Below, piece after piece: positions 1 through 43,761 of a DNA stretch of 43,761 nucleotides (positions within the stretch are counted from its first letter, which is position 1; every line of letters starts with the position of its first letter). Source of the DNA: a virus. The notes below the pieces were generated by a model that was given only the letters and a program-made list of their open reading frames with translations, ran no database searches and had not been told where the DNA came from. The DNA is taken from the IMG/VR virus record IMGVR_UViG_3300034631_000071, positions 1 through 43,761 of that record. One strand, 5' to 3'. Position numbers and translations under genes: made by a program.

Positions 1-25
1 TCGCGGCGCCGACGGCGGTCGGGAA

Positions 26-75
26 TGGTGGGCGCTGACGGGTTCGAACCGCCGACCTACTCGGTGTAAACGAAC
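26..75 (-). tRNA. 3' part of tRNA-Val (UAC), truncated copy
   Basis: Read on the minus strand this is anticodon arm, variable loop, T-arm, acceptor 3' strand and CCA of a tRNA. The anticodon loop is TTTACAC (anticodon TAC at 66-68). The T-arm pairs GGCGG with CCGTC around a TTCGAAC loop (37-53). The acceptor strand AGCGCCC is followed by ACCA (26-36). The D-arm and the 5' acceptor strand are missing: beyond base 75 the sequence no longer resembles a tRNA, and the 5' anticodon strand pairs only with two G-U wobbles. It is not a functional tRNA but the duplicated 3' end left by prophage integration. Confidence 0.85.
26..75. other. attL: attL: prophage attachment site at tRNA-Val 3' end
   Basis: Tyrosine integrases commonly recombine within the anticodon arm or T-arm of tRNA genes and leave a 3'-end duplicate at one end of the element. 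Here the duplicate lies at the end opposite the integrase gene (42517-43761), which is the expected geometry. The intact tRNA should therefore lie on the minus strand just right of 43761. The exact crossover core cannot be fixed because attR is outside the window, so the limits given are those of tRNA identity. Confidence 0.8.
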
Positions 76-133
76 GTAATCAGCTGTTTGCATCCTTCAA
101 AGCCGCATAACCGTGAGAACGGAGCGGCAACAT

Positions 134-355
134 ATGAGTACGGATCAAGACAGCGCAGACCATCTGCGGACCACCGCCGCAGAACAGACGGCACTTCTAC
201 TCAACCGCGCGTCGGAGCGACGCGAGCGTGCCGATCAGCTTATGGCCGAAGGGCTGCGGGCGGCGGGCGGGCCCGACGCTTCTTCCATCGCCCATGCCGC
301 CGCCTGCTTTACCGTCGCGGCTGCGCTTCGTGGCGACGCGAGGTTCTTGCCGTGA
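134..355 (+). CDS. Small hypothetical protein, first cargo gene beside attL
   Basis: 73 residues, unrecognised. The N-terminal two thirds are hydrophilic and helical with an Arg/Glu-rich stretch; the C-terminal part is Ala-rich and more hydrophobic. The start at 134 is chosen for the GGAG at 121-124, about nine bases upstream; an earlier in-frame ATG at 113 has no better site. The stop overlaps the next start (ATGA at 352-356 region), so the two genes are translationally coupled. In the circular phage this gene would lie immediately downstream of attP and the integrase. Confidence 0.65.
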   Translation: MSTDQDSADHLRTTAAEQTALLLNRASERRERADQLMAEGLRAAGGPDASSIAHAAACFTVAAALRGDARFLP

Positions 356-1053
356 TGGCGCTGGTCTATCACGGAACACCGCTGACGCCTCGTCCGGCGT
401 TGATGGCCGTCGCGGGCCGCGCCTTCTGCGTCAGCTATTTCCGCCCTGACAACGTGGAGGACGTGGAGAGGATTGCCCCCTTCGTCATGTACGACAACGG
501 TGCCTTTTCCTACTGGATGCAGGCCGTGCGCGCCGGGGCAGACCCGATGGACGCGGGAAGGCTCGACTGGACGAACTATTACGAATGGCTGGAGGAGCGG
601 CTGTTCGTGCCCGGCCGCTGGGCGGTCATCCCCGATAAGCCCGCCGCGCCGTCGCAGATGAACGACGGCCTGCTGAACGAATGGCCGTTCGGCCGTTCGC
701 GAGGCGCACCGGTGTGGCACATGGATGGGCCGATCGACCGCCTCGGCAAGCTGTGCGAGCGCTTCGACCGCGTGTGCCTCGGCTGGATCGGAGATCCGAA
801 AAAGGAGCCGGTCGGCTGCGACGCCTACCGCGCCCGAATGGATGAGGTCGCCGCGCTGTTCGGCAACGACTGGCCCCCGACGCATATGCTCCGCGGCGTG
901 CTGGTGGGCGGCGACTATCCATTCGTGAGCTGCGACAGCACCAGCCTCGCGCAGAATCACCACCGCTACCGCCAGCCGCTGTTCGCCGGGACGCCCGACG
1001 AATGGGGCGGGGTGCGCGCCTACGCCGACAAACTGGAAAGGATGGCCGGATGA
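355..1053 (+). CDS. tRNA-guanine-transglycosylase-like (DpdA-like) TIM-barrel protein
   Basis: 232 residues starting in an ATGA overlap with the gene before. Three elements recall the TGT superfamily, which exchanges guanine for 7-deazaguanines in tRNA or, in DpdA, in DNA. YDNGAFS at residues 46-52 corresponds to the DSGGFQ substrate-binding loop. GVLVGGD at 181-187 resembles the glycine-rich strand end. SCDSTS at 192-197 lies where TGT has its nucleophilic Asp. It is far shorter than bacterial Tgt (about 370 residues) and lacks the zinc-binding C-terminus, as do short phage and DpdA-type members. What is seen is the motif order; the base-exchange activity and the nucleic acid substrate are inference. 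No preQ0 synthesis genes are in the window. Confidence 0.5.
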   Translation: MALVYHGTPLTPRPALMAVAGRAFCVSYFRPDNVEDVERIAPFVMYDNGAFSYWMQAVRAGADPMDAGRLDWTNYYEWLEERLFVPGRWAVIPDKPAAPSQMNDGLLNEWPFGRSRGAPVWHMDGPIDRLGKLCERFDRVCLGWIGDPKKEPVGCDAYRARMDEVAALFGNDWPPTHMLRGVLVGGDYPFVSCDSTSLAQNHHRYRQPLFAGTPDEWGGVRAYADKLERMAG

Positions 1054-1109
1054 CCACCGCCGATCGTGCTACAGCAGAGAAGGCCCTTGAATGGGGGAGG
1101 GAGGGGTAG
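1050..1109 (+). CDS. 19-residue ORF bridging two genes (possible coupling peptide)
   Basis: This tiny frame starts in an ATGA overlap with the stop of the TGT-like gene and ends one base before the ATG at 1110. Its last codons form the purine-rich GGGGGAGGGAGGGG that serves as ribosome-binding site for the next gene. It may simply keep ribosomes moving to 1110. There is no evidence that the peptide itself matters. Confidence 0.25.
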   Translation: MTTADRATAEKALEWGREG

Positions 1110-1385
1110 ATGCAGACGACTGACCCCATGGAGCGGCTGATCGAGGCCGCGCTGATCGACGCGGGCATCGCGTATGAGAGCGACAACGGCGGGGGTAGCC
1201 CTGCCAACCTCGACTTCTACCTTCCGGCCTTCGATCTTCATATCGAAGTGAAGCGCCTGCACAGTGACCGGATCGCGGCGCAGATGGCGCGGGCCGAGAA
1301 CGTGATCGTGGCTCAAGGCAAGCCGGCGGTGGAAGCGTTGGCCCGTATGATAGCAGCCCTTCCCACCGACCCTTCACAGGAATAG
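1110..1385 (+). CDS. Small PD-(D/E)XK nuclease-like protein
   Basis: 91 residues. An N-terminal helix is followed by LDFYLP (Asp35), a strand-turn-strand and IEVK (Glu46, Lys48). That gives a D-x10-E-x-K pattern typical of minimal PD-(D/E)XK nuclease cores, and the following helix (residues 51-85) fits the fold. Phages carry many such small nucleases in recombination, packaging or host-takeover roles; which applies here is unknown. A strong purine-rich ribosome-binding site precedes the ATG. It lies directly downstream of the TGT-like gene and probably shares its transcript. Confidence 0.6.
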   Translation: MQTTDPMERLIEAALIDAGIAYESDNGGGSPANLDFYLPAFDLHIEVKRLHSDRIAAQMARAENVIVAQGKPAVEALARMIAALPTDPSQE

Positions 1386-1452
1386 CTTAGGGGCTGTCCT
1401 ACATCGCCATTCCCGTTCCACATCCGTTCTCCCGATTCGAGGAGGAACGATC

Positions 1453-1614
1453 ATGTGGGATGCAGAGATATGGCGCGGAAGGTTCAGCACCTACACGGTG
1501 AGCCAGTTGGTGGATTTGATCGAGCGGCAGGGGAAAGACGACCCGCTGTCACTTCTTGCTGACGCCGAGCTGGTGAAGCGGGTGGAGGCTAGGGAGCGTC
1601 GGGCTTCCGAGTAG
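1453..1614 (+). CDS. Small hypothetical protein
   Basis: 53 residues, hydrophilic and mostly helical, with an Arg/Glu-rich C-terminus; not recognised. The start is supported by a near-perfect GAGGAGGAAC ribosome-binding site six to eight bases upstream. It is the last plus-strand gene of the attL-side cluster. Its 3' end overlaps by 26 bases the end of the convergent gene 1589-1747, so the two opposing transcripts meet here with no visible terminator between them. The gap 1386-1452 before it shows no other feature. Confidence 0.6.
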   Translation: MWDAEIWRGRFSTYTVSQLVDLIERQGKDDPLSLLADAELVKRVEARERRASE

Positions 1615-1747
1615 CGGCGATGATGATGGGCGCCGCTTTGGCCACGGCCTTCGGCGCCACCAGCCCGACGACGACCAGCGCCAGCTCGGGGTTCTCCTTG
1701 GCCTTCTTCACGACGCTGCCGAGCAGCTTACCCAGGTTGATCTTCAT
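1589..1747 (-). CDS. Small hydrophobic protein of the lysis module
   Basis: 52 residues. An N-terminal basic amphipathic stretch is followed by a hydrophobic segment from about residue 22 to 46 (LALVVVGLVAPKAVAKAAPIII). It may be a membrane peptide accompanying the holin, but no family is recognised. Its ATG overlaps the stop of the holin-like gene (ATGA, 1744-1747). It is the last gene of the long leftward transcription unit and its 3' end overlaps the convergent gene 1453-1614. Confidence 0.55.
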   Translation of the reverse strand: MKINLGKLLGSVVKKAKENPELALVVVGLVAPKAVAKAAPIIIAATRKPDAP

Positions 1748-2019
1748 TTCGCTTCCTCGCTGATGGGAGGCGAAGCCTTAGCCTGCGCCTCGATGATGTC
1801 CTGATTGCGCACGGCCAGTTCGCTGCCGGCCTTCGTGGACGAGAAGCCCCAGCCCACCACGTCCTTCAAGAATGCGCCCGCGATGAGGGTGCCGATCGTC
1901 TTGAAGAACTCGTCCTGGCGTAGGGTGGGGTCCAGCCACAGCATCGCCAGCATGACGATCAGGAGGGAGTAGCAGGCAACGGCGATCCAGCCGCGCGCGT
2001 CGGGCCAGCGGATGCTCAT
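1744..2019 (-). CDS. Putative holin
   Basis: 91 residues with a clear transmembrane segment at about residues 10-29 (WIAVACYSLLIVMLAMLWL) and a second, weaker hydrophobic stretch at about 41-59 (TIGTLIAGAFLKDVVGWGF), then a charged C-terminal tail. Size, topology and position beside an endolysin gene fit a holin, which permeabilises the inner membrane to trigger lysis. No family signature was recognised, so the role rests on context. It starts in an ATGA overlap with the preceding gene. Confidence 0.55.
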   Translation of the reverse strand: MSIRWPDARGWIAVACYSLLIVMLAMLWLDPTLRQDEFFKTIGTLIAGAFLKDVVGWGFSSTKAGSELAVRNQDIIEAQAKASPPISEEAK

Positions 2020-2270
2020 GCATCATCCTCCATCTGGTCGAGAGTTTCGCGGGTCAGCTTGGTCGAGCCGAGGGAGAGCATACCGATCGCTCGCAGCCCG
2101 TCGATATTGCCCCAGCCGTACAGCACGATCTCACCGTCCTGCTCTGCGACCGCGACCATGCTTTCGATGTGGGCGATTTCGCCGCTGTCCAGATCGTCAG
2201 CCATGCGTCGAAACTGCCCGGCCACGTCGGCAGCGTTCACCTCTCGGAGAGGGACGACCTTGGCGCTCAC
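2016..2270 (-). CDS. Hypothetical protein between endolysin and holin
   Basis: 84 residues, soluble and acidic. It has a strand-rich centre (DGEIVLYGWGNIDGLRAIGML) and starts with GTG in a GTGA overlap with the endolysin stop. Short proteins with this kind of sequence occur as unassigned phage early or lysis genes. I cannot assign a function. The central part would suit a small alpha/beta domain. Confidence 0.6.
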   Translation of the reverse strand: MSAKVVPLREVNAADVAGQFRRMADDLDSGEIAHIESMVAVAEQDGEIVLYGWGNIDGLRAIGMLSLGSTKLTRETLDQMEDDA

Positions 2271-2824
2271 GACGCGTAGACCTTCGCTTCAGCGGCGCGG
2301 CGCTTGGTAAGGCCGTTCAGGACGCGCCCACCGGCCTTATTCCAGCGGCTGAATTGCGCAGCCGCACCCGCGTAGTCGCCAGCATTGTGCAGCTTCAGCA
2401 GAGTACTGTCCTCGAACGCGCCCAGCCCGATGTTGTAGGCCAGTGAGGTCAGGGCACCGCGCTGATTGTCGGTCGCCTTGGGTACCAGCTTCACCACCCC
2501 CGCCATGAAGCGCGCCACGTCCGCGGCTAGGCGAGCGTCGGCGTCCACCTGCGTCCAGCGTACACCCTTCTTGATGCCGGGGCCGGTTGCTCCCCAGCCG
2601 ATGGTCCATGGGTCGCCGCCCGTGCCAGGGTCAGGGTAGGCGGACAGCTCGCAACCTTCGAACTGCTTGATAAGCGACAGGGCAGGGACCAGCGCGCCGT
2701 CACCCTCGCGCGGCAGGCCGAAGCCGTCCGCCATAGCGTCGATCGCCTGGACCTCGCCGTTGGTGAACGTGCGGCCACCCGGCAGGAATACTCGGATCGC
2801 TTCAAACAGGTTTTTGCGGGTCAT
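2267..2824 (-). CDS. Endolysin, GH24 (T4-type) lysozyme
   Basis: 185 residues. The muramidase domain begins around residue 48: IKQFEGCELSAYPD gives the catalytic Glu56 and Asp65, and WTIGWG follows with Thr74, the E/D/T triad of glycoside hydrolase family 24. The rest (DADARLAADV, NQRGALTSLAYNIG, FSRWNKAGG) matches the conserved helical lobe. It cleaves the MurNAc-GlcNAc bonds of peptidoglycan. A roughly 45-residue N-terminal helical extension replaces the usual immediate start. It is not a signal-arrest helix, so export probably needs the holin. Confidence 0.92.
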   Translation of the reverse strand: MTRKNLFEAIRVFLPGGRTFTNGEVQAIDAMADGFGLPREGDGALVPALSLIKQFEGCELSAYPDPGTGGDPWTIGWGATGPGIKKGVRWTQVDADARLAADVARFMAGVVKLVPKATDNQRGALTSLAYNIGLGAFEDSTLLKLHNAGDYAGAAAQFSRWNKAGGRVLNGLTKRRAAEAKVYAS

Positions 2825-3260
2825 CCCCAGCCTCCTTAACCGCCGCGCCCGCTTGGCCGGCGCTGATGATCCGAGCCGCGCGGATTGCCGCCTTCTCTTG
2901 GACCTGAGCCGCCGCGCGCTTCTCCATTAGATCCTTGATCCTGAGCGCGTGGGCTGCCGCCTTCTCCGGCGACGTTTCCAGCAGCGTCAGCAGCAGATCG
3001 AGGCAAGTTTCCGCGTTGCGCAGATCATGCCGGAGGATGCTGATTTCGGCTTCAAACGACGCGCGCTGCTCTTCAAGCTTGGCCTCCAGCTTCTCGATCC
3101 TCGACATTCTGCGATCCCCGAGGGCGGTCTTGGCGCGAGTTGCCGCGTCCTGAATGGCAGGCCACCCTTTGATGATCGCAGTGATGACGGCGAGCGTGAG
3201 AACCCAGCCCCACGGCGCCCGCTCGACGGAAGCAACAACCGCGCTGCCGATGCCGGGCAT
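2802..3260 (-). CDS. Membrane-anchored coiled-coil protein, possible i-spanin
   Basis: 152 residues from the ATG at 3260, which has an AGAGGAAAG site eight bases upstream; a longer frame from 3338 has no such site. Residues about 18-36 form one membrane segment (WGWVLTLAVITAIIKGW). A long charged coiled coil follows (about 50-95), then an Ala/Arg-rich tail. This N-in, periplasmic coiled-coil layout and its place upstream of the endolysin suit an inner-membrane spanin of Rz type. No nested Rz1-like lipoprotein was identified, so the call is tentative. Confidence 0.45.
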   Translation of the reverse strand: MPGIGSAVVASVERAPWGWVLTLAVITAIIKGWPAIQDAATRAKTALGDRRMSRIEKLEAKLEEQRASFEAEISILRHDLRNAETCLDLLLTLLETSPEKAAAHALRIKDLMEKRAAAQVQEKAAIRAARIISAGQAGAAVKEAGDDPQKPV

Positions 3261-3300
3261 CACGCCGCTTTCCTCTTGATCGGGGAGTCCGACCGTGGGG

Positions 3301-3423
3301 TCACTGCTCGTCCGCCGCCTCGACCTCGCCAGCGCCAAGCCAGCGCGACAGCTCGTTGGCGACTTGGGGGTTCGGTGCCAGTTCGATCGCCCGCATCAGG
3401 GCTTCGCGATAGTCGTTGGTCAT
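3301..3423 (-). CDS. Small hypothetical protein after the tailspike
   Basis: 40 residues. An N-terminal helix containing ALMRAIELAPNPQVANELSRWLG is followed by an acidic tail. Its ATG overlaps the tailspike stop (ATGA, 3420-3423), which makes translation likely. It is hydrophilic with no membrane segment and has no recognised family. Confidence 0.5.
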   Translation of the reverse strand: MTNDYREALMRAIELAPNPQVANELSRWLGAGEVEAADEQ

Positions 3424-5672
3424 GCGCTCGCGCTCCAAGTGCCGGGCGTGCCGGTCGTATTGCAGACGGTCTTCGAGAGGGTGCTGGTAGGATTGTTGAA
3501 CTCGATCCGGTCACCCTGCCTGCCTGGGAAGCCCGCAGGCGGGGTGGTGTCCGCGCTGAGTTTCTCGCGAGGACTCTTGTAAGTCGTGCGATCCGGGCCG
3601 CCGCTGCTGTCTACGCCCACAGGGACAATCGACAGGCCTACCCAGCGGGTGGTGACGCCGACGCCGTAGCGGGCGCCGGTGAACAGACGTAGCGCACCCC
3701 ATCCCTCGTCGCTGCTGACCGAAATGGCCGCACCGCCCGACGCGTGCCCCTGGATGGTAGGATCGCCAATGATCGACGCCCCGACGCAGCTATTTGCGAA
3801 GGTGTCCACGGCAATTCCGAACTTGGCGCTTTCGCCGCTCTCCAGCCCGATCACGCCGCCGTTTACGGTCGTCGCGGTCGAGCGGCCGACGAAGACGTTC
3901 GCTCGGCCCATCCCTGCCCGGTTGTTGAAGCTGACCTGTGCGTCGGTGACGGTGCAGCGGAGAGGGGCCGCTTGCCCCATGCCTGCGCCGTATTCGGAAA
4001 CGAGGACGCCCTCCATGCGGCATAGCGTGGCGCGCGGTCGGACGAAATGCACATCGACCGCCCGATCGCCGGATTGATGGCCGACGTAGTGGCCGGTCGA
4101 GCCGCAATCGGTGAATGTGCCCCCGCGCTGCTGGATGACGCGGATGCCGATGCCTTGTTCTGTGACCCCGGACGGAGCCTTGCCGGTCACCCGCTCCATG
4201 CTCATGTTTGTCAACGCCAGAGGCGGCACAAGCGCGCTGTAGCCGTTCTGCTCTACAGCACGCTGCACGTTGTCGGCGAGTGTGTCCGAGTAGATCAGGT
4301 TCCCGCTGACCCCGGTGTCGGGGCAGGAGATATCGCGAAAGACTATGTTCTGGTAAGCGCGGCGCTTGTCGTCCTCCCGCGCAAACTCGAACCCTAGGTC
4401 GCCGCCCGTGTGCCGCACGGTGGCATAGGTTGTAGCCTCGACACTGAAGTCCTCGACCAGCACGTTGTAGCAGCCCGACCAGCGCGTCCCGTGCGAGCCG
4501 GTGTCCGTGCCGGTGGTAGGCTGGTTCAGCTTGCCAGCCCGAATTTTGCGCACCGTCCAATCGTGCGGATGGGTTGTGTACCCAGTGCCGTTGTCGAACG
4601 CCGTGCGGCTCCCAGCGATGTTCTCGCTGCTGATCGGCCCCACCGTGCCCCAGTCCGCATGGACGACCCCGAACATTCGGTCGTTATCTGGAACCGTGAT
4701 GTTTTCGATCAGGCCAAACGAAGAACCGCCCATGATTGCAATAGCCACCCCACCCACAGGATTCTGACCATTACCGTCGTAGGCGAGCTTATTCGTCGTT
4801 AGGGTGCCGGGGCCGATTACCTGCACGTCGGTGATGCCTTCGTCGGGGCTGAGGCTACTTGTGCTGGTCGATGCTCCGTACCGAGGGCCAATAGTCACGC
4901 AGGCATGGGCCTGCGTCTGCTGTGATGGCGAGCCACTGCTGTTGACGGTGATAGACCCGCCGTTGAGAAGGAGCCGCGACCGCGACCGTAGTCGCACACC
5001 GGGGTCATCAGAACCGGACAGGTTCAGCACCAGCGCCGCGCCATTGAGGTCGAGGGTCACGCCCTCTTTGATGATAGGCGCGGGGGTGCAATTGTAAGTA
5101 CCACGGGGTAGGCGCACCAAATCTCCCGACGTGGCGCTGTCAATCGCGGCCTGGATCATAGGATATGCATTCGGAGCCGCCCCAATGATGGGCACGATAT
5201 CGGTAGCCGGCCTGCGCACCCATGCACCGACAGACAGCGCCGTGCTGTCCGCCTTGATGATGTTCACGTCATCGGCTTGGCCGGTGTAGTTGCCGAGGGT
5301 CCAATTAAAGCGCCCGTCCGGAATGCCGGGGACGCCAACGAGGGATGCCGTCTTGCGCCCGATGTCGGATGCCTTGAACGCGGCCAGCAGGATGTAGGTG
5401 TTGTCCGACGCGCCCGGCGGGCCAACGGTTTCGGGAGGCGTGCCGATCGTGACCGCCTCCTTTGCATAGGACACACCGCCCAAGCGATAATCCAGCTGGT
5501 AGTAACCGTCCGGCGCCTCGATGGCGAAAGCTCCGAAAGCGTCCGTCACAGCGGGTTGCGGCGACACACCCGTTGCCGTCGAGCCGTCACGATTGAGCGT
5601 GAAGACCTGAATGCCTTCGACCGGGCGGCTGTAGCCGCTGTCGTCTACGACGGTGTTGCTATAGCTGGGCAT
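3420..5672 (-). CDS. Tailspike with pectin-lyase-like beta-helix
   Basis: 750 residues from the ATG at 5672; a TTG 33 bases earlier is possible but less likely. The N-terminus (about 1-120) looks like a carboxypeptidase-regulatory or Ig-like particle-binding domain. From about residue 180 (MIQAAIDSATSGDLVRLPRGTY) begins a right-handed beta-helix of the kind seen in tailspikes and pectate lyases, with repeated GGSI, GVTL and NITV coils. Such proteins bind and often cleave capsule or O-antigen. The catalytic residues cannot be named from sequence alone. It follows the short tail-adaptor genes and precedes the lysis module, the P22 gp9 position. Confidence 0.8.
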   Translation of the reverse strand: MPSYSNTVVDDSGYSRPVEGIQVFTLNRDGSTATGVSPQPAVTDAFGAFAIEAPDGYYQLDYRLGGVSYAKEAVTIGTPPETVGPPGASDNTYILLAAFKASDIGRKTASLVGVPGIPDGRFNWTLGNYTGQADDVNIIKADSTALSVGAWVRRPATDIVPIIGAAPNAYPMIQAAIDSATSGDLVRLPRGTYNCTPAPIIKEGVTLDLNGAALVLNLSGSDDPGVRLRSRSRLLLNGGSITVNSSGSPSQQTQAHACVTIGPRYGASTSTSSLSPDEGITDVQVIGPGTLTTNKLAYDGNGQNPVGGVAIAIMGGSSFGLIENITVPDNDRMFGVVHADWGTVGPISSENIAGSRTAFDNGTGYTTHPHDWTVRKIRAGKLNQPTTGTDTGSHGTRWSGCYNVLVEDFSVEATTYATVRHTGGDLGFEFAREDDKRRAYQNIVFRDISCPDTGVSGNLIYSDTLADNVQRAVEQNGYSALVPPLALTNMSMERVTGKAPSGVTEQGIGIRVIQQRGGTFTDCGSTGHYVGHQSGDRAVDVHFVRPRATLCRMEGVLVSEYGAGMGQAAPLRCTVTDAQVSFNNRAGMGRANVFVGRSTATTVNGGVIGLESGESAKFGIAVDTFANSCVGASIIGDPTIQGHASGGAAISVSSDEGWGALRLFTGARYGVGVTTRWVGLSIVPVGVDSSGGPDRTTYKSPREKLSADTTPPAGFPGRQGDRIEFNNPTSTLSKTVCNTTGTPGTWSASA

Positions 5673-6114
5673 TGCCGTTCCCGTAGTTTGCGACTGTTGC
5701 TTCAACTTCGGGCGTCAGTGCCGTCCGGCCCGAGGCGTCTGTGATCGTGCATCTGAATGCCGCGGTCTTGGTCTGCCCGCTGCCCACGAAGCCTCGGAAG
5801 GCGGTGATCGCAGCAGTCGGGCTGGCCGCGAAGAGCTCATCCCCGTTCGTCCGCGCCCAGGCGTAGGTGAAAGGTGCGGTTCCGTTCAGCGGCTTGGCTT
5901 CGACGCTGTTCGTGAGAACCTGCTGCGCGCCCGGGTTCTCAGCGGCGCCATAGGCCGTGACCGGGTTTGCCGACGCTGTAATGCGCTTGGCCGTGCCGGT
6001 GTTCACCAGCCCGCTTGCGGCGCGGAACATCATCCCGCCGCACTCGACAAGCCCGCTGCCCGTGCGCAGGAACGGCGTTACCTCCACCAGGCCGGATGCG
6101 GTGCGGAACATCAT
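5659..6114 (-). CDS. Virion-associated protein with Ig-like domain and N-terminal FRxxSGLV repeats
   Basis: 151 residues. The first 40 residues contain three near copies of a short unit (FRTASGLV, FLRTGSGLV, FRAASGLV). The rest is an Ig/PKD-like beta-sandwich (PFTYAWARTNG, TKTAAFRCTITDASG). Such domains decorate phage tails and bind cell-surface sugars weakly. It overlaps the tailspike start by 14 bases and starts in an ATGA overlap with the head-binding adaptor gene. A role as a linker between adaptor and tailspike is inferred from gene order. Confidence 0.55.
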   Translation of the reverse strand: MMFRTASGLVEVTPFLRTGSGLVECGGMMFRAASGLVNTGTAKRITASANPVTAYGAAENPGAQQVLTNSVEAKPLNGTAPFTYAWARTNGDELFAASPTAAITAFRGFVGSGQTKTAAFRCTITDASGRTALTPEVEATVANYGNGNAQL

Positions 6115-6704
6115 GACGCCGCCTTCAGCCAGATGTCGCCGGGCTGGCTGGTGGGATCAGTGGTGTTCTCAGGGCCGTAGACCCGGCCAGAGACGTAGGT
6201 GCTGTTCACGTAGTAGAGGTGACTTCCCGCGCTCTGCCGCGTGATGTTGCCGGTCACGATGCCGCCGGCCGCAGGAAGGGGGTCAGGGATGCCCGTCGCC
6301 GTCTTCAGCGCCCCGGCATTCGCCAGCGTGAGGAGGTTGCGGCCGAACGAGGTCGTGGTCAGCGCCGCAATGGCCGTCAGGTCGGCGTCGAGCGGCTGGA
6401 ACGCCTCCACCTCGGGAAACAGCGTCGGCACGTAGCTGATGAGGTTCCCATCCGCGTCCCGTACCCGCATGGAATAGTCGGTCTCCGCCATGAAGACGAA
6501 CGCGGGGGTGGCGCCGTTGACGATGCGCCCGCCCGACGTCCGCAGCGGCTGAGCCGCCGGGATCGTGCGCTCGAAGTCCCAATACAGCTGGATCGGCTGG
6601 TCTTCGGGATCGGCACTTGCGACGCCGACGTAGATGAAGCCAGCGTCTAGCAGCGACCCGCGCGCGTTGAGAAACAGCGGAGTGGGGTTGGTCAGCTTAG
6701 TCAT
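6111..6704 (-). CDS. Tail adaptor with P22 tailspike head-binding-type domain
   Basis: 197 residues from the ATG at 6704, which overlaps the end of the ejection-protein gene. Residues 6-110 resemble the head-binding domain of P22 gp9: LFLNARGSLLDAGFIYVG, a PIQLYWD strand, AQPLRTSGGRIV, and YSMRVRDADGNLISYVP. A tail-fibre-like LDADLTAIAAL linker and a short C-terminal beta region follow. P22 carries this domain fused to the spike; here the spike is a separate gene. The protein probably plugs onto the gp4/gp10 tail hub and holds the receptor-binding proteins. Confidence 0.7.
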   Translation of the reverse strand: MTKLTNPTPLFLNARGSLLDAGFIYVGVASADPEDQPIQLYWDFERTIPAAQPLRTSGGRIVNGATPAFVFMAETDYSMRVRDADGNLISYVPTLFPEVEAFQPLDADLTAIAALTTTSFGRNLLTLANAGALKTATGIPDPLPAAGGIVTGNITRQSAGSHLYYVNSTYVSGRVYGPENTTDPTSQPGDIWLKAAS

Positions 6705-9258
6705 TGCGCCCGCCTCCCTGCGTGGCGGAGAGGTTGATGGTGGTAGGCACGAACTCGCCGCTTTTCCCCGAACGGATGTACTCGGCGAGGAAGTCGCGAG
6801 CTTCCTGGTCGATACGGCGCGAACTGTCGGGGCCGGTGTAGTTGGTGATGCCCTGCAACGTTCGGCGCGTGACCGCCTTGTCCCGAGCCTTCGCCAGAAG
6901 ATTGCCGCCACTGTCGATCACGGTGCTGAGGCCCGGCACGACCGCAGCACCGCGAAGCGCAGCCCCACGCAGGAAGTTGGCGATCTTCGTGAACGTGCCG
7001 CTCGGGTTCGTCGTGCCAGTGATCGGGATCGTTGCTGCCCCGATGATCCGGCGCAGTTTCATCAGCCCGTTGAAATCTTCCGGCGAGAGGACTAGCCGCA
7101 GCTTGTCGATCCCAAACTTGTCGATCGCGGTGTTAAGCTTCGCCCCGCTGATGACGTCGCCGATCTGCCCGCTGCCGTGATTGACGTTCCGTGACCACGC
7201 TTGGTCGAAGATGTCGGCCAGGGTCTGGTGCTGAATGGCGCCCCACGCCTGCCGGGCGGTGGACGTGTTGCTGGAGAGCAGGAGCGTACGGACACGGCGC
7301 AGGTTGCTAACACCGTCAGGCCCGGAGCCGATCGTGCGTGCGATAGCCTGCTCGCCAGCCAGACGCGGCGTTTGGTCCGCTCCCTTCTTACTTGCAACTA
7401 GGTCTTCGATGATGTCCTTGGCATTGAACCGCTGCCGCTGCGCCTGATGAGCAGCACGAGCAGTACGGTAGGCGTTGCCGATTGCGCCCTCCTGCTGGCT
7501 GCCAGTGGTCAGCGCCTCCTCAAGGGCGTCATCGATGGCCGGTTTGATGCTTTGCGACGCGCGCGAAGGATCGCTGGCATAGAGCCGATTCACAGCCTTG
7601 CGCAGATCCTCAGCATTCGCCGCGGTAAGCTGGCGTACGGGGCCGCGGAACGACACGGAGGAGCCGTCATCCAACGTGACCCGCGTGATGCCGACTTCGT
7701 TTGTCGGTTGCGCCTCACCGATGATCCCGTATCGGGCGAGTTCCTGCGATACCGCCTTTTTCACGCCCTCCGGGACAAGTTCGTCAATCAGAACGTCCGT
7801 GGCAGCGTTGCGGATGCCCTCGGTGGGGAGTGTCAGACCCTCGCCGCCAAGCTCCTCAGCAGCGCGATACAGCGCTGAGACGCCAGCCTGCCCCTGATCG
7901 CGCAATTCGCGCACGGCAGCCTGAAGCTGCTCGCCGCGATCGGTCTTGTTGCCGGGGTCTGTGCCGAAGCGGGACCGGAAGCGATCCACCGCCCCAGCAA
8001 TCGCCTGCTGCTGCTGATTGTACCAGTCGCGGGCCTGCTGTCCCTCGCGTGCCGATGACACGCGCAGGGAATTCTCGTCATTTTGGACATTGAAGTCCTG
8101 CTCGGCCTGCCCCCGGGTGAGAGGGATGCGCTCTTCAGACGCCTCGGTGAAAACGTCGCGCGGCGGGGGCGGAGGAGCATCAGGACGGTCGAACGCCTGA
8201 CCGTTCTCCAGCCGACGCCCAATCTCATCCACGATGTTGCGGTCTGCTGCGCTGAAATCGCTTGGACGCTGCGGAACCTCGGCGCGCTCGACCGGCGCCC
8301 GTTGCTCGGGGGGCTGATAGGTGCGATTGCGGATCGCCTCGCGGTTTTCCTGAGAACCCCGGCCGCCATATCGGCCCTGGCGAGCCCGAGCGAAGGCCTG
8401 CCGCGCGTCTTCATCACTCACGCCCATCCGCAGGGCCATTTCGTGGCCTTCAGGCGTGAGATTACCAGTCGCGTCCACCGCCACTTCCGCAGGTACGCGG
8501 CTGACCAAACGGGACAGGCGCTCAGTGAGCTTCAGCCCTGCGACACCGCCAGCCAAGCCGCCCGCAAGAGACCCGACGACGCGGCCGGTCTGCCCGCCCA
8601 CAGCCTCGCCAGCATCCCCGCCGCCTTCTGCCGCTACCGCACTTGCTACACCGCCAGCGAAGTCACGCCCTGGTGTCGCGGCGACCTGACCTGCGACATA
8701 TCCGGCCATGCCAGGCAGCACCTTGGCCAAGCCAGCGGCGGCACCAGCCCCGGTCAGCGCCGAGGCTCCGCCCTCTGCGGCGGCACTGAAATACCGCTCG
8801 CTATCGGTCACTGGGCGAGGCGCACCGACCAGGTCGCGCATCGACCCGCCGATATCGGTCGTTAGGTTGGCACCGGTCAGATAGTTGATGCCAGCATTGA
8901 GCGGATTACCGATCAAGCCAAGTACGTCGCCGACACCTTCTGCCAGATCGCCCACACCGCGATAGAGGGATTGCCCAACGGTTTCGGGGGCTACTTGAGC
9001 TGCTTCCGGCGTGAATCGAACGGCGCGACCCGCTGTTCGCGCGGCAAGCGCCTGCTCCAGATTAGCCGTGGCAGGATCAATGCCTTGAGCCTTGATAAGG
9101 CTCGAAAGCTGCTCGGCTCCCTCGCCCGCATCGAAGCGTCGCTGAAGCTCGGCAAGGTACTGGTCCTTGGGCAGCGGGCCTTGCTCGGCCGCGAACTGCT
9201 CAAAGCCTGCGTATTCGTCGTCGCTCACCGTGGCGAACTGATCCCAGGGGCTAGCCAT
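6697..9258 (-). CDS. Ejection (internal virion) protein, P22 gp16-like
   Basis: 853 residues. Features in order: a short helical N-terminus, a long Gly/Ala-rich region at about 110-245 with amphipathic and hydrophobic helices able to enter membranes (LTGAGAAAGLAKVLPGMAGYVAGQVAA), then a long helical part with glutamine-rich stretches. It sits third in the gp7-gp20-gp16 ejection cluster and is close in size to gp16 (about 610) plus an extension. Such proteins leave the capsid first and form a conduit for DNA across the envelope. The assignment rests mainly on position and composition. Confidence 0.65.
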   Translation of the reverse strand: MASPWDQFATVSDDEYAGFEQFAAEQGPLPKDQYLAELQRRFDAGEGAEQLSSLIKAQGIDPATANLEQALAARTAGRAVRFTPEAAQVAPETVGQSLYRGVGDLAEGVGDVLGLIGNPLNAGINYLTGANLTTDIGGSMRDLVGAPRPVTDSERYFSAAAEGGASALTGAGAAAGLAKVLPGMAGYVAGQVAATPGRDFAGGVASAVAAEGGGDAGEAVGGQTGRVVGSLAGGLAGGVAGLKLTERLSRLVSRVPAEVAVDATGNLTPEGHEMALRMGVSDEDARQAFARARQGRYGGRGSQENREAIRNRTYQPPEQRAPVERAEVPQRPSDFSAADRNIVDEIGRRLENGQAFDRPDAPPPPPRDVFTEASEERIPLTRGQAEQDFNVQNDENSLRVSSAREGQQARDWYNQQQQAIAGAVDRFRSRFGTDPGNKTDRGEQLQAAVRELRDQGQAGVSALYRAAEELGGEGLTLPTEGIRNAATDVLIDELVPEGVKKAVSQELARYGIIGEAQPTNEVGITRVTLDDGSSVSFRGPVRQLTAANAEDLRKAVNRLYASDPSRASQSIKPAIDDALEEALTTGSQQEGAIGNAYRTARAAHQAQRQRFNAKDIIEDLVASKKGADQTPRLAGEQAIARTIGSGPDGVSNLRRVRTLLLSSNTSTARQAWGAIQHQTLADIFDQAWSRNVNHGSGQIGDVISGAKLNTAIDKFGIDKLRLVLSPEDFNGLMKLRRIIGAATIPITGTTNPSGTFTKIANFLRGAALRGAAVVPGLSTVIDSGGNLLAKARDKAVTRRTLQGITNYTGPDSSRRIDQEARDFLAEYIRSGKSGEFVPTTINLSATQGGGRND

Positions 9259-11087
9259 CAGCGCCGCCTCCGAACACCGCGAGGATCAATGAAAATCGTG
9301 CCAGGGGGCAGCGCCTGCGCCTCTTGCAGCGTGCGAACGCGGCGGGGCTGCGCGCTGGCGTAGTTCGGCGTAGCGATGTCCGCGCCGATCGCGCGGGGGT
9401 TGACACCTAGCTCCTGAGCATAGCCGTTGTACTGACGAGCCACAGAGTTGTAGCTGTCTCGCTTGGCGGCGTACGACGCATACGCAGCTTTCACGAGGTT
9501 CTGTCGGGTGGCCGGGTTTAGCCACTGCCCATTCTTCGCTCGGACAAAGCGCTGACCCGCGGCCTCGATCGCGCCTGACGTATTCGCGGCCTGCTTGAAC
9601 TCGCTCTCGCGCACAACCGACTGCGGATCTAGCGCCTTGTTGTAGGCGAAGATCAACGCGATGTCGTCCGCGCCGGACGGGTTCTTCTTGTTGGCGAGCG
9701 TCCGAAGCGCATTGAAGGCGGGACGCGCTTTCCTAAATTCCGCCACCTCCGCTCGGCCATCGAACTCCTTGCGAAGGTCTGTTCCAGCCTTGCGGCTGTC
9801 AGCGCGGTTTTGTCCGCCAATTGCGGTGATAGCTCCGTCAGGGGACCGCTGATAGCGAACGGTCGGGTCCAATCCCTCTGCTTGGGCCTCCTGTGGCGTC
9901 AGGACACTATAGCCCTGTTTCGGCGCGCCAGTCGCGACGACGCGAGCGCCACCCGCCGCGGAGCGTCCGCGCGAGCCGCCCACCGGAATGCCCTCGACCA
10001 TCGTCTGGATCGTGTTCTGTCCACGGGCGCGATTGCGAGCCACCTGAGCCGCCGCGGCCTGCAATCCCGCCTCTTTCGTGGGGAACTTGCGGTAGGCGCC
10101 GGTCTTCGGGTCGCGGATGTTGCCTGGGTTGTTGTTTCGATCCGCCAGCGACCCCGGCCCGCCCTCGCTGAGCGCGAGAGCCTGCGCGATCTGGAGGTTA
10201 CTGGTGCCCGGGGGGAACGGCGTCGTCGCCGAGACACCGAGAAAGCGGGTCATCCCCGCAATCTTGTTGTCTACGGCTGCGTCGCTGTTGTCGCCGCCAT
10301 GTCGGGCGCGGGGAGTCCAACCGAATTGAGTTCGACCTGACGGGGCGCCGCTTCCACCGACGCCCCCGCCAGTGCCAGATGCTGGATCACCTCCTTCCGC
10401 TCCACCGAGTTCGACCAGCGTTTCGCCCTCACCGACCGAGCGGTACTGAGGGGCGAAAGGCGCTTCTGCGATGACGTTCCCAGCCGCGTCGTAGCGCTTC
10501 GAGCCGGGAGCGAGCGTGAAGCCCTGCTGCCGCTCAAGGCTGTCACCGACGTTCTTCGCCGCGGTCTCCGGGTTCATGGCCGCGATCATCGCGTACACCG
10601 AACCCTTGGCCGCCTCGATCTGCTTGGCGTCGCCGCTGTCGATCATGGACAGCAGGCCAGCCATCTCAGGGTCAGGCTCGGCGCCAGCGGCCTTCTCGGC
10701 GTCCACTCGGCGCTGGATCAGCCCGCGGGCAAGGTCAGGCCGCCCAGCCTGAAGCGCGGAATGAACCTGCGCCGTGAAGCTCGTCACCTCACGCCGCTGA
10801 TCGGCCCCCAGCGCTTCGGCCGCCTTGGACAGGCCCGCCATCGTCGGATAGCGAGCGGCCAAGCTCCATGCAGCCTGTGGCGTGGGGTTGTTCCCGAGTC
10901 CACGAAGGTCGGCGAGGAACCGCTCTTGCTCAGCCGCCTGGCGCTCGTTCTCGGCGATGCGCTGCTCGTTGATGCGAAGCTGCTGCTGGCCGTCCTGAAG
11001 ACGAAGGGCGTTGAGCTTTAGCTGGTCGTAGGAGGGGACCAGCTGCTGCGCCGCGCCGAGAGCCTGCGCGTAGGACGACAGATCCAT
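9258..11087 (-). CDS. Ejection (internal virion) protein with lysozyme-like motif, P22 gp20 position
   Basis: 609 residues. The N-terminal 120 residues are Gln/Glu-rich helices. A Gly-rich linker (about 235-255) leads to a region with NNNPGNIRDPKTGAYRKF (about 315-335) followed by KEAGLQAAAAQVARNR. That is the signature of small phage murein-degrading or structural domains with a lysozyme-like fold. The C-terminus is helical with a basic end. It probably opens peptidoglycan locally during DNA ejection. One base overlaps the next gene on either side, typical of the whole cluster. Confidence 0.65.
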   Translation of the reverse strand: MDLSSYAQALGAAQQLVPSYDQLKLNALRLQDGQQQLRINEQRIAENERQAAEQERFLADLRGLGNNPTPQAAWSLAARYPTMAGLSKAAEALGADQRREVTSFTAQVHSALQAGRPDLARGLIQRRVDAEKAAGAEPDPEMAGLLSMIDSGDAKQIEAAKGSVYAMIAAMNPETAAKNVGDSLERQQGFTLAPGSKRYDAAGNVIAEAPFAPQYRSVGEGETLVELGGAEGGDPASGTGGGVGGSGAPSGRTQFGWTPRARHGGDNSDAAVDNKIAGMTRFLGVSATTPFPPGTSNLQIAQALALSEGGPGSLADRNNNPGNIRDPKTGAYRKFPTKEAGLQAAAAQVARNRARGQNTIQTMVEGIPVGGSRGRSAAGGARVVATGAPKQGYSVLTPQEAQAEGLDPTVRYQRSPDGAITAIGGQNRADSRKAGTDLRKEFDGRAEVAEFRKARPAFNALRTLANKKNPSGADDIALIFAYNKALDPQSVVRESEFKQAANTSGAIEAAGQRFVRAKNGQWLNPATRQNLVKAAYASYAAKRDSYNSVARQYNGYAQELGVNPRAIGADIATPNYASAQPRRVRTLQEAQALPPGTIFIDPRGVRRRR

Positions 11088-11734
11088 CAGAAGATGCTCT
11101 TGAGGGCGCCCTTGATGCCCCCGCCGCCCGCGAACGCCCCGGTCAAGCCATCAAGGAAAGAGCCGGCGTTCTGCCAGTTAGCCGCGTTGATGCCGCCCTT
11201 CGTAAGGTAATTCGTCGCCTGCGCCTGCCCAATGTTGCCCACCAGCGACGTGACATTGTTGGTCGCGTTCATGCCGGCATTTGCAACCGAACCCGTCGCG
11301 CCGAGGCCTAGATTGGACAAATTGTAGAGATTGCTCAGCTGGCTATTATAAACAGCGCCCAGAGTGTCTGCACCAAAATCCGCTAACCCGCGCTGCGTAT
11401 CTCCTCCACGAAGACCACCGGTTGCCGATGCATTTTGAAGAAGCGCTTCTTCGCCATTGCGGTAGAGCGCACCATACAGTGGGTTACTTTTTAGCCGCTC
11501 CGCCAAGGCGAGAGGATCATCGCCATAGCCAGTAATCATGTTGGAGAGTTCGCCGATCGCCCCAACACCCGCCTGGGTGTAGGGCATGTAATCCTGGCGG
11601 GTCGTCTGATACTGCTGATTTTGCAGGTCGATGCCGCGGTTGTACGCAGCCGTCAGGGCATCAGTCGCCTTCTGCGACGCCTTCTTCTGGCTGCCGCCTC
11701 CGAACAATCCTGACACGAAACCGAAGAGACCCAC
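11087..11734 (-). CDS. Ejection protein, P22 gp7-like DNA transfer protein
   Basis: 215 residues with a GTG start preceded by AGGGGTG. The protein starts MGLFGFVSGLFGGGSQKKA, a hydrophobic Gly/Phe-rich head. A middle region QNQQYQTTRQDYMPYTQAGVGAIGELSNMITG and repeated NLYNLSNLGLGATGSVANAG stretches follow. This layout is characteristic of short podovirus DNA-transfer proteins. Its position directly downstream of the head-completion genes matches gp7. Bases 11300-11470 are less GC-rich than the surroundings. Confidence 0.7.
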   Translation of the reverse strand: MGLFGFVSGLFGGGSQKKASQKATDALTAAYNRGIDLQNQQYQTTRQDYMPYTQAGVGAIGELSNMITGYGDDPLALAERLKSNPLYGALYRNGEEALLQNASATGGLRGGDTQRGLADFGADTLGAVYNSQLSNLYNLSNLGLGATGSVANAGMNATNNVTSLVGNIGQAQATNYLTKGGINAANWQNAGSFLDGLTGAFAGGGGIKGALKSIF

Positions 11735-11828
11735 CTAGCACCCCTGAGGATGAGCGGGCGTGCGGCGCGCCACGGTACTCGCGCGCGCAGGATATCACTG
11801 CTAGGCAGCCGGTTCAGTTAGGCTTGTG
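11735..11828 (-). other. Intergenic leader upstream of the ejection genes
   Basis: This 94-base gap is one of only a few real gaps in the leftward unit. It begins with the 18-bp tandem motif (11818-11835) and contains an alternating CGCGCG run near 11790. I see no clear -35/-10 pair and no hairpin with a U-tract. A promoter or RNA-processing site for the ejection genes is plausible but unproven. Confidence 0.35.
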
Positions 11829-11835
11829 TTAGGCT
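11818..11835 (-). repeat. 18-bp tandem motif, copy 3 of 3
   Basis: TTAGGCTTGTGTTAGGCT (plus strand) is identical at 11818, 23187 and 26619. It consists of two TTAGGCT units with an 11-base period. In each place it overlaps the stop codon of a leftward gene and lies upstream of the next gene, here the gp7-like ejection gene. Confidence 0.85.
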
Positions 11836-12347
11836 ATGCGCACCTTGAGCGCCGATCCTGTCCGATAGACCCCACCCACCGGGACCCCGCCAGCAGCTGC
11901 CGCGGCGTCATCGGCAAAGCTCCCGATGGTCGCCAGCCTGGGTGCCTGGAGCGTCTTATTGCTCAGCACTTCGGGTTCCGATCGCGTCGCTACGGTTCCG
12001 CTTTGAGGAAGCACGAGGTTCACCGGGTTCTGCGCAGTCAGGTAGACAGGGAAGCCCCCTTGCACATGGGGCACCTCGTCGCTGACGTTCAGCTTTACCT
12101 TGTCCGCCGTGATCTCGATCGAGATGCCTGGCCCCACCTCAAGAACCCGCTCGCCAGTGAGTGTGTCGTTGGGCGATAGCGTGACGAAGGTGGCGTCCTG
12201 AAGCGCACTGGTAGCCGCAACGTTCTCTGCTCCCTGTTGCTGGGTTTCGCTGACAGCTTGAGCCTGCTGCTCGAACGCTGACACGAGACGGGGATTGCCC
12301 AGCGCCTGCGCCAGAAGCTCCCGGGGAAGGGTAGGCGCCGGCGTCAT
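11829..12347 (-). CDS. Virion protein at the tail-needle position (unknown)
   Basis: 172 residues from an ATG overlapping the gp10 stop (ATGA). The N-terminus is a Gln/Glu-rich helix (about 8-40). Beta-rich repeats follow (GERVLEVGPGISIEITADKVKLNVSDEVPHV, PVYLTAQNPVNLVLPQSG), which could form a trimeric beta-stalk. In P22 the next gene after gp10 encodes the tail needle gp26; the layout of helix then beta-rich tip is compatible, but sequence similarity to gp26 is not evident. Its stop codon lies inside the 18-bp tandem motif. Confidence 0.5.
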   Translation of the reverse strand: MTPAPTLPRELLAQALGNPRLVSAFEQQAQAVSETQQQGAENVAATSALQDATFVTLSPNDTLTGERVLEVGPGISIEITADKVKLNVSDEVPHVQGGFPVYLTAQNPVNLVLPQSGTVATRSEPEVLSNKTLQAPRLATIGSFADDAAAAAGGVPVGGVYRTGSALKVRIA

Positions 12348-13732
12348 ACCGCGAGGGGCCTCACCGTGGCCTCGCAAGCAGCGAAGCCGCCGAGCGCGCG
12401 GGAATACCCGCGGAACCGCAACCCCATGTACGACCGCATTCGCGCATGGGGCCGCCACTGGATGCGCTTGGTCCGCTCGCCCAGCTTTCCGAGCGTTACT
12501 GTGCGCTCTTCGCTGAAGAACCGACCGTCGCGCGTCATCGACATGAAGACCGCGCTGCCTTCCGTTTCGTCGCCACGGCCCGACATTCCGACGAGTTCGA
12601 TGCGATCGATGATCGCGCCTTTCGCCTGATTGTAGAGCAATCCGACGTCGAACATCCATTCCGTCGTCTCGTCGAAGTGCGAGCTGGTGTCGGTCGTCAG
12701 GATCGCGAGGGCAGGGGATTCCGTGTCGCCGACGATCGTCTTGCCGTAGACGTTCGTGGCGAAGCGGGGGCGGTACGGCTTCCCCGTTCCTGACCGGGCG
12801 CGATACCAAATGCTCTCGCCAGCCGCTTCGGAGGCCTTGGCGAGGAATATCCACGTCTCGCCTTCCCCGTGCACCAACAGGCGGTACTCGTCCCTTGCTA
12901 CCCGTCGCTCACAGACGATCGCTGCGGGGTTGCTCAGGCTCGACAGCCAGTCGTCTACCGCGCGAGTGCTGATCTTGTCTGCCGTGCCCTGCCCGGCGAC
13001 ATACACACCCAGCGCGTCGCCCCGAGCGGAGCCGACGAAGGCATAGGTCTTGCCGAACAGGGTCTTCGCCGTGGCAGAGACGCACCCGAAGGGGATAGTC
13101 GCCCCTTGGATCGTGCTGAACGGAAAGCCGGTGCCGCCTACATTCTGAAGCACCTGGATCGTATGCCTGCCGATCACATGAGCCTCCCCGCGGATGCGGA
13201 TCAACCCGGTGATCGGATCAGGGTCCGCCTCCGCTGACCCGTATTTGGTCGGCTTCACCTGATAGGCGTCGTCGAGTTCCGTGACGACGACGAACTTGCC
13301 GTCTGTGGACATGGTGTAGCCATCGATCCAGATGGCATCGACGCATCGCCCGAGATCCACGTCGAGAACCTGCGTAACGGTCGTGCCGTCGCAGTAGAAC
13401 AGCTTGCCATCGGCCCGGATGATGAGGCGGTCGAAGCTGTAATCCAGCCCAACGGCATCAGTGCCCGGGATCATGCCCAAGGTGGCCGTGGTGCCGTTCG
13501 CGTCCACGCGGACTAGCCCCAAACCCATCACACGATAGCAGACGTCGTTCCAGTTGATGCCGCCGCGGTCGATGCCAGGTCCGGCGCCGAACGGGATCGT
13601 CCCGGCCGCGGTGCGAAGCTGGCCGTTGCTGATCTTGCTGTTGACGATCACCGGCTCAAGGTTGACCGGATAGGCAAGCTCAAACTCCGCCTGCTCATTC
13701 GTGGTCACGCCAGAGACGAGGGATAGCTGCAT
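12344..13732 (-). CDS. Head-completion / tail hub protein, P22 gp10-like
   Basis: 462 residues, close to the 472 of P22 gp10. The start at 13732 is chosen for the TAATG overlap with the gp4-like gene. Diagnostic stretches are IDGYTMSTDGKFVVVTELDDAYQVKPTKYGSAEADPDP, IGRHTIQVLQNVGGTGFPFSTIQGATIPFGCVS and the beta-propeller-like rest. gp10 forms the hexameric tail hub below gp4 and receives the tailspikes and needle; it also keeps packaged DNA from leaking. Confidence 0.85.
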   Translation of the reverse strand: MQLSLVSGVTTNEQAEFELAYPVNLEPVIVNSKISNGQLRTAAGTIPFGAGPGIDRGGINWNDVCYRVMGLGLVRVDANGTTATLGMIPGTDAVGLDYSFDRLIIRADGKLFYCDGTTVTQVLDVDLGRCVDAIWIDGYTMSTDGKFVVVTELDDAYQVKPTKYGSAEADPDPITGLIRIRGEAHVIGRHTIQVLQNVGGTGFPFSTIQGATIPFGCVSATAKTLFGKTYAFVGSARGDALGVYVAGQGTADKISTRAVDDWLSSLSNPAAIVCERRVARDEYRLLVHGEGETWIFLAKASEAAGESIWYRARSGTGKPYRPRFATNVYGKTIVGDTESPALAILTTDTSSHFDETTEWMFDVGLLYNQAKGAIIDRIELVGMSGRGDETEGSAVFMSMTRDGRFFSEERTVTLGKLGERTKRIQWRPHARMRSYMGLRFRGYSRALGGFAACEATVRPLAV

Positions 13733-14154
13733 TACCAGCCCCTCCACCGCCAATGACCGCGCGGATAGCCGACAGGAACCTCCACCTCTGGCACCGTTGC
13801 GACTTCAGCCTGAAGCGTCGCTAAGCTCCGCGCCATGCTCGCCCGCTGCTCGGGTTGCAGTGAGGCACCGATACCGGGTGCTATCCGTAGCGCCAGATAC
13901 TGAGCGACCGCGTGGACGTACTTGTCATCCAGGCCGCTTGGCTCCTCGGCCTGTCCCACGCCATAGACCGGCTGGACGTAGCCTAGCTTGTTCCACGGCC
14001 ATTCCAGCATCAGCGCGTTGAGCTTGCGGAGCGCGATCGTCTGCTCCTCTGGCGTGCGGTCGAACTCATAGCCAGCCAGCCCGCAATCATCGAACGCAAT
14101 CTCGATGATGTCCCGCTTCGGACGCCCAGCGGGCAGGGATACGACGATAGACAT
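13732..14154 (-). CDS. Head-to-tail connector, P22 gp4-like
   Basis: 140 residues against 166 in P22. The start region IIEIAFDDCGLAGYEFDRTPEEQTIALRKLNALMLEWPW and the later LDDKYVHAVAQYLALRIAPGIG match the pattern of gp4-type packaged-DNA stabilisers, which bind under the portal and begin tail assembly. The C-terminus (YPRGHWRWRGW) is short and aromatic. P22 gp4 has also been reported to have muralytic activity, but I see no catalytic motif here. The gene is coupled to gp10 by TAATG. Confidence 0.75.
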   Translation of the reverse strand: MSIVVSLPAGRPKRDIIEIAFDDCGLAGYEFDRTPEEQTIALRKLNALMLEWPWNKLGYVQPVYGVGQAEEPSGLDDKYVHAVAQYLALRIAPGIGASLQPEQRASMARSLATLQAEVATVPEVEVPVGYPRGHWRWRGW

Positions 14155-14219
14155 CAGGCTGCCTCTCGACTCTTGGTGAACGATGCGTCAGCCTTCCCGA
14201 AAACAGAGGGGTTTAGCTG

Positions 14220-14840
14220 ATGCGATTCGGGCTGATGGCGGCTGCGGCTGCGTGCGTGGTGGCGGTGCCGGCTCAGGCGGCGAGTATCCAACGCATAGAG
14301 TTCAGCGGGATGGGCACGATCGACGCCGTCACCGATCCAGAAGGCGCATACGCAGGCACCGATGTTGGCGATAATATCATTTTGCGCGGCTCCATTGATT
14401 TTGGCCCTTCTCTCCGCCCGAACGAGGACTACACAGGCTTCTACAGGGCTGATCTGGTGTTTTATGGCGGTAGTGCCGGATTCTGGATTACTGGAGATGG
14501 TGCATCTGCTTCGAGTGGGTCGGGCTACGACGCTGACTTCATCGCTAATTTTGTGAACGGTGCTCTTGTCAACTTTAGTCTCGCGAACAACTATGAGCCG
14601 CGCACAGGAGATCTGACGCAGGCCAAGTTCATCATCAACACCTTCGCTGGCTACGGCATCCCCGAGCGTAGAGTGGCCGGGCGGTGGTCGATCACTTCCA
14701 CCTCCTACACGTACTCCTCGCTTGAGGGTGTTGGCCCCGGCGTTCCCGAGCCTTCGACGTGGGCGCTGCTCATTGTAGGTTTCGGCGCGATCGGCGGCAT
14801 GATGCGCAGAAAAGGCATGCGGGTAGTTCACGCAAAATAG
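14220..14840 (+). CDS. Secreted PEP-CTERM (PEPxxWA) protein, moron on the opposite strand
   Basis: 206 residues. A signal peptide occupies residues 1-21 (MRFGLMAAAAACVVAVPAQA, cleavage before ASIQ). A beta-rich central domain contains many Gly, Asp and Ser. The C-terminus VPEPSTWALLIVGFGAIGG followed by MMRRKGMR is a PEPxxWA-CTERM sorting signal: PEP motif, membrane segment, basic tail. Such proteins are exported and processed by a host exosortase. It is the only plus-strand gene inside the virion cluster. The start has GAGGGG eight bases upstream, and base composition at 14370-14600 is more AT-rich than its neighbours. All this suggests a transferred cargo gene expressed from the prophage. 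Confidence 0.85.
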   Translation: MRFGLMAAAAACVVAVPAQAASIQRIEFSGMGTIDAVTDPEGAYAGTDVGDNIILRGSIDFGPSLRPNEDYTGFYRADLVFYGGSAGFWITGDGASASSGSGYDADFIANFVNGALVNFSLANNYEPRTGDLTQAKFIINTFAGYGIPERRVAGRWSITSTSYTYSSLEGVGPGVPEPSTWALLIVGFGAIGGMMRRKGMRVVHAK

Positions 14841-17800
14841 CTCGGGAACGTCGTTCGCATATTCTTGGCGAATGCAGCGAGTGGGCCGTTGAGCGTGTGC
14901 GAGCCGTCCCCAGGGAAGGTTCCCGCGCCATAAGTTCCGGTGCCATCCGTCTTGGCAATCGTTCCGTTCTCAGTGTCGTAGTAGCGCTTGCCGTAGTCCA
15001 AGAACGCAGGCCAGTTTGCCGCCGTCGCGAGGGCAGGGATGACCTTCATCGCCACATAATGGCTGAACATCGTGTTCATCCACAGGTGGCGATACTTTAC
15101 TCGCTGATCCGCCCACGTCGCCCGCGGATAACCTTCCTCCGTGACCGGGCTGCTGGTCCATTCACCGCGACCGAGAAATGCGGCGGGATACGGGTCGGTC
15201 GCGCGGTCAACGTTCGCCTGAGTAATCGTCGTGATCTGGCGCTGCTCCGCTAACCAGCCCTCCGCCTGCGACGCCGCCAGCACCCGGGCGTTGCCGGTGA
15301 CGATCGCCGCGACGGCCAGCGTGATCTTGCGGCCCTGCGACGTGCCACCAAGGCCGCTTCCCGTGCTGCGGCGCCCAGCCTCGTACATACCGGTGTACTG
15401 GATACCGATGCGGCTGAGAGCGCGCGCCAACGCCTGCTTCTGCGCGGTCGTCGTGGACGACAAGCACATCAGGAGAACGGCAGCGCCAGTCCAGTAGGCG
15501 TATTCCTTCCCGTAGTTTTCCTCGTGCGCGCGCGGCGACGTGTTGCGTGCCGTGCCGCGGTTGAGGTGCCACGTCGTATGCAGCAGCTTCAGCTTGTTGT
15601 AGACCTGGAAAAACTGCGGCGCGCCCAAGCCGGTCGGCGACAGATTCGGGAACGCCGACAGGTCAAGGCTGGCGTTATCCGCAGGAATGAACAAGTCCAC
15701 CGCCGGGAGCGCCGTGGGCGGACGGAACAGCAAAGTTCCGCTGGCCGGCAGCGTCGGCACCACCACTAGGTCAGAGACGGACGCAGCGGTGAACTGAGCG
15801 TCCCGTCGCACCACATCCATGGAACGCTGCTTCGTCAGGATGCCTTGCGTGATCGTTACCGGCGTTCCGGTCCTGCCGGGGTCGATGTTGAGCGCGGCGC
15901 TGTACGGCAATTGGCTACTGTCATACTGCGTTGCCCAACTGTCGAACGGCTGCTGCGAGCCATCATAGGGCGCGTTGCCCGATGGCGCGATATCTACGGC
16001 GGCTTGGCTACCGACGTTCAGGCCCATGCCATCGGTCCACTGCATCCCCGTGGTACCGGCCGCATACGGGGGATCGGCTGCGCTATCCCCAGGATAGTTG
16101 CGGTCCCGCTGGCGGGCTGGGGGAGACGCCGTGATGCCGACTCCGCTGGGGTTCGCGACCATCCAGCCGCCGTCCTCCAGCTGCATCGCCGTGAGCGCCG
16201 AAGCAGGCGTCCACGTGATATCGTTCTCGGTCATGGAAGTAACGCTGCGCTGCGTCGGGTCGCCGATGACGATCGTGTTGCTGCTGAAATCGCTGGCTGC
16301 GTAGGTGCCCGCAACCTTCGTGAGCGTAACCGCGGTTTCCAACGTGCCCTTGTTGACCAGCCCCGCGTCGCGCGCTGCCACGTCGCCGTGGAAGAACAGC
16401 TTGGGCGTCAGCGTTACCGGATTGCCGCTCATGTCGGTGAGGGTCACGGTCCCGGTGGTCGGGTTCAGGTTCTCGATGTTGAAGGCCGCGCGGTTGGCCG
16501 GAAGGTCGAAGTCGATCTTCGGACATTCCGCCGACGACCCCCACCACATCCAGTCGAACCCGGTGCGCTCGCTGATGGCGAGACTTGCGGTTGCCGTCTG
16601 CACGCCGAAAAAGCGGTTGTCAGGAATGACCACGGCCGTTCCCATTGTTTGTGAAACCTGCGGCTCGCCATCCAGCCATCCGCGAACACGGTCGCCCACA
16701 GCAGTCCCGTGACCGTTCGTCATATTCATCTGCACGATGGCTTGCTGGAACTTGCCGACCTGCGCCACTCCCAACGTGGTGCTGTAGGAATTGTTGTTCG
16801 CGCGGAACGAGACGTTACCCGTCGTCGTGTTGATCCGCCATTCGGGGGGGATGGACGTTCCATCGCTCGCCAGCAGGCCAAAGCGCGAACGCGATGTGGC
16901 GGGAATGTCGCGGACGGAGAAGAACGCGACGGCGATGACCTGATCGACCGTTCCCGCAGGGCGCGACGGCTGAAGATTGGCGTTCGCCGAGCGCGCGATG
17001 GCGTTGGTGGAGGTGACAGGGAAATAGTCCTGCGTCGTGGTGATCGACGGGAACGGGCCGGAGACTTGCCTCGTGTAGCCCGTCCGGTCGTGGACCAGGG
17101 AATATGTGCCCGTCGTGTCGCCCAGCACGCCAGGGCCGTTGACCCCGACGACGATGGCGGTGCCGTCCTCATTCACATCAAGGAAGCCAGCGTCGTATGC
17201 TGCGCCTGTCATCGCGACCAAGCTATCAGCGAACGAGCCGCTGACCGGCGCCACGACATCGCCGGGCTGCATCGTCGCCTTTCGGCTAGTCGTGCCCACG
17301 GTCAGTGCCCCCGCGGGGGTGGACGCGGCAGCAGGAGTGCCACTGACCTGCGCCGACGCGGCACTATCCCCCACCGCGTTCGTCGCAATTCCCTTGGAGT
17401 AGTAGGTCGTCCCGTTCGTCAGGCCGGTGTCCACGTAGGGGAACGTCGGGTTAGTCGCGATCAGGTTGCCCGAGCTAGGCGGGAACCCGCTCGTTGTGCT
17501 GCGATACAGCTTGCGAGAGGTGATCGCAGACCCGCCGTTGGCACCATCGGTAAAGGTGATGCTGTTCTGCGCAGCGCCGGGGGTCGCAGCCAGCGTAGGC
17601 GCAGCCGGTGCCGTCGCAGCGGCAGTCACCGTCACCGCCGCGCTGGTCGTTACGGTTGAGCCACCGGGTCCAGTGGCCGTCACTTCCAGAACGAGTGAGC
17701 CAGCCGATGACGGCGAGACGGTCGTTCCGGTACCTATCTGAGTACCCGATAGCAGCCAGCGCCGGGCATATGAGTTGGCGTTCGACGCCACCCCGTCACT

Positions 17801-18292
17801 GGCAGTGAAGGTCTGCCCGGTCGTTCCGCTCGTGGGGCTAATCGAGGGCTGCGTCGTGAAGACGGGAGCGGGGATGGCCGAGACGGTCACTCCCGTCGAG
17901 GTCGCCGTCACTGTGCCGCCAGGGCCGGTGAGCGTCACACGAGAAGTCAGCGTGCCCGCCGCAGCCGAAACGTAGCTCGCCCCGTTGGCGCCGCTGATCG
18001 CAGTCCCGTTCAAGAGCCACTGTATCGCCGCCGACGTGGCATTGGCCGCGACATAGGCGACGGTGAAGGACTGCCCCACCTGACCGCTACCGGGGCTGAC
18101 GACGGGCGCGGACGTGAAGGAGGGCAGGGGCGCCGGAGTAGGCGTTCCGCCCTCAAGGAGCGAGATGCGGTTGGCGAACGACGCCTGCAATGTCTCGATC
18201 GCAGCGAACCGGCTCTCCAGCGACGCGACACGCTTTGCCAGCTGGCCGATCTGGCCCTCATAGTCGGGCTTGCCGAGGTGGTTAATGCTCAT
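14828..18292 (-). CDS. Giant receptor-binding protein with Ig/FN3 repeats and alpha-toroid C-terminus
   Basis: 1154 residues. Order: coiled coil (about 8-48, LAKRVASLESRFAAIETLQASFANRISLLEG), Pro-rich linker, two Ig-like repeats (about 55-225), a fibronectin type III-like domain (about 230-320, SRKLYRSTTSG, YVDTGLTNGTTYY), a LamG-like or sandwich region (about 440-560), and a helical C-terminus (about 900-1154). In that last part GGTSQGRKITLAVAAIVTGN recalls alpha/alpha-toroid polysaccharide lyases. It is probably a trimeric fibre that binds or cuts host polysaccharide; enzyme activity is inference. Its last 13 bases overlap the convergent PEP-CTERM gene. Confidence 0.65.
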   Translation of the reverse strand: MSINHLGKPDYEGQIGQLAKRVASLESRFAAIETLQASFANRISLLEGGTPTPAPLPSFTSAPVVSPGSGQVGQSFTVAYVAANATSAAIQWLLNGTAISGANGASYVSAAAGTLTSRVTLTGPGGTVTATSTGVTVSAIPAPVFTTQPSISPTSGTTGQTFTASDGVASNANSYARRWLLSGTQIGTGTTVSPSSAGSLVLEVTATGPGGSTVTTSAAVTVTAAATAPAAPTLAATPGAAQNSITFTDGANGGSAITSRKLYRSTTSGFPPSSGNLIATNPTFPYVDTGLTNGTTYYSKGIATNAVGDSAASAQVSGTPAAASTPAGALTVGTTSRKATMQPGDVVAPVSGSFADSLVAMTGAAYDAGFLDVNEDGTAIVVGVNGPGVLGDTTGTYSLVHDRTGYTRQVSGPFPSITTTQDYFPVTSTNAIARSANANLQPSRPAGTVDQVIAVAFFSVRDIPATSRSRFGLLASDGTSIPPEWRINTTTGNVSFRANNNSYSTTLGVAQVGKFQQAIVQMNMTNGHGTAVGDRVRGWLDGEPQVSQTMGTAVVIPDNRFFGVQTATASLAISERTGFDWMWWGSSAECPKIDFDLPANRAAFNIENLNPTTGTVTLTDMSGNPVTLTPKLFFHGDVAARDAGLVNKGTLETAVTLTKVAGTYAASDFSSNTIVIGDPTQRSVTSMTENDITWTPASALTAMQLEDGGWMVANPSGVGITASPPARQRDRNYPGDSAADPPYAAGTTGMQWTDGMGLNVGSQAAVDIAPSGNAPYDGSQQPFDSWATQYDSSQLPYSAALNIDPGRTGTPVTITQGILTKQRSMDVVRRDAQFTAASVSDLVVVPTLPASGTLLFRPPTALPAVDLFIPADNASLDLSAFPNLSPTGLGAPQFFQVYNKLKLLHTTWHLNRGTARNTSPRAHEENYGKEYAYWTGAAVLLMCLSSTTTAQKQALARALSRIGIQYTGMYEAGRRSTGSGLGGTSQGRKITLAVAAIVTGNARVLAASQAEGWLAEQRQITTITQANVDRATDPYPAAFLGRGEWTSSPVTEEGYPRATWADQRVKYRHLWMNTMFSHYVAMKVIPALATAANWPAFLDYGKRYYDTENGTIAKTDGTGTYGAGTFPGDGSHTLNGPLAAFAKNMRTTFPSYFA

Positions 18293-19878
18293 ACTGCAAG
18301 CCCCACGCCGACCGCCGCTGCGATTTCAGCCTCCGCGATCTGCACTTCGGTCGTCAGGCTGCCGACGTTGAACAGCCGGAACTCGTCCAGCGCGCCGGTG
18401 ACCGAATTGACGTAACCGTTGTTTGCCACGGCGTAGACCGCGCCGACACTAAACTCCTCCAGCGTCATGGCAGGAGCGTCGCAAGCGGCGTTCACCGCGA
18501 TGTTCACGCCGTTCACGCGAAGCGTAGCCGTCTGACCCGAGAAGATCCACGTCACGACGTACCACTGATCCGCCGGGAACGCCCCGGCGAGGCCAGGGGT
18601 CGCCACCTGTGTGTTGTTCTGCGTGCGAGAGTACAGCCCGTCTGCGCCAACGTAGCCCGCCCGAATATAGTCGGAGGTAGTGCTCTTGCGCGCCCAGCCG
18701 AAAAACGCCCGCGATCCGCTGTCGGCCGTGCCCCTGCGGATGGCGGCAACGATCGTGATCGGGTTGTCATCGCCGGTCGCCGTCGCAACGAACTTGGCCG
18801 AAGCAGAGGTGAGGTATTTACTCCCACCCGCGAAGTTCAGGACCGGCCGACCAGTGAGGCTGTCCGTCGCAAGCACCGGTGCTCCGGCGGGTGCGATCAA
18901 GGCCACACCAGGCTGCTTGTCGGCATCTTGATAGCGGCTGACTGCGGAGCCGGTCGTAGAGGGCGTGGTGCCACCGGTATCGGAGAAGGTGCTTCCCGGT
19001 ACGCTCGGACTGAAGCGAGCAATGAGCGACGCCGGGCGCCCGGGTCGCAAGAGCGCCCAGGTGCGGGCGCCGCGCTCGACCGTGCTGGCCGCGCTGAAAT
19101 GGACATTGTCTGATCCGGTCGCGAGACTGTCGCTGCTGAACAGCTGAGTGTTCGGCGTGCGGTCATAGAACGCGGCCTGAGCGGCACGGACGGTCGCGCG
19201 CTGCGTCCAAATAGCGTCCTCCAGCCGCGCGACGACAAACGTGGCGGTGGAGCCGCCCAGGATGTTCGCGCGAAACCAGGTGTGGAAGGCGTCGAGCGCG
19301 GTGCCGTAAGTCGCAGCTGCAGTCGCGTTGTTGCCGTCGTTCTGCCCCTGATCCCATAGAGCGCCGAGGTAGTTGATCGTCCGGCTTCCAAGTGCGGCGA
19401 TGGCCGCGTCGCGGTCGCCCTTCAGAACTGACGCCCACTCATTCGGGAGCGTGGGGTCCCAAATGCCGCGGTCCACCGATCGCGCCGCCTCTTGTAGAGC
19501 GCTGGTGGGGCGACCGAGCTTCACGATGCAGAGCGGGCGACTGTCGCCGGAAGCGGCGTAGGCACGCGCGATCTCTGCCTCCGGTCCGAACGACGCCGCA
19601 CCGCGGGTCATGCCGTTGCGGGGCGCTGAGTTGAGACCCGTCTGATACTGCTCGAACGCGGGCGGAGTAAGGTCGCTGTTCCAGATGAACACGTTGGCCG
19701 GGGCTGCCGCTACCGAAGCGGGCACAGGCTCGCTGTTGGTGTTGCTGGTGACAGCCTGCGATTGGCCGGCGAGGAAGAACATATTAACCGCCCCGGCAGG
19801 GACAGGATCAACTATGGTCACAGCCCCCGCGCCAATCGCCCCCGGCGCCAGAACCTGAAGGCCGGAAAGCCCGATCAT
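18289..19878 (-). CDS. SGNH-type carbohydrate esterase with LamG-like domain
   Basis: 529 residues from an ATG overlapping the upstream stop (ATGA, 19875-19878). FFLAGQSQA (Ser40) is the nucleophile block of the sialate-O-acetylesterase/SGNH family. LWDQGQND (about 175-181) is the oxyanion block, and DNVH (257-260) supplies the Asp-x-x-His. Residues about 290-529 form a concanavalin-like LamG sandwich (VVTWIFSGQTATLRVNGVNI). Phage tail esterases of this class strip acetyl groups from capsule or O-antigen. It is coupled to the giant fibre gene that follows. Confidence 0.75.
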   Translation of the reverse strand: MIGLSGLQVLAPGAIGAGAVTIVDPVPAGAVNMFFLAGQSQAVTSNTNSEPVPASVAAAPANVFIWNSDLTPPAFEQYQTGLNSAPRNGMTRGAASFGPEAEIARAYAASGDSRPLCIVKLGRPTSALQEAARSVDRGIWDPTLPNEWASVLKGDRDAAIAALGSRTINYLGALWDQGQNDGNNATAAATYGTALDAFHTWFRANILGGSTATFVVARLEDAIWTQRATVRAAQAAFYDRTPNTQLFSSDSLATGSDNVHFSAASTVERGARTWALLRPGRPASLIARFSPSVPGSTFSDTGGTTPSTTGSAVSRYQDADKQPGVALIAPAGAPVLATDSLTGRPVLNFAGGSKYLTSASAKFVATATGDDNPITIVAAIRRGTADSGSRAFFGWARKSTTSDYIRAGYVGADGLYSRTQNNTQVATPGLAGAFPADQWYVVTWIFSGQTATLRVNGVNIAVNAACDAPAMTLEEFSVGAVYAVANNGYVNSVTGALDEFRLFNVGSLTTEVQIAEAEIAAAVGVGLAV

Positions 19879-20306
19879 CCGCCCAGCCCGCCGAACGCCA
19901 CCCATTCGGTAGCCGACCGCTTCAGCAGCTGCGCCACGTTCCACTGCCCCTTGCTTACCAGCGAGGTCAGCGCGGTGTTAATCGTGATGCCGGTGCCAGC
20001 CGCGATCGTGAAGGCGCCCGCTCCCTCCTGAATGACGGACACCACCGCCCCCACAGGCCAGTAGCCCGTCAGGCCCACCGTCAGCGTCTGCGGGCTGGCG
20101 CTGTTCATGCGGTAAACGAGCGCGTTGCGCGTGATGCTCGACGCAGCAGTGGTCACGATGCGCGCCACCTGTTGGTAGTCGGACGCCAGCTCGATCTGGC
20201 TGTCAGCGTTGCCCGTGTCCTTGAGGAGCTGCTCCTCGGAAGGAGGCCCCCAGAACAAGGTGTTGACCGGCTGGCCATTGTAGGGGCGGGTGAGACGAAC
20301 AGGCAT
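19875..20306 (-). CDS. Tail-associated beta-rich protein
   Basis: 143 residues. The N-terminus looks extended (MPVRLTRPYNGQPVNTLFWGPPSEEQLL). The C-terminal half, with GYWPVGAVVSVIQEGAGAFTIAAGTGITI, WNVAQLLKRSATEWVAFGGL, is a small beta domain that recurs at the ends of phage tail and fibre proteins. An AGGGGG site lies ahead of the ATG. It is probably a connector for the esterase and fibre that follow. No specific family is assigned. Confidence 0.55.
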   Translation of the reverse strand: MPVRLTRPYNGQPVNTLFWGPPSEEQLLKDTGNADSQIELASDYQQVARIVTTAASSITRNALVYRMNSASPQTLTVGLTGYWPVGAVVSVIQEGAGAFTIAAGTGITINTALTSLVSKGQWNVAQLLKRSATEWVAFGGLGG

Positions 20307-20318
20307 CAGGCGGACCCC

Positions 20319-20861
20319 CTAGGAGCTTGCTACGTCGCTGCGAGCGACGGCGATGACAGAAATGGTCGCGCCAGCCGCGCTTCCCCCGAAGACGTTGTAC
20401 CCCGTCAGCTGGGCGAAGACCGTGTTGACGCCGGAAACGACGCCGGAAACGAGCGTGAGCAATCCGGACAGCGGGTTGATCGTCGGAAGCATCTGCGCGC
20501 GCCGCCCTTGGATCGTTACGCCAGTGTACTGGCCTTGCGCGTTCGTCACCCAAGACAGACCGCGGAGGACTAGCGGCTGGCTGCCTGTCGCAGCGTCCGT
20601 CTCGGTGAGATTGAGGCCCGGCTTGTTGGTGAAGGCGCGGGTGAAGGCGATTGCCGCCTCGCCGTTGCTGTCCAGCGTCGCGTAGGTCGTGCTGGTCAGC
20701 CGCGGGTGCTGGTGGTCCACCAGCGCATATTCCTGCGTCTGCGACCCCGTTGCGGCGCCGGTCTTCTCGCTCAACGGAGGCGTCGAAGCCGGGCGCGGCA
20801 TCATGCCAGCGACCAACGTCTGGATTTCAGCGAGGGTAGCGCCTCCTGCCAGTTCCGCCAC
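20319..20861 (-). CDS. Tail-fibre-like virion protein with DHQHP motif
   Basis: 180 residues, GTG start with GGAG upstream. Residues about 45-55 read EYALVDHQHPRL, a His-rich D-H-x-H motif common in phage tail and collar proteins, where it can bind metal along a trimer axis. Beta-rich repeats and a C-terminal Ser/Gly/Ala sandwich (TGYNVFGGSAAGATISVIAVAR) follow. Likely part of the surface-directed insert between coat and gp4. Partner and receptor are unknown. Confidence 0.55.
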   Translation of the reverse strand: MAELAGGATLAEIQTLVAGMMPRPASTPPLSEKTGAATGSQTQEYALVDHQHPRLTSTTYATLDSNGEAAIAFTRAFTNKPGLNLTETDAATGSQPLVLRGLSWVTNAQGQYTGVTIQGRRAQMLPTINPLSGLLTLVSGVVSGVNTVFAQLTGYNVFGGSAAGATISVIAVARSDVASS

Positions 20862-20863
20862 GG

Positions 20864-21256
20864 CTAGAACTCCGTCGCGGTGTACGGCTGCGACGCCGTA
20901 CCGCTGACCACAGTGACGGCGCGGTTCGTGCGGACGTTGATCGTCGCACCCGCTGCCAGGGTGTACGTGCCAGGCGAGCCGATCGAAGCCGCACCGCCGA
21001 TCTCGTTGATCCCCATCGGGTTTGCGCTGATGTTCTGGATGTTCAGGCCACGACGCGCGGTGTTCACAGGTGCCAGCGTCGTTGCCTGACCCGCCGTTGA
21101 GCTGGTAGTGCCGCTCCGGTCCGTGCCGGCGGGCAGGGGGCCGGTCTGGGTGTAGTTCGGGTCGGTGGGCGTGCCGGCGGTGAAGTCCTGACCCGAAATC
21201 GCCGTGCCGCGAACGAACAGCGGATCGCCAGCCGCATTACCGATGCCAGAGCGCAT
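20864..21256 (-). CDS. Small beta-rich virion protein, possible decoration or tail connector
   Basis: 130 residues. The N-terminus is low-complexity (Gly/Thr/Pro, with TPTDPNYTQTGPLPAGTDRSGTTSS). The C-terminal half (RRGLNIQNISANPMGINEIGG, GTYTLAAGATINVRTNRAVTVVSG) is a small beta-barrel of the type found in head decoration or fibre-base proteins. TTGGAG lies ten bases before the ATG. It is the first gene after the terminator-like hairpin at 21283-21315. Confidence 0.5.
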   Translation of the reverse strand: MRSGIGNAAGDPLFVRGTAISGQDFTAGTPTDPNYTQTGPLPAGTDRSGTTSSTAGQATTLAPVNTARRGLNIQNISANPMGINEIGGAASIGSPGTYTLAAGATINVRTNRAVTVVSGTASQPYTATEF

Positions 21257-21282
21257 CCGCCGTTACTCCAATGAGGGAAGAA

Positions 21283-21315
21283 CCGGCGCGGGGAAGAGGG
21301 GCCACCCCGCGCCGG
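21283..21315 (-). terminator. Terminator-like hairpin between coat block and fibre block
   Basis: An 11-bp perfect stem (CCGGCGCGGGG at 21283-21293 with its complement at 21305-21315) encloses an 11-base loop. On the leftward transcript it is followed by TTCTTCCCTC, only a weak U-tract. It could attenuate transcription between abundant head proteins and the less needed fibre proteins. It could also act as an RNA-stability element at the 3' end of the gene at 21323. Confidence 0.55.
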
Positions 21316-21322
21316 CAGAGCA

Positions 21323-21778
21323 TCACAGCTTCGTGACCGCCGTGACGTCGTTCGTGTAATCAGGACCGCCGCCCGGAAGGTCTTCCTTCTTGAGCTTCAG
21401 GCGCTTCATCATCGCCTTGACGTACGGGGTGCGGTTCTGGCCGTTGCGCTCCAGCGCGAGCAGGCCGTAGACCTTCTCGTCAGGGATCGCGCCCTTCTCC
21501 TGGTCCTTCTCGGAGATGGCGTCCTCGAAGGACTCCACGCCAAGCTCCAGATTGTGGGCGTAGGCCTGGATCTCGTCCGAGCCATGCCACTGCTGGGTCG
21601 GCGCCTCGCCCGGGTTCTGGCCGTCCGTCAGCTGGCGGTGAGTATCCTTCGCCGCTTCCTTGACGTCCTCGATCGCGCCTTCCTTGCGGGCCTTGACCTT
21701 CTCGGCGTCGGTCAGCGCGATACCTTCAGGCGCGTTGTCCTTCAGGTTGTCCTCGGCGTTCTGCTTCTTCGCGGTCAT
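21323..21778 (-). CDS. Small charged head-associated protein (unknown)
   Basis: 151 residues from the ATG at 21778, chosen for GAGGAGG eight bases upstream. The N-terminal half is highly charged and probably coiled or disordered (AKKQNAEDNLKDNAPEGIALTDAEKVKARKEG). The C-terminal half contains PYVKAMMKRLKLKKEDLPGGGPDYTNDV, which resembles the end of small phage structural proteins placed after coat. Position suggests a role in head assembly or decoration. Family not recognised. Confidence 0.5.
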   Translation of the reverse strand: MTAKKQNAEDNLKDNAPEGIALTDAEKVKARKEGAIEDVKEAAKDTHRQLTDGQNPGEAPTQQWHGSDEIQAYAHNLELGVESFEDAISEKDQEKGAIPDEKVYGLLALERNGQNRTPYVKAMMKRLKLKKEDLPGGGPDYTNDVTAVTKL

Positions 21779-21789
21779 GGTCAGCCTCC

Positions 21790-23055
21790 TCACGCCTGTC
21801 CGAACATCATCGCGCCGGCCATCTGCGGGTTGAGCAGGGCAGTGCCGAAGTCGATGTCCCAGCGAGCCTTCACGCTCAGGTCGTTGATCGCGCCCTGGCG
21901 GGTGTACTGGATCGCGATGCCGTTGCTGGTCGTCGCCCGAAGGGTCTGCCAGCCGTCCTGCGGATCGACCGTGAAGCTGCCCGGGATGAGCAGCAGCGCG
22001 CCGCGCACAAAGAACGGGTTCACCTCCGCGGTCACGGTGTTCAGCCAGGTGAGCGTCGCGCCGTTGGCCGGCGCTGCGGTGACGTTCTGATACTCGCGCC
22101 CGCCGATCGTGTTGCCCGTATTCGGGATGATCGCCGGGTAGACGCGGATCGTGTTCGCGGCCGGCTTGCCGACGACGCGGAACGTCTGAAGCTGGCCGGT
22201 GTCCGTCTTCTCGATGTTGTGCAGCGAGTTGACACCCGCGATCGTGAAGGCGTCGCCCACCTTGATGCCCGCATAATTCGCGGAGGTCACCACGACGTCG
22301 GTGTAGCGATTGTCCTTGTTGACCTGCTCGCCGTCCGCCTGCGTGTAGAACGCGCTCGGCTCGGTGTACTGATTGGCGCCGTTGACGGTCGTCGCGCCAC
22401 CCGTCGCCGCAGCGAGACGGATCGGGGCGTCGTCCGAATAGACGTCGAAGTTGGCGATGCGCGAGGCGACGAGGCCCGACGTGTAAGCCTTGCTGGAGCG
22501 GTCGGTCGCTTCCGAGCGGCCCGCCAGGTTCGACGCCATACCGACACCGGTGCGCAGGCCCACCATGGCCACACGATCACCGACCGGAACGCCGACCTCG
22601 GAAAACGCGGCGTTGGCAATCGCGACGTCATCGAAGCCCGTGGCGGCGACGGTGCGCTTCACGAAGACCGAGCCTTCCAGCGCGACGCGATTGCGCAGCG
22701 CGATGTTGACGTCCGACGCCAGCCGCTCCTTGGCCGCATCGGCGTACATCGACAGCGCGTGCTTGTTGCGCAGGTTCTTCGCCGACAGCGTCTTCGGCAC
22801 CGACTTGTGGAAGCCGACCTGCGCCGGCACCGCCAGTTCGGTCAGGCCGTCGAAGTTGCTGGTCTGATCGAAGCCGTCGTAGCTCGCACCGATCATCGGC
22901 GCGTGAACCCAGAAGCGGTCGCGCGTGTGGACCATCTCTTCGGGCAAAAGCGGCTCATACTTGCGGGCGAGGGCGCCGTACGACAGGAAGGCGTCGAAGC
23001 CCTCCACCATGTCGTCGAACATCACCCGCTCTTCCTTCGTGAAGGACGTGGGCAT
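21790..23055 (-). CDS. Major capsid (coat) protein, P22 gp5-like
   Basis: 421 residues against 430 in P22. The start at 23055 (MPTSFTKEE) has GGAG eight bases upstream; an ATG at 23106 lies inside a hairpin and would add 17 odd residues. Diagnostic stretches include the N-arm FDDMVEGFDAFLSYGALA, RDRFWVHAPMIGASYDG, VPAQVGFHKSVPKTLSAKNLRN and the C-terminal GFSVDP-like region (GSFTVDPQDGWQTLRATTSNGIAIQYTRQ). It forms an HK97-fold capsid with an inserted I-domain in the middle. Confidence 0.9.
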   Translation of the reverse strand: MPTSFTKEERVMFDDMVEGFDAFLSYGALARKYEPLLPEEMVHTRDRFWVHAPMIGASYDGFDQTSNFDGLTELAVPAQVGFHKSVPKTLSAKNLRNKHALSMYADAAKERLASDVNIALRNRVALEGSVFVKRTVAATGFDDVAIANAAFSEVGVPVGDRVAMVGLRTGVGMASNLAGRSEATDRSSKAYTSGLVASRIANFDVYSDDAPIRLAAATGGATTVNGANQYTEPSAFYTQADGEQVNKDNRYTDVVVTSANYAGIKVGDAFTIAGVNSLHNIEKTDTGQLQTFRVVGKPAANTIRVYPAIIPNTGNTIGGREYQNVTAAPANGATLTWLNTVTAEVNPFFVRGALLLIPGSFTVDPQDGWQTLRATTSNGIAIQYTRQGAINDLSVKARWDIDFGTALLNPQMAGAMMFGQA

Positions 23056-23066
23056 CAGGAAAACTC

Positions 23067-23120
23067 CAGGTGAGACGAGTTCACAGCAGGTTCTCCCCGC
23101 TGGCATCCTCGTCTCACCTG
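23067..23120 (-). promoter_or_regulatory. 13-bp hairpin in the 5' leader of the coat gene
   Basis: CAGGTGAGACGAG (23067-23079) pairs perfectly with CTCGTCTCACCTG (23108-23120) around a 28-base loop; CAGC/GCTG can form a small inner stem. On the transcript the hairpin ends two to three bases before the GGAG of the coat gene, without masking it. A U-tract is lacking, so termination is unlikely. A 5' mRNA stabiliser or translational enhancer for the most abundant virion protein is the likelier reading. Confidence 0.65.
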
Positions 23121-23186
23121 TCCCGGGCGGTGGCCCCCGAATGCGGATGCGCGGCTAATCTACGCGCACCACTGGCCTTACCGCTA

Positions 23187-23204
23187 TTAGGCTTGTGTTA
23201 GGCT
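23187..23204 (-). repeat. 18-bp tandem motif, copy 2 of 3
   Basis: Identical to the copies at 11818 and 26619. It contains the TAA stop of the scaffold gene and opens the 142-base leader of the coat gene (23056-23197), which also holds the 13-bp hairpin. The rest of that leader shows no clear promoter. Confidence 0.85.
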
Positions 23205-24022
23205 TGCTTGAGACTGCGCCGATAGTTGATGAGCGCAGTCCGATCGCCCGTCTTGTCGGCTTCCTTCTCCAGCCGCTCCAGTTCCTTGTCGGAACCCTGC
23301 CGAGCAACACCGCCACGAACGACGGCCTGAGGTGCTGGCGGCTTGGCACGCTTCTTCATGGTCAGGCTGGCCCCCATTCGCCCTACGGCAGCGGCGAGCT
23401 TCACCACCTGCCGGGGATCGGACATGTCGTAGCCGGCAAGCTCGGTCAGGCGACCAGGGTTCTTGCCAGCGGCGTAGATGAACAGCGCGGGATCGGGCGC
23501 AATGTCGGCGATGAGCGCCTGATGCGCAGGCGTCAGCACGTCGAATGCCTGCCGCTCCACCTCATCCTTGTCCCGGTAGGGCAGGGCGGCGCGCTTCGCC
23601 TGGTAATTCTGCTCCACCTGACGCCACGTCTGCGCCTCACGGTCCTTTGCGGCCTCGATCCGCAAGTCCTGCTGGCGCTTAGCTTCCTTGCGCTCCTCGT
23701 ACTCGTCCAGCGCCTTGTCATGCGCCTCACTGTCGAAGTCAAAGTCCTCCAGCTTGGGCCGGGCACCGACGACGATTGGCTCTTCCTGCTGGCTGCGGGA
23801 CTGCTCGGCGACGCGCTTCTGGAGCTGGCGGTTCTCGCGGCGCAGGTGCTTGACGAGGTCGGTTTCCTGCTCCTCGGTAGGAGGTTCGCCGTCGAACGAA
23901 GGATATTCCTCCTCGTCTTCCGGCTGCTCCTGCTGCTCGTCGGGCTGCTCGGCCTCGTCCTCCATCTCGTCGGTGAGTTCCAGAACGTCGTCGTCTTGAA
24001 TGTCGTCAGGGTTGGTCGCCAT
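23198..24022 (-). CDS. Scaffolding protein, P22 gp8-like
   Basis: 274 residues, near the 303 of P22. The acidic N-terminus (LELTDEMEDEAEQPDEQQEQPEDEEE) is followed by long charged helices (about 50-150). A basic helical C-terminus (TMKKRAKPP, then KELERLEKEADKTGDRTALINYRRSLKQA) resembles the coat-binding helix-turn-helix of scaffolding proteins. It directs coat assembly and is then released. Lying between portal and coat is the expected place. Confidence 0.8.
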   Translation of the reverse strand: MATNPDDIQDDDVLELTDEMEDEAEQPDEQQEQPEDEEEYPSFDGEPPTEEQETDLVKHLRRENRQLQKRVAEQSRSQQEEPIVVGARPKLEDFDFDSEAHDKALDEYEERKEAKRQQDLRIEAAKDREAQTWRQVEQNYQAKRAALPYRDKDEVERQAFDVLTPAHQALIADIAPDPALFIYAAGKNPGRLTELAGYDMSDPRQVVKLAAAVGRMGASLTMKKRAKPPAPQAVVRGGVARQGSDKELERLEKEADKTGDRTALINYRRSLKQA

Positions 24023-24025
24023 GGA

Positions 24026-24325
24026 TCAGCCCTCCACGCGAGGACGGCCGGGACCGCGCTTCGGCTCGGGCGTGGCGAGGGTGGCAGCCCAGCCATCTTC
24101 CAGCGCCGCCAGTTCCTCGTCAGCGTCGTTGACGACCAGCGTCTGTGCGTCGTGGATACCACCGATCTTGATCGGCTCGCCCTGGTGGTGATGCTCGTTA
24201 TGAGGGATCTCGCCCGCCTTGTAGAGCATCTTGGGATAGTCGGTGACCAGCCCGCCTTCCATCGTGGTGCGCACGTAGTCGTAGAACGCCTTTTCGGTCA
24301 CGTCCTGACCGTTGAGCTTCGGCAT
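24026..24325 (-). CDS. Small protein with AT-hook-like C-terminus
   Basis: 99 residues. The first part (MPKLNGQDVTEKAFYDYVRTTMEGGLVTDYPKMLYKAGE) looks like a compact helical domain. The end, PEPKRGPGRPRVEG, contains an RGPGRPR AT-hook-like core able to sit in the minor groove. It lies between portal and scaffold. A structural or packaging accessory is likely from position. I cannot name the family. Confidence 0.55.
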   Translation of the reverse strand: MPKLNGQDVTEKAFYDYVRTTMEGGLVTDYPKMLYKAGEIPHNEHHHQGEPIKIGGIHDAQTLVVNDADEELAALEDGWAATLATPEPKRGPGRPRVEG

Positions 24326-24362
24326 TGGTCACTCCCTCTCGCCCATGCGCCGGGCGGCTGCG

Positions 24363-26582
24363 TCAAGCGGCTCCCTGCCGCTCCATCTGTGCGATCTCCG
24401 CCCCGGTCCGGAGGCGTCGGTCGTCAATTCCGTCACGAAGGTGTTCGGCCTGGGCGCGCTTCAAGTCCGCATTGGCGAACCGCTCCTGCACCTGTGCCTC
24501 GTCGTTGGCCGCTTGCAGCCCCGTAGGCGCCTCAGGAGCGCTCTCAGGGCCCCCAACGGCCTGCGCCTGCGCCGTCTTCAGCAATGCGGACGCACGGCGC
24601 TCCTCAGCCTGTGCGGCAGCCTGTACGCCGATGGCCTGAGCCTGTGCCGCGTCCTTGGCTGCACCAGCCTCCAGCGCCTTCGCCTGGCCCATGGCCACCA
24701 GCGCCGCAGGATCGGGCTGCTGGCTCTGCGCCTGCTCGGCCATCTCCTGCTGCTCGTCCTCGGTCGGCTCAAACAACCCGAGAGCAAGGCCGCGGCGACG
24801 GTTCCACTTCTGGATCTCCTCCAACCCCTCGCCGTCCATGTTCGCGATGGCCGTGATCCACGCTGCCTGCGCGCCTTGCTGGTCCTGAGCAGCCGTAGCA
24901 ATCTCAGCCATGCCGAGCATCTGCTTGACGGTGCGGTCCCGGCGAGTAGCGGTCGCCTCGGTGACGCTGGCAATCACCTTGTACCGGCCCGTCGCGAAGT
25001 CGTTGCGGGTCTTCAACAGGTCGCCATCGAGATAATCCTCGCCAAGGGTCGCAACGCCATCGTCACCATCCTCGGTCATCGTCTCGACCTCGCGGCCTTC
25101 CTCGACGTACACCTCGCAGCTCATGCCAAGATAGATTTCGCCCTCGCGCTGGACGGACTGCCGCATGTTGTCGAGCAGCACGCCGGTCTTGGCGTCCACC
25201 CGGGCAGCAGCGATGTCCATGGCTTCCGCCGAGGTGTTCGCCCGGACCTCCTCCGCCCCGTCCTGATCGTCCTCGGTGACGTCGCGGTTGGCGATCTCCA
25301 ACAGCGCAGCGAGCGTCTGAGGAACAGCCGGTGCTTCGACCTTGTCGATGCGACCCGCTACGGCAATCGAGCCATCCTCGTTCCGCAGCGGGTTCACCAG
25401 CGCATAGGGATGGCGATCCACATTACCGCGCGCCCACATCGCAGCCAGATTGTCGGGCATCTGCTCCGGCGCGAAGATCGGCCGCTCGTACGGCGCCATC
25501 GCCTGTATCTCGGCGAGGTTCGACACCATCGCCGCATACAGCCGGGCCGCGTCGATCTTGCTGGAGGGCAGCACGCCGACGAACCACTCCACGCCATCGA
25601 CATAGTCGCGGTTGCCGTACACGGGCACGATCGGGATGTTACCGCCGGGGGTGAGGCCCTGATCCTCCAGCACCTTGACGCCGGACAGCACGTACTTGTG
25701 GCAGCGACGGCGTTTGATGCGGCGGACCTTGGCAACCCAGCCTTTCGCCTCTAGCTCGTCGCGGTCCTCCGCCTCCAGCTCGCGCTCCCAATGGCGCTGC
25801 TCTTCGTCAGGGATCAGCGCGTGGGTGTAGATCAGCAGGCGCTCGTTGCGCTCCTCGATCTCGTAATACTCGGCCACCAGCACCTGGTCAGGGCGATACC
25901 AGTCACCCCACCAAAGCGGGCGGCCCTCAGGCCAGCCCACCTCTTGTTCGTCGCCATATTCGTCCTTGAACGCGTCGGGCGAATGGCCGGTCAGCACGAA
26001 GGCGAAGCGCGCGTCCGACTTGTCGTAGAGCTTGCTGTCGGGATCGAAGAACACCGATTGGTCAGCATCCACGATCGTCAGGCCGGGGTTGATCCGCTGC
26101 TCATCATTGTCCTTGTCGAGCGGGTCAGCCCATTCCGTCGTGAGCCGGTACGCGCCAAACCCGCCGCGCGATGCCTCGCTGAAGGCGTTGTCCCGGGCCT
26201 GCTGCGACTTGAAGAAATACCCGTCCGCCCGGTGCATCCCGTCAAGCGTATCAGCCGTCTCGTTATCGCTGTTCCCGCCGGCCGGGCGGAAGTCGGGAAC
26301 GATCCGGTTCTGGCGGTAGTCGTTCTCGGCCTTGCGGATCGCCTTGCCGAGCTTGTGGATGTCGAGCTTGACGGCCTTGTCGAAGCTCTCGCCGTACTCG
26401 CCTTCCCAGATAGCGCCAGGAATGATCGAGATACGGCGGGCGGCGAAGCTGTAGGTGCGGACGAGAAGCTGAGGCGCGACCGCAGCCTCGAAGCGCTTCA
26501 TGGCCCGCTTGTGGACCTCGCGCAGCTTCTCGTTGTCGTCATCAGGACGCGTATCTTCCAATGCGGCGTCGTGATCGAGCAT
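24363..26582 (-). CDS. Portal protein, P22 gp1-like
   Basis: 739 residues against 725 in P22. The start at the ATG 26582 is tentative; a GTG at 26591 would add three residues and neither has a clear ribosome site. Features include RRISIIPGAIWEGEYGE, DADQSVFFDPDSKLYDKSDARF, WYRPDQVLVAEYYEI, PIVPVYGNRDYVDGVEWFVGVL and a long Gln/Ala-rich helical C-terminus (about 590-739) that would form the barrel. Twelve copies form the DNA channel at one capsid vertex and dock terminase and gp4. Confidence 0.9.
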   Translation of the reverse strand: MLDHDAALEDTRPDDDNEKLREVHKRAMKRFEAAVAPQLLVRTYSFAARRISIIPGAIWEGEYGESFDKAVKLDIHKLGKAIRKAENDYRQNRIVPDFRPAGGNSDNETADTLDGMHRADGYFFKSQQARDNAFSEASRGGFGAYRLTTEWADPLDKDNDEQRINPGLTIVDADQSVFFDPDSKLYDKSDARFAFVLTGHSPDAFKDEYGDEQEVGWPEGRPLWWGDWYRPDQVLVAEYYEIEERNERLLIYTHALIPDEEQRHWERELEAEDRDELEAKGWVAKVRRIKRRRCHKYVLSGVKVLEDQGLTPGGNIPIVPVYGNRDYVDGVEWFVGVLPSSKIDAARLYAAMVSNLAEIQAMAPYERPIFAPEQMPDNLAAMWARGNVDRHPYALVNPLRNEDGSIAVAGRIDKVEAPAVPQTLAALLEIANRDVTEDDQDGAEEVRANTSAEAMDIAAARVDAKTGVLLDNMRQSVQREGEIYLGMSCEVYVEEGREVETMTEDGDDGVATLGEDYLDGDLLKTRNDFATGRYKVIASVTEATATRRDRTVKQMLGMAEIATAAQDQQGAQAAWITAIANMDGEGLEEIQKWNRRRGLALGLFEPTEDEQQEMAEQAQSQQPDPAALVAMGQAKALEAGAAKDAAQAQAIGVQAAAQAEERRASALLKTAQAQAVGGPESAPEAPTGLQAANDEAQVQERFANADLKRAQAEHLRDGIDDRRLRTGAEIAQMERQGAA

Positions 26583-26618
26583 CGGCGACACTGTACCGGA
26601 ACGACATAAGCGGCGCTG

Positions 26619-26636
26619 TTAGGCTTGTGTTAGGCT
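26619..26636 (-). repeat. 18-bp tandem motif, copy 1 of 3
   Basis: Identical to the copies at 11818 and 23187. Here it overlaps the TAG stop of the large terminase gene (26635-26637) and lies about 37 bases before the portal start. The intergenic space is only about 50 bases, so if the motif regulates transcription the promoter must be very compact. Confidence 0.85.
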
Positions 26637-27852
26637 AGCGGCGGGCCATCGTCGGGATGCTGACACTCACGACGTCAGCACGCTCCTTCACGCGCCGCAC
26701 GCCCTCCAGCGCATAGCGTAGCGCGTCGATCAGGTGATTGTTTTTGTCGTCCAGCACCGGGATCGGCTCGTTGGTCAGCTTGTCCAGCTTGTAGCTGTAG
26801 GTCGCCAGCTCGTCAGCGACATGAACGCACCGCGGATGGACGACGATGTCATACGATTGGAGGAAAGCCACGCCCTCCTCAACCGACTTCGCCCCCTTAA
26901 TGCTGGGACGGACGCGCTCGAAGCCATGCCGCCGCAGGTAGCTGATCGTCTCCGGCCGGCTGCTGTCACAGGTGATCGGCCACTTGGCGGCGTCGGGAAC
27001 GCGAGAGAACAACTCCGGCAGCTGCTCGATCTCGCAGCCGATCATGTACGCCTCGTGGTCGATGAACAGCGATTGCCCGCGCAGGTAGCAGCGCACCAGG
27101 CAGGATGGGTCGATGCTGTAGCCAAAGTCCGCGCCTAGCCGGTATTCCGCCACCCCGACATTGGCGAACTCCTCCTCGCTACCCACCCGCCAGTTCTTGA
27201 AGACCCGCGCCTCGCTGTTGCGCCAGTATGCCCCACGCCAGATGTGGAGGTACTTGTCGTAGTCGCGCTCCCGCTGCCACTCCATCTGCGCCCGCAACTC
27301 ATCGGGAAACCAAGGATTATCGTCATGTTGAACCTCGATCACGCTGGCGTCGGGCGGGGGCACCTCACCGCGGAACAGCGCGTCCACCGGGTCATCAGCC
27401 TTCAGCGGGTTCCACGTCAGCCAAATCTCGCTCCCCGGCGCGCGGATCGTCGGGATGAGCGTGTCCAACGATGCCTGAGTGATGGTCTGCGCCTCGTCCA
27501 CCCATGCGATCGTGACACCCTCCAGCGACTTGATCTGGCTGGCGTTACCCCGAAGGCCGGCGAAGATGAACAGCGAGCCGTTCTGGCCGCGGATCTCCGT
27601 CTCAGTGCTGTCGAAGAATGCCCGCACGCCCATGCGCTCGATTTCGTCGTCGAGAAGGCGCTTGGAGCTGTCCTTGATGCTCTTCTGGACCTCGCGGGCA
27701 CACAGGACACGTTCCGGCCCCTGTAGCGCCTTCAGCACCAGCGCAGAGGCAACCGAGCGCGACTTGCCGCCGCCACGCCCGCCCCAGATGGCCTTAAAGC
27801 GGGATGGCTCGAATAGCTGCTGCGACCACTCAGGCAGCTCGACTGACGCCAC
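26635..27852 (-). CDS. Large terminase subunit
   Basis: 405 residues from a GTG at 27852 with GTGGAGG eight bases upstream; an in-frame ATG at 27900 lacks a site and lies deep in the previous gene. Walker A is GGRGGGKS (24-31) and Walker B is TIAWVDEA (Asp119-Glu120). The C-terminal RNase H-like nuclease shows GADFGYSIDP, ITCDSSRPE and NNHLIDALRYAL with its metal-binding Asp residues. It drives headful-type DNA packaging. It is shorter than P22 gp2 (499) and closer to the PBSX-type terminase group. Confidence 0.92.
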   Translation of the reverse strand: MASVELPEWSQQLFEPSRFKAIWGGRGGGKSRSVASALVLKALQGPERVLCAREVQKSIKDSSKRLLDDEIERMGVRAFFDSTETEIRGQNGSLFIFAGLRGNASQIKSLEGVTIAWVDEAQTITQASLDTLIPTIRAPGSEIWLTWNPLKADDPVDALFRGEVPPPDASVIEVQHDDNPWFPDELRAQMEWQRERDYDKYLHIWRGAYWRNSEARVFKNWRVGSEEEFANVGVAEYRLGADFGYSIDPSCLVRCYLRGQSLFIDHEAYMIGCEIEQLPELFSRVPDAAKWPITCDSSRPETISYLRRHGFERVRPSIKGAKSVEEGVAFLQSYDIVVHPRCVHVADELATYSYKLDKLTNEPIPVLDDKNNHLIDALRYALEGVRRVKERADVVSVSIPTMARR

Positions 27853-28144
27853 GGAATAGCACCTCCACAAACGCCTTCGTTGTTTCGTCGCCCAGGTCAA
27901 TTTCCTTAGGCAGGATCGATGCCACCACCTTCAGGTACTGGTCCGGCTTCTCGGTTCGGACAGCCTCGATCACCGCGGCACCATTCTCGGCGAAATCCTG
28001 TTGCATCGCGCTCAGGAAGGCCTCGCCTAGCTTGGCACGCGCCCCTTTGGGCCTGCCTCCATTTCCGCTATTTCCCGCTACAAAGCGGCCCTTCTCGTCC
28101 TGCGCAGGAACAGGCCTCTCGCCATTGACGGCCAGGTCACCCAC
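27830..28144 (-). CDS. Small terminase subunit (probable)
   Basis: 104 residues, GTG start. The N-terminus KGRFVAGNSGNGGRPKGARAKLGEAFLSAMQQDF is a common opening of phage packaging or DNA-binding proteins. A helical region with YLKVVASILPKEIDL follows, which recurs in small terminase-type proteins. Its 3' end overlaps the large terminase start. P22 gp3 is longer (162), so the call rests mostly on gene order and this N-terminal pattern. Confidence 0.65.
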   Translation of the reverse strand: MGDLAVNGERPVPAQDEKGRFVAGNSGNGGRPKGARAKLGEAFLSAMQQDFAENGAAVIEAVRTEKPDQYLKVVASILPKEIDLGDETTKAFVEVLFRGVSRAA

Positions 28145-28400
28145 GATCTCGCTCCTTACGGTTCAGCGCACGGATGCGGCTGCGGACGGACCATGCGGTT
28201 CTGCCCATCTTCTCTGCGATCTGGTCTGCTGTGAGCATCTTGCGGCGGAGGCGGGATAGCTCACGATCGTCGGCTTGACCCCACAGCCGGCGGTTGCCCT
28301 TCGCGTTTCGGGACAGCGCGCGGCACAGGATGTCCAAGTCCTGTTCGGTCAATGGCCTTTCCCGGCTGAGCGCGTCGGCGAAATAGGTGACGGCGTTCAT
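28137..28400 (-). CDS. Small HTH (Myb/SANT-like) DNA-binding protein
   Basis: 87 residues from the ATG at 28400, which overlaps the upstream stop (TGATG). The C-terminal half, LSRLRRKMLTADQIAEKMGRTAWSVRSRIRALNRKE, is a helix-turn-helix with the spacing of small phage Myb-like or sigma-like DNA-binding modules. The first half is helical (LTEQDLDILCRALSRN). Lying just upstream of terminase it might regulate late genes. A longer frame through 28661 would be out of keeping with the overlaps. Confidence 0.6.
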   Translation of the reverse strand: MNAVTYFADALSRERPLTEQDLDILCRALSRNAKGNRRLWGQADDRELSRLRRKMLTADQIAEKMGRTAWSVRSRIRALNRKERDRG

Positions 28401-28651
28401 CAGATCTCCCCCATGTTGCGAGCGTGCTGGATGAAGCGCTGGACGTGGAGGACAGCATCCTCTTCGTAGCCAGCGAGGCGTTGTTCGAGGTCGGTAGTCG
28501 GCTCTCCACGGGCGATCATCATGCTGGTGGAGCGGATGCCGAGCCAGTCGCAGAGGCGCTGGTGGAGCGGATCGTGATCGCGGTCCATCTGCGCGATGCC
28601 GGTCAGGCCAGCCGGGTAGCCCATCCAGGCGGCGGTCTGCGCCTTGCCCAT
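28400..28651 (-). CDS. Hypothetical phage protein
   Basis: 83 residues. It opens MGKAQTAAWMGYPAGLTGIAQMDRDHDPLHQRLCDWLG and continues as helices. The ATG at 28651 overlaps the previous stop (ATGA) with GAGGGG upstream. The sequence looks like a conserved small phage protein, but I cannot assign a role. The conserved-looking DxDHDPLHxRLCxWL block might bind a metal through its His and Asp residues. Confidence 0.55.
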   Translation of the reverse strand: MGKAQTAAWMGYPAGLTGIAQMDRDHDPLHQRLCDWLGIRSTSMMIARGEPTTDLEQRLAGYEEDAVLHVQRFIQHARNMGEI

Positions 28652-28812
28652 CACCCCTCACTCCTCTGCCAAGATGCGATCGGCACGCCCTTGCACGCGC
28701 TCCCCAGCTTCCAGTCGTAGCCTTCGGGCTTGCGGTTGCGGGCTATCCAGCCGTTGGCGAGGCGCAGATCGACAAGCTCATGTGGCGGGCAGCGCCCTGT
28801 GTTCGCCGGCAT
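28651..28812 (-). CDS. Small hypothetical protein
   Basis: 53 residues from the ATG at 28812 (ATGA overlap with the upstream stop). It has two Cys (residues 8 and about 42) and aromatic residues in RNRKPEGYDWKLGSACKG, and no membrane segment. An upstream in-frame start at 28881 would bury it in the previous gene and is less likely. Function unknown. Confidence 0.5.
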   Translation of the reverse strand: MPANTGRCPPHELVDLRLANGWIARNRKPEGYDWKLGSACKGVPIASWQRSEG

Positions 28813-29171
28813 CACGCGGCCTCCCCCAGCGTGTGTTCGCGGTGGTGGTCGAGCCACGCGATCATCGTCGGGCGCTCCCACTCCATCGCTTCGCGTAGTT
28901 CATCGATCAGGGTGTCGCGCTCTTCGATGATCGCGGCCGCGGTGCCATGCTCAATCCGCTCGTCCTTCGCCTTGAGGTGGAGGTAGGCGATCCACGAATG
29001 GCGCTTGTCCCGGCGGTGACGCAGACGCCAGCACTCCACCGTGCCGGTCGCGGCGTGAGAGCTGCCGACGCGCTGGCCGCAGCCGAAGCACACGCCAGCC
29101 TCGCCGAAGCGGCTGACATCGGCCACAGTGACCAGAGGGGACCAGGCGGGTACGTGGATCATCTGCTTCAT
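28812..29171 (-). CDS. Hypothetical protein with Cys/His cluster
   Basis: 119 residues. CFGCGQRVGSSHAATGTVECWRLRH supplies two CxxC-like cysteines, a third Cys and histidines that could bind zinc. The rest is helical and acidic (AAIIEERDTLIDELREAMEWERPTMIAWLDHHREH). It follows the replication gene with a five-base gap. A nucleic-acid-related role is possible for a small zinc protein; nothing more can be said. Confidence 0.5.
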   Translation of the reverse strand: MKQMIHVPAWSPLVTVADVSRFGEAGVCFGCGQRVGSSHAATGTVECWRLRHRRDKRHSWIAYLHLKAKDERIEHGTAAAIIEERDTLIDELREAMEWERPTMIAWLDHHREHTLGEAA

Positions 29172-29176
29172 CCGTC

Positions 29177-29917
29177 TCAGTGCGCCATTCCGCTCGCTAT
29201 TCCGGCCGCGAGCTGGCCGAACCCTCGCGGGCCAGCGTGACCGTTCGGGCGGGGAGGGGGATCAACCGTGGCGATGCCGCGGAGGTGCGGGGCAGCCTGA
29301 AGCTTGGCGAGGTAGGCGGCACGCGCCTCGTCATCCATCGGCTTGGCGGTGGTCGCCGCGTCAGCCGGGCCGCTCATCTCCAGCGCCTTCATGAAATTCT
29401 CGGGGCTTTTCAGCATCCAGCCGATGTTGGCCCGCCAGCCGCGGTCGTTCTTGCCGCAGTGAAACGGGGACCGGCCAAGGTTGGCGATGGCCCGCAGCAC
29501 GGCATCCTCGCCGTGTTCCTTCACCCGGAGCGCCAGCAGCTTCCGCCGGTTGGCGTCGAGCGCATTGGCCCTCGTCGCCCCAGCCGCAGCCGGTCCGTCG
29601 TTCCAAGCCGAAACCGCTTTTTCCGAAAATGGGGGGCAGATCGCTTTAGCGATCTCAGGGGTTACGGGGGGGTTAGAATATATATCATTGGGGGGGGCGG
29701 CTTCGGCGTAACGTTCTGTAACGTCATGTAACGCGTTACCTGCGTTACCATCCTTGCCCTTGCCCCGGTGCTTGCGGACGCGCGCGGCGGTATCAGCGCG
29801 CTTCTTTGCCGCCTTTTCCTCCCGCACGGCTGCGTCAGCTTCCACCACAGCGAGAAGCATCTCAGGCGTAGCCCCCTGTGCGACGAGGGCGCGAAAAATG
29901 GCCGGATCTATGCTCAT
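29177..29917 (-). CDS. Replication initiator / replisome organiser-like protein
   Basis: 246 residues. The N-terminal part (about 1-60) is a charged helix ending in a basic block RKHRGKGKD. A linker (about 60-115) is encoded by the iteron-like cluster. The C-terminal part, LLALRVKEHGEDAVLRAIANLGRSPFHCGKNDRGWRANIGWMLKSPENFMKALE, is a pattern typical of phage replication proteins that load helicase at the origin. The arrangement with the origin inside its own gene resembles lambda O. It starts in an ATGA overlap with the methyltransferase stop. Confidence 0.65.
   Translation of the reverse strand: MSIDPAIFRALVAQGATPEMLLAVVEADAAVREEKAAKKRADTAARVRKHRGKGKDGNAGNALHDVTERYAEAAPPNDIYSNPPVTPEIAKAICPPFSEKAVSAWNDGPAAAGATRANALDANRRKLLALRVKEHGEDAVLRAIANLGRSPFHCGKNDRGWRANIGWMLKSPENFMKALEMSGPADAATTAKPMDDEARAAYLAKLQAAPHLRGIATVDPPPRPNGHAGPRGFGQLAAGIASGMAH
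29660..29748. other. ori: Candidate replication origin: iterons plus AT-rich segment
   Basis: GTAACG occurs at 29708, 29718 and 29728, an exact 10-base period, and its inverse CGTTAC at 29734 and 29743. A further GTTACG lies near 29660. Between them is TTAGAATATATATCATT (29673-29689), the most AT-rich stretch nearby, flanked by G runs of 7 and 8. Iterons plus an easily melted segment inside an initiator gene is the lambda-type origin plan. No experimental support is available here. Confidence 0.6.
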
Positions 29918-31464
29918 GCGGCGATCTCCAGCGAGGTCAGGGCCTCCACCGCCACGATCCGCTGACCGATCCAGGCCATCACGGGAACCGCCATCGAGTT
30001 CCCCAGCGCCTTGTAGCGGGGGCCATCAGCCATCGGCTTTCCGCGATGGGGAACCAGGGTGTAATCGTCAGGGAAGCCTTGGAGCCGTTCGCACTCGCGG
30101 GGTGTCAGGCGGCGGACCGCGCTGCCATACTGGACCGAGGCATGGCCACCACCGTTCGTGTGGCTGTCCTTGTGGCCCATGCTGCGTAGGGTCGACATGA
30201 CCTCGCCAACCCCAAAACCGGCTTGGCCTGATGCCTTGCAATCGAAGGCGATAGCTTGGGCGTGATGGCGGGCTTCAAGTGTGTAAGCGCAATCCGCCTG
30301 ATAGCCCTTGCCCTGAGGACCAGCCTTCAGGTTCTGGCTAACAGCCCTTTCCTGGATGGCGAACGCTACCGCAGGGGGGTGCATTCCAGCCGCCAGAGGA
30401 TGGCAGGGATCGCCAGCTTTCGGGTTGCTGTAATTCGCGGCGCTTGTGATCTGCGTCGTATCAAATGGCACCGGCACCAGAGGCGTACCCCGCCCAGTCC
30501 CATCCTCAGAAGCATCAAATCCCTCGCCGCGCAGAGCGTGCGTGATGAAAGTCTCGACTTCGAAATCGCACTTCTGCCCCTTTGCTACGAGGCAGGCTGC
30601 AACATCCACGCTACCAGCGGTGTTGCCCCCGCCAAAGGCGACAGCGTTCGGGCGTTTGGCCCGTAAAGCCGGTGAGGCTTGCTCGACAATCCCTAGGCCG
30701 CTTCGCTGCGCGGCGGTGCCGGCCGCTCCCTCGCCGCTCCGATCAAGGCAGTCGCTGTCAATGCCCCATGCAGAGCCGGAGGCAGAGTTTTGCCCCGCTT
30801 CTCGGCTCGGCGCAGGATGCCCTGACAGGCTGTGGCGCTCAAAAAGTACCGCTGCGGCACGTCGCCAGTCTCCAAGATATCCGACAGCGAAGATACGACG
30901 GCGCCGCTGTGGTACTCCGGCAAACTGAGCGTCGAGCACTCGGTAGGCGACACCGTACCCGAGCTCTTGAAGTCCGGCCAAGAAACATCCGAGCGCATGA
31001 CTTTCGTCAGCGTCATATTCGTCCTCGACCACGATCTCTTCCCCGTCTTCGGGTCCGTTGTCGCTGTCCAAGTCGATTTGCGGCGGACATGGATCGGGAG
31101 CGTCGTGGGATAGGCTGGAAAAAACGCCGGGGACGTTCTCCCAAACGACCCAGCGGGCGCGTGTTCGAGCAGCAAGCAGGAGAAACTGGAGCGAAAGGTT
31201 GCCACGGTCGCCGCCCAATCCCGCTCGGAGGCCGGCGACGGAGAAGTCCTGACAGGGGGTTCCTCCGACAAGAAGGTCAATTGGCCCATACTCATCGCCC
31301 TTGATGGTGGTGAAGTCGCCGTGGAGCGGCGTGTCGGGATAGTGGTGTGAAAGGACGGCGCGGGGCGCGGCCTCAATCTCGCTGTACGCCGCAGCCTCCC
31401 AGCCCAGCGGCTTCCATGCGACCGTGCTGGCGCTGATGCCGGCGCAGACGTCGAGGTAGCGCAT
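29914..31464 (-). CDS. Orphan C5-cytosine DNA methyltransferase
   Basis: 516 residues. Motif I is DVCAGISAST (5-14), motif IV GGTPCQDFS with catalytic Cys71, motif VI WENVPG (108-113), motif VIII QRRRRIF (186-192). A long variable recognition region runs to about 440, then motif IX RRLTPRECERLQGFP and motif X ALGNSMAVPV. It transfers methyl from SAM to cytosine C5. No restriction partner is visible, so self-protection against host restriction or regulation is the likely role. The target sequence cannot be read from the protein. Confidence 0.92.
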   Translation of the reverse strand: MRYLDVCAGISASTVAWKPLGWEAAAYSEIEAAPRAVLSHHYPDTPLHGDFTTIKGDEYGPIDLLVGGTPCQDFSVAGLRAGLGGDRGNLSLQFLLLAARTRARWVVWENVPGVFSSLSHDAPDPCPPQIDLDSDNGPEDGEEIVVEDEYDADESHALGCFLAGLQELGYGVAYRVLDAQFAGVPQRRRRIFAVGYLGDWRRAAAVLFERHSLSGHPAPSREAGQNSASGSAWGIDSDCLDRSGEGAAGTAAQRSGLGIVEQASPALRAKRPNAVAFGGGNTAGSVDVAACLVAKGQKCDFEVETFITHALRGEGFDASEDGTGRGTPLVPVPFDTTQITSAANYSNPKAGDPCHPLAAGMHPPAVAFAIQERAVSQNLKAGPQGKGYQADCAYTLEARHHAQAIAFDCKASGQAGFGVGEVMSTLRSMGHKDSHTNGGGHASVQYGSAVRRLTPRECERLQGFPDDYTLVPHRGKPMADGPRYKALGNSMAVPVMAWIGQRIVAVEALTSLEIAA

Positions 31465-31808
31465 CAGAACGCCTCCCTGACAAAGCCGCCGCCAGCCTTC
31501 TTCGGCTGCTTGCGGAGGGCGTAGAACTGGATCGGGTACAGGTCGGCCGCGACCTTGATCTTCACCCGCGCATCGTCGGCCCAGAAGCCTTTGACCTCGT
31601 GGGCCTGTAGCTCCCCATTGGCGAGCATCACGGCGAAGTCGGGCGTGTAGAAGGTGTTGTCGGCGAGCCGGAACTTCAGCCCCTCAAACTTCCACCAGGC
31701 GACCGCACCAGCCTGCTTCTCGCTATCGAGCAGGCGCGCGTATTCCGCCTCTGTGGCGTTCATGGCGCCGGTCTTCAGGCGACCAAGGGCGAGGACAGGA
31801 GGTTTCAC
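31464..31808 (-). CDS. DUF1064-type PD-(D/E)XK nuclease-like protein
   Basis: 114 residues, GTG start. MNATEAEYARLLDSEKQAG, WKFEGLKFRLADNTFYTPDFAVMLANGELQAHEVKGFW, then DARVKIKVAADLYP match the DUF1064 pattern. That contains a PD-x(n)-E-x-K core: Asp in TPDF and Glu-x-Lys in HEVKG. Family members are short phage nucleases, proposed to act in recombination or junction resolution. It is coupled to the methyltransferase by an ATGA overlap. Confidence 0.75.
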   Translation of the reverse strand: MKPPVLALGRLKTGAMNATEAEYARLLDSEKQAGAVAWWKFEGLKFRLADNTFYTPDFAVMLANGELQAHEVKGFWADDARVKIKVAADLYPIQFYALRKQPKKAGGGFVREAF

Positions 31809-32155
31809 GCGGCCAGCCTCTCAGCCTGCGGCAGGCGGCCCGTCCGCAGGTAGAGCGCGGTATCCGCCGCGATCTGCGCCTCGATCATCTGGCGTGCTTG
31901 GGCCGCGGTGTAGTGCTTCACGCGCTTCAGCCGCTCATAGTCGGCGCGATATTCCAGCGGGCACCACGCCACCTTTGCCGCATTGCGAGCGGCAGTCCGT
32001 TCAGCGTGGCGCGCGCGAAACTCGGCGGACGACCACTGACGTTCGTTCTGCCGCATGGCCTGAACACTGTTGTTCGCGATAGCGTAATGAGCGCGGCACC
32101 AGCCCGTGCGATTGACCTTGCTCAGCGGCTTCCCGCATGTCTTGCAGCCGGTCAT
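31805..32155 (-). CDS. Zinc-finger-type hypothetical protein
   Basis: 116 residues. The N-terminus MTGCKTCGKPLSKVNRTGWCRAH has CxxC, Cys and His with treble-clef-like spacing. A basic helical region follows, rich in Arg and Ala (RARHAERTAARNAAKVAW). The C-terminal WCPLEYRADYERLKRVKHYTAAQARQMIEAQI looks like a compact helical domain. Probably a nucleic-acid-binding early protein. It has an ATGA overlap with the gene before it. Confidence 0.55.
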   Translation of the reverse strand: MTGCKTCGKPLSKVNRTGWCRAHYAIANNSVQAMRQNERQWSSAEFRARHAERTAARNAAKVAWCPLEYRADYERLKRVKHYTAAQARQMIEAQIAADTALYLRTGRLPQAERLAA

Positions 32156-32481
32156 GCGACCACCTTCACACGGCGGCTAAGCTCGCTAAGGAGGGCCGCA
32201 AGTGGCACCTCGTGCAGAAAGAACTCGCGGTCAGGCTCACGAGGCTGGACCGGCTGCGGCTCATCCAGCACTCGGATAGATCGAGCGAGACCGTAGGTCC
32301 GGCGAATGTATCCGCGCTGCTCCAGCGCCGCGATCAATCGGGCTACGCCGGATTTGCTGGCTAGCCCTAGATGCTCCTTCATCTCCTCAAACGACGGCGT
32401 GTCATCACAGTCGCGGAGAAACGACAGCAGCTGAGCCTGCTTCCAAGTCAGCCCTGCGTATGAACCAGGCGCCCGCTTCAT
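32152..32481 (-). CDS. LexA-type winged-helix DNA-binding protein without peptidase
   Basis: 109 residues. LTWKQAQLLSFLRDCDDTPSFEEMKEHLGLASKSGVARLIAALEQRGYIRR (about 11-62) follows the LexA N-terminal HTH pattern closely. The C-terminal 45 residues contain no Ser/Lys peptidase motif. It could be an early-phase regulator that binds SOS-like boxes or its own promoter. Such stand-alone LexA-like HTH proteins are common in alphaproteobacterial phages. Confidence 0.7.
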   Translation of the reverse strand: MKRAPGSYAGLTWKQAQLLSFLRDCDDTPSFEEMKEHLGLASKSGVARLIAALEQRGYIRRTYGLARSIRVLDEPQPVQPREPDREFFLHEVPLAALLSELSRRVKVVA

Positions 32482-32687
32482 GCTTGCGCCCTCCGCGTCT
32501 GTGCGGCGCGACGGGCAGCGTCACGGCGGGCCGGATAGGCCATGATCTCGGGCTTGGCGCGGTTAGCCGCCACCATCTCGGCAAGGCGCTGCTGTGCCGC
32601 TTCCTGCTTGTTGTCGAGATAGGAGGCCATGATGCGGGCGCCGCGAGGCTCCGCACCGATGCGGCGGAATACGTCGAGCCAGGTCAT
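32478..32687 (-). CDS. Small basic hypothetical protein
   Basis: 69 residues, helical and strongly basic at the C-terminus (ARRDAARRAAQTRRAQA), with ATGA overlaps on both sides. No family is recognised. The charge suggests a nucleic-acid partner, but that is inference only. Confidence 0.5.
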   Translation of the reverse strand: MTWLDVFRRIGAEPRGARIMASYLDNKQEAAQQRLAEMVAANRAKPEIMAYPARRDAARRAAQTRRAQA

Positions 32688-33157
32688 GCCGCCCTCGCCA
32701 GCTTGATGCGCAGGATGCGGGCCTTCATCGCCGACAGGCTGTTCATGGCCGCGTCGATCTCGGCTTCCATGCCAAGCAGCTCGCAGTCGGTTTCGACTAC
32801 GCCGCCCTTGCTCAGCGGGGATCGGGCAGCGGCGATGCTGTGAACCGCGGCGCTGGTGGTAATGAGCGCGTCGCTGTCGCAGACTGCGTTGATCGGGACA
32901 GGGCGCTCGCCGATGTCGGCCAGCAGCACCTCACGGAACGTGCGATCGTGGCGGAACAGCGCCACCAGCGTCGTGGCGTGGACCGTGCCTTCTTCGTCGC
33001 GGGCGCGGCGCACCGTTTTCTCGTTGACGCCCAGGGTGACGGCCACCGCGTCGATGCCCTCGGCGTATGACAGGCGAAGCATCGGCTCAGCCACGAGGCG
33101 GCGGACTTCAGCGTCCGTGGGCACAAGCCGTTCCGGACAGACGTTACGCTGCTGCAT
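32684..33157 (-). CDS. HTH regulator-like protein
   Basis: 157 residues. LRLSYAEGIDAVAVTLGVNEKTVRRARDEEGTVHATTLVALFRHD (about 28-72) is a helix-turn-helix in which EKTVRRAR would be the recognition helix. The C-terminus is helical (LLGMEAEIDAAMNSLSAMKARILRIK) and may oligomerise. Size and place in the leftward early operon are reminiscent of CII-type activators, but the role is not established. Its start overlaps the preceding membrane-peptide gene by 14 bases. Confidence 0.55.
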   Translation of the reverse strand: MQQRNVCPERLVPTDAEVRRLVAEPMLRLSYAEGIDAVAVTLGVNEKTVRRARDEEGTVHATTLVALFRHDRTFREVLLADIGERPVPINAVCDSDALITTSAAVHSIAAARSPLSKGGVVETDCELLGMEAEIDAAMNSLSAMKARILRIKLARAA

Positions 33158-33374
33158 CGGTATCTCCGACGATGTGATCGAGATTGTTGACCTGTCCGCC
33201 TACCGGGAGGCTCCCCAGCAACTGCGGGTGCACATCGCGCAGAGGCTGTTCCTCATTCGAGCGGCGCAGTTGCTGGGGATTCGCGACGGCGAAGAAGCGG
33301 CCAGCGACGATTGCGACCATGCAGGCGCTGAACAGCCAAGCAGCGACAAAGCCTGCGAACTGGGGGACGCTCAT
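33144..33374 (-). CDS. Small single-span membrane protein
   Basis: 76 residues from the ATG at 33374, which overlaps the previous stop (ATGA). FAGFVAAWLFSACMVAIVAG (about 6-25) is a transmembrane helix; the rest is polar. It might act in superinfection exclusion or be an early membrane peptide, but nothing in the sequence decides this. A longer frame from 33416 is less likely. Confidence 0.5.
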   Translation of the reverse strand: MSVPQFAGFVAAWLFSACMVAIVAGRFFAVANPQQLRRSNEEQPLRDVHPQLLGSLPVGGQVNNLDHIVGDTDAAA

Positions 33375-33484
33375 GCTGCTGGCCTCGGGCGAGGTTTCAG
33401 CGACCGGCCGGGGCAAGCGTGATGCGCGCAGGCGTCACCGGCGGGCCAGTGCTTGCACACCTCGCAGAGAGGCTTGCCCGTCAT
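33371..33484 (-). CDS. 37-residue Cys-rich zinc-binding-type peptide
   Basis: MTGKPLCEVCKHWPAGDACAHHACPG carries CxxC, then Cys, two His and another Cys, enough for a small zinc knuckle; the tail is basic and Pro-rich. It is held between ATGA overlaps at both ends, which is the main evidence that it is translated. Function unknown. Confidence 0.5.
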   Translation of the reverse strand: MTGKPLCEVCKHWPAGDACAHHACPGRSLKPRPRPAA

Positions 33485-33750
33485 GTGGCGCGTCCCGCGC
33501 GAGCCGCGATCGTGTCGCGTCCGTCCGGGAACGTCGCCCGGAATGGATTGAAGGGGTAATCCCGATGCATCCAGAACTCGGGATTGAAATCGAGATCCTC
33601 GCGGTACTCCGCCGAAGCCTCGCCGAGATACCAGTCGCCACCTTCGCAGAAGGCGAGCGCGGTCGTACCAACGCCATCGGTGACAATCAGCGTCGTGCGG
33701 TCAAGGCTGCTGCCAGCCTTCACCATCTTGATAGGCGCCCAGCCGCTCAT
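33481..33750 (-). CDS. Small hypothetical protein of the early leftward operon
   Basis: 89 residues from the ATG at 33750 (ATGA overlap); upstream in-frame starts lie within the previous gene. TTLIVTDGVGTTALAFCEGGDWYLGE and FNPEFWMHRDYPFNPFRATFPDG give an alternating beta, Trp-rich protein resembling small phage DUF551-type proteins in composition. No motif of function is seen. Confidence 0.5.
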   Translation of the reverse strand: MSGWAPIKMVKAGSSLDRTTLIVTDGVGTTALAFCEGGDWYLGEASAEYREDLDFNPEFWMHRDYPFNPFRATFPDGRDTIAARAGRAT

Positions 33751-34136
33751 GCCGCGCGCTCCGTCAGGAGCGCGTCCAGCGTCGCGAGGTCGCGCTTGTG
33801 ACGCCGCCCTTTCGCCGTCGCCCACGCCTTCTTCCACTCGCGCGGATTAGTCGGGATCAGCACACGGTCAGGGATGCGGCCAAGCGCCAGCGTCTCCGCA
33901 ACGAAAGCCTGCAATTCCGCAGTGGCCGTGAACCACTCGCCATGCAGCCGAACGTCACCGAACAGGTAGTGGACGGCGGTTTCGGCGTTGTGGTCGCCCT
34001 CGACGGAACCCAGCATTTCCAGTTGGAACGGGCTCCAGATTTCGATGGCGCGAAGCCGCGAAAGGGGAACAACGCTGCACCCGATCTTGATCGGCCCATC
34101 CATGCCAATAGGCTTGATGAAGTAGACGCGCTTCAT
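33747..34136 (-). CDS. GIY-YIG-like (T5orf172/MUG113-type) protein
   Basis: 129 residues. VYFIKPIGMDGPIKIGCSVVPLSRLRAIEIWSP (about 4-37) matches the opening of the GIY-YIG-related T5orf172 group, where a Y-F-I strand and a P-I-K-I-G turn replace the GIY and YIG elements. FGDVRLHGEWFTATAEL gives the conserved Glu region (H-G-E-W-F). Such domains occur in phage DNA-processing or regulatory proteins. It is the first gene after cro and is coupled by ATGA. Confidence 0.7.
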   Translation of the reverse strand: MKRVYFIKPIGMDGPIKIGCSVVPLSRLRAIEIWSPFQLEMLGSVEGDHNAETAVHYLFGDVRLHGEWFTATAELQAFVAETLALGRIPDRVLIPTNPREWKKAWATAKGRRHKRDLATLDALLTERAA

Positions 34137-34369
34137 GCTGCGCGCTCCTCAGTAGAGGGGCGCGCGAGTGAATATGCGAGCCAATCGGCGGGAGTGACTT
34201 CGCCATCGGTCGCAGCCTCCAGCCGACGCTGCGCCTCAAGCTGCGGCATCTTGTCGCCGCGCGCCCAATGGCGGACACTCCACGGCGATAGCTGGTGATC
34301 GCTGGCGAACGCCTCCGCGTTGATCCCGCGGCGGGCGAGAAAATCGCGCAATGGGGTTTTCGTCTCCAT
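34133..34369 (-). CDS. cro: Cro-like HTH repressor
   Basis: 78 residues. TPLRDFLARRGINAEAFASDHQLSPWSVRHWARGDKMPQLEAQRRLEAATDG (about 4-56) is a compact HTH of the Cro/CI kind. It is transcribed leftward and diverges from cI. Its predicted -10 (34377-34382) lies only about eight bases from the ATG, so the message may be leaderless or nearly so. One operator sits in the promoter spacer. The role as Cro is inferred from position, size and fold. Confidence 0.8.
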   Translation of the reverse strand: METKTPLRDFLARRGINAEAFASDHQLSPWSVRHWARGDKMPQLEAQRRLEAATDGEVTPADWLAYSLARPSTEERAA

Positions 34370-34376
34370 GATCCCA

Positions 34377-34405
34377 AATGTACCTACGCCGGGTACGATA
34401 TGCAA
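34377..34405 (-). promoter_or_regulatory. Leftward early promoter (PL-like)
   Basis: On the minus strand TTGCAT (34400-34405) and TACATT (34377-34382) are separated by 17 bases, a good sigma-70-type promoter. The operator at 34380-34396 occupies the spacer, so bound repressor would block RNA polymerase directly. Confidence 0.7.
34380..34396. promoter_or_regulatory. Operator O1 (17-bp palindrome)
   Basis: GTACCTACGCCGGGTAC has perfect GTACC/GGTAC half-sites with a seven-base spacer. It matches the operators at 35040 and 35072 and lies within the leftward promoter. Confidence 0.8.
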
Positions 34406-34413
34406 GCGGTTTT

Positions 34414-34430
34414 GTACCCGACGCCGGTTC
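34414..34430. promoter_or_regulatory. Operator O2 (imperfect copy)
   Basis: GTACCCGACGCCGGTTC keeps the left half-site and spacing but has one mismatch in the right half (GGTTC for GGTAC). Its centre is 34 bases from that of O1, near three helical turns, which would allow cooperative repressor binding. Confidence 0.6.
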
Positions 34431-34465
34431 TCGACGCGGCCCGAGTGCGGGGACACTCAGGAGGC

Positions 34466-35035
34466 ATGCGAAAGAGCCTCAAGGATCACCGCCGCGCCGC
34501 TGGCCTTAGCCAGGACAAGCTGGGTCAACTGGCGGAGTCCGGCCGCTCCACGATCGTCAAGCTGGAGAAGGGGGAACTGCCGCTAACGGAGCAGTGGGCC
34601 GAACGGCTTGCACCGCACCTTGGCATTCGTCCGTCCGATCTGTGGGAAGGACCGCAGATACCGGTTATCGGTTATGTTGGGGCCGGGCAGCGGGTGTACG
34701 CCTACGACGACCTAATCGACGCAGGCGATACGATCGCGCGACCGCCTATGACGCAGGGCGATCTCCTCGCAGTAGAGGTCAAAGGCGATAGCATGTTGCC
34801 GCTGGCGGAAGAGGGGTGGCACATCGTCTACACGGCCGAGGCCACCGTGGACGAACACGCCGTCCTTAATCGCGTCTGCGTCGTGCAGTTAGACGAGGAC
34901 GAGTCCATGCTGGTCAAGCGCGTGATGCGCGGCACCAAGCCCTATCACTATCACCTGTCGTCGCTGAACGCGCCTCTCATCGAAGACGTGCGCCTCCGGT
35001 GGGCGGCGGTGGTGAAGGCGATCGTGCCTCGATAA
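34466..35035 (+). CDS. cI: CI-type repressor (HTH plus LexA/S24 autopeptidase)
   Basis: 189 residues. The HTH at about 3-55 reads LKDHRRAAGLSQDKLGQLAESGRSTIVKLEKGE. The C-terminal S24 domain has the cleavage site Ala73-Gly74 in GYVGAGQ, the nucleophile Ser109 in VKGDSMLPL and the general base Lys151 in MLVKRV. RecA-stimulated self-cleavage on DNA damage would induce the prophage. The start at 34466 fits the family, but AGGAGG lies only one base away, which is unusually close; a GTG at 34445 is an alternative. Two operator pairs flank the gene. Confidence 0.92.
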   Translation: MRKSLKDHRRAAGLSQDKLGQLAESGRSTIVKLEKGELPLTEQWAERLAPHLGIRPSDLWEGPQIPVIGYVGAGQRVYAYDDLIDAGDTIARPPMTQGDLLAVEVKGDSMLPLAEEGWHIVYTAEATVDEHAVLNRVCVVQLDEDESMLVKRVMRGTKPYHYHLSSLNAPLIEDVRLRWAAVVKAIVPR

Positions 35036-35039
35036 AAAA

Positions 35040-35056
35040 GTACCTAGCAAGGGTAC
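35040..35056. promoter_or_regulatory. Operator O3
   Basis: GTACCTAGCAAGGGTAC: perfect half-sites with a seven-base spacer, four bases past the cI stop. It lies upstream of the rightward promoter, 32 bases centre to centre from O4. Confidence 0.8.
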
Positions 35057-35064
35057 GAAATAGC

Positions 35065-35093
35065 TTGACCTGTACCTAGAACGGGTACACATT
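35065..35093 (+). promoter_or_regulatory. Rightward early promoter (PR-like)
   Basis: TTGACC (35065-35070) is followed after 17 bases by CACATT (35088-35093); TACACA two bases earlier is an alternative -10. Operator O4 fills the spacer, as O1 does at the leftward promoter. It would drive the operon starting at 35135. Confidence 0.6.
35072..35088. promoter_or_regulatory. Operator O4
   Basis: GTACCTAGAACGGGTAC, a perfect copy of the operator pattern placed between -35 and -10 of the rightward promoter, where bound repressor would shut off the early operon. Confidence 0.8.
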
Positions 35094-35134
35094 GCCTCCA
35101 TCACGGCGACACCGCCGAACGATGGAGGCAGACA

Positions 35135-35350
35135 GTGGCAGCATCGGATTGGATCGACTGGAATGGTGGCGAACAGCCTGTTCCAGACGGCACGCTGGTG
35201 GAGGTCAGATGGGCGGACTCCGACCGCCCCACTAAAGAGGCAGTGCCCGCTGAATGCTGGTCGAGCATGCCCTACGAATGGTCGATTACGGCGGAAGATA
35301 ATCAGCCGGGCATTCAGATCGTCGCGTACCGCGTGGTCGAGGCAGCCTGA
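35135..35350 (+). CDS. First gene of the rightward operon, small hypothetical
   Basis: 71 residues, GTG start with GGAGG about seven bases upstream. DWIDWNGGEQPVPDGTLVEVRWADSDRPTKEAVPAECWS recalls small phage proteins built on a short beta-sheet with Trp residues. As first gene after the operators it is expressed as soon as repression ends. The function is not known. Confidence 0.6.
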   Translation: MAASDWIDWNGGEQPVPDGTLVEVRWADSDRPTKEAVPAECWSSMPYEWSITAEDNQPGIQIVAYRVVEAA

Positions 35351-35352
35351 CC

Positions 35353-35616
35353 ATGCTTTCCCGCACCCCCCGCGAGACGCTGGCGGCCATGCGCATCGCC
35401 AACGCCCACACCGCTGTCAGTAGCTACGCCAGCCTTGAGCGCGTCGCTCTCGACCTTCCCGCTGCCTATCAGGTTCGCCTGATGCGCGCCCTGACCCGCG
35501 AACTGTCGTGGTCCGATGGCGTGGACAGCATCGAAACCGGGCTGGACCGGATCGACGCGGACCTTCGTGACGAGAACGGACGAGCCAACGGCTACTCGGT
35601 CGAGGAGGCGGCATGA
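35353..35616 (+). CDS. Small hypothetical protein
   Basis: 87 residues, helical throughout (AVSSYASLERVALDLPAAYQVRLMRALTRELS, then SIETGLDRIDADLRDENGRA). It is soluble with no known motif. It overlaps the following start (TGATG). Confidence 0.55.
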   Translation: MLSRTPRETLAAMRIANAHTAVSSYASLERVALDLPAAYQVRLMRALTRELSWSDGVDSIETGLDRIDADLRDENGRANGYSVEEAA

Positions 35617-35795
35617 TGCTGACCGGCCGCGAAACCGTGGACGCCTACAGCGCCAAGTACCGCAGCGATCGCATGATCCTGGCTCTGTTCGGTCCTGACG
35701 CTCTGTCCATCCGCAATGCTGAGGAGCGCGCTGGGGAGATGATCGTCGCCCGCATGAATCGCTCCTCTACTCTGGAGAACCGCCGTGACGCCTAG
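35613..35795 (+). CDS. Small hypothetical protein
   Basis: 60 residues starting at one of two tandem ATGs that overlap the previous stop. Mixed charge, helical (NAEERAGEMIVARMNRSS). Its end overlaps the next gene by 11 bases. Unknown function. Confidence 0.5.
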   Translation: MMLTGRETVDAYSAKYRSDRMILALFGPDALSIRNAEERAGEMIVARMNRSSTLENRRDA

Positions 35796-35958
35796 CGGTC
35801 GCAGTTTCGAGGCTCGCGGGTACGCCACCCGTCGCACTCACCTGATGCCGGTGGAGCCGTTCCCCGGCAACCGCACCATCCGCGGCTTCTACGTCCCCTG
35901 GTGGGCGTGGGGGACACTGTTCCTGCTGGCCGCCCTCCTGACGGAGCTTTTCCGATGA
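35785..35958 (+). CDS. Small C-terminally membrane-anchored protein
   Basis: 57 residues with a GTG start preceded by GGAGAACC. The N-terminal 35 residues are polar and basic. FYVPWWAWGTLFLLAALLTELF (about 36-56) is a membrane helix at the very C-terminus, the tail-anchor layout. Its stop overlaps the annealing-protein start (ATGA). Function unknown. Confidence 0.5.
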   Translation: MTPSGRSFEARGYATRRTHLMPVEPFPGNRTIRGFYVPWWAWGTLFLLAALLTELFR

Positions 35959-36716
35959 ACGCTGTAACCGCGATTGAGGTGCCGAGCGCGGAGGCCCTCA
36001 CCGGCCTGCGTCGCCCGTTCCCGCCGCACCAAATCAGCAAGCGGCCTAAGGAAACGAAGGCGCAGATTGACGCCCGCAAGGCAGATCGCAACCTGATGGT
36101 GTTCAACTGCCCGGAATGCGGCGGGCACCACCATCGGAACGCCACTCACCTTAACTATGTGGGTCACGCGGCGCTGACCGATAGGTTGCTGGATACGGAC
36201 CCGGCGTGGTCGTGGGAACCGGCCGCGCTGACCCCAGAAGGGCTGCCGGCTTTTGATCGCACCGGCGGGTTGTGGATCAGGCTGACCGTGAACGGCGTCA
36301 CCCGGCTGGGCTATGGCGCCGCCGATGGCAAATCGGGCGGCGACGCGGTGAAGGAAATCATCGGCGACGCGCTCCGCAACGCTGCCATGCGGTTCGGGGC
36401 TGCGCTCGACCTCTGGCATAAGGGCGACCTGCACGTCGAGGACGACGATACGGCTTCAGCGGCACCCGCTTCGCCGCAACCCGACGTGGTGCCTGACCGC
36501 ATTTCCGACGCTCAGCGTAACGAGCTGACCTCGCTCGCGATGGCGAAGAACATCCCGCTGACGAAGGTGTGCGAGTTGGCGGGTGGCATTCGCGATCTGC
36601 GCCAGATGCCTGCCCCGATGTTCGCCAACGCGAAGGCGTGGATCGAGCGGCAGAAGGCGCGGACAATCCCCCCATCGCAGACCAGCGATATTCTCGAAGA
36701 TGAGGTGCCTTACTGA
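35955..36716 (+). CDS. Rad52-like single-strand annealing protein (probable)
   Basis: 253 residues from the ATG at 35955 (ATGA overlap). A CPECGGHHHRN zinc-like knuckle lies near residue 52. Then follow HAALTDRLLDTDPAWSWEP, GLWIRLTVNGVTRLGYGAADGKSGGDAVKEIIGDALRNAAMRFGAALDLW, the pattern of Rad52-fold annealing proteins in which a short beta-sheet precedes a helix with GDA-x-K-E...DAL-x-x-A. The C-terminal part is a linker plus a small helical domain. It would promote strand annealing during phage recombination. Neighbouring NinB and nuclease genes support this. Confidence 0.65.
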   Translation: MNAVTAIEVPSAEALTGLRRPFPPHQISKRPKETKAQIDARKADRNLMVFNCPECGGHHHRNATHLNYVGHAALTDRLLDTDPAWSWEPAALTPEGLPAFDRTGGLWIRLTVNGVTRLGYGAADGKSGGDAVKEIIGDALRNAAMRFGAALDLWHKGDLHVEDDDTASAAPASPQPDVVPDRISDAQRNELTSLAMAKNIPLTKVCELAGGIRDLRQMPAPMFANAKAWIERQKARTIPPSQTSDILEDEVPY

Positions 36717-37450
36717 TGGCTACCGCACGAGCCGCCGTGATCGGCGACAACAATCCGCCTGAGCCAACGCCGATCGACGCGGCAAAGGACACGCTCGCCG
36801 ACCTCACCCTTGAGGCACAAAACTGGTTCGATGGTGCCGAGGTCGAGAACCAGGCGCAGGCTGACGAGGTGTCGCGGATCATCGACGCCGCCCGCAAGGC
36901 CGGGAAGGCGTTCGATGGTGAGCGCAAGACCGCCAAGCAGCCGCACATGGACGCCGCGAAGGCGGTTGACGCTGAGTGGAAGCCGCTGATCGACGGCGCT
37001 GAGCGTGTCGCAACTGTAGGCAAGGCCGCGCTCACGCCTTTCCTGATGGCGCAGGAAGCCGAGAAGCGGGCGCGTGAGGCTGAGGCCCGCCGTGTTGCCG
37101 AGGAGGCCGCTGCTGTGGCCCGCAAGGCGGCGCAGGAGGCGCAGAACACGTTTGCGGGCGCCGTCGCACGGGACGAGGCCATCGAGCGCGCTGAGGCCGC
37201 TCAGGCAGAAGCCGACGCTGCCGCTCGCGCGAAGGCCAACGCGAAGGGGCAGGGTGTCGCCCGCGCGCTGTCGCTACGCACCACGTACCGCGCGACCGTC
37301 ACGGATCGCCGGGCGCTGCTCAATCATGTCGCGCTGACGCGGCCCGACGACCTCACCTCCTTCCTTGAACAATGGGCGGCAACTGCTGTCCGCACCGGCA
37401 CGCGCTCGCTGCCCGGTGTCGAAATCCACGAAGAAAAGGTAGCTGCATAA
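36716..37450 (+). CDS. Coiled-coil protein of the recombination module
   Basis: 244 residues, TGATG-coupled to the annealing protein. Residues about 20-100 form helices with a conserved-looking GKAFDGERKTAKQPHMDAAKAVDAEWKPLID. About 105-180 is a long Ala/Glu/Arg coiled coil. The end (RTTYRATVTDRRALLNHVALTRPDDLTSFLEQWAATAVRTGTRSLPGVEIHEE) looks like a small folded domain. Such proteins often sit beside phage annealing proteins or exonucleases; the exact role is unknown. Confidence 0.55.
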   Translation: MATARAAVIGDNNPPEPTPIDAAKDTLADLTLEAQNWFDGAEVENQAQADEVSRIIDAARKAGKAFDGERKTAKQPHMDAAKAVDAEWKPLIDGAERVATVGKAALTPFLMAQEAEKRAREAEARRVAEEAAAVARKAAQEAQNTFAGAVARDEAIERAEAAQAEADAAARAKANAKGQGVARALSLRTTYRATVTDRRALLNHVALTRPDDLTSFLEQWAATAVRTGTRSLPGVEIHEEKVAA

Positions 37451-37713
37451 TGGCCGATCGCCTCGACGCCCTCACTGTCCGCGAGTCCAACGGGAAAAGC
37501 TATTTCACCAAAGTAGGTGCGGCCTTTCCGAACAAGGACGGCAAGGGCTGGACCGTGCTGCTCGACGCCGTGCCTGCCTCTGTGGATGGGCAATACAAGA
37601 TCATGCTTCGCGAGCCGCTGCCCAAGGACGGCGACCGCGGCGGACGTGGCAATGGCGGCAGCAACGGTTTTGGTGGCGGCTTCGCCGATGGCTCGGACGA
37701 CTGGGGCCGCTGA
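37450..37713 (+). CDS. Small protein with Gly-rich acidic tail, possibly single-strand DNA binding
   Basis: 87 residues, TAATG-coupled to the gene before it. A compact beta-rich domain (SNGKSYFTKVGAAFPNKDGKGWTVLLDAVPASVDGQYKIMLREPL) precedes GDRGGRGNGGSNGFGGGFADGSDDWGR. A beta domain followed by a glycine-rich linker and an acidic tip resembles SSB layout, though the classic DIPF tip is missing. The beta domain is half the length of an SSB OB fold, so the idea is tentative. Confidence 0.45.
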   Translation: MADRLDALTVRESNGKSYFTKVGAAFPNKDGKGWTVLLDAVPASVDGQYKIMLREPLPKDGDRGGRGNGGSNGFGGGFADGSDDWGR

Positions 37714-37991
37714 TGCCCAGCGCCGCAGTCAAGCGCTACTGGGATTGGCTCCCCGACGCGTGTCCCTGCGGCGCGCCGGCCGATCACGTGCACCACATCA
37801 TCCACGTCAACTGGCAACGCATCACCAAAGACGATTGGCTCGTCGTGAAACTTTGCGCCGCCTGTCACCAGAACGGCCCGCAGGCTGTCCACCGGCTGGG
37901 CGGTGAGCGCCAGTACATGGAAGCGACCGGCTACGATCTGGTCGCGCTCTCGATCCTCAACCGCCACAACTACGAGGTGCGGCATGGATAA
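37713..37991 (+). CDS. HNH-type / DUF968-like nuclease protein
   Basis: 92 residues. CPCGAPADHVHHIIHVNWQRITKDDWLVVKLCAACHQNGPQAVHRLGG holds a zinc pair (CxCG and CxxC) and an HVHHI core followed by CxxCH, the layout of small HNH endonucleases and DUF968-type phage proteins. It overlaps NinB by eight bases. A role in phage recombination or DNA processing is likely. Cleavage activity is inferred. Confidence 0.65.
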   Translation: MPSAAVKRYWDWLPDACPCGAPADHVHHIIHVNWQRITKDDWLVVKLCAACHQNGPQAVHRLGGERQYMEATGYDLVALSILNRHNYEVRHG

Positions 37992-38391
37992 GGCCCACAA
38001 CATCCACCTCCGCGGCGACACCCAGCGCGCCTACGCCAAGCGCTGCATCGACCAGGCACCGCTTGGCTGGGTGGTCAAGATCGCAGCCGAGACGCGACGG
38101 GACGCACAGAACCGCCGCATGTGGCCGATGATCGCTGACATTCAGGCACAGGTGCCCGGCATGGCCGGGTTCAGCGCGGAGGACATCAAGCTGCGCTTCC
38201 TGAACGCGCTTGGCGTCGAGATGCGGTTCCTCCCTGCCTTGGAAGGGGCGGGGATGTTCCCGGTCGGCCAGCGCTCCTCAACCCTCACTGTCGATCAGTT
38301 CAGCGGCCTTATCGAGCTACTGTTCGCCTACGGGGCGAAGCACTCGGTGCGCTGGTCCGATCCCACCATCCAGCGGGAGATCGCCGCATGA
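37984..38391 (+). CDS. ninB: NinB-family recombination protein
   Basis: 135 residues against 146 in lambda NinB (Orf). LGWVVKIAAETRRDAQNRRMWPMIADIQAQV (about 22-52) is the family signature, and the C-terminal VDQFSGLIELLFAYGAKHSVRWSDP fits too. NinB-type proteins load annealing proteins on SSB-coated DNA and can replace RecFOR. Its place beside a Rad52-like protein is consistent with that. Confidence 0.88.
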   Translation: MDKAHNIHLRGDTQRAYAKRCIDQAPLGWVVKIAAETRRDAQNRRMWPMIADIQAQVPGMAGFSAEDIKLRFLNALGVEMRFLPALEGAGMFPVGQRSSTLTVDQFSGLIELLFAYGAKHSVRWSDPTIQREIAA

Positions 38392-39437
38392 CACACGACA
38401 TTCCCTCACAGCAGGTAGAGGTGGAGCGGCTGACCGACCGCATCGCCCGCCGGATCGAAAGTCACGATCGTTTCGATTGCAAAAGCGGCGACACCTACAC
38501 GGCTGCGGCGCGGGCAATCGCTGAAGATGTGGTCTCGGCTCTGACGCCCAAGCCCGAGGGGGAGACGGTCACGGATGACGGGGTGGACGAATACATGACC
38601 GTCACGCTTTCGCGGGATGGGACGGTTACCTCGCACAATGCTTACGAAGCCGACTTCGATGAGATGGTGCGGGCCACCCAGACGATCGTCGACGCACTGA
38701 CGAAGCGGCTAAGCGACCGAAGGTATTGTCCCTACTCGCACGGCTCGGTGCTGCGGGATGCCTCTCCCAAGCCTACTACCGTGACGGTCCCGGCCGGAAT
38801 GAAGGCATGGCATGGCGGGGACGCTGCGCCTGATGATTGGGATGGTGGCCCGCTTCTGCTGCGCAACGGCGAATGGGACAACGGGCAGGCCGGTAACGAC
38901 TGGCGCCACACCGAACTTACGGTCGAGGACAGCGATAGCGACATCATCGCCTACACCCCCAAGCCTACTACCGTAGAAGCATCGGGGATGGTGGAGCGGG
39001 CTAGGCTCGCCGGTTTGGAAGAAGCCGCGTTGATCGCTCAGACCTTCGGCGTGCCGGGTGGTCATGTTGCCGACACCGCGCGGGAAGTCGCAAAAGCAAT
39101 CCGTCGTCGCGCATCTCTTCCCGCATCACCGGGAACCTTGGAGCGGCGCGGCGAGATGCGATCCGTTGCGCGGATCGTCAACGTGGCCCGAGCGATCGGC
39201 GCGCAGGCGGGCGTGGGCGGGCGCGAGACGGCGGGCGCTATCGTCTCCTATCTCGCCACCAGCGCCGACGAAATCGGCCCATTCATGGACGGCAAGCTGT
39301 CCCCGCTCGACTTCAAGGGCGACTGGATGCGTGGCGGATGCCTGTCGTGGCACGCGGCGAACGGCAAAGTCGTGCATCCCGAAGACCTCGCATCCCTCTC
39401 CGCATCTTCTCCTTCATCTGAACAGGGGAGGGGATGA
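38388..39437 (+). CDS. Modular early protein with PKPTTV linkers
   Basis: 349 residues. Three segments are joined by Pro-rich links: TPKPEGETVT (about 52), SPKPTTVTV (about 126) and TPKPTTVEA (about 190). The first segment is helical, the second contains GMKAWHGGDAAPDDWDGGPLLLRNGEWD, and the last is helical, ending in a disordered Ser-rich tail. The second and third links are encoded by an identical 17-base repeat in frame. It looks assembled from small phage domains. No catalytic motif is evident. Confidence 0.5.
   Translation: MTHDIPSQQVEVERLTDRIARRIESHDRFDCKSGDTYTAAARAIAEDVVSALTPKPEGETVTDDGVDEYMTVTLSRDGTVTSHNAYEADFDEMVRATQTIVDALTKRLSDRRYCPYSHGSVLRDASPKPTTVTVPAGMKAWHGGDAAPDDWDGGPLLLRNGEWDNGQAGNDWRHTELTVEDSDSDIIAYTPKPTTVEASGMVERARLAGLEEAALIAQTFGVPGGHVADTAREVAKAIRRRASLPASPGTLERRGEMRSVARIVNVARAIGAQAGVGGRETAGAIVSYLATSADEIGPFMDGKLSPLDFKGDWMRGGCLSWHAANGKVVHPEDLASLSASSPSSEQGRG
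38766..38974 (+). repeat. 17-bp direct repeat pair inside the modular gene
   Basis: CCCAAGCCTACTACCGT occurs at 38766-38782 and 38958-38974, 192 bases apart, exactly 64 codons. Recombination between the copies would remove one segment and keep the frame. Confidence 0.85.
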
Positions 39438-39559
39438 TGGGCGACAAGTATTTGCGGGCGAATGGCTTCGCCACCACGCTTTCGTCCCTTCGGGATCGAG
39501 CCTGCTTCGCAGTCTCGCCGCTTCGCGCTTCAATCGTTTTCGCAGGAGATGTCCGATGA
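39434..39559 (+). CDS. 41-residue hypothetical peptide
   Basis: Starts in an ATGA overlap with the modular gene and ends in an ATGA overlap with the next gene, preceded by AGGGGAGGGG. The peptide MMGDKYLRANGFATTLSSLRDRACFA and its tail show no motif. The evidence for translation is the coupling on both sides. Confidence 0.4.
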   Translation: MMGDKYLRANGFATTLSSLRDRACFAVSPLRASIVFAGDVR

Positions 39560-39810
39560 TTGACGTGTCCAACGATGCTTATCTTGCTCGCGCGGCTATC
39601 GTGGAGGCGTGTGCTTTCCTGCAAGCTGCGCACGTCCGGATGAAGCCGCGCGTGTTCCCGGACGGAACCGCTTGGTGCTGCCTGTACGGCGACAACTTGC
39701 AGGAGGGTGTAGCCGGCTTCGGCGACACGCCCGCGCAGGCTTGCTCCGCTTTCGACCTCGCGTGGGACGCCGAGCGGACCCCCACCGCTGCTTTGGAGAG
39801 CCGCGCATGA
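39556..39810 (+). CDS. Small hypothetical protein
   Basis: 84 residues, ATGA-coupled on both sides. AFLQAAHVRMKPRVFPDGTAWCCLYGDNLQEGVAGFGDTPAQACSAFDLAWDAE resembles the single-domain phage proteins that end in a HicB-like or dsRBD-like alpha/beta fold (GxTPxxAxxxFxxAW). No partner toxin is seen beside it, so a regulatory role is not claimed. Confidence 0.5.
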   Translation: MIDVSNDAYLARAAIVEACAFLQAAHVRMKPRVFPDGTAWCCLYGDNLQEGVAGFGDTPAQACSAFDLAWDAERTPTAALESRA

Positions 39811-40382
39811 GGTATTTTATCGACTGCGAGTTCGACGGTCACAACGGTCCGCTGTTGAGCATCGCTGTGGTGCCCGAGGAAGGCGACAGCATCCATATCG
39901 AGACGCTGGCGACTGACAGCGCGCGCGATCCGTGGGTGATCGAGAACGTCGTCTCGCGAATGGACCAGCATGAAGCGGAGACGATGGCGATCGTGACCAC
40001 GAATGAGGTTGGTCGCGAATTGCGGAACTTCCTCCGCGACGACATTGCCCCCGTCATCGTCGCCGACAGTCCCGTGGATATTGGACGCTTCTGCGCGGCG
40101 ATCATGACGAGTGAGCAGGGCGGGTACGAGCCTAACGAATGGTCGCGCCTGAGTTTTGAGGTGCACGATGTGGACTGCTACCCGACCATGCTCCCCGGCG
40201 CTGTTCAGCACAACGCTTGGTGGGATGCCATGGCGCTGCGCGATCGGCTCACCCGCGATAGCGATGAGCAGCCGCAGGCCGAAGACCCGAAGGGGCTGAG
40301 TGGCGAAGCCATGCCAGCGCGGGCCGCTGAAGGCGGCATCGCCCAACCCTCGGCGCCACAATCATCGGGAGCACACAAATGA
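39807..40382 (+). CDS. DEDDh-type 3'-5' exonuclease
   Basis: 191 residues from the ATG at 39807. MRYFIDCEFDG gives Asp6 and Glu8. VIVADSPVDIGRF supplies the third acid (Asp87 or Asp91). QHNAWWDAMALRD gives His135 and Asp140, the DEDDh set of RNase H-like exonucleases. The C-terminal 40 residues are disordered and Pro/Ala-rich. It would trim DNA or RNA ends during phage recombination or replication. Confidence 0.78.
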   Translation: MRYFIDCEFDGHNGPLLSIAVVPEEGDSIHIETLATDSARDPWVIENVVSRMDQHEAETMAIVTTNEVGRELRNFLRDDIAPVIVADSPVDIGRFCAAIMTSEQGGYEPNEWSRLSFEVHDVDCYPTMLPGAVQHNAWWDAMALRDRLTRDSDEQPQAEDPKGLSGEAMPARAAEGGIAQPSAPQSSGAHK

Positions 40383-40720
40383 CGAAAGAGCCCGTTGAGG
40401 TGATCCAGGAGGATCGCAACGCTGCCGTGCGGCTGCTTGAAGCGGGCGGGCAGGACTGGCAAGCCAAGGAGATCCGCCTGCAACAGGCCGACCACTGGCC
40501 GATCGTCCAAGCTCTCGCCCGTCACCGCCTCTCTCACTCCGCAGAGAAACAGGCGTTGATCGAGGCGCTGCGCAAGGTGGTCGCTGGCTTCCGTGAAAGC
40601 CTGACCAACGGCGAGCGCAATCGGGAGACGCACCTGACGATCAATCACGACGAGCTTCGTGCGCTGGTCGAAGACGCCCGCTCCACCCTTCTCTCGATGA
40701 GGAACAACGGCAATGTCTGA
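40379..40720 (+). CDS. Small helical hypothetical protein
   Basis: 113 residues, ATGA-coupled to the exonuclease. Helical, with IRLQQADHWPIVQALARHRLSHSAEKQALIEALRKVVAGFRE in the centre and a C-terminal helix. No family is recognised. It may serve a DNA-related early function, given the neighbours. Confidence 0.5.
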   Translation: MTKEPVEVIQEDRNAAVRLLEAGGQDWQAKEIRLQQADHWPIVQALARHRLSHSAEKQALIEALRKVVAGFRESLTNGERNRETHLTINHDELRALVEDARSTLLSMRNNGNV

Positions 40721-41042
40721 GACCACTCTCACCGACGGTTCGCCCGTCACGTCCGACCACCGCGACATCATCGACAATGGCCCGCGCAAGGGGCAGCAGA
40801 AGGGCTACGTTGTGCTTTCCGAGGCGGAGCGCGCCAAGGGCTTCGTTCGCCCCGTCCGTCGCTCCTACGTCCATGAGAAGTGCGGCGTCGTCACGACGAT
40901 GGGGCAGTCGCTGGCTGAGACCTACGCGCGGGACCCGTTCTTCTACAGCGGCACGTTCTGCTGCGGCTGCGGCACGCACTTCCCGGTCGGCGAAGACGGC
41001 GAGTTCCTGTGGGACGGCAGCAGCGAGAAGGTCGGATCATGA
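40713..41042 (+). CDS. Zinc-ribbon-like hypothetical protein
   Basis: 109 residues. HEKCGVVTTMGQSLAETYARDPFFYSGTFCCGCGTHFPVGEDGEFLW holds Cys near position 57 and CCGC near 83, enough for a zinc site around a small beta domain. Short phage proteins ending in TFCxxCxxHFPVxxFxW are common, but I know no established function. Coupled by overlap on both sides. Confidence 0.55.
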   Translation: MSETTLTDGSPVTSDHRDIIDNGPRKGQQKGYVVLSEAERAKGFVRPVRRSYVHEKCGVVTTMGQSLAETYARDPFFYSGTFCCGCGTHFPVGEDGEFLWDGSSEKVGS

Positions 41043-41242
41043 AGGCCGGGATCGCGGTCGATAACTGGAAGCTGCCCGTTTTCCGCGAGCGGCTGACCGG
41101 CGCCGGCTACACCTACACCGATGGCGGCGCGCTCACGCACGACACCACGATCCTGACCGTCGAGACGCACGACATGCTCGCGCTGAAGAAGGTGATCGAA
41201 GGATGCCAGGCCGAGTGCCGGAAGCAGGGACCCCGCCCATGA
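41039..41242 (+). CDS. Small hypothetical protein
   Basis: 67 residues. MKAGIAVDNWKLPVFRERLTGAGYTYTDGGALTHDTTILTVETHDMLALKKVIEGCQAEC is a neat beta-alpha-beta unit, and similar small proteins occur in many phages. ATGA-coupled on both sides. No function assigned. Confidence 0.5.
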   Translation: MKAGIAVDNWKLPVFRERLTGAGYTYTDGGALTHDTTILTVETHDMLALKKVIEGCQAECRKQGPRP

Positions 41243-41508
41243 CCTCCTCCACAGTAGCGGGTATCGACCTGATGGAACTGGCGGGCCAAATGGGTCCGAG
41301 CGAAACCGACTTCCTGGATCGGGTGTGCGACGGGCGTAAGCTGGGGCTTGCCGATCGTCATGAGGACCGCGCGCGCCAGTGGTGCCGCCGCAAGGGGCTG
41401 GCGAAGGTCGTCATGAACCCCCGCCGCTGGATAGCAACTCCGCTCGGCCTCGCCGTCAGAGACGCCCTTCGCGCAAGGGCCTCCCTTATTGAGGAGGAAC
41501 GGTCGTGA
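41239..41508 (+). CDS. Small hypothetical protein, HTH-like
   Basis: 89 residues. ETDFLDRVCDGRKLGLADRHEDRARQWCRRKGLAKVVMNPRRWIATPLGLAVRDALR looks like a winged-helix-type arrangement (recognition stretch DRARQWCRRKGL, wing NPRRWIATPLG). It could bind DNA, perhaps in integration or excision control. The start at 41239 overlaps the previous stop. Confidence 0.5.
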   Translation: MTSSTVAGIDLMELAGQMGPSETDFLDRVCDGRKLGLADRHEDRARQWCRRKGLAKVVMNPRRWIATPLGLAVRDALRARASLIEEERS

Positions 41509-41807
41509 CGGACGTAGCACAGATCGTGGCGGGGTGGCGGGACATTGCGACTGCGCCTAAAGACCGGACCCGGATATTGGTCCAGCTGCGCGATCCTCTA
41601 CCCGTCGAAGGTAGACCGGACCTTGAACGCTGGCACGGCATTCCGTTCGTTGCCCAGCACAACGGGGTAGAGGCTGACGGCTTCGACATCGGCTGGCAGT
41701 TCGCGGCACCGGTCGGCCAAGGGGGGTTTCCTGACAGCTGGATGGCTGGGTGGATGCCCCTGCCTCCGCCCCTTCTATCCAAGGAGGAAGAGAGCGCCGA
41801 TGCGTGA
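41505..41807 (+). CDS. DUF551-like phage protein
   Basis: 100 residues, GTG start with GAGGAACG upstream. WRDIATAPKDRTRILVQLRD near the start and GFPDSWMAGWMPLPPP near the end are the hallmarks of DUF551 proteins, found in many temperate phages and of unknown role. Confidence 0.75.
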   Translation: MTDVAQIVAGWRDIATAPKDRTRILVQLRDPLPVEGRPDLERWHGIPFVAQHNGVEADGFDIGWQFAAPVGQGGFPDSWMAGWMPLPPPLLSKEEESADA

Positions 41808-42012
41808 GGAGGAGGTCCGCGACCTGATCCTGCGGCGAGCCGCGCGCTACGCTAATCGCAAGGGATCCACCGGCGTCACTGCATGGGGCAAGGCGCACGG
41901 CGTATCCCGCTCGCACTTGTCGGAGTTCATGGCCGGGAAGCGCGGTCCGACCAGTGATGTGCTTGACACCCTCAACCTCGAATGGCGGATCGTCCGCAAG
42001 AGGCCCGCATGA
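41800..42012 (+). CDS. Small HTH DNA-binding protein, candidate excisionase or regulator
   Basis: 70 residues. GVTAWGKAHGVSRSHLSEFMAGKRGPTSDVLDTLNLEW is a Cro-type HTH with the turn at HGVSR and recognition helix SHLSEFMAG. Its place three genes before the integrase makes it a candidate recombination directionality factor or a second repressor. Sequence alone does not decide. Confidence 0.6.
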   Translation: MREEEVRDLILRRAARYANRKGSTGVTAWGKAHGVSRSHLSEFMAGKRGPTSDVLDTLNLEWRIVRKRPA

Positions 42013-42377
42013 TCGCTGACCAGCCCCCGCCCATCATCTGCACCGTGGTGTCGGTCTACGACGCCGATGGCCCCATCCACTGCGCCAACGGCGAGAAGAT
42101 CCGCGTCGCCGGCGTGAATAGCCGAGAGGTGGACGGCACCTGTCGCAGCAACGCCCCTTGCCCCGTGATGCGCCATGAGCAGGCCAAGCCGATCGCCGAG
42201 CGCCTGGTGCTGCGCAAGACGCTGACGTGCCAGCCGGTGGGGACGAGCTACCGACGTGTGGTCGCCCGCTGCACCTTGCCCGATGGCAGGTCCTTGTCGT
42301 GCGCATTGATTGCCGCAGGAGCCGCTACCCGCTGGGATAGCTGGTGGCGGCGCTATGGAATGGGGGTTTGCCGATGA
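42009..42377 (+). CDS. Staphylococcal-nuclease-like protein
   Basis: 122 residues. VVSVYDADGPIHCANGEKIRVAGVNSREVDG (about 13-43) follows the SNase OB-fold pattern with Asp18/Asp20, Arg32 and Glu40. YRRVVARCTLPDGRSLSCALIAAGAA carries the second Arg region and the strand ahead of the last helix. Eight cysteines are unusual for the family and suggest disulphides or metal. There is no signal peptide. A phosphodiesterase role is likely but the short C-terminus leaves doubt. Confidence 0.65.
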   Translation: MIADQPPPIICTVVSVYDADGPIHCANGEKIRVAGVNSREVDGTCRSNAPCPVMRHEQAKPIAERLVLRKTLTCQPVGTSYRRVVARCTLPDGRSLSCALIAAGAATRWDSWWRRYGMGVCR

Positions 42378-42667
42378 CGTATATGTCCGCGGTCGCCCGA
42401 AAGTACCGTCGCGCGCTGCGCAACGAGACGGGCGTCCACTTCACACACGACGAGTTGCGAGCCTTCGCCGAATGGGGCGCGCTCGAAATCGCCAGCCATG
42501 CGGAAAATCAGGAACTATGTCCCGTAAATCAGTCGAGCCGTACCGCGTCGGCGACTTCTGGCTCAGCACGCGGCGAGACGGCAAGTCGCCCGGCATCTGG
42601 CAGATCACCCGCTACTCAGAGGCCTCTCGGTGCGACGTTTATCGAAGCGCTCGCACTCGGGACCTAG
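42374..42667 (+). CDS. Small ORF overlapping the integrase start
   Basis: 97 residues, ATGA-coupled to the SNase-like gene. Residues 1-48 (VARKYRRALRNETGVHFTHDELRAFAEWGALEIASHAENQELC) look like a real helical domain. From about residue 48 the frame runs inside the integrase gene for 151 bases and becomes Ser/Ala/Thr-rich without order. The gene may have been truncated and its end replaced when the integrase module was joined. Confidence 0.4.
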   Translation: MTYMSAVARKYRRALRNETGVHFTHDELRAFAEWGALEIASHAENQELCPVNQSSRTASATSGSARGETASRPASGRSPATQRPLGATFIEALALGT

Positions 42668-43761
42668 AGGTCGCCAAGGAGAAGCTTCACGCCCACGTCG
42701 AGAAGGAGCGGTCGAAGAAACCGCAGACAGCCGAGGAGGCGCTGATCGTGCCGCAGCTCAACCTCTACTGGAAGGAGCATGGCGAGAACACCCGCAAGCC
42801 GGGCACGATCGCCACCAGCCTCCGCGCCTTCATCGGCTTCCTGATGCAGGACGAGCTAGGCCCCGCCGCCACGGTCAGCAGCTTGCGGCCGGTCGCCTTT
42901 GCCCGCTTCCGCAACTGGCGGATGAAGCCGCACAGTTTCACCGTGCCGTGGGGCGGCAAGCCGATGGTGGTGGAGAGCGACGGGGTGCGCGGCGAGACTG
43001 TCCAGCGCAACCTTGATGACGTGCGCGCCGCTCTCAATCACGCGGCAGCCAACGGGCGCATCCCCTATGCGCCGAAAGTGCCGTCAGTGCCGACGACGAT
43101 GCGATCCCCTGCCAGGGACGTGCGCGTATCTCTGGAGGATCTAGGCGCCATGATCGGCTTTGCGTCGTCCGAGACGCTGACCGCGGGCGATCCTCTACCA
43201 GCCGACGAGGATTTCACCCGCTGGCTGTGGCTGATGATCGCGACCGGCTGCCGGCCGGAAGCGGCGATGGCCTTCGATCCGCGCGCGCAATGGCGGGGCG
43301 AGTTTATCGAGTTGCACCCGCCGTCACAGCCAAGGACGAAGAAACGAAACCCGGTGGTGCCGACGATCGAGCCGTTCAAGCCGATCCTTGAGGCATGGCG
43401 AGGGAGCAACAGCACGGCGGTGAAATCCCGGCGCACTGCATGGCGGACCATGCGCCGCGCGCTGGATCTTCCCGCTGACGTGATCCCGAAGACGATCCGC
43501 CACACCGTCGCGACCGAGCTTCGCAGCATGAACGTGCCGGGAGAGCAGGTTTCCGGCTTGCTGGGGCACCGCGCCATGCACCGGACGACCGAGGTCTACG
43601 CCAAGTACGATCCGGCCTATCTCCGCGAAGCGAAGGCGGCGCTGACCACCATTTTCGAGACGGTCCAGCGACACGCCAAAACATGGCTCGCGGACCACTC
43701 GCGGACCAAAGTAGGAAATGGTCGCGTGATAGTCGTTGCCCGCGAAAGCGGGAAAGTGTAG
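42517..43761 (+). CDS. int: Tyrosine-recombinase integrase
   Basis: 414 residues from the ATG at 42517, AGGA six bases upstream; a longer frame from 42310 overlaps the SNase-like gene. An N-terminal arm-binding-like region is followed by a core-binding domain (about 75-190) and the catalytic domain. Arg246 sits in ATGCRPEAA. Box II reads PKTIRHT with Lys325 where His is usual and Arg328. Then come LGHR (His351) and the nucleophile Tyr361 in TEVYAKYDPAY. It recombines attP with the tRNA-Val 3' end. The window ends at its stop codon. Confidence 0.93.
   Translation: MSRKSVEPYRVGDFWLSTRRDGKSPGIWQITRYSEASRCDVYRSARTRDLEVAKEKLHAHVEKERSKKPQTAEEALIVPQLNLYWKEHGENTRKPGTIATSLRAFIGFLMQDELGPAATVSSLRPVAFARFRNWRMKPHSFTVPWGGKPMVVESDGVRGETVQRNLDDVRAALNHAAANGRIPYAPKVPSVPTTMRSPARDVRVSLEDLGAMIGFASSETLTAGDPLPADEDFTRWLWLMIATGCRPEAAMAFDPRAQWRGEFIELHPPSQPRTKKRNPVVPTIEPFKPILEAWRGSNSTAVKSRRTAWRTMRRALDLPADVIPKTIRHTVATELRSMNVPGEQVSGLLGHRAMHRTTEVYAKYDPAYLREAKAALTTIFETVQRHAKTWLADHSRTKVGNGRVIVVARESGKV

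Follow-up and report, generated by a model that had tools for sequence, protein, structure and literature searches.

A DpdA-like gene at a prophage end belongs to a phage lineage with recurrent +1 frame breaks at UUU_Y sites

Singleton DpdAs formed the largest phage DpdA group in a 2019 survey, in which functional divergence within the group was left open (PMC6884629). Two of them come from phages without preQ0 genes whose DNA has been studied. In phage MED16, dADG amounts to about 0.13% of the guanines of the DNA (PMC8306585), and in Salmonella phage 7-11 to about 0.02% (PMC6884629). Both levels are very low, and the MED16 modification gives little protection from restriction enzymes (PMC8306585, PMC6884629). 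In the case of Orion, a phage with a similar singleton DpdA, no 7-deazaguanine was found in the DNA, and its host makes no preQ0 (PMC6884629). The singleton DpdAs of MED16 and 7-11 are the nearest studied relatives of the enzyme described here.

The gene for this enzyme lies near the left end of a 43,761-base viral record from IMG/VR, the whole of which is referred to below as the window. Direct reading of the minus strand revealed the 3' half of a tRNA gene at positions 26-70, running from the anticodon loop TTTACAC to CCA and read as tRNA-Val (UAC). This half occurs once in the window, ARAGORN reported no complete tRNA there, and the half is probably an attachment-site remnant. At the other end, a putative integrase ORF of the tyrosine-recombinase type (42517-43761, plus strand, read directly from the sequence) stops at the last base of the record, and would lie directly upstream of the TGT operon once the phage is circular. 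Since a half tRNA stands at the left end and an integrase-like ORF at the last base, the window reads as a trimmed prophage, in agreement with the initial annotation, which had placed the locus at a prophage end.

Beside the attachment site, four ORFs follow each other on the plus strand. The 73-aa ORF at 134-355 ends in a stop that overlaps the start of the TGT-like gene (TGATG); it has one weak relative, located at the same position in locus L009, and family searches gave no match with an E-value below 0.09. The TGT-like gene itself (355-1053) encodes 232 amino acids. A 19-codon ORF (MTTADRATAEKALEWGREG, 1050-1109) overlaps its stop (ATGA) and abuts the start of the next gene (TAG ATG), and is a possible coupling cistron. 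The last gene, at 1110-1385, encodes a 91-aa PD-(D/E)XK-like protein. The coordinates first assigned to the two larger genes, from ATG at 355 to TGA at 1053 and from ATG at 1110 to the stop at 1385, proved to be exact. Beyond this group, lysis and structural genes lie on the minus strand. The TGT-like gene, an accessory gene, has the attachment site on one side and the lysis genes on the other. The phages of its lineage appear to be of alphaproteobacterial type, judging from the character of their sequences and from a context of sphingomonad and rhizobial phages.

The 232-aa protein fits the phage family phrog_887, named 'queuine tRNA-ribosyltransferase', with an E-value of 2.4e-32. The same family also takes in two DpdA proteins, from phage 9g (2e-98) and Pantoea phage MED16 (3e-70), and 104 phage records match the TGT-like protein. 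No Pfam or NCBIfam match was obtained for the protein, and direct reading found no CxCxxC zinc motif in it. When a profile of 55 sequences was compared with 9g DpdA by hhalign, the probability was 93% (E=2.6e-7) and both motifs, YDNGAF and SCDST, lined up; a comparison with E. coli TGT alone by the same program gave no match. In an alignment of six proteins, residues D72, H196 and D215 of 9g DpdA correspond to D47, H177 and D194 of the window protein, all three of which are invariant in its 55 homologues. The motifs YDNGAFS and SCDSTS, on which the TGT/DpdA-like reading had originally been based, are both present, and their aspartates are D47 and D194. According to the paper that defined the group, His196 is the residue missing from DpdA2 (PMC6884629).

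The structure prediction and fold search proposed with that reading were carried out. The AF2 model of the 232-aa protein is a confident TIM barrel (pLDDT 92, pTM 0.88), and TGTs are among its best matches. The VIA comparison returned mostly TGTs, with Z-scores of 12.4-13.5; Cap10 of type IV CBASS (9ntn) came first with 13.6, while the DpdA crystal structure 7ui4 scored 12.5. A few unrelated TIM barrels (YdjI, PdxJ) reach scores similar to those of the TGTs; the fold is therefore compatible with TGT function without being proof of it. By Foldseek alone, general TIM barrels rank first and none of the matches falls below an E-value of 0.001. TGTs come up only once the matches are re-aligned with VIA, and the fold evidence therefore ranks below the profile match to DpdA; from the structure matches it is the predicted general barrel alone that is secure. 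When the PDB sequences were searched with the TGT profile, the only matches were spurious ones to polynucleotide kinase (E 0.013), which were discarded. The DpdA-like reading of the gene at 355-1053 is backed by the profile match, by the residues of the active site and by the predicted fold. In locus L067, a TGT-like gene is found in two tandem copies on one contig (3553-4128 and 5001-5642).

What is known of the studied singleton relatives, taken with the searches for preQ0-pathway genes in the window, led us to read the 355-1053 gene, on balance, as a singleton phage DpdA (DpdA/TGT_1) that would insert host-made preQ0 at low frequency, most likely into DNA. By gene content, the window appears to belong with the singleton group and not with the DpdA phages that have a preQ0 pathway of their own. 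Searches for QueC, FolE, QueF and PTPS gave no match in the window, so the preQ0 would have to be made by the host, presumably through its queuosine pathway. The minimal TIM-barrel enzyme would act by base exchange: selected guanines would be taken out, most likely from DNA, and a 7-deazaguanine base put in their place, namely preQ0, which is seen as dADG in the studied relatives. If the chemistry is like that of TGT, D194 would serve as nucleophile and D47 as acid/base.

Relatives of the gene frequently have a divergent QueD/PTPS-like gene as neighbour. Among 100 distinct loci with sufficient flanking sequence, it was found beside the TGT-like gene at 23, of which 20 are in the window's lineage (52 loci) and three are among the 48 others. 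Mostly it is found immediately upstream and with an overlap at the start when the TGT-like gene is unshifted, or directly downstream when the TGT-like gene is frame-broken in the way described below, so that its side mostly switches between unshifted and shifted members. Upstream genes occur in L002, L003, L006, L008, L012-L014 and L025, and downstream ones in L031-L034, L046, L049, L050, L114, L115, L117, L118, L126, L171 and L173. Three histidines of the type that binds zinc (H16, H25 and H27) are invariant in the encoded protein. Its profile matches PH0634, a PTPS-family protein in the PDB, with an E-value of 6.6e-5, and its scores with Pfam PTPS are under the cut-off. The usual catalytic cysteine is missing, which makes QueD activity doubtful. 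The same profile, which detected four positive records, found nothing in the window. As genetic evidence of an independent kind, this neighbour gene points to a link between the lineage and 7-deazapurines, and the lineage ties singleton DpdAs to a QueD/PTPS-like gene.

Many of the TGT relatives match the window protein in two reading frames. A frame-aware alignment was made of 197 loci, 116 of which were distinct after crude de-duplication. A break was found in 40 loci, corresponding to about 39 of the 116 distinct genes (L116 and L172 are one contig), counts in which related genes are not independent; L040, a fragment, was left out. The broken genes are L015, L016, L028, L031-L037, L039, L041-L051, L097, L098, L114-L118, L126, L133, L163, L164, L171-L173, L177, L179 and L182. 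All the breaks are +1, with one per gene, and there are no in-frame stops except for an alignment artefact in L051. Every break falls on UUU_Y, at one of four positions. The site at residue 46 is found in 28 genes (AUG_UUU_CGA) and that at residue 190 in 10 genes (mostly CCN_UUU_CNN), while the sites at residue 74 (CCC_UUU_CUA) and residue 43 (CCC_UUU_UGU) are represented by L047 and L163, respectively. Two of these four positions immediately precede the aspartates presumed to be catalytic. UUU is used at every site although UUC is the commoner codon for phenylalanine (431 to 158). Pattern matches in L121, L122 and L125 turned out not to be frame breaks, and a match at site 190 in L126 was rejected, this gene being broken at site 46.

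Several of the carriers are isolate genomes according to their IMG numbers (2858563428, 2788500572, 2706794567, 2829787817, 2931122664 and 2829944697). In the named phages and plasmids that were listed, no frame break was seen and each match was a single piece. The copy in the window is likewise unshifted, and the frameshift therefore bears on the lineage and not on the expression of the window gene itself. In the tree, where several of the deeper nodes are weak, at least nine changes of site type are counted, and L163 (site 43) groups as sister to L164 (site 46) with full support. One fragment, L180, starts at residue 46 and its -1-offset frame is free of stops (0 versus 4.3 expected); it may represent a shifted gene that was truncated where the contig ends.

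The sequence beyond the break evolves as a protein. The pN/pS ratio is 0.32 after the break, in the shifted frame, compared with 0.27 before the break and 0.27 in unshifted genes, which indicates purifying selection on the protein encoded past the break. The unshifted frame is constrained in another way. After site 46 it contains 19 stops in the 28 genes, versus 131 expected when each gene's own synonymous codons were shuffled, and it is entirely stop-free in 24 of the 28 versus 0.5 expected. No such depletion was seen in the other frame, in the region before the site or in unshifted genes. Of the 19 stops, 16 are in L117. This gene is the only site-46 member with a stop-filled unshifted frame, and its first two codons past the site are stops. 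The same depletion is found at a different site in L163 (0 versus 4.0), and a weaker one in L047 (0 versus 1.6, P 0.09). Dual coding of the unshifted frame for an amino-acid sequence was considered and rejected: synonymous differences amount to 0.71 after the shift versus 0.68 before it, and without a drop in synonymous change the sequence of the unshifted product is not conserved. In the simplest account, the majority of ribosomes pass the site without shifting, and the mRNA needs to be kept covered.

Taken together, these features suggest, with a probability of about 0.8, that in these alphaproteobacterial phages the expression of a DpdA-like enzyme is controlled by programmed +1 frameshifting on UUU_Y, that the sites, which span four codons, have arisen or moved repeatedly, and that the unshifted frame is kept stop-free for about 150 codons so that the mRNA remains covered by ribosomes which do not shift, a possible protection from Rho-dependent termination, for example; the window would then hold an unshifted member. 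From comparative genomics, the full enzyme of many relatives would be produced only if the ribosome slips by +1 on UUU_Y. Frameshifting at UUU-pyrimidine sites in bacteria was reportedly the subject of a 1997 paper. No report of recurrent +1 frame breaks in DpdA-like genes was found in the literature searched, and as far as that literature shows, recurrent programmed +1 frameshifting would be without precedent in a base-modification gene of a phage. A class of +1 site, UUU_C with a CGN codon in the A site, was predicted by Firth et al. in 2012 from influenza PA-X (PMC3498833). The idea that the shift senses the queuosine state of tRNA-Asp was dropped, as a Q-type codon (Asp, Tyr) is present only at sites 46 and 74, and sites 43 and 190 have none in the shifted A site. 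The approximately 39 shift sites form a natural collection with built-in controls, namely the unshifted sister genes such as that of the window.

Single-base indels are the usual sequencing error and most carriers are metagenome contigs, and the split genes could on these grounds be taken for sequencing or assembly errors, or for decaying pseudogenes. We give this explanation hardly any credence: the breaks, about 39 in number, are all +1, one per gene, all on UUU_Y and at four positions, several of them are in isolate genomes, the pN/pS past the break is 0.32 against 0.27 in unshifted genes, and the unshifted frame is selectively stop-free. As regards the function of the enzyme, the substrate of cellular TGT families is tRNA, and a phage TGT with this predicted fold and these catalytic residues might alter host tRNAs in infected or lysogenic cells, at G34 or at a different guanine. 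Such a role is unlikely, since the window protein is closer to the DNA-acting 9g DpdA than to TGT, lacks the zinc motif and a Pfam TGT match, and has relatives whose phages carry modified DNA (PMC8306585, PMC6884629). Distinctly less probable is a protein that binds or removes a protein-attached 7-deazaguanine in the manner of Cap10, for example as a counter-defence decoy. Cap10, a remodelled TGT-family protein (PMC11996544), is indeed the top structural match, but its Z-score is tied with those of ordinary TGTs and every DpdA catalytic position is retained in the window protein. Moreover, no Cap9/QueC-like gene was found in the window, and none scored over the cut-off in 40 related phages.

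The initial annotation had also proposed that the TGT-like protein and the following nuclease form a pair, for modification and restriction or for anti-restriction. The two genes are adjacent on one strand, and the 1110-1385 product has an E...D...ExK motif (E8, D35, E46 and K48), of which E8, D35 and E46 are invariant in six relatives. Profile matches are weak (mREase_II, E=0.0028) and a PDB sequence search with this protein gave no match. The model of the 91-aa protein is weak as well (pLDDT 71); its helix-strand-strand-strand-helix order fits PD-(D/E)XK, while no nuclease fold was among its Foldseek and VIA matches, all with Z below 5. The motifs fit the description as a minimal nuclease, and the model is of too low quality to confirm a nuclease fold. 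Likewise, the suggested coupling of the two genes is at best indirect, through the 19-codon ORF. Whether the two genes co-occur elsewhere was surveyed in the 100 distinct TGT loci that have 400 nt or more of sequence to either side, the nuclease being sought within about 1.2 kb, and it was found in the window alone (1/100). It gave no match in 40 whole related records, the downstream genes of TGT relatives at 57-92% identity are all different, and the closest relatives of the nuclease, in ten Rhizobium phage records and L017, have no adjoining TGT-like gene. A scan of genome contigs with the nuclease returned only three distant actinobacterial fragments. As each gene is widely found without the other, an outcome that the initial annotation had named as refuting, the module was rejected, and a functional pair is very improbable; the nuclease-like gene appears from its distribution to be unlinked cargo, a chance neighbour and not a partner. 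In L010, a gene overlapping the TGT start (4468-5001) resembles phage endonuclease I/DUF1064 (E about 0.01-0.03), a nuclease-like neighbour of another kind than that of the window.

Compared with known systems, the reading as a singleton DpdA places the window enzyme next to those of MED16 (gp38) and 7-11, which are also small TGT-like barrels from phages without preQ0 genes. They are homologous to it over nearly the full length at 32-36% identity, and the MED16 protein shares phrog_887 with it. The window lineage differs from them by its 232-aa protein, its frequent QueD/PTPS-like neighbour, its many +1 frame breaks and its alphaproteobacterial-type phages. The DpdA of Enterobacteria phage 9g, experimentally shown to be a preQ0 DNA insertase, is linked to the window protein by the profile match and the aligned D/H/D residues; it is, however, 317 aa long and lies inside a full preQ0/G+ gene cluster, whereas QueC, FolE, QueF and PTPS were searched for in the window and none was found. 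Bacterial and archaeal TGTs share the predicted TIM barrel (VIA Z about 13, 211-219 residues aligned), but the window protein is far shorter, is only about 10% identical and is without the zinc motif or a Pfam TGT match. Cap10 has the highest structural score against the window model and binds a modified protein N-terminus, while no QueC-like gene was found in the window and PADLOC gave no match. In the case of the shift sites, the closest described system is influenza PA-X (UCC_UUU_CGU), and the sites of the relatives, NNN_UUU_CGN or UUU_Y, are of the same class (PMC3498833). The window copy is itself without a shift site, and those of its relatives, unlike that of influenza PA-X, are found in bacterial DNA phages, at four positions of an enzyme gene.

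Follow-up and report, generated by a model that had tools for sequence, protein, structure and literature searches.

Repeated 18-bp words as putative activator sites at the late promoters of a P22-like phage

Known P22-like phages have one late promoter and rely on antitermination, the textbook enterobacterial model. The Caulobacter cell-cycle regulator GcrA works through sigma70. It acts at methylated GANTC sites (PMC7987155), and phages carrying the CtrA box, defined as TTAA-N7-TTAA, are known in Alphaproteobacteria (PMC9437464). In phage P2, late control is exerted in trans by a small phage protein at several late promoters (PMC3931495). The best reading of the sequence analysed here is that late control in a P22-like phage would work like that of P2 Ogr, outside the Ogr family. 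As with P2 Ogr and P4 Delta, a small trans-acting phage protein (here a candidate) would serve all virion operons from one regulator gene through a common site. Ogr, however, has a CX2CX22CX4C zinc motif and TGT-N12-ACA sites, neither of which was found; the candidate is instead a Myb/GcrA-like helix-turn-helix (HTH) protein with one cysteine, and its putative sites are tandem half-sites whose words differ by lineage. Like lambda Q and P22 gp23, the candidate has its gene directly ahead of the late operon and would switch on all virion genes, but here there are three to five promoters, each with its own -10. A Q antiterminator was rejected, there being no Q-like family match in the ORFs scanned against PHROGs (a diverged Q could escape such a scan), and so were T7-like RNA polymerase promoters, as no T7-like single-subunit RNA polymerase was found in the ORFs scanned, all large ones included.

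The 18-bp repeat at late-gene junctions

The window, by which we mean the whole stretch of 43,761 nucleotides, is one virus record (IMGVR_UViG_3300034631_000071) and represents a P22-like temperate podovirus. P22-type terminase, portal, scaffold, coat, head-closure and gp7 genes occupy its minus strand, and CI-like repressor, recombination and integrase genes its plus strand. Megablast returned no close phages. By portal, the nearest named relative is Sphingopyxis phage VSN-002 (54%), described in PMC9302152; the nearest named relatives infect Sphingomonadaceae and, going by them, so would the window phage. The left end of the window resembles a tRNA 3' end and adjoins a gene at 88-1053 for a queuine tRNA-ribosyltransferase-like protein (phrog_887, 1e-32), and the integrase reaches the right end; the two ends are likely an attachment-site region.

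The word TTAGGCTTGTGTTAGGCT occurs exactly three times on the two strands of the window, at 11818-11835, 23187-23204 and 26619-26636, against 0.01 copies expected in shuffled sequence, and no further match with up to three mismatches was found on either strand. Since the late genes lie on the minus strand, it is to be read as AGCCTAACACAAGCCTAA, that is, as two AGCCTAA units 11 bp apart (AGCCTAA-N4-AGCCTAA), of which the second is longer in two of the three copies (AGCCTAAC). A preliminary description of this DNA had reported the three exact copies and, within them, two TTAGGCT units with an 11-base period, and had placed each copy over a stop codon and ahead of portal, coat or ejection genes; these observations all held, the last of them through gene profiles (portal, P22-type coat, gp7-type). 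At the terminase/portal junction, the copy at 26619..26636 covers two of the three bases of the TAG stop (26635-26637) of terL (26635..27851, PHROG 3717, 2e-60). At the scaffold/coat junction, the copy at 23187..23204 overlaps the TAA stop (23198-23200) of the scaffolding protein gene (23198..24022, PHROG 648, 7e-26) and lies ahead of the P22-type coat ORF (21790..23106, Pfam P22_CoatProtein, 9e-113). The copy at 11818..11835 overlaps the TAA stop (11829-11831) of an upstream ORF and precedes the P22 gp7-type DNA ejection gene (11087..11734; PHROG 598, 4e-35; Pfam P22_gp7, 3e-14). All of these features are on the minus strand. Across phages, 49 of 64 copies likewise run over the stop codon of an open frame that is 60 codons or longer, which makes the overlap an effect of packing.

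Each copy is followed on the minus strand by a -10-like hexamer at a nearly constant distance: TACAGT (26590..26595) 23 nt after the portal copy, TAGATT (23157..23162) 24 nt after the coat copy and TATCCT (11789..11794) 23 nt after the gp7 copy. When a range of offsets was allowed, 0 of 500 shuffled versions of the downstream sequences reached the observed -10 score. A search of the minus strand from 10000 to 29000 gave no sigma70-type promoter with both a -35 and a -10. Because the -10 stands at a fixed spacing after the copies and no good -35 match accompanies it, the layout is that of an activator-dependent (-35-less) sigma70 late promoter, and the copies very probably mark promoters of this type. 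The preliminary description had offered a late-gene activator site as one of its ideas, which gains support from the fixed spacing upstream of the -10 and from late-operon junctions conserved in relatives. New beyond that description are the constantly spaced -10 after each copy and the recurrence of the same arrangement, with other words, in relatives.

The true coat start is probably the ATG at 23055, since the match to the coat profile sets in only at residue 18. In the coat leader (23067-23120), just before this ATG, stands a 13-bp perfect inverted repeat (23067-23079 / 23108-23120).

Conserved positions of putative promoters and lineage-specific words

Relatives were collected in two scans, the first a portal-alignment scan giving 80 viral contigs and the second, with another alignment, giving 53 new loci, in 19 of which an automatic rule picked out a repeated word. 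The relatives were found by alignment queries; single-protein and two-row portal queries of viral and genome contigs gave no matches. The metagenomic relatives are mostly incomplete contigs. Across the two independent scans about 35 relatives have a detectable repeat, with promoters at the same junctions, namely before portal, scaffold or coat, gp7 and often terminase, although the window, contrary to several relatives, has no copy before terS. The exact 18-mer was found in no other viral contig; different words stand at the same junctions, and nearly every relative or small clade has its own. Within a phage, a best 18-mer match of at least 16/18 was reached in 9 of 33 comparisons of the portal and gp7 junctions and 7 of 59 of the portal and coat junctions, as against 6 of 850 between phages.

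Both sets of relatives show the -10 alignment, at a score that none of 300 controls matched. Pooled over 19 phages, the -10 score was 90.6 against 57.7±1.8 in shuffles, and the first-set score was 88.7 against 53.4±1.7 at random late-strand positions. In the validation set (19 phages of the second scan) it was 91.6 against 58.2±1.9, a value again reached by 0/300 controls.

VSN-002 (L004 in our set) has GTAATTTGCCCAAATG at the three corresponding junctions and at terS. Its 20-mer GCGTAATTTGCCCAAATGAA is exact before the coat and ejection genes, with diverged copies before portal and terS, and at all four sites a TAnnnn hexamer begins 18 nt past the 20-mer. Other words are GACACCAAAAGACACC (L008), CAAAAGTCCAAAAGCC (L012), GTAAACCGGTAAAATG (L032), CGTAAAGCCGTCAAAT (L050) and GATAAGGTTCAA (L022), and L088, a contig binned as Verrucomicrobia, has a copy ahead of each of five transcription units. 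Where the HTH protein introduced below resembles that of the window, the site is again a tandem, its units 10-11 bp apart but made of other bases: GCCCAAC in L009 and L010, GACACC in L008, GACAAA at 10 bp in L106 and L108, and ATCCCCCA in L041. A prediction of GCCYAA tandems in L106 and L108, whose HTH proteins are closest to the window's, failed: the units are the GACAAA just given, with the layout kept.

Some relatives carry palindromes. In L037 (portal, coat and gp7 junctions) and L089 (portal and coat junctions), the latter a prophage of Sphingomonas sp. SRS2, the palindromic word TGCCTAAAAAnTAGGCA replaces the tandem and the geometry is different; since the word is palindromic and no HTH-family gene adjoins terS in L037, a different regulator class is likely there. 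L009 has the palindrome CGGGTAT-N4-ATACCCG at its coat and gp7 junctions together with its GCCCAAC tandem at the portal junction, and possibly two regulators in one phage.

The portal start codon follows its -10 closely. The likely ATG of the window portal gene (24363..26582, minus strand; PHROG 156, E=5e-91) is at 26582, 7 nt past TACAGT, and the GTG at 26591 chosen by the ORF finder falls inside the hexamer. In 16 of 17 second-set phages, 6-8 nt separate the portal -10 from the first ATG or GTG downstream, and nearly every phage of the first set has it within 4-10 nt; over both sets, the portal start codon usually stands 6-10 nt past the hexamer. This suggests that the portal mRNA may be leaderless: if the hexamers are -10 elements, portal mRNAs would start at or beside the start codon. 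The predicted mRNA leader downstream of the scaffold promoter has, in ten relatives (L012, L014, L015, L021, L022, L023, L029, L031, L034 and L050), a conserved 6-bp hairpin with compensatory changes; all 60 of 60 cells are paired, three pairs are altered on both sides and the covariation exceeds that of all 500 shuffles. A separate hairpin is present in the coat leader of the window.

The candidate activator and competing explanations

Just upstream of the probable terS (27830..28144, minus strand; assigned by position, phrog_8771, 2e-14) lies a gene for an 87-aa protein (28137-28400, minus strand) with an N-terminal helical part and a C-terminal Myb/GcrA-like HTH. Its HTH part matches PHROG 323 (phrog_323, E=1.7e-8), a D5-like transcriptional regulator whose function is known by annotation only, over about 53 of 319 profile positions; the same PHROG also matches 13 of 25 proteins of the HTH family. 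Against PDB, the family profile matches c-Myb (1.9e-8) better than GcrA (5yiu, 9e-4; 7ye1, 4e-3). The AlphaFold (AF2) model of the protein has five helices (pLDDT 88) and gave no significant Foldseek match. Where a word-bearing relative has enough upstream sequence, an HMM nearly always places a family member about 1.5-2.8 kb ahead of portal. In L088 the gene is about 5 kb before portal, with a word copy at its 3' end, and in VSN-002 a 111-aa homologue, absent from the annotation of the public record, lies upstream of terS (1951-2286, minus strand). The HMM did not detect the gene in the repeat-bearing L127, L139 and L141. In L022 it is seemingly split over two frames (about 2078-2384), perhaps by a sequencing error or a real frameshift.

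If this protein reads the sites, word and DNA-binding domain should change together. With portal identity controlled, word similarity was related to similarity of the HTH DNA-binding domain with a partial r of 0.17 (p=0.02, n=27), and in a smaller set with a partial r of 0.23 (p=0.011, n=16); the recognition helix alone gave r 0.165 (p 0.036). In one partial comparison, the DNA-binding domain tracked the word better than the N-terminal part did. Overall relatedness was a stronger predictor of the word (partial r=0.36, n=27), and because relatedness tracks the word more strongly, the link between HTH and word is statistically modest; word similarity thus appears to follow the DNA-binding domain weakly beyond overall relatedness. 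VSN-002 and L030, with portals 62% identical, have a common word and the same recognition helix ITETAA; L030 and L032, with portals 79% identical, differ in both word and recognition helix. On position, conservation and this modest correlation, we think it reasonably likely that the protein at 28137-28400 is the activator.

The promoters may instead be activator-dependent but served by another phage protein, such as the LexA-type winged-helix protein at 32152-32481 (profile match) or an unrecognised ORF, with the HTH protein a passenger or packaging-related. Further HTH proteins are indeed encoded in the window, terminase small subunits and their neighbours often bind DNA, and the correlation just described is weak once relatedness is controlled. 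However, the HTH gene occupies the position of a late regulator, immediately before the late operon, and the presence of its family in nearly all word-bearing relatives, together with the closer tracking of the word by its DNA-binding domain in that single comparison, leaves this alternative a minor possibility beside the candidate activator.

A temperate phage with a CI-like S24 repressor (34295-35035, plus strand; profile match) and repeats at several promoters could also use them as operators, through which the HTH protein or the prophage repressor would silence the late promoters in the lysogen. Operators usually overlap the -35 or -10, whereas the sites here lie further upstream than the -35 region, with constant spacing, in promoters that have no -35 match, which is activator geometry. 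There are no copies near early or repressor promoters either, the sole early-strand match with up to five mismatches being at 38759. We therefore regard silencing as improbable.

It is more improbable still that the sites are read by a regulator of the host, be it CtrA, GcrA or another response regulator, which would couple late expression to the host cell cycle. The preliminary description had raised a CtrA or other cell-cycle site, and the 18-mer does resemble TTAA-N7-TTAA in its spacing; as in the CtrA-box phages (PMC9437464), the site is tandem with a spacing of about one helical turn and the hosts are alphaproteobacterial. Unlike in those phages, TTAA-N7-TTAA is absent from the whole window even with one mismatch, and the sites are at late virion operons only. 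Of 401 genomes from the family of Sphingomonas sp. SRS2, only 2 contain the tandem AGCCTAA-N4-AGCCTAA, fewer than for a reversed control, so that the many host copies that would have told against a phage site were not found; a word nearly absent from the host family belongs to the phage. Every phage, moreover, has a different word, and the words of relatives are unlike the CtrA box. CtrA as the reader was excluded on these grounds, and other host regulons as the origin of the word were rejected on its near-absence from the 401 genomes. The candidate shares a Myb-like DNA-binding domain with GcrA, but its HTH is C-terminal and AGCCTAACACAAGCCTAA contains no GANTC.

Least probable is an RNA-processing or termination element at gene ends, another idea of the preliminary description to which the stop-codon overlap of all three copies had lent itself: that overlap reflects packing, no Rfam match and no minus-strand terminator-like site was found at the copies, and RNA processing is unlikely because the copies lie 23-24 nt before a -10, at constant spacing, and the words vary between phages whose genes are conserved.

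A proposed late-control circuit and its implications

We consider it likely overall that the late promoters lack a -35 and are driven by the HTH protein, with the 18-mers as activator sites. The three 18-mers would be putative binding sites at three such promoters, their tandem half-sites AGCCTAA(C) falling at about -53 to -36 and, being 11 bp apart, on the same face of the DNA. A host-sigma70-type -10 hexamer would follow 23-24 nt past each site, with transcription predicted to start about 7 nt after it, yielding three mRNAs: a leaderless one for portal, one with a leader for coat, and one for ejection, tail and lysis. The activator would be made from the preceding operon and act in trans at all three promoters. 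In relatives, promoter positions would have been kept while activator and sites changed together, resulting in a private word in almost every lineage. The repeats, spacing, -10 alignment, conserved junctions and conserved HTH gene are read from the sequence, and from them we infer activation, the identity of the activator and the start sites.

On our best reading, the HTH family, its place in P22-like phages and the lineage-wise rewriting of words at fixed promoter positions are new; the literature searched, which leaves out most subscription journals, held no description of such a late-switch system. More tentatively, and with rather less than even confidence, we suggest that a distributed late-activator circuit has replaced single-promoter antitermination in a widespread P22-like phage family of sphingomonads and their relatives, its code rewritten by lineage as three to five sites change together, with a large, naturally occurring collection of mutually orthogonal activator-promoter pairs, and leaderless portal mRNAs, as the outcome.

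To conclude, the arrangement described here indicates a late-gene switch for a large and little-studied P22-like group, where only enterobacterial antitermination has been the textbook case. As VSN-002 is in cultivation, the absence of a portal mRNA leader predicted here can be tested in it directly. With diverged small proteins and matching sites in each genome, these phages offer a data set on how a Myb/GcrA-like HTH reads DNA and on the joint change of one regulator and several dispersed sites, and the activator-promoter pairs are possible orthogonal gene switches in Alphaproteobacteria. If the circuit is as proposed, its private code may protect a prophage from activation when a related phage infects.

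Follow-up and report, generated by a model that had tools for sequence, protein, structure and literature searches.

The window (the whole 43,761-nt virus record IMGVR_UViG_3300034631_000071) carries, at positions 14220-14840 (+), a gene for a predicted secreted protein with a PEPxxWA-CTERM sorting tail, hereafter the PEP gene, and the evidence supports a real gene of the phage moron type within the virion gene cluster. The gene belongs to a variable cassette that also holds a fibre-like gene and an acetylesterase/lectin-like gene, a grouping that goes beyond the preliminary description of this DNA. As the best explanation, we tentatively propose, at a little short of an even chance, that the PEP gene is a lysogenic-conversion gene encoding an exosortase substrate and that the resulting change in envelope glycan would affect phage adsorption.

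The PEP gene and its neighbourhood in a P22-like phage

By its gene families, the window belongs to the P22-like podoviruses and is temperate: it encodes portal, coat and terminase proteins and others resembling gp4, gp10 and ejection proteins, together with an S24-type repressor and an integrase. The host is probably a sphingomonad, as suggested by the nearest relatives, Sphingopyxis phage VSN-002 and prophages of Sphingomonadaceae. The integrase stop codon coincides with the last base of the record (43761), which looks like the trimming of a provirus to the end of a gene, and positions 29914-31464 encode a 516-aa protein of phage DNA methyltransferase families (phrog_116, 2.2e-81). A codon-based caller trained on the window's genes called 65 genes in the window. 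From 1589 to 34369 the PEP gene was the sole + strand call, with 15 opposite-strand genes in a row on one side and 26 on the other. The features of the region are as follows.

12344-13753 (-): P22 gp10-like head closure protein (phrog_578, 1.5e-73), the anchor for finding relatives
13732-14154 (-): P22 gp4-like tail accessory factor (PF11650, 9.1e-6; phrog_637, 1e-15), downstream of the PEP gene in the late direction
14165 to about 21350: variable receptor-binding cassette of about 7 kb, bounded by DNA similarity breakpoints against L413 and L023
14206-14211 (+): putative ribosome-binding site GAGGGG, 8 nt 5' of the ATG, read directly from the sequence
14220-14840 (+): PEPxxWA-CTERM protein gene, 206 aa, with family matches and a positive codon score on the + strand
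14220-14279 (+): predicted signal peptide MRFGLMAAAAACVVAVPAQA, by eye, with hydropathy above 1.6 over residues 1-23
14280-14741 (+): body of the PEP protein, residues 21-174, GC 56.5%, with weak relatives or none
14742-14813 (+): PEPxxWA-CTERM sorting tail VPEPSTWALLIVGFGAIGGMMRRK, NF035944 match
14828-14840: convergent 3'-end overlap of 13 bp between the PEP gene and the fibre-like gene
14828-18292 (-): 1154-aa fibre-like protein, a probable receptor-binding protein
18289-19878 (-): SASA acetylesterase with a laminin-G/ConA-like domain (PF03629, 7.5e-15; PF13385, 1.7e-9), a probable tail-associated glycan enzyme
20319-20861 (-): 180-aa protein within the variable region, common to L346 (51%) and L023 (32%)

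Residues 175-198 of the 206-aa PEP protein matched the PEPxxWA-CTERM family NF035944 at 49.7 bits against an NCBIfam cut-off of 35, where membership means PEPxxWA, a hydrophobic stretch and a basic C-terminal end scoring above the curated cut-off. This was the single NF035944 match in the 43.8-kb record; PF07589 was matched as well, at 28.5 bits against a Pfam cut-off of 20.7, and no PHROG family matched the protein. At the N-terminus, an AxA site closes the predicted leader (MRFGLMAAAAACVVAVPAQA|A, by eye and from hydropathy). The preliminary description of a PEPxxWA-CTERM tail is thus borne out, and its signal peptide is a probable one; borne out too are its statements that the gene lies against the late genes (gp4 and the fibre-like neighbour are both on the - strand), has a putative ribosome site of its own and is more AT-rich. 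Its GC content is 58.5% against a mean of 64.6%, the second lowest among the 35 called genes of at least 120 aa, and within that set the gene also has the lowest GC3 and a near-lowest codon score per residue. A 225-aa antisense ORF, 14154-14831 (-), spans the PEP gene and was passed over by the codon-based caller. Consensus scans for a sigma-70-like promoter and an intrinsic terminator of the PEP gene found none.

The starts of the PEP and gp4 genes are 65 bp apart. Because both of its neighbours are read in the late direction, late RNA reaching gp4 and gp10 should cross the PEP gene antisense. No PHROG or Pfam family matched the 1154-aa neighbour, and its putative fibre role is suggested by its position, its length and a segment common to the fibre-like proteins of L109 and L079. 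The acetylesterase/lectin-like protein is 529 aa long in the codon-based call or 551 aa as the longest ORF, and its probable association with the tail suggests a surface-glycan receptor.

A variable cassette with a probable receptor-binding gene

DNA similarity to the relatives L023 and L413 stops at 14163 and 14164, respectively, some ten bases upstream of the gp4 start, and is regained at about 21347 (L023) and 21429 (L413). L413 is the closest relative fetched (gp10 71%, gp4 70%, coat 70%), and at the position of the cassette it is without the PEP gene, the fibre, the SASA protein, a 143-aa gene and the 180-aa gene. Absence from otherwise syntenic relatives, by which a moron is recognised, was found for the PEP gene in both L413 and L023. 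Its absence from L413, together with the breakpoints in the two relatives, makes the PEP gene and the sequence 5' of it one edge of the variable cassette. Gene calling gave no PEP gene among the best 80 relatives (the 80 include a number of short ones, and minus-strand genes were inspected in 32), and a family-model search of 23 relatives found none.

A remoter P22-like phage, L346, shares with the window the 180-aa protein as well as gp10 (40%) and gp4 (33%), and carries a PEPxxWA gene in the matching slot, flanked by gp4 and a fibre-like gene. Both the fibre and the PEP body of L346 are unlike their counterparts in the window. Joint exchange of fibre and PEP gene would explain what is seen in this slot, although two phages are no proof of it. 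A third P22-like contig (L403, the contig of L079) bears a PEP gene of another type at another position.

Probable sorting route and body of the PEP protein

Exosortases of TIGR02602 occur in Sphingomonadaceae in a form of about 530 aa, for which the one protein scanned scored above the XrtA cut-off, and in a form of about 300 aa, for which five of five scanned scored above that of XrtV. XrtV was found in 73 of 254 Sphingomonadaceae genomes, and its presence followed that of the PEPxxWA tail: 69 genomes had both, 7 the tail only, 4 XrtV only and 174 neither, on the assumption that the 254 genomes in which XrtV was counted come first among the 397 in which the tail was counted. Four of nine genomes were positive for NF035944, with 8 to 46 matches each. 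Relatives of the window are present as prophages in genome G286, which has the tail system, and in G255, G280 and G083, which do not have it. One genome, G344, has 27 PEPxxWA-CTERM matches and no TIGR02602 match, possibly from an incomplete assembly. XrtV had no match in any of 51 virus records, among them the window, so a host enzyme would be used, and the PEP product is likely sorted by a host exosortase. That the protein relies on a host sorting enzyme had been proposed before, and the way in which the tag type tracks XrtV in Sphingomonadaceae agrees with it.

Searched against 397 Sphingomonadaceae genomes, residues 1-172 of the PEP protein gave weak hits (26 of the 397 at E<=0.1) and no close host copy of the body. 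The best hit, at 2.1e-4, was a 163-aa protein of L319 that is without the tail and by eye has the look of a small outer-membrane barrel. An iterative body search among 348 called PEP proteins yielded no further relatives. The bodies of phage PEP proteins are mutually unrelated, and the body type of L347 was found in none of the 397 genomes at E<=1e-6. Among GenBank phage proteins there was no match to the PEP protein (P0001), nor to a 33-aa tail consensus, a query of little power. AlphaFold2, run on the single sequence, returned a mean pLDDT of 32.

Recurrence in other viruses

In IMG/VR, at least 119 stretches matched a DNA pattern written for PEPxxWA tails; among the matches listed, 115 of 119 loci have the motif at the end of an ORF. 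Fifty of the listed records were taken, of which 48 scored above the cut-off and 44 had one match. From 40 viral regions fetched, statistics were drawn on the 39 PEP genes with at least 1500 bp on the 3' side. Convergence within 250 bp on a neighbour of at least 450 aa was seen for 14 of 39 viral and 10 of 104 host PEP genes (p=4e-4), and convergence on a neighbour of at least 690 aa for 13 of 39 and 1 of 104, respectively (p=1e-7), both length thresholds having been set post hoc with the arrangement already seen. With relatives collapsed (L347, L353 and L354 are mutually related), the latter figure was 11/37 (p=1e-6). L345 also fits, its PEP gene converging with a 1290-aa frame, and is uncounted because the caller missed that frame.

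A complete run of a stricter tail pattern gave 64 stretches, 15 of them new, and 13 of these 15 loci (L474 and L484 were omitted for lack of room) held 15 PEP genes. Two of the 15 fit the convergent arrangement (p=0.04), or 1 of 14 once a relative of an earlier case is removed (p=0.22). Many of the new loci carry another PEP family (ATLQIEVFDNG...), so the convergent arrangement is not general to phage PEP genes.

Nesting among opposite-strand genes was found for 13 of 38 viral PEP genes, compared to 13 of 514 other viral genes. Host PEP genes are slightly often nested too (22/112 vs 76/576, p=0.054), and viral PEP genes show no clear excess over them (p=0.056). Convergent ends overlap in 13 of 25 PEP pairs and in 7 of 20 other viral convergent pairs, again with no clear excess for PEP pairs (p=0.20).

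The preliminary description had called for a survey, and the one made here found PEP genes again and again in phages of different types, frequently by the 3' end of the final long tail gene. They occur in podo-, sipho- and myovirus-like contexts, the virion genes nearby being baseplate and endolysin in L347, tail sheath and baseplate in L378, tail proteins in L348 and L359, and P22-like connectors in L346. Three of ten long convergent neighbours had weak PHROG tail matches (best 9e-7) and one had sub-threshold Pfam repeat-domain hits; for the rest, the word fibre is used as a probable assignment.

Several further observations were made among these loci. Two virus records (L109/L345 and L126/L354) have the IMG genome number 2931039395 in common in their names, and in each of them a PEP gene converges on a long gene of fibre-like type. 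A second PEPxxWA type (L031, L041, L116, L123 and L130; also L079 and L131) has a membrane-anchor-like N-terminus MKTLLTYKGIKYLCIAA... with a basic stretch, a Gly/Pro-rich linker and the PEPxxWA tail, and its gene faces the lysis cassette. L041, L116, L123 and L130 encode an endolysin-like protein 57-62% identical to that at 2267-2824 in the window. The recurrent PEP-CTERM family ATLQIEVFDNG.LIDN.TGITTGAASLTANDANF is present in many viral contigs (L033, L034, L052, L055, L471, L476 and others), and in L471 and L476 it lies beside a 221-aa gene resembling a lysis gene. L473 has two PEP-CTERM genes, 4398-4700 and 8199-8741, both + within a - strand run.

Discussion

A gene for a PEPxxWA-tailed protein forms one edge of the receptor-binding cassette and is read against the late genes, and lysogenic conversion would proceed from there as follows. 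In the lysogen, with the late genes silent, the PEP gene would be transcribed from a promoter of its own at or close to 14155-14219; in the lytic cycle, late RNA on its way to gp4 and gp10 would run antisense through the gene and suppress its expression. From what is known of the family and from co-occurrence, the product would be exported by Sec, host XrtV would recognise PEPxxWA and cleave the tail, and the cleaved body would be released or anchored in the envelope or polysaccharide layer. In the least certain step, the body may mask or change the glycan bound by phages with such a fibre and acetylesterase, in which case the lysogen would adsorb fewer such phages, its own progeny included.

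Masking of the glycan would explain why the PEP gene sits at the edge of a swapped receptor-binding cassette. An effect on adsorption is favoured by this cassette-edge position in two P22-like phages, by the many other phage copies that abut the last long tail gene, by the cassette enzyme, which points to an acetylated surface glycan, and by a description, in the part of the source consulted, of PEP-CTERM proteins as tied to exopolysaccharide (PMC12642866). A role in superinfection exclusion is proposed from position only and is the least certain part of the proposal. Against lysogenic conversion, mutually unrelated bodies are equally expected of a mere passenger gene, and the fibre end may be simply a tolerated insertion site.

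The gene could also be surface or biofilm cargo: a protein made by the lysogen that would tether or organise exopolysaccharide and aid aggregation or attachment, with adsorption unaffected and a fitter lysogen as the phage's gain. We regard this as somewhat unlikely. The evidence from the gene itself (tail, codon use and co-occurrence with XrtV) is identical for it, and PEP-CTERM proteins are reported, in the portions of the sources consulted, to be necessary for floc formation (PMC9012009; Gao et al. 2018 via PMC12642866). By itself, however, such a benefit does not account for the many copies placed next to the last long tail gene, a position that a permissive insertion site would explain.

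Insertion at a tolerant site is the core of another account, in which a host PEP-CTERM gene was recently captured and is kept at the end of the fibre gene with no selected role. The low GC and GC3 of the PEP gene, the many such genes in hosts that bear the system and the relatives that are without it all suit a passenger. However, the reading frame is uninterrupted and retains both the predicted signal and the tail, phages of several types repeat the arrangement around bodies that are unrelated, and no close copy was found in the 397 Sphingomonadaceae genomes; we consider a passenger quite improbable.

A part for the PEP protein in the lytic cycle, in lysis or in the virion, is suggested by PEP genes that lie beside lysis genes in several other phages (L347, L348), but we consider it very unlikely, as the gene opposes the late operon, carries a predicted export signal and in the window has tail genes on both sides, with the endolysin-like gene (2267-2824) a long way off. 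That 14220-14840 is no gene at all, and is an antisense open frame over a non-coding gap of the late operon, has next to no likelihood, for although the 225-aa frame is likewise open on the - strand, the predicted signal peptide, the putative ribosome-binding site, the 49.7-bit curated tail near the extreme C-terminus and the phage-like codon use all lie on the + strand.

Lysogenic conversion through the host exosortase can be stated more broadly. Phages of exosortase-bearing alphaproteobacteria would repeatedly pair a receptor-binding gene with a convergent gene for an exosortase-sorted surface protein and exchange the two as one cassette; the lysogen would always display a protein matched to its own phage's receptor, and late transcription through the fibre would switch the protein off before progeny release. 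In this full form the idea is doubtful, and we put it forward as speculation. If lysogenic conversion is the correct reading, phages exploit the host exosortase pathway for it, one of the many uncharacterised PEP-CTERM proteins gains a role that can be tested at the bench, and gene order becomes a route to pairs of receptor and masking protein. Similarly tagged proteins encoded at the same place in several unrelated viruses suggest remodelling of the host cell surface.

Comparison with known systems

Our search of the full-text literature, judged by titles and the beginnings of abstracts, found no paper describing lysogenic conversion by a phage via exosortase. In a virus community, according to the part of the report consulted, one family among the horizontally acquired cellular proteins has a domain that putatively interacts with exosortase (PMC11003980). 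P22-like enteric phages are described, in the sections consulted, as having a variable "ant moron" group in the late operon next to the tailspike gene, with the superinfection exclusion gene sieA; at other places in their morphogenetic clusters, the phages studied had no morons (PMC2629481, PMC10883804). The window resembles them in having a variable insert in a P22-like late operon beside a probable receptor-binding gene. The ant moron of P22, however, lies between genes 16 and 9, whereas the PEP gene lies between the fibre and gp4, and SieA of P22 acts on DNA entry, whereas the window protein is a predicted secreted exosortase substrate.

Another parallel is Cor of phages phi80 and N15, which, in the excerpt consulted, alters the envelope and inactivates the receptor FhuA (PMC11436027). 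In both cases a phage gene is associated with an envelope alteration, proposed here from the sequence; Cor acts on a known receptor, whereas the receptor here is a putative surface glycan. To our knowledge, Cor is without a PEP-CTERM tail. Compared with host PEPxxWA-CTERM proteins and their enzyme XrtV (NF035944, NF035943), the window's gene is unlike them in being phage-borne and nested against late genes and in encoding a body without a close host copy, but its protein carries the same sorting tail, above the family cut-off.
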